DNA from: a virus
DNA: 39,824 nt
Reading direction: 5' to 3' (one strand)
Virus record (IMG/VR): IMGVR_UViG_3300017917_002679
Coordinates: 1-39,824 of that record
Numbering within the stretch: position 1 is the stretch's first letter; each line of letters opens with the position of its first letter. The notes beneath the pieces were generated by a model. The model saw nothing but the letters and a program-made list of their open reading frames with translations. It ran no database searches and was not told where the DNA came from. Shown piece by piece: positions 1-39,824 of this stretch. Made by a program: the position numbers and the translations under genes.

Positions 1-155
1 ATCTCTGCTCGACGTGTGCGACTGAGTTTGCGTATTTCACTCAACCATTTGCGTGACTGTATTTTGCTCTGACGGCTGGGTCTTTTGGCAAACTTTTCAT
101 TGTATTTGAAATAGTTCATGTAGGCTTTGGTCAACTGATCGTGTGTGTCGTCCAT
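1..155 (-). CDS. Small basic protein, 3' end outside window (partial)
   Basis: A reading frame starts at ATG 155 on the minus strand and stays open to the window edge (51 residues seen). A good ribosome site (AGGAG, 165-161) lies 5 bases before it and overlaps the stop codon of gp46, so the two are probably translationally coupled. The visible part has 14 Lys/Arg in 51 residues and no membrane segment or signal peptide. Small basic proteins beside gene 46 are found in other marine T4-like phages as far as I remember, some with histone-H1-like composition. Function is unknown; nucleic-acid binding is a guess from charge only. Confidence 0.65.
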   Translation of the reverse strand, partial: MDDTHDQLTKAYMNYFKYNEKFAKRPSRQSKIQSRKWLSEIRKLSRTRRAE

Positions 156-163
156 AAATGCTC

Positions 164-1942
164 CTAGATCTCATGCACTTCCACAGCATTGCTGTAGGAA
201 GTGAATCCATTCTCCTTGATCACTTTCAATGTGTTGTTCACCCTGCCCATCAATTCATCCTTGTGACTGATCAGATATATGCTCTTGCCTCGTTCCCTGC
301 TCATGCGTTTCAGTATGGCCAGGGATGATTCCACACCTGCTGTGTCCAGACCAGAATCTATCAATTCATCTATGAACAGCAGATTGATATCCTGATACAA
401 ACTCTCCCAGACATCGCGGAAAGCAAAGCTCAATCCCAATATCAATCTATTGCGTTCACCTCTGCTCAAATTATCAAAGTCCAAATCCTGTCCCAACATG
501 GTGATTTCCACGCTCAGATCGTTTTTGAACACCACAGTGTGTGGCAAGCCCAATGCTGTGAGATAATGAGTTAATCTGTTGTTTAAGAATGCCAAGTTTT
601 GATCTATGATCTTCTTTCTGATAAAACTGTCCTTGTTGGTCAACAGTTTCAATAAAAATTCTTGATGGTCTTTGAGTGTCTGCAAACGATTCACTTCGCT
701 CCAATCCAATTCTTGCAGTGCTTCTGTGCTCAATTCTGTGATTTGATCCACATAAGGATTCTGTTCTAATTCTTTGTTGTTCAATGTGGTCTTGTAGGTT
801 TCCAAATACTGTCTGTGTTCATAGGCTTCTTTGATTGTGTTGTAGAATGTTTCAGGACGCTGTGCTTGTGTGCCCAGCAATTTGATGGCTTCATCTATCA
901 CAGCAATTTCATCCACAATGCTCATGTTGTAATTCACAGCATCACCATATTCTTCTTCCAATTTGCGTTGTATTTCACAAAATTTATCTGTGTGCAATTC
1001 TTGACCACACGCATAACAAGTGGCTTTGTCATGCAAATTATCCAAGTCTTGACCTATTTTTTTAACTGTTTTGTCTGATTGCAACAGTGTCATTTCCAAA
1101 CTGCTCTTGTCTTTCTGCAATTGTTTTAATTCATTGCTGAATTTAGTCCATTCTTCCAACTGTTGATGTGCTTCCAACTCCTGTTCGATGTTCACTGATT
1201 CCAACTCTGTGATGGACTTTTTAAGTTTTTCAATATCCAAATTCTTTTGTGTGTTCCAAATTTTTTCTTTGTTGCTCAATGAATTGATGGTTTCTTTGAT
1301 CTTCTCGTTGCTCATTTTGATACCTTCCAAACGAGCATTCTCCATGGCCATGTCTTCTTTGCTGACTCTAATCTTGTCTTTGAGTAATTCTGCTTTCTCA
1401 CTCAGCAGTGTTATGCCCAACAATTGTTCAATGATGTCTTTTTGTTCATTGGCACTCATGCTTAAAAACGGTTCAGTGTAAGTGTTCAATGCCAATATGT
1501 GTTTGAACATGGAATGAGACAAGCCCAACATGTGATTGATAGCAGCCTGAGTCATACGACTGTCTCCTTGACTCTCGTCAGTGATTTCCTGTTCAGAGTC
1601 ATTGATAAAGTATCTCAAAGTGTTAGGGCGTCTTCCTCTTTCAATACGATATTTCACACCATCTTTTTCAAAAGTCAATGTGACCAACATGTTTTTGTTG
1701 TTGGTCTTGTTAACTAAATTTTCTCTGCGTATTTTTGTGAGTGCTTCACCAAACAAACCATAACTCAATGCATTGATCAGTGTGGTTTTACCAGTGCCGT
1801 TTCTGCTGCCAGCATCATCACCACCTTGATCCAAATTTTCTCCCAACACTAATGTGAGTCTTTGATTGTCAAAATCCACTCCCTGGGTCTGATTGCCCAC
1901 ACTCATGAAATTTTTAACTGTTAGATTCTTAATTTTTATCAT
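164..1942 (-). CDS. 46: gp46-like recombination endonuclease subunit (SbcC/Rad50 family ATPase)
   Basis: ATPase half of the phage Mre11/Rad50-type complex, which resects DNA ends for recombination-dependent replication and, in T4, host DNA breakdown. Visible features: Walker A ending NGTGKTT (residues 48-54), a long charged coiled-coil-like middle, a CxxC zinc hook (CYACGQ, Cys309 and Cys312), the ABC signature LSRGE (about 490), Walker B LLFIDE (about 517) and a D-loop SGLD soon after. At 592 residues it is close to T4 gp46 (560). The ATG at 1942 overlaps the gp47 stop in an ATGA, so it is translated after gp47 from the same message. All motifs look intact. The order 47 then 46 matches other T4-like phages. 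Confidence 0.95.
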   Translation of the reverse strand: MIKIKNLTVKNFMSVGNQTQGVDFDNQRLTLVLGENLDQGGDDAGSRNGTGKTTLINALSYGLFGEALTKIRRENLVNKTNNKNMLVTLTFEKDGVKYRIERGRRPNTLRYFINDSEQEITDESQGDSRMTQAAINHMLGLSHSMFKHILALNTYTEPFLSMSANEQKDIIEQLLGITLLSEKAELLKDKIRVSKEDMAMENARLEGIKMSNEKIKETINSLSNKEKIWNTQKNLDIEKLKKSITELESVNIEQELEAHQQLEEWTKFSNELKQLQKDKSSLEMTLLQSDKTVKKIGQDLDNLHDKATCYACGQELHTDKFCEIQRKLEEEYGDAVNYNMSIVDEIAVIDEAIKLLGTQAQRPETFYNTIKEAYEHRQYLETYKTTLNNKELEQNPYVDQITELSTEALQELDWSEVNRLQTLKDHQEFLLKLLTNKDSFIRKKIIDQNLAFLNNRLTHYLTALGLPHTVVFKNDLSVEITMLGQDLDFDNLSRGERNRLILGLSFAFRDVWESLYQDINLLFIDELIDSGLDTAGVESSLAILKRMSRERGKSIYLISHKDELMGRVNNTLKVIKENGFTSYSNAVEVHEI

Positions 1943-2946
1943 TGTAGATCTCTGTAAATTTCCAGCAGTGTGTTTTTGTTGTAACTGTCTGATTCTATGG
2001 CATTGATCTCTTTGCTGACTATTTCATCCACAGATTCAAAACGTGTGATATCCAATGTGCTGGTCATTTCATCATCTTTTTTGCCTGGAATCAACACAAT
2101 CTCTCTACAGTTATAATCTTTTATAAAAGTTTCTTTGATAAAACTGGCTTCTTCATAACTGATGTCTATGTCCAATGTGACTTGCAAATGCATTTTGGGT
2201 TTGATAATATTTTTGGCATCATTCAACAATTCGCTGAGATTAACTTTTAGATATCTAGGACAATTGTACCAATTGATATATCTAGGAGCACCTCCATGTT
2301 CCATGATCATCATACCTCGTTGATCATCATTCACATCAGCATAGTTGTGTGGCATGGGATTACCTATGTAATGTATGTTCTTTGCTGTTTGACGTTTGTG
2401 AAAATGTCCTGTGAACACATATTCTTGATTCACAAAGTCACCAGTCTGTATCAATCCAGTGTCTGGCATCTCTATCATGGCATTCATTAAGAAGTGTGGC
2501 AACTCAAAATGCCCAAACATGTATCTACTTTTGATTTTTTTAATTTGTTTGTATTCATCACCCACCAACCAAGGTACCAAAGTCACATCATCTATAGTGG
2601 TGGTTTCTGTGATCACAGTGATGCCTGGAATAAATCTAGCAAATTCTACCGAATGAATATCTCGTTTGTCTTTGTAATACAGATCGTGATTGCCAGGAAA
2701 GAAATAAAATTTTTCAAATGCTTTGCCCAGTTTTTCCAAACATTTGATAGAACTGTCCATGGTCATCAAATTCAATGAATTTCTGTTGTGATGCCAGTCA
2801 CCACAGAATATACCTGTTTCGCAATTGTTTTGTTTGGCTTGGTCTATGTACCAATCCACAAATTCTTCACAGTCTTGATTGTGTATCACACTGTTGCTTT
2901 TCAAACCAAAGTGTATGTCAGTGAACACTGCTGCTTTTTTAAACAT
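1939..2946 (-). CDS. 47: gp47-like recombination endonuclease subunit (SbcD/Mre11 family nuclease)
   Basis: Metal-dependent nuclease partner of gp46. Calcineurin-like phosphoesterase motifs appear in order: D10-I-H12, GDWHHN with D50, GNHD with N86 and H87, FGHFE with H146, and GHFH with H181 and H183. These are the expected two-metal ligands, so the enzyme looks active. Length 335 residues matches T4 gp47 (339). The start at 2946 is preceded by an AAGGAA ribosome site (minus 2960-2955, spacing 8) and a sigma70-type promoter. It shares an ATGA overlap with gp46. Known role of the family: end resection in phage recombination and replication. Confidence 0.95.
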   Translation of the reverse strand: MFKKAAVFTDIHFGLKSNSVIHNQDCEEFVDWYIDQAKQNNCETGIFCGDWHHNRNSLNLMTMDSSIKCLEKLGKAFEKFYFFPGNHDLYYKDKRDIHSVEFARFIPGITVITETTTIDDVTLVPWLVGDEYKQIKKIKSRYMFGHFELPHFLMNAMIEMPDTGLIQTGDFVNQEYVFTGHFHKRQTAKNIHYIGNPMPHNYADVNDDQRGMMIMEHGGAPRYINWYNCPRYLKVNLSELLNDAKNIIKPKMHLQVTLDIDISYEEASFIKETFIKDYNCREIVLIPGKKDDEMTSTLDITRFESVDEIVSKEINAIESDSYNKNTLLEIYRDLQ

Positions 2947-2969
2947 TCAAATTTTTCCTTCAAATTGAC

Positions 2970-2998
2970 ATTTTAAATTAAAAACCAAAATAAGTCAA
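2970..2998 (-). promoter_or_regulatory. Sigma70-type promoter for genes 47-46
   Basis: Read on the minus strand: TTGACT (2998-2993), a 17-base spacer, then TAAAAT (2975-2970). Each hexamer is one base off consensus and spacing is ideal. The predicted start near 2963 gives a leader of about 17 bases holding the gp47 ribosome site. It lies in the 56-base gap between gp55 and gp47. Confidence 0.75.
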
Positions 2999-3002
2999 TC
3001 TA

Positions 3003-3827
3003 TTAGGACTTCTTTTTAAACTCTCTGTCAATGGCTTTTTCATAAGCCTCTTTGTTTTGCCTAGTGAAGCTGGGCATCATATCGTTCATTTCCATAATAT
3101 CATCTCTGATATTTTGATTTCTTTTTTCAATATTGATGATTCTCACAAATGAATTGGTCACTGCTGCTGTGTAATAAGCAAATGGATTGTTGGACTTTGA
3201 TTCATCAAATTGCAATCCAATCTGTGTCAATTGCAGTATGGCTTGTCCTTGCATTTCATCATTGTAAGTGTAACCCCTCACATTGCCTCTGGTAGCATAA
3301 CGTTCACACAGTTTCATCCACATCATGGCCAACTTGGCAGTGGGTTTGCCACCTTCTTTGTTGAATTTGCCATTGTGCATGCCACCCTCCCAATGACTTT
3401 TGCCCACGCACACAAGATTGTCTTTGTCATCATACTTCCAATGTTGGAAAGCAGGAAAGTTTACTTTGATTTTTGAATCTGCTGGATTTTTAGGATTTTT
3501 TTTGCGTCCAGGTTCGCTGGGTATGTGATCATAGGTCATCACTCTAAACACCAGTTCATGTTTTTGTATTTTTTTATAATCCACTTCGCATTCAGACATT
3601 TTTACTTTGGGATTAGTCAGTTTGCGTTTTTCAAATTCTTCCACTGCAAGTCTTTTAGCTCTAACTCTTTTGGCTTCTGCTATGGTTCTTACATTTATTT
3701 TTTCCAAAGAAGATATGATCACATCATAACGATTGTATTCATCTTTGATATAACTGCAATAACTGTTTTTGGACTTATGGATTTCATCCAGTAGGTCTTT
3801 GTTGTTGAGATAGTTGATTTTTTTCAT
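3003..3827 (-). CDS. 55: gp55-like sigma factor for late transcription
   Basis: Divergent sigma factor that directs host RNA polymerase to late promoters (TATAAATA class in T4). Residues 165-245 carry the sigma region 2-like part: KLCERYATRGN, then DESKSNNPFAYYTAAVTN and SFVRIINIEKR, matching the gp55 family's SNNPFAYFT-type core. The protein has 274 residues against 185 in T4. The extra N-terminal part (about 1-160, with PGRKKNPKNPADSK and FQHWKYDD) agrees with my memory of cyanophage gp55 proteins, so it is a marine-branch feature rather than a fusion. Start 3827 has an AGGA ribosome site at spacing 5 and a consensus-like promoter. It lies divergent to the late baseplate genes it should activate. 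Confidence 0.9.
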   Translation of the reverse strand: MKKINYLNNKDLLDEIHKSKNSYCSYIKDEYNRYDVIISSLEKINVRTIAEAKRVRAKRLAVEEFEKRKLTNPKVKMSECEVDYKKIQKHELVFRVMTYDHIPSEPGRKKNPKNPADSKIKVNFPAFQHWKYDDKDNLVCVGKSHWEGGMHNGKFNKEGGKPTAKLAMMWMKLCERYATRGNVRGYTYNDEMQGQAILQLTQIGLQFDESKSNNPFAYYTAAVTNSFVRIINIEKRNQNIRDDIMEMNDMMPSFTRQNKEAYEKAIDREFKKKS

Positions 3828-3851
3828 GCAAATCCTATATAATTAGCCTTC

Positions 3852-3880
3852 AGTATAAACTACGCAGTTAATTTTGTCAA
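3852..3880 (-). promoter_or_regulatory. Sigma70-type promoter for gene 55
   Basis: Minus strand: TTGACA (3880-3875), 17-base spacer, TATACT (3857-3852). The -35 is perfect and the -10 is one base off. The expected start near 3845 leaves an 18-base leader with AGGA before the gp55 ATG. Its -35 element shares two base pairs with the late promoter of the opposite strand (3879-3886). Confidence 0.82.
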
Positions 3881-3886
3881 TAAATA
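3879..3886 (+). promoter_or_regulatory. T4-type late promoter (AATAAATA) for the baseplate operon
   Basis: AATAAATA differs from the T4 late consensus TATAAATA at one base. The predicted start near 3892 would give a short leader with AAAAGG (3893-3898), 6 bases before the gp48 ATG at 3905. It overlaps the divergent gp55 promoter. Confidence 0.75.
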
Positions 3887-3904
3887 CTTGAGAAAAGGTA
3901 GAAT

Positions 3905-4756
3905 ATGGCATCATTCGGAAACGACAGTATAGATCCAGCACAAGCAGTAAACAATTTCTTGGGCGGAGTGGGCAATACCACAGCTGATATAGCTGGCAAA
4001 GCGGCTGCTTCTGTGCAGGCTTTCACCAATCCTGCTAATCTTGTGTCAAATCTAAGATCTAGATTTTTACCAAAAGACGGCATGCCAGAATCCAAAACAC
4101 TCACTCAAGCCACCACAGCCACCAGACCAGGTGAAAAAGATTGGCGAGTAAAATTGAGTTTGCCATCAGATTTCAAAGGAGACATTATCAAACCATTGAT
4201 GGAAACAGGCGGACTATGTTTTCCTTATACACCGTCAATCATAGTGAACCACACAGCAAACTATTCACCTAGTAATCCTGTACACACCAATTACACAATT
4301 AATTCATACAATTACAGCACAGTGGATCAAATACAAATCAATGCTGATTTTTTTGTTCAGAATGCTTTGGAAGCCAGATACTGGGTAGCGGCTGTTCATT
4401 ATTTTAGATCAGTGACCAAAATGAAATATGGCGAATCCAGCAGTGGTGCAGGATCTCCTCCACCAGTGGTTTTATTGAATGGATACGGAGATTTTGTTTT
4501 CAAAAATGTTCCTGTGATTGTGACTCAATTTCAATTTGATATGCCAAATGATGTGGATTATATTTCTTGTTCTTTGGAAGAACCAGCAGCCTATGATGAT
4601 GCCTCAGTGTCTTATGGCACAACAGGATGGGCACCCACTCAAAGCATGTTGACAGTCTCACTACAACCTCAATTCGCAAGATCCACCATATCACAATTTA
4701 ACATGGATAGTTTTATCAAAGGTGAATATATTAGAAATTCTGGAGGATTTATTTAA
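3905..4756 (+). CDS. 48: gp48-like baseplate tail-tube cap protein
   Basis: 283 residues, first gene of the plus-strand late block. The N-terminus (1-60) is Ala/Gly-rich and low in complexity. The core (about 75-280) has the pattern of T4 gp48/gp54-type tube-initiator proteins: a segment on particle coordinates (ALEARYWVAAVHYFRSVTKM), a PPPV turn, then VFKNVPVIVTQFQFDMPNDV and a closing beta segment (SMLTVSLQPQFARSTISQF). Tube-like proteins share this pre-C-terminal pattern. The assignment to gp48 rather than gp54 rests on position before gp53 and on how marine phages are usually annotated. The stop overlaps the next start as TAATG. Confidence 0.65.
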   Translation: MASFGNDSIDPAQAVNNFLGGVGNTTADIAGKAAASVQAFTNPANLVSNLRSRFLPKDGMPESKTLTQATTATRPGEKDWRVKLSLPSDFKGDIIKPLMETGGLCFPYTPSIIVNHTANYSPSNPVHTNYTINSYNYSTVDQIQINADFFVQNALEARYWVAAVHYFRSVTKMKYGESSSGAGSPPPVVLLNGYGDFVFKNVPVIVTQFQFDMPNDVDYISCSLEEPAAYDDASVSYGTTGWAPTQSMLTVSLQPQFARSTISQFNMDSFIKGEYIRNSGGFI

Positions 4757-5058
4757 TGGCCACATACAATAGTTTAAGCCCATGGCACAACACAGAGACT
4801 GTCAATGATCAGTATTTGGGATTATTGAATATCAGACCTGTGCCAGAAACCAGTGATGATATTTTGTACACTGTGGGAGTGCAATACACTCACAGACCAG
4901 ATCTGTTGGCCTATGATCTGTATGGTACCACCAAACTTTGGTGGGTGTTTTCACAAAGAAATCCAGACAGATTGAAAGATCCCATCTACGATTTAGTGGC
5001 TGATTTAAAAATTTATCTACCTCAAGGACCCAAATTAAGATCACTACTGGGATTGTAA
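4756..5058 (+). CDS. 53: gp53-like baseplate wedge protein
   Basis: 100 residues; T4 gp53 has 196, so this is the short marine form. The diagnostic stretch is residues 44-90: YTHRPDLLAYDLYGTTKLWW, then VFSQRNPDRLKDPIYDL and a closing KIYLP, typical of the wedge protein 53 family. In that family the YD.YG...WW..F..RNPD pattern folds like a LysM module. It closes the baseplate wedge ring around the hub. It starts in a TAATG with the previous gene and ends one base before the next ATG, so it is translated in a coupled row. Confidence 0.82.
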   Translation: MATYNSLSPWHNTETVNDQYLGLLNIRPVPETSDDILYTVGVQYTHRPDLLAYDLYGTTKLWWVFSQRNPDRLKDPIYDLVADLKIYLPQGPKLRSLLGL

Positions 5059-5059
5059 A

Positions 5060-7309
5060 ATGTCCATCAATAAAAATTCTGACAATATCACAGTACAATT
5101 CAAAGATGCTGGCGGTAGAGCTATCAAAGATTTTAACGGAAAAAAAGTTGTCTACAAAGAGGAAAGAGATGATGATGGTGGTGTGCGTTATGTCACCACA
5201 GAAGTTGGTCCTAATATTAAAAAAAATGAACTTCATAAATTCAGCAGTTTTAACACAATTTTTACTCTAGCCTGCTTGACCATAGATGAAATCAATAATC
5301 CTTATAATTTAAGAATTAAAACTCCAAACAAAGTGATACTGAGAAATGGAGGATCCAGCAAAAGTAAATTTGTTACTCAGTATGATAGACCATTGGAAGG
5401 AGGATCAGCTGCAGCCAGAGAATTTTTTATTTCAGATGTGGAAATACAAACAGTGGTAGCACCCAATCCAAAAACCAAACACACCAATGCTTACAAAATA
5501 AATTTCACAGTGGTAGAACCCTACAGTTTAGGCACATTTATTGAAACACTCAGAAGTGTGGCAGCAGCAAGTGGTCATAAAAATCACACAGTTGCTCCTT
5601 ATTGTTTGACATTGGAGTTCAAAGGATACGATCAATCAGGCAAAGAATACTCAGTGGAACAGACCAAACGTGTGATTCCCATGAAAATTATTCAAATTGA
5701 ATTTGAAGCCAATCAATCAGGCAGTATCTACAATTGTCAAGCCACAGGTTGGAGCGAACAAGCATTGGATGGAGCAATTCAAACAGTTCAAACAGAAATC
5801 AAAATAAAAGGCAAAACTGTGCAGGAAATGTTGCAGGTAAGTCTACAAGAGCAACTGAATCAGATTAAGAAAAAAAGAAACAAAGAAGAAGAATTGGTAA
5901 AACATCAAATAGATGATTATATCATAAATTTTCCCACGAAAGAAGCTCTACAAAGTAGAAAAAACAATATTACCACAAGCAGTGATCAAGACAACAAAGG
6001 CAAAATGACTGCGGATGAACAGCGTAAAGCATTGGTTGGAACCAACACAGTGGTCAAATCAGATGCCAATGGTATTTCTTACAAACAGACCAATGATTCT
6101 CTAAACGAAATAGGAAAATTTAAAATTTTAGTGAATGAGTCACAAATCAAAGACATGACCGATAAACTTGTGTATGATTCAAAGAAAAAGATTGAAATCA
6201 CATCTCAAGTGGCCAAAGAATTGAAATCGTACACATTAAATTTCAAAGCAGGAACTAATATTGAAAACATGATCACCAATGTGATAATTTTCAGTGAATA
6301 TGCTGCCAAGTCATTGAAAGATAGCAGTGGAAAAAGCGAGATAGACTGGTTCAAGATTGTGACTAGGACATTCATCATTCAAGACGAAGAAATATTAAAA
6401 AAATATGGAAGATATCCTTACCTATATGTGTACGATGTGATCCAATATCCAGTGCATGAATCAGTGTTTGCCAAGCCAAACACTAAGACTGACGTGGCAA
6501 ATTTTGAAACTCAGTTGGTAAAAGAGTACGATTATTACTACACAGGAAAAAACACGGACATATTGGATTTTCAATTGAAATACAACATGGCTTTCCTCAC
6601 AGTGCTGCCCGCAGATGCTGCTAAATCTAAAAGCAGAGAAGATGACAAAACCAGAGCTGAAAAAGATGGAACTAATTCTTTGGATGAGCAATCTGGTGAC
6701 ACAGCGGATTCAAACACTGGTTCAGGCACAACTATCACAGGAGTGGTGCGAAGACAATTCAATCAGTATGAAGTGATAGATGGATTGTCAGACGAACAAA
6801 GATTGGCGTTGGAATTCAATGAAGCTGTTATCAACAGCAACGCAGATCTGGTACAAATCAATCTCTCCATACTGGGAGATCCGTATTATATTGCTGACAG
6901 TGGCTCAGGCAATTATTATGCCAATGTGACTGAAGATCCCACAGGCAAACCATCCAAATTTGTGAACAAAGACGGCGCTATGGAAGGCACATTTTCAGGA
7001 GTTTACATTGCCATTAATTTTAGAACTCCTATTGATTACAACAGCAATGGACAAATAATGATGAGAGACACAGCATCACAAGCAGAAAGATTTATACCAG
7101 TGCCAGCATTCAGTGGCATATACAGAGTGAACATGGTCACACATACTTTTCAAGGTGGACTATTCAAACAAGAATTGCAGTGCAACAGATTGGCCAATCA
7201 AGAAGTTAAGAAAAAACCAGAAAAAAACAACAAATCAATCTTACCTGGTGATGGTAAAACATTTAATACTGATTCGGGGAATGAAAGTACAGGAGGTAGT
7301 GGAGCATAA
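5060..7309 (+). CDS. Baseplate hub-type structural protein (gp27-like position)
   Basis: 749 residues with no signal peptide or membrane segment. Residues 1-250 read as beta-rich (ISDVEIQTVVAPNPKTKHTN, then NFTVVEPYSLGTFIETLRSV); about 255-290 is a charged helix (LQEQLNQIKKKRNKEEELVK); the region near residues 535-565 is rich in Ser, Asp and Thr; and the last 30 residues are polar (KKPEKNNKSILPGDGK). The conserved final domain contains FSGVYIAINFRTPIDYN and FSGIYRVNMVTHTFQGGLFK, which resembles hub proteins that sit on a gp5-type spike. Its place between gp53 and gp5 is where a gp27-like hub is expected; T4 gp27 is only 391 residues. I infer a hub role from position and the C-terminal pattern, not from a firm motif. 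Confidence 0.6.
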   Translation: MSINKNSDNITVQFKDAGGRAIKDFNGKKVVYKEERDDDGGVRYVTTEVGPNIKKNELHKFSSFNTIFTLACLTIDEINNPYNLRIKTPNKVILRNGGSSKSKFVTQYDRPLEGGSAAAREFFISDVEIQTVVAPNPKTKHTNAYKINFTVVEPYSLGTFIETLRSVAAASGHKNHTVAPYCLTLEFKGYDQSGKEYSVEQTKRVIPMKIIQIEFEANQSGSIYNCQATGWSEQALDGAIQTVQTEIKIKGKTVQEMLQVSLQEQLNQIKKKRNKEEELVKHQIDDYIINFPTKEALQSRKNNITTSSDQDNKGKMTADEQRKALVGTNTVVKSDANGISYKQTNDSLNEIGKFKILVNESQIKDMTDKLVYDSKKKIEITSQVAKELKSYTLNFKAGTNIENMITNVIIFSEYAAKSLKDSSGKSEIDWFKIVTRTFIIQDEEILKKYGRYPYLYVYDVIQYPVHESVFAKPNTKTDVANFETQLVKEYDYYYTGKNTDILDFQLKYNMAFLTVLPADAAKSKSREDDKTRAEKDGTNSLDEQSGDTADSNTGSGTTITGVVRRQFNQYEVIDGLSDEQRLALEFNEAVINSNADLVQINLSILGDPYYIADSGSGNYYANVTEDPTGKPSKFVNKDGAMEGTFSGVYIAINFRTPIDYNSNGQIMMRDTASQAERFIPVPAFSGIYRVNMVTHTFQGGLFKQELQCNRLANQEVKKKPEKNNKSILPGDGKTFNTDSGNESTGGSGA

Positions 7310-8811
7310 TGTTTAGAGGTATACAAAGAAGAGACAATAACAGAGACCAGGTGGTCAAAGATCCCGGCCCATATGAAGCCATAGTGACCAGTCATTTGGA
7401 TGCCAAATATTCTGGATCTTTGGAAGTGGAATTGCTGAAAGCAGGTGTGAGTGGCAATGATCCTTTTGAACCAGGACAAAGAGTGCTGGTAAAATATTGC
7501 AATCCTTTTTATGGAATCACTTCTTACAATGGTGTCACTCCCAATCACAACTATGAAGACAGTCAACAGAGCTACGGCATGTGGTTTGTGCCACCAGACA
7601 TTGGAGTCAAAGTATTGGTGATATTTGTGGAAGGCAATATCAACAAAGGCTATTGGTTCGGTTGTGTGCAGGCAGAAAATCAAAACTTTATGTTGCCAGA
7701 TGGCAGAGCTGCCACCACCTATACTGACGTGAATGATGATATATCGTTGAGAGGTAAAAAATTGCCAGTGGGAGAATACAATAAAAAATTAATTGACAAC
7801 ACAAGAAATCTCACAGACACAACAAAATTTTTAAAACCCATCAACCAACAGTTTGTGGACATATTAAACAATCAAGGATTGCTGGAAGACGAAACTAGAG
7901 GCTTGACCACATCAAGTGCCAGACGAGAAGTGCCCAGCAGTGTGTTTGGAATCAGCACTCCAGGACCTTTGGACAAACGTGGCAATTCGCGTGGCAAAGG
8001 TGGCAGATATTATTCTAGATTGGGCGGCAGCAGCATTGTGATGGATGATGGTGATGATAAATTTTTGCGTAAAACATCAGCAGCCACAGGACCTTCAGAA
8101 TATGTGAATCAATTCACAGATGAACAAGAAACAGCAGATGAAACCATACCTCATAATGAACTAGTGCGTATCAGAACCAGAACTGGTCATCAAATACTGT
8201 TGCACAATTCAGAAGATTTGATCTACATTGGCAATGCCAAAGGAACCACATGGGTAGAATTAACAGCCAATGGAAAAATAGATGTGTATGCCAAAGACAG
8301 TATCAGTTTTCACACAGAAACGGATTTTAATTTCAAAGCAGATAGAGATGTGAATATAGAAGCAGGACGCAGTGTGAATATCAAAGCATCAAATAATGTG
8401 CAAATAGAAAGCAATCAAAATTTAAATTTAGTGATAGGTGCCGATGGTTTTATAACCACAGGTTCTAATTTAAATATAAACAGTGCCAACAATTATTTCA
8501 CAGCCACCAGTGAAACACACATTAAAAGTGATATTCAATACAGCTCAGGATCAGAAGCATATTCAAATTTTCCAACAGGCGGAACAGCTGACGCTACTGC
8601 TGCAGGCAGTGCTTCTATTTTAAGCACATTTACTAATCCTGGAGAAAATTCAGAAAACATAATGAAACGTGTGCCACAACATGAACCTTGGTCACAGCAT
8701 GAAAATTTAAATCCTACTAATGTCAGTGATAATTTAACAGATAGAGAAAATCCCAACAATATTAACAATTCATCTTTAACGCAGATAAAGGATACTTTTA
8801 CAAAAAATTAA
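7309..8811 (+). CDS. 5: gp5-like baseplate hub/spike protein without lysozyme domain
   Basis: Central spike of the baseplate. Residues about 15-130 form the gp5/VgrG OB-fold (GPYEAIVTSHLDAKYSGSLE, then VRVLVKY-like, WFVPPDIGVKVLVIFVEGN and GYWFGCVQ). The middle (150-270) is a polar linker. Residues 280-420 form a VgrG/gp5C-type triple-stranded beta-helix: RTRTGHQILLHNSEDLIYIG, then short repeats such as DVNIEAGRSVNIKASNNVQI. T4 gp5 carries a lysozyme domain between OB-fold and helix; no lysozyme-like Glu/Asp/Thr motif is seen here. Start overlaps the previous stop (TAATG). At 500 residues it is shorter than T4 gp5 (575), consistent with loss or absence of that domain. Confidence 0.85.
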   Translation: MFRGIQRRDNNRDQVVKDPGPYEAIVTSHLDAKYSGSLEVELLKAGVSGNDPFEPGQRVLVKYCNPFYGITSYNGVTPNHNYEDSQQSYGMWFVPPDIGVKVLVIFVEGNINKGYWFGCVQAENQNFMLPDGRAATTYTDVNDDISLRGKKLPVGEYNKKLIDNTRNLTDTTKFLKPINQQFVDILNNQGLLEDETRGLTTSSARREVPSSVFGISTPGPLDKRGNSRGKGGRYYSRLGGSSIVMDDGDDKFLRKTSAATGPSEYVNQFTDEQETADETIPHNELVRIRTRTGHQILLHNSEDLIYIGNAKGTTWVELTANGKIDVYAKDSISFHTETDFNFKADRDVNIEAGRSVNIKASNNVQIESNQNLNLVIGADGFITTGSNLNINSANNYFTATSETHIKSDIQYSSGSEAYSNFPTGGTADATAAGSASILSTFTNPGENSENIMKRVPQHEPWSQHENLNPTNVSDNLTDRENPNNINNSSLTQIKDTFTKN

Positions 8812-8813
8812 CG

Positions 8814-8821
8814 AATAAATA
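8814..8821 (+). promoter_or_regulatory. Candidate late promoter (AATAAATA) abutting the gene 25 start
   Basis: AATAAATA lies in the 15-base gap between gene 5 and gene 25. With T4-type spacing the start would fall near 8827, which is the A of the gene 25 ATG. Either it makes a leaderless message or the motif is coincidental. Confidence 0.5.
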
Positions 8822-8826
8822 TTCAT

Positions 8827-9273
8827 ATGAGCACACAAGAAAAAAAATTATACAAAGACATAGTGGTTAAATCCAAAAAAACCTTCACTGATCCAGTGGG
8901 ACCAAGAGCCTACAGAGGTATCAGCACTGTGAATCCCGATGTGAACAGTTTCAACCTATATGATATTGCACTGATCAAACAGGATCTATTGAATCATTTT
9001 CATATCCGTCAGGGAGAAAAATTGGAAAATCCTCAGTTTGGCACTATTATTTGGGACGCACTGTTCGAACCACTCACAGAGGACATGAAACAAGCCATCA
9101 TACAAAATGTCACTGAAATTGTCAACTATGACCCCAGAGTGCAGGTGAACGCTGTGACTGTGGACACTTACGAAAGCGGCATACAAATAGAATGTGATCT
9201 TACCTATCTTCCCTACAATATTTCTGAAAATTTGCGTTTAAAATTTGATGAAAACAACGGTTTAATCAATTAG
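8827..9273 (+). CDS. 25: gp25-like baseplate wedge protein
   Basis: 148 residues of the gp25/GPW family (T4 gp25: 132). The family core is visible: FNLYDIALIKQDLLNHFHIR, then GEKLENPQFGTIIWDALFEP, then VNYDPRVQVNAVTV and a C-terminal beta segment. gp25 sits at the inner ring of the wedge and helps start sheath assembly. The N-terminus (1-40) is a basic extension. No Shine-Dalgarno sequence precedes the ATG (CGAATAAATATTCAT), and no later in-frame ATG would keep the fold, so 8827 is the best start although its initiation looks unusual. Confidence 0.93.
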   Translation: MSTQEKKLYKDIVVKSKKTFTDPVGPRAYRGISTVNPDVNSFNLYDIALIKQDLLNHFHIRQGEKLENPQFGTIIWDALFEPLTEDMKQAIIQNVTEIVNYDPRVQVNAVTVDTYESGIQIECDLTYLPYNISENLRLKFDENNGLIN

Positions 9274-9299
9274 AATTAACTGAGCATTTAATCAAACCT

Positions 9300-9307
9300 A
9301 ATAAATA
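9300..9307 (+). promoter_or_regulatory. T4-type late promoter (AATAAATA) for genes 6 and downstream
   Basis: AATAAATA, preceded by T, in the 54-base gap after gene 25. Predicted start near 9313, leader about 15 bases. Only a weak GGAA ribosome site (9320-9323) precedes the ATG at 9328. Confidence 0.7.
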
Positions 9308-9327
9308 AGTCTATACAATGGAAACTT

Positions 9328-12300
9328 ATGTCATCCACAGATAGATTAAACAGATTATTGCTGGCAGAGGACTGGAAAAAAGTCTATCAGAGTTTTAGAA
9401 ACGCTGATTTCAAAAGCTACGATTTTGACAATCTACGCAGATCTATGATCAATTATCTGCGACAAAATTATCCTGAAGATTTCAATGATTATTTGGAGAG
9501 CAGTGAATATCTTGCCCTAATTGATTTGATTGCTTTCTTGGGACAAAACATTGCTTTTAGAATTGATTTGAATGCCAGAGAGAATTTTATAGAATTAGCA
9601 GAGAGAAGAGAATCTGTACTGCGTCTTGCTAGACTGCTGAGTTACAACGCCAAAAGAAATCAGTGTGCCAATGGATTGTTAAAAGTGGATGCTATCAGCA
9701 CCACAGAAGAAATTATAGACAGCAACAATATTAATCTTGCCAATCAAACTATCATATGGAATGATCCCAGCAATGAAGATTGGTATGAACAGTTTGTCAA
9801 AGTATTGAACGCAGTGCTGCCTGTCACAGCCAAAGTGGGCAGACCCAATAAGACAGACACAGTGAACGGCATCCCCACAGAGTTGTATCAATTCAATTCC
9901 AATCTGCAAGAAGTGCCAGTATTCACTTTTTCCAAAAACATAGATGGCAGAAACACTGTGTTCGAAATAGTGAGCGTGGACATGAACGATGGAGAATTGT
10001 CAGAATTATCTCCGCTGCCCACCAACAAACTTCAATTTGTCTACAAAGAAGACGGCAGAGGCAATGCCAGCAGCAACACTGGATTCTTTTTTCATTTTAG
10101 ACAAGGCACATTGCAGCAAGGAGATTTCACCGTGGATTTATCAGTGCCCAATCAGGTGGTGGGAGTGGATGCCACCAACATCAATCAGTCAGACGTTTGG
10201 TTGTATCAATTGGACACCAACAGTAATGAAACAGAATTATGGACCAAAGTGAGTGCCACTGAAGGCAACAATGTGATCTACAATAGCACTGCTAAATCTA
10301 TTAGAAATATCTACAGTGTGATCACCAGAACCGAAGACAGAATCAATTTGCAATTTGCTGATGGAACATTTGGTAATTTACCCAAAGGTGCTTTTAGAAT
10401 TTATTACAGAACCAGCGACAATAGACAATTTAAAATTGTGCCTGCTGACATGACCAACATTCAGATTGCCATTCCGTACGTGAGTGCTAGCGGCAAAGAT
10501 GAAACATTGACTATTAGTTTAGGATTACAGTATACCATAGACAATGCCACCAATTCTGAATCAAATGATTCTATCAAAACCAATGCGCCTTCCACTTATT
10601 ACACACAGAACAGAATGATCACAGGAGAAGATTACAATGTGGCTCCGCTGGCTGTGAATCAAGAGATTATTAAAATTAAATCAGTCAATAGAATCAGCAG
10701 TGGAATATCTAGATATTTTGATCTGTTGGATGCCACAGGCAAATACAGCAGCACAAATCTTTACGGTAACGATGGTATAATTTACAAAGAAACCATCAAC
10801 AACGGTATCACTTTCAGTTATGTGAGTAGAACTGATATTGAAGGCATTATCAACAATTCAATTGAACCATTGTTGAGTGATAAAAAATTATTTAATTTTT
10901 ATTTGGATAATTTTGCTGAGATAATCATCACAGATATTGTGGCTTCTTGGAATCAGTCCACAGCCAACAGCAATATTTCTACAGGTTATCTCACAGACGA
11001 TGACGCAAACAAATTAGAAGTGGGATCTTTCACAGAAAGTGTGTTAAAATATTTAGAAATTGGAGCACAGTGTAAATTTGTTGCTCCAACCGGAAAATAT
11101 TTCACAGCGGATGGTGAATTAGCCACAGGCACTCCTTCAGAATTGGGAGACAGCACTGTGCGATGGACCACTGTGGTGAATGTGATCGACAATGGCACAC
11201 TGATACAAAATGATGATTCAGGACCTATCATATTCAATGATATCATACCCACAGATGCCATATTGACACAGATTGTGCCTAAATTTACAAAATTTTTATC
11301 ATCAGATACCAAATTGGAAATGTTGGATCAAATATTTGCCAACAGTACATTTGGATTGAGATATGATGTGAGCACTAGAGATTGGGCTGTGATTGATGAG
11401 AACAATCTAAATGTGTACAGTGATTTCAGCATGGGTAAAACAGGTGATATCAGCAATCAACAATTGGATGCCAGCTGGCTATTGCTGTTTACCACTGACA
11501 CAGAATTGTACACTGTGACCTACAGAGGTGTAAGATATGTGTTTGAAAGTGACAAAGAAATAAGATTCTATTACGACAGCAGCGATAAAAATTACAACAC
11601 CAACACTGGTAAAATAATCAAAGACAAAATCACAGTGTTAAACATTAATTCTGCTCCGGGAGTATTGACACCATTGCTGGATAATATTGCATGGCAAGTG
11701 GTGGCAGAATACAGAGATGCTCAAGGCTATGTGGACAGTAAAAAAATAGAAATCACATATTTTGATTCAGATGATGATGGATTGATGGATAATCCTGAAT
11801 CTTTTGAAAATTTAGTTGAATTAAACAATTACATATATCAAAAAAAGATTATCACCAACGGAGTAGAAGATTTTAATTACGTGGATGCCAGCAGCGAAAA
11901 TATAGTGGAAATCAACAGTGAAAATCAAATTGGATCTTACAGTTCATACGATTCTGACACTGTGTTTTACAACACCAGCACAGACGTGTTTAAATTGTTG
12001 GATGTGTCTCAAGGCACTTTGAGTGTGGTGGGAGATTACAAAGCATTTATTGGTCGTGACGGATTAAAATTTCAATATGTACACAGCACTGACAATTCTA
12101 ATAGAATAGATCCCAGCTCCAGCAACATAATTGATTTATTCTTATTGACCAGATCTTATGATACTGAATTTAGATCTTGGTTGGATGGTGACGTTGAAGA
12201 TAAACCGTTGCCCATGAGTTCTGATGCCATGTATCAAAACTTTGGCAAAGATATCAATTTGATCAAATCCATCAGTGATGAAGTGATCTATCATCCAGTC

Positions 12301-12744
12301 AAATACAAAATATTATTTGGCGACAAAGCAGATGCTAAATTTCAAGCTGTATTCAAGGTGGTAAAAAATTCCAATGAAGTTGTGAGTGACGATGATGTTA
12401 AAGTGAGAGTGATTCAAGCAGTGAATGAATATTTTGATCTAGAAAATTGGGATTTTGGAGATACTTTTTATTTTTCTGAACTCAGCACTTATGTGATGAC
12501 ACAATTGGCTCCAGACATAGTGACATTTGTGATAGTGCCAGATCAAACATCACAATCATTCGGCAGTCTGTTTGAAATCAAATCTGAAAGTGATGAAATT
12601 TTTATTAGTGGTGCCACAGTGGATGATGTTGAAATAATCGATGCCATCACTGCTTCAAAATTAAAATCTACAGGATCAGTGGTCACTTCCACACCAAACA
12701 CTAATGTAGGTATTAACAGTGCTTCTTCCAACGGGAGTATCTAA
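9328..12744 (+). CDS. 6: gp6-like baseplate wedge protein (enlarged)
   Basis: 1138 residues against 660 in T4. Residues 13-112 are the clear gp6 N-terminus (LAEDWKKVYQSFRNADFKSY, ... SEYLALIDLIAFLGQNIAFR, ... ENFIELAERRESVLRLARLL). A baseplate J-like part follows (about 420-540, with YNVAPLAVNQEIIKIKSVNR). The C-terminus (about 990-1110) has WDFGDTFYFSELSTYVMTQL and DEIFISGATVDDVEI, matching marine gp6 proteins as I remember them. Between them sits a large beta-rich insertion with an acidic DSDDDGLMDNP loop (about residue 812) of the calcium-binding DxDxDG type. Two gp6 chains hold each wedge together in T4. The gene ends in a TAATG with the giant gene. Confidence 0.9.
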   Translation: MSSTDRLNRLLLAEDWKKVYQSFRNADFKSYDFDNLRRSMINYLRQNYPEDFNDYLESSEYLALIDLIAFLGQNIAFRIDLNARENFIELAERRESVLRLARLLSYNAKRNQCANGLLKVDAISTTEEIIDSNNINLANQTIIWNDPSNEDWYEQFVKVLNAVLPVTAKVGRPNKTDTVNGIPTELYQFNSNLQEVPVFTFSKNIDGRNTVFEIVSVDMNDGELSELSPLPTNKLQFVYKEDGRGNASSNTGFFFHFRQGTLQQGDFTVDLSVPNQVVGVDATNINQSDVWLYQLDTNSNETELWTKVSATEGNNVIYNSTAKSIRNIYSVITRTEDRINLQFADGTFGNLPKGAFRIYYRTSDNRQFKIVPADMTNIQIAIPYVSASGKDETLTISLGLQYTIDNATNSESNDSIKTNAPSTYYTQNRMITGEDYNVAPLAVNQEIIKIKSVNRISSGISRYFDLLDATGKYSSTNLYGNDGIIYKETINNGITFSYVSRTDIEGIINNSIEPLLSDKKLFNFYLDNFAEIIITDIVASWNQSTANSNISTGYLTDDDANKLEVGSFTESVLKYLEIGAQCKFVAPTGKYFTADGELATGTPSELGDSTVRWTTVVNVIDNGTLIQNDDSGPIIFNDIIPTDAILTQIVPKFTKFLSSDTKLEMLDQIFANSTFGLRYDVSTRDWAVIDENNLNVYSDFSMGKTGDISNQQLDASWLLLFTTDTELYTVTYRGVRYVFESDKEIRFYYDSSDKNYNTNTGKIIKDKITVLNINSAPGVLTPLLDNIAWQVVAEYRDAQGYVDSKKIEITYFDSDDDGLMDNPESFENLVELNNYIYQKKIITNGVEDFNYVDASSENIVEINSENQIGSYSSYDSDTVFYNTSTDVFKLLDVSQGTLSVVGDYKAFIGRDGLKFQYVHSTDNSNRIDPSSSNIIDLFLLTRSYDTEFRSWLDGDVEDKPLPMSSDAMYQNFGKDINLIKSISDEVIYHPVKYKILFGDKADAKFQAVFKVVKNSNEVVSDDDVKVRVIQAVNEYFDLENWDFGDTFYFSELSTYVMTQLAPDIVTFVIVPDQTSQSFGSLFEIKSESDEIFISGATVDDVEIIDAITASKLKSTGSVVTSTPNTNVGINSASSNGSI

Positions 12745-15700
12745 TGGCTTACGATAATAATCAAGAAGATTTTCCATTACCAGCAGGGAAACAAAACGAA
12801 ACTGAAAGAAAAACTTCTAATTTATTGCCAAGATATTTTAGAACACCCACCAACTCAAAATTTTTATACAGCACACTGGATCAATTACTGAATCCAGGCA
12901 CAGTGGAAAAAATCAGTGCTTTCTATGGTAGGAAAACAGCCAAAGCATTCACAGCCACAGACAATTACATCAATGAAGTGACCAGTGACAGACAAAATTA
13001 TCAATTGGAACCTGTGGTGGTTAGAAAAGACAATCTCAACAATATTGTGTTTTACAAAGACTATGTGGATTACATCAATCAAATTAAAAGTTTGGGTGGC
13101 AATGTGGACAATCACAGTGCTCTAAATGCTCAAGAATATTACAGTTGGAATCCTAATATTGATTGGGACAAGTTTGTAAATTTTAGAGAATACTACTGGT
13201 TAACCTATGGCCCTGAAGTAATCACTATCACTGGACCACAACAGCAAGTACAAAGCACTTACACAGTGCGATTGGCTGATAACTTGGACAATTATGCTTA
13301 TGTGTTGTCACCAGATGGACTCACTCAAAACTCCACCATTAAATTGTACAAAGGAGTCACTTATAAATTTGAAATTAACACTCCTGGCATGCCGTTCTCC
13401 ATCAGAACTGCTAGAGTATTATCAGATGACTATTTGTTCAATGAAGGAGTGGATCAGCAGAATGTAGAGCAAGGCACAATCACATTCACAGTGGGTATCA
13501 ATACACCTGACACTTTATATTATGTTTCTTCAAATGATATCAATGCTTATGGGTTGATACAAATAGCTTTACTGGAAGAAAACAGTCAAATAGATGTGGA
13601 AAAAGACATCATTGGCAAAAAGAATTTCACACTGAACAACGGAATTGCACTTTCCAATGGAATGAAAATTAATTTCAAAGGTAACGTAATTCCAGAAAAA
13701 TACGCTCAAAATGAATGGTATGTGGAAGGTGTGGGAGAATCAATAACATTAATCAATGAACAAGATTTTAGATTACCTAATGATATTGCTGATGAAACTT
13801 TAGAAGCTTTTGATGAAGAAGGATTTGATAAAAACACCTATGACATAGAAGATGTCACAGCTGATGTTAAAGATTATATTGTGATCAAAAAAAGTTCATT
13901 GGACAAAAACCCATGGACCAGAGCCAACAAATGGGTACACAAATCAGTGTTGCAAGCTGTGGCAGATTACAACAATGTCACATTGGAAGTGGATGAAAAT
14001 TTAAGAGCCAAAAGACCCATTATTGAATTTGATGCTGGATTAAAATTATTTAAATTCGGAACCGTGGCCAAACCTTATGTGGATGTGGTAGACACATTTA
14101 CCAAAGATGTATTCAGCGACATAGAAGGCGCCACAGGCTACAATGTGGATGGTGTGGATCTAGTGGATGGCATGAGAATATTAGTGACTGCTGACACAGA
14201 CATATTGGTAAAAAATAGAATATTCACAGTTAAAATTATTAATTTTGGTGGTGACGGAGATCCCACCAACAAACAAATTTCTTTGATAGAGCCAGCAGAT
14301 TCACTTCCATTACTGAATGAAGTGGTATTGGTTGCCAGCGGTGCCGTAAATCAAGGCAAAATGTTTTATTACAACGGTGATTCTTGGAAAGAAGCACAAG
14401 CTAAAACTTCAGCAAATCAAACTCCATTGTTTGACGTGTTTGACGATGAAGGTGATAGTTTTTCAGATTCTGTAAAATACCTCAGCACAAATTTTTTAGG
14501 CAATAAAATTTTTAGTTACCGTATAGGATCTGGCACTGCTGATTCAGAATTAGGATTTCCTTTGTCTTATAGAAATGTAAACAATGTGGGAGACATAGTA
14601 TTTGATTTCAATTTACTTTCAGAGTCTTTCAGTTATCAATCAGAAGACAGCGTTGTGAATCAATCCACTGACGTGGGTTTTCTTAAACAATACACTGATA
14701 GAACTACCTACAAAAATGTTCATGGTTGGACCAAAGCTAAAAATTTCAGCAAACAAATGGTTGTTAGACAATACCTTGGCACAGAACAAACCAATGATTT
14801 TGCTGTGGATGTGTATGATCGCAGTGGTTCACTGAGTGATTTAATTTTAAAAGTTTATGTGAACAACAAATTGTTGAATTCTCAAGAATATGAAACAGTC
14901 AGCATCAATAATATTTTATATGTGAGACTTGATACAGATCTCAACAGTGATCAGAGCATAATACTAAAAACACACAGCAGTGCGATAAAAAACGCAAATG
15001 GCTATTATGAAATACCCATTAATTTAGAAAGCAATCCATTGAATGATAATCTTAATGATTTCACTTTTGGAGAAGTGGTAAATCATGTGGACAGCATCAT
15101 TGAACAATTGGAAACTTTCCAAGGAGCCAATCCTGGATCCAACAATCTAAGAGATTTAGGTAATTTAACTGCTTATGGAACAAAATTTGTTCAGCACAGT
15201 GCTCCAATCAACTTATCTCTGTATCATGTGACTGAAAAACAAGTGAATGTGATCAAATCTGTGGCTTTTGCTCAAAAAGAATACGACAAATTCAAAAAAA
15301 CTTTTTTACAAGTGGCTGAAAAATCAGGATTTGATGGCACAGTGCGTGAACATGTGGATGAAATAATGAAGATCATCAACAAAGACAAAAACAGTAATAT
15401 GCCTTTTTATTTCAGCGACATGGTGCCATATGGAGCTGCTAAAAAATTAACATTCACTGTGTTTGATGACAGCAACATTTATTTTGCTCTTACTCAATCA
15501 TTCAGTATGACTCAATTGAGTACCAAAGCAGTACAGGTGTATCTAAACGGTGAGCAATTGGATTATCAAACAGATTATGAATTCAACACAGATAATTTCT
15601 GTGTGATTAAAACAGGGTTGGCTGTGAATGATCTGGTTGAAATATATGAATATGAGAGTACCAACGGCAATTATGTACCGCCCACACCTACCAAATTAGG

Positions 15701-18700
15701 CTTGTATCCAAAATATAAACCTGAAATTTACACAGATGACACACTGTTAGATCCAGTGGATGTGATCCAAGGTCATGACGGCAGTATCATGGTGGCATAT
15801 GGCGATTATAGAGATGATTTATTATTGGAGTTAGAAAAAAGAATTTACAATAATATAAAAATAGAACACAATAAACACATAAGAAATATTTTTGATTTTG
15901 TTCCTGGAGAAAACAGAAACACAGGATATCAAATGATCAATATTGATCAATCCATGTCTGCTGATTTTATCAAATGGAACAGCATGGCTGGTACTTTGGA
16001 TTACACAGATAATTTTTTCTATGATCGCACAAATAATTTCACATACAATCATTCACACATGCTGTCATTTGCTGGCACGCCACTGCCGGGATTCTGGAGA
16101 GCCATATACAAACAAGCCTACGATACAGATAGACCACACACGCATCCTTGGGAAATGTTGGGATTCAGTGAGCAGCCCACTTGGTGGAATACAGTGTATG
16201 GGCCAGCACCTTACACCAAAGACAATTTGATATTGTGGGAAGATCTACAAGCAGGTGTAATCAGAGAACCAGGCAAAAAAGTTGTTTACAATTCAAGATT
16301 TGTGAGACCAGATCTGTTAAAACATCTGCCAGTGGACGAAGATGGAAATTTATTAAGTCCTATCAACAGTAACTATGCTAAAAATTTAATATTGACTCTG
16401 TCTGACGATAATTTTAAATATGGTGATCAAGCACCTGTGGAAACTGCTTGGAGACGCAGTTCCAATTATCCTTTTGCTCTATTAAAATCCATGTTGTTAA
16501 ATCGACCAGCTCATACCATGGGTGTAAATTTTGACGCCAGCAGAATTGAAAAAAACATAACAGATGAAATTGTTTACACTTCCACTAAAAAAAGAATCAC
16601 TCTCAAAGATTTGGTATTCCCCAACAGCAGAACAGATGAAAATTATGTGTTAACTTCTGGATTGATCAACTACATTTCCAACTACATCAAAACAGATGTG
16701 TTGAACAATTACTCTGATTATCAAAACACACTGACAGGTTTGACTCAACAATTGGGATTCAAAGTGAAAGGATTCACTGAAAAAGAAAAATTTAAATTGT
16801 TGTTGGACAGTAGATCACCATTGAACAAAAGCAATGTATTTGTGCCAGAAGAAAACTATGATATTCATCTTAACACCAGTTCACCCATTGACATTTTGGT
16901 ATACAGTGGTTTGATTGTGGAAAAATTACCTTCGGGATTTTCAATCAAAGGATACGATTTAACATCACCACAATTTAGATATTTTGCTCCCATAAAAAAA
17001 CAGACTGATCCTGTCAAAAGAGTGGGTGGAGTGAGCAAATCTTATGTGAATTGGATTTCCAACAAAGTTTACAGTGCTGGTCAAATTATTCAGTATCAGA
17101 ATCAATATTATCAAACTGAAAAAGATCATCTCAGTGGCAGCAAATTTGATCCTTCTAAATTTGTAAAATTGGTTTCGTTGCCTATCGAAGGCGGCGTAAC
17201 TGCTGTGTTCAGTAAAACTTTTGAAAAAGAAGTCAGTGTGATGAATTATGGCACAGTGTTGGCCACACAACAGGATGTGGTGGATTTTATTTTGGGTTAC
17301 GCAAAATATTTGGAATCCAAAGGATTTGTGTTTGATAATTTCAATCAGGATATCAACACAGTGGAAAATTGGAGTTTGAGTGCTCAAGAATTTATGTTTT
17401 GGACCACACAAAACTGGAAAGCTGGTGCAGTGTTGAGTTTGAGTCCAGCAGCTAATAAACTTAAACTTGAAACAGCATACTCCATAGCTGACAATGTGTT
17501 TGATAATTTTTATGACTATGCTGTGCTCAAAGCTGATGGCACCAAGATAGCCAAAGAAAAATTAAGTGTGGTGCGTCAAAGCAACGATTTTACTCTCAGT
17601 GTGAAAAACACCAGCGATGGCATATATTTTGTTAAGATACCTTTGGTACAAAAAGAACATGTGATTTTGATTGATAATGTGACAGTTTTCAATGATGTGA
17701 TCTATGATCTGGCTCCAGGATACAGACAGGATAGAATCAAAGCCATAGGATATGTGGTGGGCAATTGGGATGGATCTCTCAATGTGCCAGGATTTGTGTA
17801 TGATGAAGTAAAAATAAAAGAATGGCAACCTTTCACAGACTACAACATGAGCGATGTGGTCAAATACAAACAATTCTATTACAGTGCCAATGCTCATGTC
17901 ACAGGCAACAGCACATTTGTGTTTGACGAATGGACCAAACTTTCAGAAAAACCCATTTCATCTTTGAGACCTAACTTTGAATACAAAACCAATCAATTTG
18001 GTGATTTTTATGATCTGGACACAGATAATTTTGATGTGGAGCAACAAAAATTAGCTCAGCATTTGATAGGTTATCAAAAAAGAGAATATCTACAAAACAT
18101 TATCAATGATGATGTAGCACAATACAAATTCTATCAAGGATTTTTACAGGACAAAGGTACCAAAAATGCTTTGGAAAAATTATTTAATTCATTAGCCAGT
18201 GCCAACAAAGACAGTATTGAATTCTATGAAGAATGGGCCATTAGAACAGGTCAATACGGTGCTGCCAAAGGATTTGATGAAGTAGAATATGTGTTGGATG
18301 AAAAACAATTCAAATTGAATCCACAACCTATTTCATTAACTGATGAATCTAATCCAACAGATCCAGATTTTGTTTACAGAATCAAGTCAGACGAAACATA
18401 TTTAAAATCAGAAAATTATGATCACAGTCCTTTTCCAGTCAAAACCAGTCACAAAAATTATATCAAGACCGCAGGTTTTGTGGATCCATCAGATGTGAAT
18501 TATGTTTTAAAATACTATGATGACATACTTTCAATATCAACTGATCAGCTGAAATTTAATCAGTATGTTTGGATTGGATTCTACAAACAAAGTTGGCAAG
18601 TTTATAAACACATCAAAACAGATTATAAAGTTTTATCAGTGTCTGAATCCAACAATTTGGTCACTGTGGTCACAAATTTATATTCTGATGTGGCAGTGAA

Positions 18701-21700
18701 TGATATTATATCAGTGACTATTCCACAACAAAACTCCAAACAACTGTTCAAAGTCAAAAGTGTTGCTTTGGATCAAATAATTTGTTACAAAAATGGCACA
18801 ACAGTTGCCACCACAGATGATGGATCATCTTTTGGATATTTAGGAAAATTTGTCAGCAATAAACTTGCCAACTTGGAATCCGTCAACAACAAAGCCAAAG
18901 AATTCAACGGATTTGAATCCAATGAGTTGTTCTGGATAGAAAATGACAACACTGACAATTGGGTCACATTAAAAAATAACACAGTTTGGAAAAATCATCA
19001 ACAGATCGCAAATTACAGCACAGATTCAATGGGCACTTATGGCACAGCCATGTCAGTGGATAGTAGCAACAATACCATGATAGTGTCAGATTTGAATCTA
19101 GGATTGCGTGTCTACAAAAGAGGATCAGATGTGGGTCAATTCACTCTGAGACAAGTGATTGATGTGCCACAAAATATTTGGACTGGCACTGCTGATTTTG
19201 GTGCAAGTTTAGACATCAGTGCTGATGGCAAATATGTTGTGGTAGGAGCTCCCAAGGCTTCCAATGTGAGAAGCTATTACAAAGGCAATTATTCAACAAC
19301 CGCTGCTTATGACGTGGGAGACATTGTCAAACACGACGAGCAACTGTGGAAAGTGATGAATCCCATATTGGGTCAAGATCCTTCTGTGGATTTTACCACA
19401 TTTGATGCTGTGAGTTTTTGGAATCAAAATGAATTTGATGCAGGATTGAATGCTTATCCTCAAATAACTCAAATGATCACAGGTAATTTTACCATAGTGG
19501 GAGTGAGCACTGATCATATTTTAATTAGAGCCGGAACAGAACAATACAGAGGCAGTTCAGTAGGCGATACTTTAGTATTATATTGGAACAATTTGACCAC
19601 TGAATATCCTACAGGCAACACACCATTCAATGGTACAGCCATAAACGTTGATAAGAATTTTATTGATGGTACTCATACCATACAAGAAAAAATAGATGAA
19701 ATTATCAATATAGATTTAATCTTAACCACTCCTAGTATTGGAGATATATTAAGTACCGAAGATGCAGATGGTGAAGTGAGATACATTTTTACTCAAGGCA
19801 CTCAAGCTATCATTTATTTGGGAAATGTTAGTGGACAATTTGCAGATTCAGATCAAGTTAAATTAGGTTTAACTCCTGTGGGAGATTACACCAGAGTGAT
19901 TGCAGAAGATTATGACAGTGTGGCTGGATGGTGGATGATCAATGTGCCATCACCAGGCACTGTGTCAGCTCAAGAAGACACAAAAAAATCATTGGTAATT
20001 AGAGATATTATCAAAGCAGGTGATTTTAGAACTGCATTTTTATATTTTAATAGTTTGGATACTCAAACGTCACAAACTTTATCAGTGCCTACAATTTCAA
20101 CACCAGCATCTCAAATCAGCATTTTGAGTTATTACACTTCTTTCAGTATTCTTGATGATATTACCAGTTCACAGATTCCTCCAGGAGTGCCCACAAACAT
20201 ACAAGATTCAAGATATCTAATCAGAGCTCCCAAATCTTTGAGTGACATCAAAACAGCAGGTGACACAGTGGGAGTATGGTTGAACACAATCAAAACCGGA
20301 GCTCCATTGAGTGTGTATGAGCCTACGTCTTTGGATTTAACGTTCAATGATATAAATGGTGATCAAAAAACAATAGATGATATTTGGGATGGATTCATAC
20401 AAGTCAATGCAGTGCCAGATGGTTTAGGAAAATTTTACATACCCACAGTGGGAGATATTGTGCAGGACGCTGTTACTCTTAACACAGCAGAAGTGGCCTA
20501 TGTTAAAGTGATTGCTTTTAACCTTCTTCAAATGTATGTGAAAAACAAAACAGGTGCATTCAGTTTGGGTTCTGATTTTGGAATACCTGCCAATTTGATT
20601 TTAATAGGAACTCCCAATAGAACTGTGGGAACTATCAAAAGAAGTGAATTGGGTGACACAGTGGTGGGCAAATTGTTTGTGTTTGACACAGGTGCTGTGC
20701 TTCAACCCACAACCAACAATGCTTATCATTATGTGAATGATTTGGAATATTATTTGTATGATGAAATTACACAAGATGGAGTGAGCCGAGCAGCCAGTGT
20801 ACCATCCAGAAATAACAGAGATTACGAACAAGTGTTTAATATTCCAGCTGGTCTTGGATACACTTCAACATTGACCAATCAAGGACTTTTCTTAGTGTAT
20901 GAAAGATTGACCAACGGCAATTACACTTTAACAAATTCTTACATAGTACCTGACATGACTAATGATACTAAATTGGGCACAAAAATTATTTTGAGACAAT
21001 ACAATGCTGTGACCACTCTGTATGTCAGCACTGCAACCACGCCTACAGACACAGGTAAAATTTATTTTATTAAAAAATCCAGCACACAAAATTGGAATTT
21101 GAGTGTGGATCCCAATTACACAGGATTATTTGATTCAGGATCAGTCTATCGCACCGATGATTTGGTGGCTTACAATGATTTAATTTATAAAAGTTTGACC
21201 AATCAAGGACCTTCAGCATTTGTATCAACACTATGGCAGCAACAACCAGATGGCATTGACTATTTGGGTTATGTGCCTCATGATCCCAATGATGATTCCA
21301 CTCCCACATTGGAAGGGGATTCCACAGTTAATATCAATCAACTGCAAAATTTTGGATCCACATTTGATGTGAATGATTCGGGTTCAGTGTTGGCAGTGTC
21401 TGTGATAGATTTTATTGACAGCAGCTCACCCACAGAAAACAAAGTGGTGGTGTATAGATCAGTCAACGGTAGATATCAATATTCACAAACATTAACTGCT
21501 CCTGACAGTGCAGAAGACAACACAGATTTTGCTAATGCTGTGGCAGTGAGCAGTGATGGCATGTTTATAGCAGTGGGCAGCCCACAAGCAGATCAGACAA
21601 TCACTGATGGTGGAGCGGTGTATGTGTTTAAACAAATCAATGGAGTATACTTTAATACTCAAACACTTACCAGTCCACAACCACAAACCACTGAAAAATT

Positions 21701-24700
21701 TGGAATCAATTTAGACTTTGATGGCGACACATTGGCAATTTCCAGTCTCAACGGTGACATGGAGATTGATTTCTCTTTGGACAACAATGAAACATATTTT
21801 GATGCTGGCGGCACAACATTTAACAATAAATTATTGGACACTGGATCTGTGTATGTGTATGAAAAATACAACGACATCATGATATATGCTGATGAATTCA
21901 GTGTGAATGACCAAGATCTTACTAATTTTGGAAAAAATATCAAGATAGTTGACAATCATGTGTATGTTTCCATGCCCAATTATCTCAACGATTTCAGTTC
22001 GCCATTCACTGAAGGATTAATTTTTGACTTTAGAAAATCTCATCAGAGCAAAACATGGGTGGCACACAAGAGTCCTACACCATCAGTGGATGTGAATAAG
22101 ATAAAAGAAATTTTCTTATACAATATTAAAAACAATAAATTGTTACAAAGATTGGATTATATTGATCCTATTCAAGGCAAAATTGCTGGCATTGCTGAAC
22201 AAGAATTATACTACAAAACACCGTATGATCCAGCTGTTTATTCCGTGGGCACTGCTGGATTAAGCATTGATGCTCAGAACAGTTGGAACAAAAATCAAGT
22301 GGGCAGATTGTGGTGGGATCTAAGCACTGTGAAATTCTATGATCCAAATCAAAGCAATATTATTTTTGCTACCAATTATTGGAATAAGCTATTTCCTGGA
22401 TCCACCGTGGATGTGTATGAATGGGTGGAGAGCAAATATTTGCCTGCTGAATGGAATGATTTGGCAGACACCAAAGAAGGTGTGGCCGAAGGCATCAGCG
22501 GCACAACCAAATATGATGATTCAGTATACGTAATCAAACAAATTTATGATTTTATTTCTGACAGTTTCAGCAATAGATATTATTTTTGGGTTAAAAATAA
22601 AAAAACTTTGCCCAACATTGAAGATAGAAAATTAAGTGCTTACGATGTGAGTCAATTGATAGAAGATCCTAAAAAACAAGGTTATAAATTTGTAGAATTA
22701 TTGACCAGTAATCAATTTGCTGTGAACAATATCAGTAATTTTTTAGAAAACAAAGACATAGCTATCAATTTTAAAATTTGGACCATAAAAAATCAAGATA
22801 TTAACATTCACAATGAATTTCAATTGATCAGTGAAGGAATTTCATACAGCAAACCCAAAAAAGAAATTGAAGCTGTTTGGTTTAACAGTTTAATAGGTTA
22901 TGATGAGCAATTTAGACCAGTGCCTGATGAAAACCTAAGTCCAAAATATAGATACGGAACATTAAGAAAACCTAGACAAGGATGGTTTGTAAATCGTATT
23001 GAAGCATTAAAACAAGTGATCGAAAGAACAAACTCTATTTTAAAGAAAAATTTAATCACTTATACCTATGATATTAGTAGACTATCTGAATTGGAAGAAG
23101 CTCCCAGCACTGTCACAAGGTCTTATGACTTGACCAAAGACACTCTGGCTGATTTGGCTTTTGTGGGCACAGCCAATGTGGAACAAGCAATATTAGTTCC
23201 TATTGTGCAAAACAATAAAATTGTGGATGTCTCAATAGTTAATCCTGGCAGAGGTTATAGAGTATTTCCTACATATAAAATTATTGATGAATCAGGGGCA
23301 GGAGCAGAATTAGAATTTGAAATTAATATATCAGGACAAATCACTTCAGTCACAGTGAACAAAGAAGGAAATAATTACAGCACCAATGCTAGAATTGAAG
23401 TGAGAAAATTCAGTGTATTGATCCAATCAGACACGGAAATTAACAACAAATGGTCTATACACAGTTGGGACGCAGATCTAAAAGAATGGCAAAGAACTTT
23501 ATCTCAAAGTTACAATGTAAATCAGTATTGGACATACATTGACTGGTATGCAGATGGTTATAGTCAATTCACTGAAATAGATTACACTGTGTCAGACAGT
23601 TATAAACTTCAATTAACTGATGACAGTATAGGTGACGTTGTAAAAATAGAAAACGTGGGTTCTGGTGGTTGGTTATTGTTGGAAAAAACCGACAATCAAC
23701 CAAATGTAGATTATACCATCAATTACAAAACCATAGGTAGACAGAATGGAACCATTAAATTTTTAGATTCTTTGTATAATTTTGCTGCTTCCACAGTAGG
23801 ATTCAACAGTACCAGTTACGATATCACAGTGTATGACAATCAACCCATCATCGAGACTAGAATTATTCTAGAAACATTAAGAGATTATATCTTTATAGAT
23901 GAATTAGAAGTAGAATACAATCAATTATTTTTTGCTAGTTTGAAATATGTGTTTTCAGAACAATCATTTGTGGATTGGGCATTCAAAACCAGCTTTGTTA
24001 AAGGCAAACACAACGTGGGAGAATTGTTACAAAAAACAGTGTACAAAAATGACAATTTAGAAAATTATCAAGATTACATCGATGAAGTAAAACCTTACAA
24101 AACCAAAGTGAGAGAGTATGTGAGTGCTTATGAATCCATTGATAATTCCAATATCAGTGTGACAGATTTTGATCTACCAGCAACATACGACCCAGTCACT
24201 AAAAAAATTGTGGTGAGTTATGCCAAAGTAATCAATGATCAAATAGTTAATTCCAATATCACTCAAAATTATCCCAACAAATACTGGTTGGATCATGTGG
24301 GATTCAAAGTAACATCTATCAAAATAGCCAACACAGGCAGTGGATATTTGGGTACTCCTGTGGTTACAATCACTGGTGGAGGCGGCACAGGAGCCACAGC
24401 TGAAGCATTCATATCCAATGGAAAAGTTATTCACATCAAATTGATCAACAGTGGCAGTGGATACATATCTGCACCCACAGTGAACATACAAGGATCATTG
24501 AGTCAATCAGGAGTGGCAGCCAAAGCAGTGGCCATATTGGGAGATTCCATGGTCAAATCCACTCACATAAGAGTTAAATTTGATAGAACCACAGGAAATT
24601 TATTGATTACCAATTTGAGTCGCACAGAAAATTTTGTGGGCACAGGCAATCAATTAAAATACATATTGAAATGGCCTATCAATCTAAAATCCAACAAAAT

Positions 24701-27434
24701 CAGAGTGATAGTCAATCAAAGACCTGCACTCTACAGTGAATATGTCTACAACAATGAAGAAGATTTCACCAAATCGTATGTGAGAAACAAAGGATATGTT
24801 ACTTTTGAACAACCACCAGCAGTGGGCAGCAGCATTCAAATTCAATATGAAATTGATTCAAATGTGTTGCAGACTCAAGATAGAGTGAATCTATTGTATG
24901 AACCTACCACAGGACAATTGGGTGCTGATCTTGCTCAGTTGATAGATGGTATAGACTATGGTGGAGTGGAAGTGCGTAGTTTGTCATTTGGTGGTGGCAC
25001 AGGTTGGGACGCTGATCCTTATTTTACAACCACTTGGGACACCTACGATACCACTTATGAAGATGAAGTGTTCAGATTGGATGGCAGCACCAATACTTTT
25101 GTGCTGAGTCAACCATTGGCATCAGGCACACTTTATAACATTTACAAAAATGGCGTGAGAATTGATGATCCTAACTATGGAACTCCACAACCAGTAACCA
25201 ATCCCAATGCATTGATGAAAACCATTCAAGGTGATGGATCCACCACAGTGGTACAGATTGACGAGCAATTGATACCCACAGTGGCCAATGATTTGATTGT
25301 GATAAGAAAATCCACCAGTGATGGCAGTTTCTTACCAGACCCAGATGCCTATGACACACTATTATCGGGTGGTGATTTGGCTTACAACACTGCTTCAGGT
25401 ATATTGGCTCAAGACATTATTGTGGATGGTGATGGATTTGTGACTCCTACCACCAGCAAAGGACCAGAAGAATTGGTGCCTGGACAGGTATTGGACACTG
25501 TGGATATTCAAGTGTATGACAGATCAGGAGAAACAGGCAGCAGAATCAACAGTTACAATTACAAAGGCGATGGTTCCACAACTGTGTTTGCTATAGATTC
25601 ATTGCCACAGAGTCAGGAAGGTGTTTTTGTTAAAGTTAATAATGTAATACAGAATTACTCCGACTATTCTACAGATTACATTAATCGCACAGTGATTTTC
25701 AACAGTGCTCCAGTCAATAATAGTCAAATTAATATAATCACCATGAGTATCAATGGTGAAAAAATTGTGGACACAGATGTGTTCACAGGAGATGGCAGCA
25801 CATTTATATTTGTTACCAGAGCTACATTTGATCAAAACCAATCAGCTTTTGTCAAAGTGAATGGTCAATCAACTGCTTATGTGCTTGAAGAAACTGACAG
25901 CGGATATCAATATCAAAATAAAGTGTTAATTAAATTTGCAGTGCCTCCAGCAGCTGGCAGTGTAATCACTTATGTGATTTACAGAAGTACCAGCAAAACT
26001 TTCAGCGAAGTAACATATGAAGAATTCACAGGAGATGGCAGCACGGCTGTGTTTACTCTCAGTCAGACTCCTTTCAATCAAGAACCTTTGACACACAATG
26101 TGATTGTAAGAACTGCATCTGGAATACTGAATGCTGGATACAATGAAAGATTCAATGTGACAGCAGTGAGAGAATATGCTCTTAAAAGTTGGCAGCAACC
26201 TTTTGGTTCTGTTTTAAGAACAGATGTGAGAGCATTTTTGAATGGTGTGGAATTGAGCACTCTTCAATACAGATGGGAAAGTGCCAACAGCAGCGTAGTA
26301 TTAGAATCAGGTGTGGGCACAGTGGGTGACATATTAAAAGTATATGTGATCAGTGATGGTGATTACACAGTGGTAGGCAACACATTGACTTTGGATTCTG
26401 CTCCAGCTTTGGGAGAAACCATCAAGGTATGGCAGTTTACCAATCATGATGTTTTAGAAATAGAACGCATGAATTATGATATTATTGCTAGAGACACATT
26501 GATTGTGGACACAAATAATTATTTTGAATATCAAAATCTTACCAACGGTACAGTGAGATTGAGACAATCTGCTGCGGATGCTCAATATGTATGGGTAGCT
26601 GTCAACGGCACAGTGTTATCTCCTAGTGTGGATTACAAAGTATCCAATGATCAACAATTTTTAAAAATTAAAAACAGTCTACAACCAAATGATGTGATAG
26701 ACATTGTGCATTTCACAGCACCTAAATACACTGCCAAATTTGGATACAGACAATTCAAAGACATGTTGAATAGAACACATTACAAACGTTTGGGTAATGA
26801 CAACAAATATTATCTTACTCAAACATTGAATTGGTACAGTCAAGAAATATTCTTAAGCGACACAGTGGGATTAACAGAACCAAACGTAACATTGGGCAGA
26901 CCTGGAGTGTTGTTTATTGAAGGAGAAAGAATAGAATATTTCCTATTATTCCCTGATAGAGTGGGTCAGTTACGCAGAGGTACATTGGGCACTGGAATTA
27001 AAAACAGTTATGATTCAGGCACAGAAGTGTTTGATCAATCAGCGTTCCAAACTGTACCTTACAAAGATGAAACCATTACTGAAATATTCACCAGCGACGG
27101 ATCCACTGAAAATATCACGTTAAGCTGGATACCTCTGTCAGTGAATGAATTTGAAATTTTTGTGGCTGGTAGAAGACTGAGAAAAAACAGTATTCGCAGC
27201 TATGACCCAACTCTAGGCATGGACAGTCCTGAAGCAGATGTGGTACTTCCAGCAGAATTCAGTGTGACTGGCACGTCCACTACATGTACTTTATTGGTGG
27301 CACCGCCAGTAAATACCAAAATTATAGTGGTGCGTAAAATAGGTAAACTGTGGAATAATAACACTCCTTTGAGCCAAACGGAGAATGATATAGCAAGATT
27401 CTTACGTGCAAAAGAAGTGAGTTTGCCGCAATAA
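12744..27434 (+). CDS. Giant modular virion structural protein (4,896 residues)
   Basis: One unbroken frame of 14.7 kb. The N-terminus (26-64: NLLPRYFRTPTNSKFLYSTL...) and the nearby YYSWNPNIDWDKFVNF segment match the giant structural proteins that follow gp6 in marine T4-like phages, some labelled VrlC-like. Modules seen in order: cupredoxin-like domain (about 173-275), a conserved core around 1100-1180 (HTHPWEMLGF, PTWW), four short aromatic CBM5/12-like modules (about 1436, 1693, 2178, 2794), FG-GAP-like propeller repeats (about 2148-2175 and 2870-3080), GSGY-type beta repeats (about 3495 and 3859) and at least six GDGST-type repeats (4109-4815). Probably a baseplate-linked peripheral or adhesion protein that replaces T4 gp7-gp12 functions; that is inference. 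No frameshift is seen. Confidence 0.85.
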   Translation: MAYDNNQEDFPLPAGKQNETERKTSNLLPRYFRTPTNSKFLYSTLDQLLNPGTVEKISAFYGRKTAKAFTATDNYINEVTSDRQNYQLEPVVVRKDNLNNIVFYKDYVDYINQIKSLGGNVDNHSALNAQEYYSWNPNIDWDKFVNFREYYWLTYGPEVITITGPQQQVQSTYTVRLADNLDNYAYVLSPDGLTQNSTIKLYKGVTYKFEINTPGMPFSIRTARVLSDDYLFNEGVDQQNVEQGTITFTVGINTPDTLYYVSSNDINAYGLIQIALLEENSQIDVEKDIIGKKNFTLNNGIALSNGMKINFKGNVIPEKYAQNEWYVEGVGESITLINEQDFRLPNDIADETLEAFDEEGFDKNTYDIEDVTADVKDYIVIKKSSLDKNPWTRANKWVHKSVLQAVADYNNVTLEVDENLRAKRPIIEFDAGLKLFKFGTVAKPYVDVVDTFTKDVFSDIEGATGYNVDGVDLVDGMRILVTADTDILVKNRIFTVKIINFGGDGDPTNKQISLIEPADSLPLLNEVVLVASGAVNQGKMFYYNGDSWKEAQAKTSANQTPLFDVFDDEGDSFSDSVKYLSTNFLGNKIFSYRIGSGTADSELGFPLSYRNVNNVGDIVFDFNLLSESFSYQSEDSVVNQSTDVGFLKQYTDRTTYKNVHGWTKAKNFSKQMVVRQYLGTEQTNDFAVDVYDRSGSLSDLILKVYVNNKLLNSQEYETVSINNILYVRLDTDLNSDQSIILKTHSSAIKNANGYYEIPINLESNPLNDNLNDFTFGEVVNHVDSIIEQLETFQGANPGSNNLRDLGNLTAYGTKFVQHSAPINLSLYHVTEKQVNVIKSVAFAQKEYDKFKKTFLQVAEKSGFDGTVREHVDEIMKIINKDKNSNMPFYFSDMVPYGAAKKLTFTVFDDSNIYFALTQSFSMTQLSTKAVQVYLNGEQLDYQTDYEFNTDNFCVIKTGLAVNDLVEIYEYESTNGNYVPPTPTKLGLYPKYKPEIYTDDTLLDPVDVIQGHDGSIMVAYGDYRDDLLLELEKRIYNNIKIEHNKHIRNIFDFVPGENRNTGYQMINIDQSMSADFIKWNSMAGTLDYTDNFFYDRTNNFTYNHSHMLSFAGTPLPGFWRAIYKQAYDTDRPHTHPWEMLGFSEQPTWWNTVYGPAPYTKDNLILWEDLQAGVIREPGKKVVYNSRFVRPDLLKHLPVDEDGNLLSPINSNYAKNLILTLSDDNFKYGDQAPVETAWRRSSNYPFALLKSMLLNRPAHTMGVNFDASRIEKNITDEIVYTSTKKRITLKDLVFPNSRTDENYVLTSGLINYISNYIKTDVLNNYSDYQNTLTGLTQQLGFKVKGFTEKEKFKLLLDSRSPLNKSNVFVPEENYDIHLNTSSPIDILVYSGLIVEKLPSGFSIKGYDLTSPQFRYFAPIKKQTDPVKRVGGVSKSYVNWISNKVYSAGQIIQYQNQYYQTEKDHLSGSKFDPSKFVKLVSLPIEGGVTAVFSKTFEKEVSVMNYGTVLATQQDVVDFILGYAKYLESKGFVFDNFNQDINTVENWSLSAQEFMFWTTQNWKAGAVLSLSPAANKLKLETAYSIADNVFDNFYDYAVLKADGTKIAKEKLSVVRQSNDFTLSVKNTSDGIYFVKIPLVQKEHVILIDNVTVFNDVIYDLAPGYRQDRIKAIGYVVGNWDGSLNVPGFVYDEVKIKEWQPFTDYNMSDVVKYKQFYYSANAHVTGNSTFVFDEWTKLSEKPISSLRPNFEYKTNQFGDFYDLDTDNFDVEQQKLAQHLIGYQKREYLQNIINDDVAQYKFYQGFLQDKGTKNALEKLFNSLASANKDSIEFYEEWAIRTGQYGAAKGFDEVEYVLDEKQFKLNPQPISLTDESNPTDPDFVYRIKSDETYLKSENYDHSPFPVKTSHKNYIKTAGFVDPSDVNYVLKYYDDILSISTDQLKFNQYVWIGFYKQSWQVYKHIKTDYKVLSVSESNNLVTVVTNLYSDVAVNDIISVTIPQQNSKQLFKVKSVALDQIICYKNGTTVATTDDGSSFGYLGKFVSNKLANLESVNNKAKEFNGFESNELFWIENDNTDNWVTLKNNTVWKNHQQIANYSTDSMGTYGTAMSVDSSNNTMIVSDLNLGLRVYKRGSDVGQFTLRQVIDVPQNIWTGTADFGASLDISADGKYVVVGAPKASNVRSYYKGNYSTTAAYDVGDIVKHDEQLWKVMNPILGQDPSVDFTTFDAVSFWNQNEFDAGLNAYPQITQMITGNFTIVGVSTDHILIRAGTEQYRGSSVGDTLVLYWNNLTTEYPTGNTPFNGTAINVDKNFIDGTHTIQEKIDEIINIDLILTTPSIGDILSTEDADGEVRYIFTQGTQAIIYLGNVSGQFADSDQVKLGLTPVGDYTRVIAEDYDSVAGWWMINVPSPGTVSAQEDTKKSLVIRDIIKAGDFRTAFLYFNSLDTQTSQTLSVPTISTPASQISILSYYTSFSILDDITSSQIPPGVPTNIQDSRYLIRAPKSLSDIKTAGDTVGVWLNTIKTGAPLSVYEPTSLDLTFNDINGDQKTIDDIWDGFIQVNAVPDGLGKFYIPTVGDIVQDAVTLNTAEVAYVKVIAFNLLQMYVKNKTGAFSLGSDFGIPANLILIGTPNRTVGTIKRSELGDTVVGKLFVFDTGAVLQPTTNNAYHYVNDLEYYLYDEITQDGVSRAASVPSRNNRDYEQVFNIPAGLGYTSTLTNQGLFLVYERLTNGNYTLTNSYIVPDMTNDTKLGTKIILRQYNAVTTLYVSTATTPTDTGKIYFIKKSSTQNWNLSVDPNYTGLFDSGSVYRTDDLVAYNDLIYKSLTNQGPSAFVSTLWQQQPDGIDYLGYVPHDPNDDSTPTLEGDSTVNINQLQNFGSTFDVNDSGSVLAVSVIDFIDSSSPTENKVVVYRSVNGRYQYSQTLTAPDSAEDNTDFANAVAVSSDGMFIAVGSPQADQTITDGGAVYVFKQINGVYFNTQTLTSPQPQTTEKFGINLDFDGDTLAISSLNGDMEIDFSLDNNETYFDAGGTTFNNKLLDTGSVYVYEKYNDIMIYADEFSVNDQDLTNFGKNIKIVDNHVYVSMPNYLNDFSSPFTEGLIFDFRKSHQSKTWVAHKSPTPSVDVNKIKEIFLYNIKNNKLLQRLDYIDPIQGKIAGIAEQELYYKTPYDPAVYSVGTAGLSIDAQNSWNKNQVGRLWWDLSTVKFYDPNQSNIIFATNYWNKLFPGSTVDVYEWVESKYLPAEWNDLADTKEGVAEGISGTTKYDDSVYVIKQIYDFISDSFSNRYYFWVKNKKTLPNIEDRKLSAYDVSQLIEDPKKQGYKFVELLTSNQFAVNNISNFLENKDIAINFKIWTIKNQDINIHNEFQLISEGISYSKPKKEIEAVWFNSLIGYDEQFRPVPDENLSPKYRYGTLRKPRQGWFVNRIEALKQVIERTNSILKKNLITYTYDISRLSELEEAPSTVTRSYDLTKDTLADLAFVGTANVEQAILVPIVQNNKIVDVSIVNPGRGYRVFPTYKIIDESGAGAELEFEINISGQITSVTVNKEGNNYSTNARIEVRKFSVLIQSDTEINNKWSIHSWDADLKEWQRTLSQSYNVNQYWTYIDWYADGYSQFTEIDYTVSDSYKLQLTDDSIGDVVKIENVGSGGWLLLEKTDNQPNVDYTINYKTIGRQNGTIKFLDSLYNFAASTVGFNSTSYDITVYDNQPIIETRIILETLRDYIFIDELEVEYNQLFFASLKYVFSEQSFVDWAFKTSFVKGKHNVGELLQKTVYKNDNLENYQDYIDEVKPYKTKVREYVSAYESIDNSNISVTDFDLPATYDPVTKKIVVSYAKVINDQIVNSNITQNYPNKYWLDHVGFKVTSIKIANTGSGYLGTPVVTITGGGGTGATAEAFISNGKVIHIKLINSGSGYISAPTVNIQGSLSQSGVAAKAVAILGDSMVKSTHIRVKFDRTTGNLLITNLSRTENFVGTGNQLKYILKWPINLKSNKIRVIVNQRPALYSEYVYNNEEDFTKSYVRNKGYVTFEQPPAVGSSIQIQYEIDSNVLQTQDRVNLLYEPTTGQLGADLAQLIDGIDYGGVEVRSLSFGGGTGWDADPYFTTTWDTYDTTYEDEVFRLDGSTNTFVLSQPLASGTLYNIYKNGVRIDDPNYGTPQPVTNPNALMKTIQGDGSTTVVQIDEQLIPTVANDLIVIRKSTSDGSFLPDPDAYDTLLSGGDLAYNTASGILAQDIIVDGDGFVTPTTSKGPEELVPGQVLDTVDIQVYDRSGETGSRINSYNYKGDGSTTVFAIDSLPQSQEGVFVKVNNVIQNYSDYSTDYINRTVIFNSAPVNNSQINIITMSINGEKIVDTDVFTGDGSTFIFVTRATFDQNQSAFVKVNGQSTAYVLEETDSGYQYQNKVLIKFAVPPAAGSVITYVIYRSTSKTFSEVTYEEFTGDGSTAVFTLSQTPFNQEPLTHNVIVRTASGILNAGYNERFNVTAVREYALKSWQQPFGSVLRTDVRAFLNGVELSTLQYRWESANSSVVLESGVGTVGDILKVYVISDGDYTVVGNTLTLDSAPALGETIKVWQFTNHDVLEIERMNYDIIARDTLIVDTNNYFEYQNLTNGTVRLRQSAADAQYVWVAVNGTVLSPSVDYKVSNDQQFLKIKNSLQPNDVIDIVHFTAPKYTAKFGYRQFKDMLNRTHYKRLGNDNKYYLTQTLNWYSQEIFLSDTVGLTEPNVTLGRPGVLFIEGERIEYFLLFPDRVGQLRRGTLGTGIKNSYDSGTEVFDQSAFQTVPYKDETITEIFTSDGSTENITLSWIPLSVNEFEIFVAGRRLRKNSIRSYDPTLGMDSPEADVVLPAEFSVTGTSTTCTLLVAPPVNTKIIVVRKIGKLWNNNTPLSQTENDIARFLRAKEVSLPQ
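13262..13570 (+). other. Cupredoxin-like domain inside the giant protein, metal ligands missing
   Basis: Encodes roughly residues 173-275. The pattern is a rising beta segment (LYKGVTYKFEINTPGMPFSI), a GV turn (LFNEGVDQQNVEQGTITFTV) and a closing strand (TPDTLYYVSSNDINAYGLIQ). This is the cupredoxin layout, but the usual His before PF is Met, and the Cys/His/Met cluster reads SSND, so copper binding is unlikely. Probably a structural domain. Confidence 0.5.
17049..21240 (+). repeat. Four CBM5/12-like aromatic modules spread through the giant protein
   Basis: Protein-level repeats of about 40 residues with the pattern W/Y...Y..GD.V.Y....Y.....: NWISNKVYSAGQIIQYQNQY (from 17049), EWQPFTDYNMSDVVKYKQFY (from 17820), NYSTTAAYDVGDIVKHDEQL (near 19275) and SGSVYRTDDLVAYNDLIYKS (near 21130). 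The layout matches chitin/carbohydrate-binding CBM5/12-like folds, suggesting polysaccharide contact. The similarity is short and judged by eye. Confidence 0.5.
25069..27190 (+). repeat. GDGST-type beta repeats at the C-terminus of the giant protein
   Basis: At least six units open with (G/S/L)DGST followed by alternating hydrophobics and a 'VNG' turn: near 25069 (LDGSTNTFVLSQPL), 25225 (GDGSTTVVQIDEQL), 25560 (GDGSTTVFAIDSLP), 25785 (GDGSTFIFVTRATF), 26025 (GDGSTAVFTLSQTP) and 27090 (SDGSTENITLSWIP). Such units are common in phage fibres and adhesins. They diverge at DNA level, so they are old duplications. Confidence 0.75.
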
Positions 27435-27437
27435 ATA
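27430..27437 (+). promoter_or_regulatory. T4-type late promoter (AATAAATA) overlapping the giant gene's stop
   Basis: AATAAATA contains the TAA stop of the giant gene (27432-27434). The expected start near 27443 gives a 17-base leader with AAAAGGA (27446-27452), 7 bases before the next ATG. This is the best formed late promoter plus ribosome site of the set. Confidence 0.75.
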
Positions 27438-27459
27438 CAATGGACAAAAGGATACACTA

Positions 27460-28071
27460 ATGAACAAAATGAACGAATACAACGGGACATTGATACAAGG
27501 GCATATCAAAATACACGACCCAAAAACAGGTGAAATACTGGTAAACAAACGCAATGCCATACACTATGAAAATATGAGTATAGCGTTGGCAGAAAGTTTG
27601 GCCAATGAAGGACAAGGATTTATTAATTCTATGGTGTTCGGCACAGGTGGCACATACATAGATCCCACAGGTATTGTGACCTATCTAACTCCCAACAGCA
27701 CAGGCACCAATGCTACGTTGTACAATCAAACATTCAGCAAAGTGGTAGACGACAGATCAGTCAGCAACACAGATCCAGTGAGAAACAAAATTGAAACACG
27801 TCACGTGAATGGAACCAATTACACAGATATATTAGTCACATGTTTATTGGACTATGGTGAGCCCAGCGGTCAAGATGCAGTGGACAATGCCACAGGCACA
27901 GAAAGTCTGTATGTGTTTGATGAATTAGGATTAAGAAGTTATTCCAGTTCAGGCACAGGAAGATTACTGACGCATGTGATATTTCATCCAGTACAAAAAA
28001 GTTTAAACAGATTAATACAAATAGATTACACAGTTAGAATACAAAGTCTGTCAGGTTTTAACGAGGTTTAA
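27460..28071 (+). CDS. Conserved marine T4-like virion structural protein
   Basis: 203 residues. The opening (GHIKIHDPKTGEILVNKRNA then IHYENMSIALAESLANEGQG) and the end (VFDELGLRSY ... LTHVIFHPVQKSLNRLIQID, YTVRIQ) match a small structural protein that I recall between the giant protein and the tail fibres in marine T4-like phages. No enzymatic motif, signal peptide or membrane segment is present. It may join the fibre array to the baseplate, but that is a guess from position. It has its own late promoter and a strong ribosome site, which suggests it is needed in quantity. Confidence 0.7.
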   Translation: MNKMNEYNGTLIQGHIKIHDPKTGEILVNKRNAIHYENMSIALAESLANEGQGFINSMVFGTGGTYIDPTGIVTYLTPNSTGTNATLYNQTFSKVVDDRSVSNTDPVRNKIETRHVNGTNYTDILVTCLLDYGEPSGQDAVDNATGTESLYVFDELGLRSYSSSGTGRLLTHVIFHPVQKSLNRLIQIDYTVRIQSLSGFNEV

Positions 28072-28074
28072 TAG

Positions 28075-30096
28075 ATGGCATACACAGTTAATTTCACAGA
28101 TGTGGTAGGCAAAGGCAGTATCACAGTTGATGACGGCACAGTCAATCAACAAACAAGCGTTTCATTGCCAGGACGTAATACCACTTCATACGGCACTATC
28201 ATAGCAGAAAATTTTTTACATCTATTAGAAAATTTTGCCAATAATACTTCTCCTGTAAATCCTGTGGAAGGACAATTGTGGTATGATACCACAGTGGGTG
28301 TGGATCAATTAAAAGTTTATGATGGTACTCAATGGGTAGCTGCGGGTGGATTAAAAAAAGCTCTAACTCAACCATTGGCAGGAGAGAGTGTGGTAGGAGA
28401 TCTTTGGGTAGACACAGACAATCAACAATTGTATTTGTTCACAGGATCAGGTTGGGTATTAGTAGGTCCAGAATTCAGTCAAGGATTAAGCACAGGAACT
28501 AAACCTTACACCATCACAGGCACAGACAATTTAGAATACACAGTGGTATTAATAGAAGTAGAAGCCAAACCTGTGGCAATAATTTCCACAAAAACTTTCA
28601 CACCCAAAGCCACCATTACAGGATTCACCACCATAGTTCCGGGATTTAATTTAAGTTCAGCTGACATCAGTGGTTCAGGAGTGGGTAGATTTATTGGTAC
28701 ATCACAAAAAGCAGAATCTTTGATAGCAGCCAACAGTGAAGTGGTAGCAGGATCTAATTTTTTAAGAAAAGACAAAGCCAACATTGCTGATTTTTCTCTA
28801 AGAATCAACAATGATGCAGGATTGGATGTGGGCAACAGTGCTTCATTTAATCTTGGAGTGGAAGGTCAAGCAGCAATCATCAGTCACAAAACTTCAGGAG
28901 CCAACATAGATTTTAGAGTGAATGATGCTGGAACAACCAAAACAGTTTTGAGATTGGACTCTAATACTAATGTGGGTATCAATAATTTAGCACCAGCTGA
29001 AGCATTGGATGTCACAGGTAATATCAAAACCAGTGGTGAATTATATGTGGATGCTGTGACCAACAGCAACAGTGTGAGTACCGGAGCATTGATTGTGAAG
29101 GGTGGAGTAGGCATAGCCAAAGAATTGTATGTGGGAGATGCTGCTACTTTTGAAGATCAAATCACAGTGAAAGACATTGAGCCTTCCAACAATAATACCT
29201 ATGACATAGGTACGGTTTCAAACAAATTTTTAAATGTTTATGCCAATTCATTTGTGGGCAATTTAGTGGGTAATGTGAGCGGCACAGTGAGTGGAGCATC
29301 TGGAACCAGCAACAAATTAACCAGTCAAACCACTTTTCAAATGTCAGGAGATGTGAGTGCTCCAAGTTTTGCCTTTGATGGACAAACTGGAGGCACAGTT
29401 AAAACTTTTGTGACCACTATCAGCAACAGTTTTATAGCAGACAAAACTGCCAAAGGCACCAGTCAAAGCAGTGACGAATTTATATTCAATAGAGTGGCTG
29501 GTGACACAGGAGTTTTTAAAATCACTAGAAATAATCTTTTCAATGCTATTGCTAAAATACCCACAGGCATGATCACACCTTTTGGTGGAGCAGCAGCACC
29601 TACATTTTGGTTGTTGTGCGATGGCACAGAACATGATAGAAGCACCTATCCTGAACTGTTTGCTGTGATAGGCAATAGTTTTGGAACTCCCAGCTCAGCA
29701 TCAAAATTTAAAGTGCCTGATTTGAGAGGCAGAATGCCTCTGGGTAAAGACAACATGGGTGGTACCAGCGCCAACAGAGTCACTGCCACAGCAGCAGACA
29801 ATGTGGGAGGTTTTGGAGGTGATGAAGAAAAAACTATTCCAATAGAAAATTTACCTGAACACGAACACGACATGCAAGGAGTGGCCGGTGCTCAATATTA
29901 TGCAATTAGAAACGTGCCAGGCATAGGCGCAGGAGAAACCACAGCAATCACTTATGATGCTCCTACAGGATCAGGCCAAGCATCAGCATTGCCCAGCAGT
30001 GGCGGTATTTTGAATCCTTCCACTGGCAATGCACAAGATGTGATGAATCCTTATTTGACTATAAATTATATTATCTTTACAGGACAGAGTGAATAA
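28075..30096 (+). CDS. Tail fibre-like protein A with collar domain (gp12-type tip)
   Basis: 673 residues, first of three tandem paralogues. Residues 1-130 form the shared N-terminal module: a DGTVNQQTSVSLPGRN stretch, ENFLHLLENFANNTSP and two GQLWYDT/GDLWVDT units ending WVLVGP. The middle has fibre-type repeats (DSNTNVGINNLAPAEALDVT; NTYDIGTVSNKFLNVYANSF). Residues about 497-565 are a phage tail collar domain (TGMITPFGG ... WLLCDG ... FKVPDLRGRMPLGKD). An HEH motif (LPEHEHDMQG) follows; His-x-His binds metal in T4 gp12-type tips. It ends with MNPYLTINYIIFTGQ, the usual end of collar fibres. Likely receptor binding. It is the only one of the three with a collar. Confidence 0.85.
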   Translation: MAYTVNFTDVVGKGSITVDDGTVNQQTSVSLPGRNTTSYGTIIAENFLHLLENFANNTSPVNPVEGQLWYDTTVGVDQLKVYDGTQWVAAGGLKKALTQPLAGESVVGDLWVDTDNQQLYLFTGSGWVLVGPEFSQGLSTGTKPYTITGTDNLEYTVVLIEVEAKPVAIISTKTFTPKATITGFTTIVPGFNLSSADISGSGVGRFIGTSQKAESLIAANSEVVAGSNFLRKDKANIADFSLRINNDAGLDVGNSASFNLGVEGQAAIISHKTSGANIDFRVNDAGTTKTVLRLDSNTNVGINNLAPAEALDVTGNIKTSGELYVDAVTNSNSVSTGALIVKGGVGIAKELYVGDAATFEDQITVKDIEPSNNNTYDIGTVSNKFLNVYANSFVGNLVGNVSGTVSGASGTSNKLTSQTTFQMSGDVSAPSFAFDGQTGGTVKTFVTTISNSFIADKTAKGTSQSSDEFIFNRVAGDTGVFKITRNNLFNAIAKIPTGMITPFGGAAAPTFWLLCDGTEHDRSTYPELFAVIGNSFGTPSSASKFKVPDLRGRMPLGKDNMGGTSANRVTATAADNVGGFGGDEEKTIPIENLPEHEHDMQGVAGAQYYAIRNVPGIGAGETTAITYDAPTGSGQASALPSSGGILNPSTGNAQDVMNPYLTINYIIFTGQSE

Positions 30097-32300
30097 TGAG
30101 TTATAGAATAAACAAAACAGACGGATCATTGTTGGTAGATTTGATTGACGGCACAATCAATACCGAATCATCAGATATCACACTGATAGGAAGAAATTAC
30201 AAAGGATTCGGTGAATTAATCAATGAAAATTTTGTAAAAATATTAGAAAATTTTGCCAGCACATCAGCTCCGGCCAATCCGTTGCGTGGTCAGTTATGGT
30301 ATGACACTTCAGAAAATAGATTGAAAGTTTATAACGGTTCTGAATTTACCACCAATGGAATCATTGTCAGCAGCACTCAACCCAATCTAACTGCTGGAGA
30401 TATTTGGATTGATAGTTTAAACAATCAAATGAGATTTTTTGATGGAACTGATCTGGTATTAGTGGGTCCTGTGTACACCAATGATCAAGGTGTGAGCGGT
30501 TTTGTGACTGAATCCAAATTGGACACACAAAATCAAACCAGAACTATTATAAAATTTTTTGTGGGCAATACATTATTAGGAGTATGGAGCAATGCAGAAT
30601 TTACTCCAGTGACCAGTCAATTGATTTCAGAATTAGTGTCAGGCAGTAATCCCACAGGAACAATTTATCAAGGATTTAACACCACCAATGAAGCTTACAA
30701 ATACAGAGGAGTGGTCACCAAAGCAGAATCACTGATTGATGGATTGGGCAATACCATATTGGCAGATTCATTTTTGCGAGCAGATGCCAATGACACCACC
30801 ACAGGCAGTTTAAAAATTCAAAACAATTCAGGACTCACCATAGGATTGAATGACAATCTAACTTTAAAATTTGGCAGTACACCATTGCCCAATGCTGCAA
30901 TAATTTTAAACAACGTGAGTGGTTCTGACATTTCATTAAACGTAAAAAATCCTGCAGAAGTATCGGCCATATTCATAGATTCAAGCACATCACGTGTGGG
31001 TATTTTTAACACCACACCTTCAGCCACTTTGGACGTGACAGGAGATGTGAGAATTCAAGGAAACTTAACCATTCAAGGCACAGGAGCAGCCACCATCACA
31101 GAAGATCTTAGAGTGGAAGACAAAACCATTGAACTGGCCACTATCACTGGAACACCTTTGGGCAATGATTCATATGTGTCAGGTGGTGGTATTGTGTTAA
31201 AATCATCAGTGACTGATAAAACATTACTGTGGCAGATAGGCACCACATCATGGACCAGCTCAGAGCACATGAATTTGGTTTCAGGCAAAGAATACAAAAT
31301 CAATGGTGTTACTGTGCTGTCGGCCACATCATTAGGATCGACCATAACTAGTGCTCCAGGATTGACTACTTTTGCTCCTTTAATGTCAGGACCTTTAAAC
31401 GTGGACAATTTAAGACTTCAAGGTATTACTCTCAGCACTACTGGTGCAGGTGATTTGCAACTTCAATCTTTCACCAATATAATTTCCGTTCAAGGATCTG
31501 CTAGAATCACTGGATTAGGATTGCCCACATCTGCCACAGATGCAGTGAGAAAAGATTATGTGGATGGATACATGCCTATCAGTTTGGTGGCGGATATCAC
31601 AGGATTTTCTCTATTAACAGGTGGAGTGAATGGAAGTATCATAAGATTATTATCAGACTTGTACCCAGTGGCAGGATATGTGGGAGCAGGATTGGGAATA
31701 CCAGCCAGTGCTGCAGGTAGAATAGCCAGAGTACACACAGTGGAATTTGGATCTTTGAACGTGAATATTCCAGGAGCAAATTTAGAATCAGCTTTGGATG
31801 AATCTTTCACAGCAGTGGATCAAACATTAAATGCTGCTCCTAACACTGTGCAAACCATACAGACAGTGCTGGATGGTGCTGCTCTGTTGGATCCAGGCAA
31901 CATACGTATTACCACACCAGTAGGTCATTATTACGAAGTGGGCAATCAAGTTACTATCACTGGCAGTTCAGGTTCAGGAGTGTTTGCTCCCACAGGATTT
32001 GATGGCACATATACTATCAACAAAGTGATAGAAAATGCTTCACCCAGCACACAATTTGACATAGATATTTCTGCCACCATACCAACCATAGATTCTGTGT
32101 CAGGATCAGGATACACAGCCAGCACAGCTTCAGTTTCTAGAGTGCCAGCAGTGGGTAATTCCAACAAAACTGTGCTGCAAGACGTGGCTTTTGGCACTGT
32201 TACTGGTGCTGTGACCACAGTGGTCAACAGAGGATTAAAACAATTCATAGTTTCAGGTGGAGCTTGGACTTTCCACAGTGATTTAACATCAACCGTTTAA
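30096..32300 (+). CDS. Tail fibre-like protein B
   Basis: 734 residues, starting in a TAATG with fibre A. The N-terminal module is shared with A and C (DGTINTESSDITLIGRN, ENFVKILENFASTSAPANPL, GQLWYDTSENRLKVYNG, GDIWID..., LVLVGP). The centre has DVTGDVRIQGNLTIQG and SARITGLGLPTSATDAVRKD, followed by YVDG, both standard in phage long fibres. No collar is present. The C-terminal 150 residues are a Gly/Ser/Thr-rich beta region that differs from A and C, ending FIVSGGAWTFHSDL. Probable fibre or receptor-binding protein with its own specificity; target unknown. Confidence 0.78.
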   Translation: MSYRINKTDGSLLVDLIDGTINTESSDITLIGRNYKGFGELINENFVKILENFASTSAPANPLRGQLWYDTSENRLKVYNGSEFTTNGIIVSSTQPNLTAGDIWIDSLNNQMRFFDGTDLVLVGPVYTNDQGVSGFVTESKLDTQNQTRTIIKFFVGNTLLGVWSNAEFTPVTSQLISELVSGSNPTGTIYQGFNTTNEAYKYRGVVTKAESLIDGLGNTILADSFLRADANDTTTGSLKIQNNSGLTIGLNDNLTLKFGSTPLPNAAIILNNVSGSDISLNVKNPAEVSAIFIDSSTSRVGIFNTTPSATLDVTGDVRIQGNLTIQGTGAATITEDLRVEDKTIELATITGTPLGNDSYVSGGGIVLKSSVTDKTLLWQIGTTSWTSSEHMNLVSGKEYKINGVTVLSATSLGSTITSAPGLTTFAPLMSGPLNVDNLRLQGITLSTTGAGDLQLQSFTNIISVQGSARITGLGLPTSATDAVRKDYVDGYMPISLVADITGFSLLTGGVNGSIIRLLSDLYPVAGYVGAGLGIPASAAGRIARVHTVEFGSLNVNIPGANLESALDESFTAVDQTLNAAPNTVQTIQTVLDGAALLDPGNIRITTPVGHYYEVGNQVTITGSSGSGVFAPTGFDGTYTINKVIENASPSTQFDIDISATIPTIDSVSGSGYTASTASVSRVPAVGNSNKTVLQDVAFGTVTGAVTTVVNRGLKQFIVSGGAWTFHSDLTSTV

Positions 32301-32308
32301 GATAAATA
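32301..32308 (+). promoter_or_regulatory. T4-type late promoter (GATAAATA) for fibre C
   Basis: GATAAATA begins directly after the fibre B stop. The expected start near 32314 leaves a 15-base leader with AAGAGGA (32316-32322), 6 bases before the ATG at 32329. Confidence 0.72.
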
Positions 32309-32328
32309 AACTTGTAAGAGGAAAAAAT

Positions 32329-33765
32329 ATGCCATATCAAATAGACAGATACGCAGGAACTACACTGACCACAGTGGAAGACGGTACAGTAGACCAGACC
32401 ACAAATTTAAAATTAGTGGGAAAAAACTATGCTGGCTACGGAGAAATTCAAAACGAAAACTTTGTGCATTTACTGGAAAATTTTGCCAGTGCCAATGCTC
32501 CCAGCAGACCATTAAGTGGACAAATATGGTTTGATTCAGCCACCAACAAATTAAAATTTTACGATGGCACAAAATTTAGAACCACAGGTGGTGCTGAAAT
32601 AGGCACTGCTCAACCAGCTGGTTTGACCACTGGAGATTTTTGGTGGGACACTGCCAATGATCAATTGTACGCTTACAATGGCACAGGATTTGTATTAGTT
32701 GGACCACAAGGTGTAGGAAATACAGTAACTCAATTACGCAGCAGAACAGTCAAAGACAGTTTCAACGTGAATCAAACCATCATTGAAGCAGTAGTGGATG
32801 ATGAAGTAATTTTTATAGTAAGCAGTGAAGAATTTACCATAGGCACTGTGGATCCTTTGAATTTGATCACAGGATTTGACAGAGTTAAAAAAGGTATCAC
32901 CATGGTGAACACATTGAACGCCACCAATGGAGTTACCAGTTCAGATCATAGATTTTGGGGCACAGCATCCAATGCTCTTAAATTGGGTGGTGTTGATGCT
33001 GCTAATTTTTTACAAGTGGGTGGTAATACCAATTTTGACGACACTGGTTTCACAGTGGGATCAGGCAATGATCTAAGAGTCAGCATTATCAATGGTAATG
33101 AAGGAAGAATAATCAATGAAGTAGGTTCCGTGATTAAAATAGGAGCCAGCAATACTCATTCAATCAGTGTAACCAACACAGGAATTAATCCTGCTGTGGA
33201 CAGCACCTATGACATAGGAACTAATGCCAATAGATTTGCCAACATATATGCTGATAATTTTTACGGCCTAGCAGAAACTTCTACCAATGTAAGATCAGGT
33301 GTGACCAATTATCCAGGCAGTACAACTGCAATGACCAACTCAGTGGCATTGAGAGATGCCAGTGGCAATTTGACTGCCAACATTTTTAATGGAGTGGCCA
33401 CTCAAGCAAGATATGCGGATTTGGCAGAAAAATATTTGGCAGATGCCACATACGAAATAGGCACAGTGTTGTCCATCGGCGGCACAAAAGAAGTCACAGC
33501 AGCCACTGAAGGTTCCATTGTGGCAGGCGTGGTGAGCGGTGCTCCAGCTTTCTTAATGAATGCGGATTTGACCAGCGGCACATCTGTGGCAATCAAAGGT
33601 AGAGTACCAGTCAAAGTTAAAGGTGCTGTGGCCAAAGGTGATAAAATTGGCATCAGTTCTGAAGCAGGAATTGGTATCAAAGTAACCGAAGGAGATTATT
33701 TTGCTGTGGCTTTGGAAGCAGACAGCAGATCAGCAGTTACTTTGGTAGAGTGCTACATAAAATAA
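32329..33765 (+). CDS. Tail fibre-like protein C
   Basis: 478 residues, third of the tandem set. Shared N-terminal module: DGTVDQTTNLKLVGKN, ENFVHLLENFASANAPSRPL, GQIWFDSATNKLKFYDG, GDFWWDTANDQLYAYNG, FVLVGPQ. The middle has a TYDIGTNANRFANIYADNFY unit like the one in A. The C-terminus (about 361-478) is YADLAEKYLADATYEIGTVL, then GRVPVKVKGAVAKGDKIG, a domain I recall at the end of several cyanophage fibres, possibly a folding or cleavage module. It has its own late promoter, so its level may differ from A and B. Confidence 0.78.
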   Translation: MPYQIDRYAGTTLTTVEDGTVDQTTNLKLVGKNYAGYGEIQNENFVHLLENFASANAPSRPLSGQIWFDSATNKLKFYDGTKFRTTGGAEIGTAQPAGLTTGDFWWDTANDQLYAYNGTGFVLVGPQGVGNTVTQLRSRTVKDSFNVNQTIIEAVVDDEVIFIVSSEEFTIGTVDPLNLITGFDRVKKGITMVNTLNATNGVTSSDHRFWGTASNALKLGGVDAANFLQVGGNTNFDDTGFTVGSGNDLRVSIINGNEGRIINEVGSVIKIGASNTHSISVTNTGINPAVDSTYDIGTNANRFANIYADNFYGLAETSTNVRSGVTNYPGSTTAMTNSVALRDASGNLTANIFNGVATQARYADLAEKYLADATYEIGTVLSIGGTKEVTAATEGSIVAGVVSGAPAFLMNADLTSGTSVAIKGRVPVKVKGAVAKGDKIGISSEAGIGIKVTEGDYFAVALEADSRSAVTLVECYIK

Positions 33766-33809
33766 TATCCCATATGATATCTAAAATAATCTTGGGCCAA
33801 TCTAACCCA

Positions 33810-33817
33810 ACTAAATA
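33810..33817 (+). promoter_or_regulatory. Candidate late promoter (ACTAAATA) next to a gene start
   Basis: ACTAAATA differs from TATAAATA at two bases. The expected start near 33823 lies 3 bases before the ATG at 33826, and no ribosome site fits between, as for gene 25. Confidence 0.45.
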
Positions 33818-33825
33818 CTTTTAAT

Positions 33826-34728
33826 ATGGCAGTAGGTGATCTAATAACAGCAGCAAGATACAATGTGATTCAATCCACTGTGTCCAACGTATTGGGCATA
33901 GGTTCGGGTGACAAAGGTTATGGTCAATCATTGCAGAGTTCGCAAGTGGCTCAAAATCAATTGATTGAAGACGATCACATGAACAATCTTAGATTGGATA
34001 TTCGCAAAGCCTATTTGCATCAAAACAATTCATATCCCACATTGAACACAGTGAGTTCGTCAAACACAGTGGATGATACCAATGCACTCAACAATGCTTA
34101 TGCAGATTTTGAATCATTGGCCACCAACATAGACACCAATAGAAACACCATCAGTGCTTCTAGATTGACCACAGGCAACACAGCTTCCAGTTATGTGAGA
34201 ACATCTGTATGGAATGCCACACGTGTAGGCACTTTCACAGTGACATTTGCCAGCACCACTGCTGCTAGACATTTTTTTAATTCAGGAGGAGCTGTGCAGA
34301 TTGATATGAACATATCCGGCAGTGCCACCAGCAAAGTGACAGATTGGAACACATTGTTTCAAACCAACATGGGCACATTAACTTTTGCCAACCTAACTTC
34401 CAGCAGATCAGGATCAGGAGGCACATTGACTTCATCTGTGGCCTACACCACATTGACCACCAGTTTCCAAACTGTGTACACTGTGAGCAGCGGAGGCACT
34501 TACGGTTCTAATAACTTTAATATTCAAGTGAGATTCACTGATGTTTCAAATCTAGTGATAGAATTTCAGATCACACTGAATGATGCTGCCACAGGCAACA
34601 TAGACGAAGATGTGGATGGCAATCTTAACATCAACGTGAACGAACGCAAAGCCAATGGAGCATTGTCAGATCCCATCACAATTACCAGCCCAACTTTTGG
34701 TGCCATGAGCGGCACTGTGACTGCCTAA
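33826..34728 (+). CDS. Virion structural protein (marine T4-like type)
   Basis: 300 residues. The N-terminus (AVGDLITAARYNVIQSTVSN then VLGIGSGDKGYGQ) resembles a structural protein known to me from cyanophages. A helical N-terminal part (about 1-100) precedes a Ser/Thr/Gly-rich beta domain (110-300) with regular strands such as FNIQVRFTDVSNLVIEFQIT. No enzyme motif is visible. It is the last gene before the sigma70-driven operon and stands just behind the fibre genes. It may be a fibre accessory or decoration protein; this is inference. Confidence 0.6.
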   Translation: MAVGDLITAARYNVIQSTVSNVLGIGSGDKGYGQSLQSSQVAQNQLIEDDHMNNLRLDIRKAYLHQNNSYPTLNTVSSSNTVDDTNALNNAYADFESLATNIDTNRNTISASRLTTGNTASSYVRTSVWNATRVGTFTVTFASTTAARHFFNSGGAVQIDMNISGSATSKVTDWNTLFQTNMGTLTFANLTSSRSGSGGTLTSSVAYTTLTTSFQTVYTVSSGGTYGSNNFNIQVRFTDVSNLVIEFQITLNDAATGNIDEDVDGNLNINVNERKANGALSDPITITSPTFGAMSGTVTA

Positions 34729-34749
34729 ACCATTTCATCAATCACCAAA

Positions 34750-34767
34750 ATCTAAATAATCTAAATA
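34750..34767 (+). promoter_or_regulatory. Tandem ATCTAAATA ATCTAAATA, possible doubled late promoter
   Basis: Two perfect 9-base copies of ATCTAAATA stand in tandem in the 101-base gap before the glycosyltransferase operon. Each contains TCTAAATA, similar to ACTAAATA at 33810. They would give late transcription of the operon. The gap shows no terminator hairpin. Confidence 0.45.
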
Positions 34768-34777
34768 GCTGTAACAG

Positions 34778-34806
34778 TTGACTTTCTGGTGCAAACCATG
34801 TATAAT
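34778..34806 (+). promoter_or_regulatory. Sigma70 promoter of the glycosyltransferase/radical SAM operon
   Basis: TTGACT (34778-34783), a 17-base spacer and TATAAT (34801-34806), eleven of twelve consensus bases. Expected start near 34813; GGAGGA (34815-34820) follows, 9 bases before the ATG at 34830. Its layout matches the promoters of genes 55 and 47. Confidence 0.85.
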
Positions 34807-34829
34807 TTCAGCTTGGAGGATCATGAATT

Positions 34830-35162
34830 ATGATTGACGTTGAAAAAAGTTTAAACACAGCTAATCAAATGGAAAATTTCAATAATCAAATGCGATTGTT
34901 GAAGGACAAATTTGTTGACAGCAACATTTTATTTTATCAAGGACATCAATTCACAGTGAAAAGCGATTTGTTAAATCTATGCAAGGCATACATAGATTTG
35001 GATAGAACCAAAGATGTGGTGTTGCTGGATGATTATCAAACGCCAGTGTGTGTGAGTGATCTTGTGAAATTCAATGATGATGCATGGAATCTGTATCAAA
35101 CCAATACTAACCGATATTTTTTGGAATATCAAACACTGGTCAAAAACAAAGGACAGATTTAA
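34830..35162 (+). CDS. Small protein of unknown function, first gene of the operon
   Basis: 110 residues, mostly helical by composition (EKSLNTANQMENFNNQMRLL) with a beta-like middle (FYQGHQFTV, DVVLLDDYQTPVCVSDLVKF) and a second helix (WNLYQTNTNRYFLEYQTLVK). No signal peptide, membrane segment or catalytic motif. It resembles short proteins I recall from marine phages, but I cannot name a function. The start has the strong GGAGGA site. A nearby ATG at 34823 opens only a 4-codon frame (stop inside the new start region), so 34830 is used. Confidence 0.7.
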   Translation: MIDVEKSLNTANQMENFNNQMRLLKDKFVDSNILFYQGHQFTVKSDLLNLCKAYIDLDRTKDVVLLDDYQTPVCVSDLVKFNDDAWNLYQTNTNRYFLEYQTLVKNKGQI

Positions 35163-35166
35163 CACA

Positions 35167-36018
35167 ATGAAATCTCAAGGAGTTGTGATGTTTGCTCACA
35201 ATAATAAAATTGTCGACTATGTGAAACAAGCCATTTTTGCTGCTGTGCAGATCAAAAAACATTTGAAATTGCCAGTGACTTTGATCACTTCCAATCAAGC
35301 ACATCTTAATACACACTACAAAAAACAAGCTACAATATTTGATCAAGTGATTGATATCAAAGAGCATTCAACCAATCAAACCAAAGATTTTTACAATGGA
35401 GCAGAACACAAAATAAAAGATCAATGGAAAAATCATTTAAGATCCACAGCATATGAGCTGTCGCCATATGATGAAACCATAGTGATGGACACTGATTACA
35501 TTGTGGGCAATAATAATTTATCCAAATGTTTTGAAAGCAATCAAGATTTTTTAATTCATCAAAAATCCATCTACATCAATTATTTTAACAAACCTGAATG
35601 GAAAATCAAATACATCAGTGAAACAGGCATGGTGATGTATTGGGCCACGGTGTTCTATTTTAAAAAAACTCCCAGAGTTAAACATTTATTTAATTTAATA
35701 CAACACATCAAAGACAATTGGGATTTTTATAGATTCACTTGGCAAATACATGAACCTAATTTTAGAAATGATTTTGCTTTCAGCATGGCCATTCATATGT
35801 TAAATGGACACCAAAAAGGTGTGTGGCCACAATGTCTGCCTGATTCTTTGTATTATATCACTGATAGAGACAAAGCAGATAAATTTGAACAGGATTGCTG
35901 GACCGTTTCATTATATAACACTCAAGGATACACAAAAACTTTGGCAAAAAATATCAATTTGCATGTGATGAACAAGTTTAGTTTGGACAATATTATCAAT
36001 TCGGGAATTTTAAAATGA
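35167..36018 (+). CDS. GT-A-like glycosyltransferase 1
   Basis: 283 residues from ATG 35167; a longer frame exists upstream but would overlap the previous gene by about 90 bases, and this ATG lies 4 bases after its stop. The N-terminus (GVVMFAHNNKIVDYVKQAIF ... LKLPVTLITSN) is a nucleotide-sugar-binding-type Rossmann start, and D108-T-D110 (VMDTDYIV) fits the DxD metal motif of GT-A enzymes such as family 8. The next gene has the same opening, so the two are tandem paralogues. Acceptor and sugar are unknown. It ends in an ATGA with the next gene. Confidence 0.72.
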   Translation: MKSQGVVMFAHNNKIVDYVKQAIFAAVQIKKHLKLPVTLITSNQAHLNTHYKKQATIFDQVIDIKEHSTNQTKDFYNGAEHKIKDQWKNHLRSTAYELSPYDETIVMDTDYIVGNNNLSKCFESNQDFLIHQKSIYINYFNKPEWKIKYISETGMVMYWATVFYFKKTPRVKHLFNLIQHIKDNWDFYRFTWQIHEPNFRNDFAFSMAIHMLNGHQKGVWPQCLPDSLYYITDRDKADKFEQDCWTVSLYNTQGYTKTLAKNINLHVMNKFSLDNIINSGILK

Positions 36019-36863
36019 CAGAACAAGGATTTTGCATTTTTGCTCAACACAATGATCAAACGGATTACGTGAGACAGGCCTATGCATTGGCAATGTCTAT
36101 TAAAACACACATGCCCGATAGCAAAACATGTTTGATAACCAATGTGAACATTGCAAAAAACATAAAGGATGTGTTTGATCATGTGATAGATATACCTGGC
36201 ACAGATGATGCTGAAGGACAAGATTGGAAAATACAGAACAGATACAAAATTTATCATGCTACTCCATTCAAACATTCAATAATTTTGGATGCAGACATGT
36301 TGATATTGTCAGATATCAGTCATTGGTGGACATTTTTAAAAAATTATAAAATGTATTTCACAAGTGCTGTTAAAAATTATCGTGATGAATTTAATCAAAA
36401 TGATTATTATCGTAAAACTTTTACATCAAATCAATTGCCCAATCTTTATTGTGGTGTACATTACTATCAAAGATGCAAAGAAAACGAACATTTTATTCAA
36501 TTGTTACAATATATCGTGCGAGGGCATTCTCAATTTTATAAAAAGTTCACTCCCAAACACACACAAAATTGGTGCAGCATGGATGTCAATGTATCCATTG
36601 CCAGCAAAATTTTAGGAATCACAGAAAAAATAACCAGTCAAGTGCCCTATGTAACTTTTACTCATATGAAACCTCATCTTCAAGATTGGCAAAATGTGCC
36701 AGATCATTGGATGAAAAAGGTCAATGTGTACTATGATGATAAAGCAAACATAAAAATTGATAACTTTCGTCAGCAAGGAGTATTGCATTATGTGGAGAAT
36801 GAATTTTTAACTGATGATTTGTTAAAAACAATAGAAAAAAGGTATTATGAATCAGTCAACTAA
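36015..36863 (+). CDS. GT-A-like glycosyltransferase 2 (paralogue of the previous gene)
   Basis: 282 residues. The opening (GFCIFAQHNDQTDYVRQAYA ... SKTCLITN) aligns with the previous protein. The DxD is D92-A-D94 (IILDADMLIL), followed by PNLYCGVHYYQRCKENEHFI, a typical acceptor-side region, and a late His (YVTFTHMKPH) as in retaining family 8-like enzymes. It starts in an ATGA overlap and its end overlaps the next gene by 17 bases. Same fold, different sequence, so the pair may use two sugars or act in sequence. Substrates are unknown. Confidence 0.75.
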   Translation: MTEQGFCIFAQHNDQTDYVRQAYALAMSIKTHMPDSKTCLITNVNIAKNIKDVFDHVIDIPGTDDAEGQDWKIQNRYKIYHATPFKHSIILDADMLILSDISHWWTFLKNYKMYFTSAVKNYRDEFNQNDYYRKTFTSNQLPNLYCGVHYYQRCKENEHFIQLLQYIVRGHSQFYKKFTPKHTQNWCSMDVNVSIASKILGITEKITSQVPYVTFTHMKPHLQDWQNVPDHWMKKVNVYYDDKANIKIDNFRQQGVLHYVENEFLTDDLLKTIEKRYYESVN

Positions 36864-37422
36864 TATGTATGTCAAGTTTGATCCCAACACAGGAAAGATT
36901 TTATCTTGTGGATCCACCAAGAATGACAGCTGTCTGCAAATAGACACTGCTTTGGGAGAAAAATTCATAATGGGATTGGAATCTTTTCACAAATACAAAG
37001 TGATTTATCATAATGGTGAATATAGAATTCAAAAAGAAGGTGTGTTGAACACTGTGAACAATGTGACAAAAAAAGAAAAAACAAAAATTATCAATCCAAA
37101 TGTTTATAAAATTCCCAAAAAAACCAACAATCATAATGGTATTCAAATAAAATTGTATCAAAATCAAGGGATGATTGAATTTATTGCTGATAATGTATTT
37201 AAAAAAACTTTAGAAACAATAGTTTCCAAAGAAAACAATCGTACTCACAAATTTTATTGTTGTAAATCCAACGATGCTACGCAATTAATTCAAACATTAG
37301 ACCTAAATCTTTATGAATTACTCACACAGGACAATGTAAAAATCAATATAGACTTAAAAAACAATATGGACATCTATTGTAGAAAAATTTTTGATTATTC
37401 CATTGAAAGAATTTATGAATAA
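36847..37422 (+). CDS. AT-rich protein of unknown function
   Basis: 191 residues from ATG 36847 with AAGG 4 bases before it; ATG 36865 (MYVKFDPNTGKILSCGS) is an equally good start with no 17-base overlap but no ribosome site. The opening 'KFDPNTGKIL' pattern is common in small marine phage proteins. The rest is Lys/Asn/Ile-rich with no motif I recognise. Hand count of 37081-37320 gives 58 G+C in 240 bases (24 percent), far below the fibre region, so this gene may have a different origin or evolve fast. It sits between two pairs of putative glycosyltransferases. Confidence 0.65.
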   Translation: MNQSTNMYVKFDPNTGKILSCGSTKNDSCLQIDTALGEKFIMGLESFHKYKVIYHNGEYRIQKEGVLNTVNNVTKKEKTKIINPNVYKIPKKTNNHNGIQIKLYQNQGMIEFIADNVFKKTLETIVSKENNRTHKFYCCKSNDATQLIQTLDLNLYELLTQDNVKINIDLKNNMDIYCRKIFDYSIERIYE

Positions 37423-38323
37423 AATTGCTATTAAAGATTGTGATGTTATATTTTTAAGTTATGATGAGCCCAATGCTGACAGAAATTATGCTGATTTAAA
37501 AAGAAAAATACCTTGGGCCAAAAGAGTGCATGGTGTAGAAGGCAGTGATGCTGCACACAAAGCATGTGCAGCACTGTCTGACACAGAATATTTTCTTACA
37601 GTGGATGGTGACACACAAATAGATCCTAAATTTCTTGATATTCAACTGGATCTAAACAGTATGGGTATGGATCATACATATATTTTCAGCTGGTGTGGAC
37701 ATACCAATGTGAATGGTTTAAAATACGGCAACGGAAGTTTAAAACTATGGACTAAAACATTTGTGAATGAGATGAAAACACATGAAAATTATGCTGGTCA
37801 AGACAATAATGAGATAGAATTTTGTTATTTTGACAAGTTATTTCAGTTCAATGAAAATTATTCTACCAGTTATATCAACGGCACTCCCAAACAAGCATGG
37901 AGAGCTGGGTTTAGAGAAGGTGTTAAAATGAGTTTGTACAAAAATTTTAGAATACAGTCTTTGGATCAGCTGTGGTGGCAGAATTATCACAGATTATTGA
38001 TCTGGATGACAGTGGGTCAAGATGTGGAACATGGCATTTGGGCCATAGCAGGTGCTAGAGAAGGTTGTTATCGAACACTTTGTACCACTTGGGATTTCAA
38101 ACAAGTGAGAGATTTCAAAATTTTAGAACAATTATGGATCAGTGCCAGCAACAATAACAGTATAAACGAACAAGATATCAAACTGAAATGTGTTAAATTG
38201 GGTGAAATGATCAAAGACCGATTCAAAATGGAATTTCCCTCTGAACCTTACAGTTCAGAAAGCAGTGAATTCTTCAAAAAAGTTTATATTAATTCACCTA
38301 GAACCATAAGAAAGACCATATAA
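37415..38323 (+). CDS. DxD glycosyltransferase-like protein 3
   Basis: 302 residues from ATG 37415 (MNKIAIKDCDVIFLSYDEPN), chosen because the paralogue next door also starts right before this segment; an ATG at 37391 would add 8 residues. The pattern ISYDEPNAD...W/YADLK.K.PWAKRVHGV..., then VDGDTQI with D64-G-D66, is shared with the next gene and looks like a GT-A-type nucleotide-diphosphate metal site. The C-terminal third (PKQAWRAGFREGVKMSL, then HRLLIWMTVGQDVEHGIWAI) is also shared. I recall this family from marine phages, where it is called glycosyltransferase without proof. Substrates unknown. Confidence 0.68.
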   Translation: MNKIAIKDCDVIFLSYDEPNADRNYADLKRKIPWAKRVHGVEGSDAAHKACAALSDTEYFLTVDGDTQIDPKFLDIQLDLNSMGMDHTYIFSWCGHTNVNGLKYGNGSLKLWTKTFVNEMKTHENYAGQDNNEIEFCYFDKLFQFNENYSTSYINGTPKQAWRAGFREGVKMSLYKNFRIQSLDQLWWQNYHRLLIWMTVGQDVEHGIWAIAGAREGCYRTLCTTWDFKQVRDFKILEQLWISASNNNSINEQDIKLKCVKLGEMIKDRFKMEFPSEPYSSESSEFFKKVYINSPRTIRKTI

Positions 38324-39027
38324 TGTACGATATATTTTTTATAAGTTACAATGAACCTAATGCAGATCAAAATTATGCTCTGTTGAAACAAAAATTTCCA
38401 TTGGCGCAGAGAATTCATGGAGTGAAAGGCATTCAACAAGCACACATTAGAGCTGCCACACAGAGTTTGACCAAAATGTTTTGGGTAGTGGATGGTGATG
38501 CAGTGATTGAAAATAATTTTGTATTTGACTATGAAGTGCCTCACAAAGACATAGATGCTGTGCATGTGTGGAGAAGTCGAAATCCCATCAACGAACTGGA
38601 ATATGGTTACGGAGGAGTAAAATTGTTACCCAAAAGACTCACAATGAACATGGATCCCAACAGAGTGGACATGACCACCAGCATATCCAATAGATTTAGA
38701 GCCATGTATGATGTGTCCAACACCACTGTGTTCAACACAGATCCATTCAACACATGGAAAAGTGCTTTTAGAGAGTGTGTCAAGCTCAGCAGCAAAGTGA
38801 TTGATCGTCAGGAAGACAAAGAAACTGAAAAAAGATTGTTGATTTGGTGCACTGTGGGAGATGATAAACCATACGGAGAGTATGCCATTGCTGGAGCACT
38901 GGCAGGCAGAGTGTATGGCACAGATAATCGTGACAATTCAGATGCTTTGAGAATGATTAATAATTTTGAATGGTTAAGATTAGTATTTGTGGGACAATTT
39001 CCACACATGGAGAAAGAAATATTATGA
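38323..39027 (+). CDS. DxD glycosyltransferase-like protein 4 (paralogue of the previous gene)
   Basis: 234 residues, starting in a TAATG. It repeats the layout of the previous protein in shorter form: IFFISYNEPNADQNYALLKQ, IHGVKGIQQAHIRAA, then VVDGDAVI with D57-G-D59, and later FNTWKSAFRECVKLSS and KRLLIWCTVGDDKPYGEYAI. The missing part lies between the metal site and the FREC region. All shared motifs are intact, so it is not a broken copy. It ends in an ATGA with the radical SAM gene, which ties the two in translation. Confidence 0.68.
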   Translation: MYDIFFISYNEPNADQNYALLKQKFPLAQRIHGVKGIQQAHIRAATQSLTKMFWVVDGDAVIENNFVFDYEVPHKDIDAVHVWRSRNPINELEYGYGGVKLLPKRLTMNMDPNRVDMTTSISNRFRAMYDVSNTTVFNTDPFNTWKSAFRECVKLSSKVIDRQEDKETEKRLLIWCTVGDDKPYGEYAIAGALAGRVYGTDNRDNSDALRMINNFEWLRLVFVGQFPHMEKEIL

Positions 39028-39824
39028 TAGACACCAACATTCCATTTGATAAAATTATAAATTTTGGTCAACGCACCATGTTGAACAGCAAATTATTTTC
39101 TGTGAGCTGGATATTGGCTCGTTTTTGCAACTATGATTGTTCCTACTGCTGGCCTTATGCCAAAAGCAAACAGAAAGATCACAGGCCACTGTCAGTTTAC
39201 ACAGGAGTGGTGGATGAAATCAAACGTCAAGCTAGACAGAATGGATTCACAGACTATCATTTCAGTTTTTCAGGAGGAGAACCCACTGCTTACAAAGATT
39301 TTTTACAATTGGTTCAGCATTACAGTGAGGATTCCACAACAGAATATCAAAGTATTCACATGACCACTAACCTAAGTCCTTCAGAAAAATGGTGGGAAAG
39401 ATGGTTGGAAGCCACAAAAACATTGAATCGTAGAAGTATCACTGCCAGTTTTCATGCTGAATTTGCTGATGAACAAAAGTTTGGAGACAAAATATTAATG
39501 TTGATGAAGAACAATGTGTTTGTCACAATCAATCAAGTGATGGTGCCCATTAGATTTGATGAATACTATGATAGATGTGCAAGATTTCACTCCAGAGGCA
39601 TCAATGTCACATTGAAACCACAAAGTGATCCCACAGCCAGTCATGTGGTAAAAGATTACACACAAAAACAATTGGAAATTTTACAGGTAGGATTCCCTCA
39701 ACGCATACAAGAAGGCGAAACTTACAAAGATCTGTTTCAGATTGAGATGATGGATGCTCAAGGCAACAAATATTATATGGATCAAGCAGAAAGATTCAAT
39801 GCTTTTGGCTTTAATAAATTCAAA
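39024..39824 (+). CDS. Radical SAM enzyme, 3' end outside window (partial)
   Basis: 267 codons are visible, open to the window edge. C35-x3-C39-x2-C42 (CNYDCSYCW) is the iron-sulfur cluster motif of radical SAM enzymes, and GGEPT (84-88, FSFSGGEPT) is the SAM-binding motif; later strands (ITASFHAEFA, VFVTINQVMVP) fit the partial TIM barrel. A C-terminal SPASM or other auxiliary cluster would lie outside the window. The start overlaps the previous stop (ATGA). These enzymes modify peptides, sugars, RNA or cofactors; the substrate cannot be told here. Neighbouring DxD enzymes suggest carbohydrate or protein modification. Confidence 0.9.
   Translation, partial: MIDTNIPFDKIINFGQRTMLNSKLFSVSWILARFCNYDCSYCWPYAKSKQKDHRPLSVYTGVVDEIKRQARQNGFTDYHFSFSGGEPTAYKDFLQLVQHYSEDSTTEYQSIHMTTNLSPSEKWWERWLEATKTLNRRSITASFHAEFADEQKFGDKILMLMKNNVFVTINQVMVPIRFDEYYDRCARFHSRGINVTLKPQSDPTASHVVKDYTQKQLEILQVGFPQRIQEGETYKDLFQIEMMDAQGNKYYMDQAERFNAFGFNKFK

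Follow-up and report, generated by a model that had tools for sequence, protein, structure and literature searches.

In the virus record IMGVR_UViG_3300017917_002679, analysed over its whole length of 39,824 bp (the window), the gene of a gp55-like late sigma factor on the minus strand is separated by an intergenic region of 77 bp from a virion operon on the plus strand, and the early promoter of the former and the late promoter of the latter are packed back to back within this gap. Such packing at gp55 is real and widely conserved among T4-like giant phages, a large group of which has it, and is not a product of chance. In the reading that we favour with moderate confidence, the two promoters form a composite control site, in which a sigma70 early promoter of gp55 and a gp55-dependent late promoter of opposite direction are interleaved, and through which gp55 would switch the site and cap its own supply.

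Architecture of the site and of its flanking genes

The elements of the site, the genes on its two sides, and the late boxes located elsewhere in the window are as follows.

3003-3827, minus strand: gene of the gp55-like late sigma factor, 274 aa (phrog_12791, E 6.8e-75; phrog_234, E 3.6e-21)
3852-3857, minus strand: -10 hexamer TATACT of the gp55 early promoter (predicted start ~3845)
3858-3874, minus strand: conserved 17-bp spacer AAATTAACTGCGTAGTT of the gp55 early promoter, from the conservation of the spacer columns
3861-3872, plus strand: candidate late-promoter upstream element TACGCAGTTAAT, inside the early spacer, starting 20 bp before the TAAATA core
3875-3880, minus strand: -35 hexamer TTGACA of the gp55 early promoter, from the sequence and a sigma70 pattern scan
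3879-3886, plus strand: late box AATAAATA of the virion operon (predicted start ~3892)
3905-4756, plus strand: first gene of the virion operon, virion structural protein (phrog_12050)
8814-8821, plus strand: late box AATAAATA before the gp25-like gene (8827)
9284-9307, plus strand: late promoter of the baseplate wedge gene at 9328, with AATAAATA at 9300-9307
27430-27437, plus strand: late box AATAAATA before the gene at 27460
32301-32308, plus strand: late box GATAAATA before the gene at 32329
33810-33817, plus strand: late box ACTAAATA before the gene at 33826

The positions and the letters that the first-pass annotation had given for both promoters proved correct. The sigma70-type promoter, TTGACA-17-TATACT (minus strand, 3880-3852), agrees with the consensus at 11 of 12 positions and is one of two sites of this quality in positions 1-20000 of the window; its start was predicted as the +1 position seven bases past the -10 hexamer. 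The late box ends 18 bp upstream of the start codon at 3905, and the late start was predicted by placing the box at -13 to -6, as described for T4 in the accessible part of the source (PMC1524935). The overlap of the -35 hexamer with the late promoter, as proposed earlier, holds for 2 bp of the 8-mer, namely its two 5' A's (3879-3880), and does not extend to the late core TAAATA (3881-3886), which abuts the -35 hexamer without overlapping it. The predicted starts, 3845 on the minus strand and 3892 on the plus strand, lie 47 bp apart and direct transcription away from each other, so that two polymerases should not fit together; the geometry thus agrees with the earlier statement that a polymerase on one promoter covers the other.

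Two further candidates in this region were discarded. A plus-strand sigma70-like site, TTGATT-18-TATAAT (3814-3843), directed toward the virion operon, was set aside as a chance occurrence because close relatives mostly lack its -10 element, with, for example, ACATAGG or ACAAAGG instead of ATATAGG (minus strand) at this place. A palindromic operator in AGTTGACAAAATTAACT / AACTGCGTAGTT, judged by eye, was dropped since the letters of its arms vary, either C or G being found at the same spot.

The assignment of the minus-strand gene to gp55 was borne out by the profile match to phrog_12791 listed above and by searches with both the sequence and a structure model of its product. T4 gp55 is the only PDB sequence matched at E up to 1 (phmmer, 7d7c_F, E 2.1e-5, residues 146-236). 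The model, built from 54 relatives (mean pLDDT 84.7), has T4 gp55 as its top match in Foldseek (E 7.3e-3, probability 1.00, 88 columns), a search that returned nothing at E 0.001 or better, and again in VIA-align (7d7c_F, Z 11.4, 123 residues aligned, rmsd 3.6), where the next rows, mostly sigma factors, have Z of 9.5 and below. Homology to T4 gp55 in sigma region 2 is found in the sequence as well as in the model. The extra residues of the 274-aa protein lie, in the model, between the first helix (9-21) and the sigma2 helices, and since the aligned range starts at residue 6, they would represent an insert relative to T4 rather than a simple tail. Relative to T4 gp55, the protein of the window, as modelled, appears to carry an insert of ~120 residues between its own first helix and the sigma2 core, and such an insert is present in 13 jumbo-clade gp55 proteins that were aligned. 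Downstream of the gp55-like gene, on the same strand, follow SbcD/gp47-like and then SbcC/gp46-like genes, which are gp47 and gp46 in annotated relatives.

The facing operon does encode virion proteins, as had been stated: the phrog_12050 gene is followed by genes of gp53-like, structural, hub/lysozyme-like, gp25-like, and baseplate wedge proteins, in this order. The bare word AATAAATA occurs in the window at chance level (4 found, 3.61 expected), and all four copies are on the plus strand, just ahead of plus-strand genes. Of the 21 TAAATA words in the window, 8 lie in gaps, against 0.7 expected, and in eight contigs including the window, for which crude ORF calls were used, 161 of 448 do so, against ~20 expected, an enrichment in gaps of ~8-fold. 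Both the 8-bp box, which is TATAAATA-like, and its placement before virion genes on the same strand correspond to a T4-type late promoter, a type that gp55-polymerase transcribes with gp33 and gp45.

Two other features of the window are worth recording. Positions 12744-27434 form a single ORF of 4,896 codons, spanning 14.7 kb of the virion region. At 34751-34806, two TCTAAATA late boxes are found 10-20 bp upstream of a strong sigma70-like site (TTGACT-17-TATAAT) on the same strand, so that late and early promoters stand in tandem ahead of the gene at 34830; one TCTAAATA box and the TTGACT promoter are kept in all five relatives compared (L245-L249).

Conservation and rearrangement among relatives

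The best 80 gp55 relatives in IMG/VR were selected on the protein alone, and 77 of them have a readable upstream region (L029, L030, and L078 were left out as truncated), which makes 78 sequences with the window. In all 78, of which 47 are distinct, TATTTA, the late core as read on the strand of gp55, is located 6 or 7 bp before the -35 hexamer, that is, with a gap of 0 or 1 bp, a position that a randomly placed 6-mer would take ~2.5% of the time. The spacer between the two hexamers is 17 bp long in 78 of 78, with 16-18 allowed. Comparison with close relatives was the test that the first-pass annotation had set for itself, and the overlap is present throughout.

The whole IMG/VR collection was also scanned with a pattern that names the sigma70 part only and leaves the late box free. 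Among the matches listed, at least 114 sites fall in newly fetched loci, and TATTTA is at the same spot in 114 of 114; among these matches, therefore, no sigma70 half lacked the late box. The gp55 gene lies downstream in 107 of the 114 listed sites; six further sites are followed by no more than 89 nt of contig, and in the last one (L206) the first gp55 residues are followed by another ORF, so that, among the matches listed, the sigma70 half was not seen away from gp55 where enough sequence remains. The gp55 N terminus of L206 (KVNYLNR), which lies on the minus strand beyond the composite, leads directly into an ORF that is, judged by eye, GIY-YIG endonuclease-like, an arrangement as for a homing element in gp55. 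A different departure is seen in L159 (3107-4969), where the gp55 reading frame is 620 aa long and departs from the other gp55 proteins after ~43 residues; a Pfam search with this frame gave no match. In a blastn search of phage records with the 68-nt site, weak partial matches only were obtained, in Listeria, Lactococcus, Yersinia, and Proteus phages.

A late box is not a general feature of early promoters in these genomes. The eight contigs contain 22 strong sigma70-like sites in gaps, eight of which have TATTTA within 15 bp upstream, and these eight are the gp55 promoters, one per contig. The word was found at this distance in none of the 14 other strong gap sites and in none of the 19 sigma70-like sites in coding sequence of the same contigs.

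A wider sample was compiled from two further protein-profile scans, one genome scan, 12 cultured phages, the best 80 relatives, and the window. The 256 loci yielded 252 usable ones (L029, L030, L078, and L401 left out) and 193 distinct regions selected by gp55, or 188 when the members of five pairs with an identical 80-nt stretch are counted once, and these were sorted by simple patterns into classes A, B, C, E, O, and N. Class A, with the late box 0 or 1 bp from the -35 hexamer, comprises 99 of the 193 regions (94 of 188 after merging), including L281, which is class B-like by eye. The gap is 0 in 46 of them and 1 in 53, the -35 hexamer is TTGACA or TTGACT in 92, and the -10 hexamer is TATANT in 93. 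In class B (20 regions) the late box is in the place of the -35 hexamer, 17 bp from TATTAT, and in class C it falls within the spacer, 7 bp from a -10-like word (seven regions, one of which, Phosso (L083), is there by a chance pattern, its sigma70 site being 73 bp away); overlap is thus kept in different registers. Class E (21 regions) is characterized by back-to-back late boxes, one of them directed into gp55, with the sigma70 promoter displaced downstream. In class O (45 regions) TATTTA is present and the sigma70 promoter is elsewhere or unclear, and class N, without TATTTA within 200 nt, has a single member, leaving 192 of the 193 regions with this word, some perhaps by chance.

The share of class A varies with gp55 identity to the window, from 60 of 71 regions at 70% or more to 35 of 69 at 60-70%, 4 of 35 at 50-60%, and 0 of 18 below. 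On a gp55 tree (FastTree, long branches) the six classes require 12 changes, and overlap (A, B, or C) versus none requires six. The gap between the two genes is short, with a median of 81 bp in the 148 of 193 regions measured. In the 77 of 99 class A regions that were anchored, the distance from the late box to the virion start varies from 10 to 41 and that from the -10 hexamer to the gp55 start from 16 to 56, while the inner gap of 0 or 1 bp is given by the class definition.

In class E, the sequence TATTTA-ACCAN-TAAATAAACTGC (as in L265; L264 has ACTAC) lines up with the class A spacer, and the two boxes are arranged as TATTTA-4 to 7 nt-TAAATA (examples are L264, L265, L270, L341, and L359). 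Judged from these alignments, class E gives the impression that the early promoter was converted into a late one directed into gp55 and that a new sigma70 promoter arose downstream. In another set of regions (L250-L252, L350, L357, L367, L373, L399, and L408) a late box is accompanied in most cases by a TAGGCGCACTTAAT-like stretch, and no recognisable sigma70 promoter for gp55 was found. Class O relatives are also present on three MAG contigs (Porticoccaceae, Betaproteobacteria, and Pelagibacter bins).

In all 12 cultured phages gp55 faces a gene cluster of the opposite strand. The first facing gene is annotated as a nucleotidyltransferase in Phosso and Atu_ph07; annotations of the facing genes are hypothetical only in pEa_SNUABM_19, SCTP-2, and Phosso, and in part in others. 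Six RaK2-like jumbo phages with gp55 identity of 37-40% (121Q, XaC1, CBB, pEa_SNUABM_19, Munch, and RaK2) have a distance of 3-7 bp between the late box and the best -35-like element. Among distant relatives there are several in which the two are 14-73 bp apart: 14 bp in Vibrio 2.275 (a weak site), 23 or 29 bp in both PA5oct and MIJ3, where two sites are tied, 25 bp in Atu_ph07, and 73 bp in Phosso, and in SCTP-2 the distance is 12 or 30 bp, depending on the site chosen. An IMG/VR query with the gp55 of Atu_ph07 returned only Atu_ph07 itself. The smaller T4-like phages HTVC008M, Melnitz, S-TIM4, and RHph_I1_18 have no virion operon facing gp55, which lies there behind genes of its own strand; in Melnitz, one short hypothetical ORF of the other strand overlaps the gp55 start.

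The conserved spacer and a candidate upstream element of the late promoter

Conservation of the spacer, which the first-pass annotation had not described, was found in this analysis. Over the 99 class A regions, chosen by gp55 protein, the 17 spacer columns have a mean of 1.26 bits, compared to 0.27 for the flank, and the mean is 1.18 bits when each distinct spacer (65) is counted once. The corresponding values for L106-L219 (1.48 bits, and 17 bp in 114 of 114) are biased, these loci having been partly chosen by the spacer itself, and were not used. At another early promoter of these phages (window 34778), the spacer of the window differs from those of relatives L245-L249, which show little or no variation from one to the next.

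On the strand of the virion operon, the conserved sequence corresponds to TACGCAsTTAAT, ~20 bp before TAAATA, with GCA-N2-TAAT located 17-18 bp before TAAATA. Anchoring on the late box was achieved for 163 of the 193 regions, the other 30, including Atu_ph07 and Phosso, being not automatically anchorable on the virion start. The best AAATTAASTGCGTA match is at an offset of 5-7 in all 91 anchored regions that score at least 10 of 14. Anchored regions without TTGAC near the box number 77, and 20 of them still score at least 10 of 14 (L409, L394, L340, and L337, for example), some of these 20 having TTGCAT as the -35 element. Below 50% gp55 identity, the motif reached a score of 10 in none of the 14 anchored regions, the mean being 7.86 compared to 7.97 in shuffles. 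The unanchored Atu_ph07 carries TATTTAGTTGACAAATTAACTA, with no -10 element in register.

Traces of the same motif are found at other late boxes. TACNCA occurs 21 times at the 161 gap late boxes, 12 times at 20 or 21 bp (five of these are gp55 sites), and 13 times at the 287 coding TAAATA sites, with no peak at 20 or 21 bp. When the gp55 sites are excluded, TAAT is found at 13 bp in 12 of 134 gap boxes versus 1 of 287 coding sites (p 7e-6), and GCA at 18 bp in 10 of 134 versus 1 of 287 (p 7e-5), p values that come from ~300 tests tried and from related contigs that are not independent. A logo of late boxes in general has only a weak signal upstream, and a PWM scan of the eight contigs for the spacer motif returned the gp55 sites and a few weaker matches. 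Since several of the matches represent the same promoter in related contigs, the independent promoters with an upstream element are few, namely those of the baseplate wedge gene, the PLQKYFRQP operon, the MLQKLD gene, and the operon facing gp55. At the baseplate wedge gene, which we take to be gp6-like, the element is present in four contigs in addition to the window, where GCATTTAAT at 9284-9292 is an upstream element of the same kind as at the late promoter facing gp55. The PLQKYFRQP operon is named after its first protein, which holds this sequence or the like and is presumably hub-like. In joined contigs (G004:81348-, G003:71618+, G006:73791-, and G011:7377+), a second divergent pair with a late box and the same upstream element was observed, in which the gene of a 711-737 aa protein is opposed to that of a PLQKYFRQP-type protein of 287-301 aa.

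In the accessible parts of two reports on T4 (PMC2988020, PMC7892883), late promoters are described as having no upstream or -35 element, with unconserved upstream DNA, in contrast to the late promoter facing gp55 here, the upstream DNA of which is conserved. We infer from these comparisons that late promoters of this clade probably include an upstream element, strongest at the gp55-facing operon. Given that the motif is found again at some of the late promoters elsewhere, an extended late promoter may here enclose the early one.

A proposed switch, its alternatives, and known systems

A complex of polymerase with sigma70 covers roughly -55 to +20. In gp55 open complexes, according to the accessible part of PMC7892883, DNA is melted from -12 to +2 and the upstream DNA is oriented as in sigma70 complexes. 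With these footprints, only one complex should sit on 3825-3912, and the early and late promoters, by their geometry and the known polymerase footprints, should be mutually exclusive. Early on, host sigma70-polymerase would use the gp55 promoter and, while bound, would cover the late box, keeping the virion operon closed. As gp55 accumulates, gp55-polymerase would open the late promoter and cover the early -35 hexamer and the spacer, and the site would pass from the production of gp55, with the gp47- and gp46-like genes behind it, to that of virion parts. With the fall of early transcription gp55 would cap its own early supply. We infer that occupancy is high enough for occlusion to matter and to limit gp55.

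The first-pass annotation had viewed the site as a possible negative-feedback switch, in which the product of gp55 could shut its early promoter while opening the virion genes. Its premises concerning gene identity, the virion operon, the geometry, and the close relatives are all retained, whereas simple and universal negative feedback is not, since it is contradicted by class E (21 of 193) and by the late boxes placed 14-73 bp from the -35 element in distant relatives. Negative feedback on gp55 is plausible, though not universal, and the late box directed into gp55 in the 21 class E regions would, from its orientation, provide positive feedback. We can speculate further, as a tentative extension, that the late promoter is bipartite (TAAATA with GCA-N2-TAAT, absent in T4) and contains the early promoter, that gp55 represses itself by occlusion, and that a second late promoter flips the feedback to positive in some lineages.

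Other explanations of the same arrangement have to be weighed against the composite site. Two independent promoters could simply have been packed into a short gap, their overlap being inherited and unable to drift, and occlusion could be without regulatory consequence, given the many copies of phage DNA late in infection and the other mechanisms that shut off sigma70 transcription; we regard this as unlikely, yet as deserving serious consideration. With a median gap of 81 bp, back-to-back footprints would often overlap anyway, and the overlap has been lost or loosened in many distant relatives. Nor is the rigid spacing independent proof of coupling, since selection on the overlapped promoters themselves freezes it by construction once they overlap. 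Independent packing is harder to reconcile with overlap in several registers (A, B, C, and the RaK2 type with 3-7 bp) and with the finding that none of the 14 other strong sigma70-like gap sites of the eight contigs overlaps a late box.

Rather improbable, in our view, is an operator in the spacer at which a separate DNA-binding protein, of phage or host, represses early and activates late transcription, like p4 of phi29, the overlap being only its place of action. The contrast between spacer and flank (1.26 versus 0.27 bits), the persistence of the motif, with unchanged distance to the late box, in 20 of the 77 regions without TTGAC near the box, and the similar stretch in Atu_ph07 are all compatible with such an operator, but the late-strand motif recurs at the same distance before some other late promoters, and this favours a promoter element over a dedicated operator. 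Finally, TATTTA is AT-rich and on the right side of the -35 hexamer for an UP-like enhancer of the early promoter, in which case no late promoter would exist here. This we consider very improbable, given that the word is missing from the 14 other strong gap promoters, that the same plus-strand box stands ahead of several other virion genes in the window, that TAAATA is ~8-fold enriched in gaps, and that TATTTA persists within 200 nt in 192 of 193 regions, some of them maybe with chance words, even where the -35 element has moved.

The composite control site remains the reading that we prefer, and it bears on how late transcription is timed. The early-to-late handover of T4-like phages, and the limits on their late sigma factor, are mostly explained by trans-acting factors. 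Competition between the late sigma gene and its target operon for the same DNA, within a conserved site of 35 bp, would shift the handover into cis. The different registers found across relatives are natural variants in which occlusion can be tested. A genuine upstream late element would mean that jumbo T4-like phages recognise their late promoters differently from T4.

A TATAAATA-type box ahead of virion genes is common to T4 and the window, as is a gp55-like sigma factor. Boxes with A at the first position are reported from other T4-like phages, and CTAAATA from Aeh1, in the accessible part of PMC1524935. A promoter before the gp55 gene (Porf_244) has been predicted in CBB, as has ATAAATA in 35 places before structural genes (PMC5259590, accessible part). 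CBB and the RaK2-like phages resemble the window in the divergent placement of gp55 and structural genes and in the short distance, 3-7 bp, between the late box and the best -35-like element, and differ from it in having a -35 element of another type, TGAAACG-like; the accessible part of that report (PMC5259590) does not mention promoter overlap. Overlapping divergent promoters also serve as a switch on plasmid pLS20, which, as far as the accessible text of PMC4207663 goes, involves DNA looping and the control of conjugation, and apparently no sigma-factor circuit. In the accessible portion of the open-licence literature, no report of overlapping gp55 and late promoters was recognised. The early and late promoters of phi29 are divergent, and divergent overlapping early and late promoters are also what the geometry of the present site indicates. 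In phi29, phage proteins turn the late promoter A3 on and the early promoters A2b and A2c off, according to the accessible part of PMC3100819. In both cases, early and late promoters are confined to one short region, and in phi29, as is proposed here, one event activates the late and represses the early direction, with the difference that separate regulators, p4 with p6, act in phi29, whereas here the sigma factor produced from the early promoter itself would do so. The kind of arrangement, overlapping divergent early and late promoters, is already known, and what would be new is a sigma factor in the place of a separate regulator.
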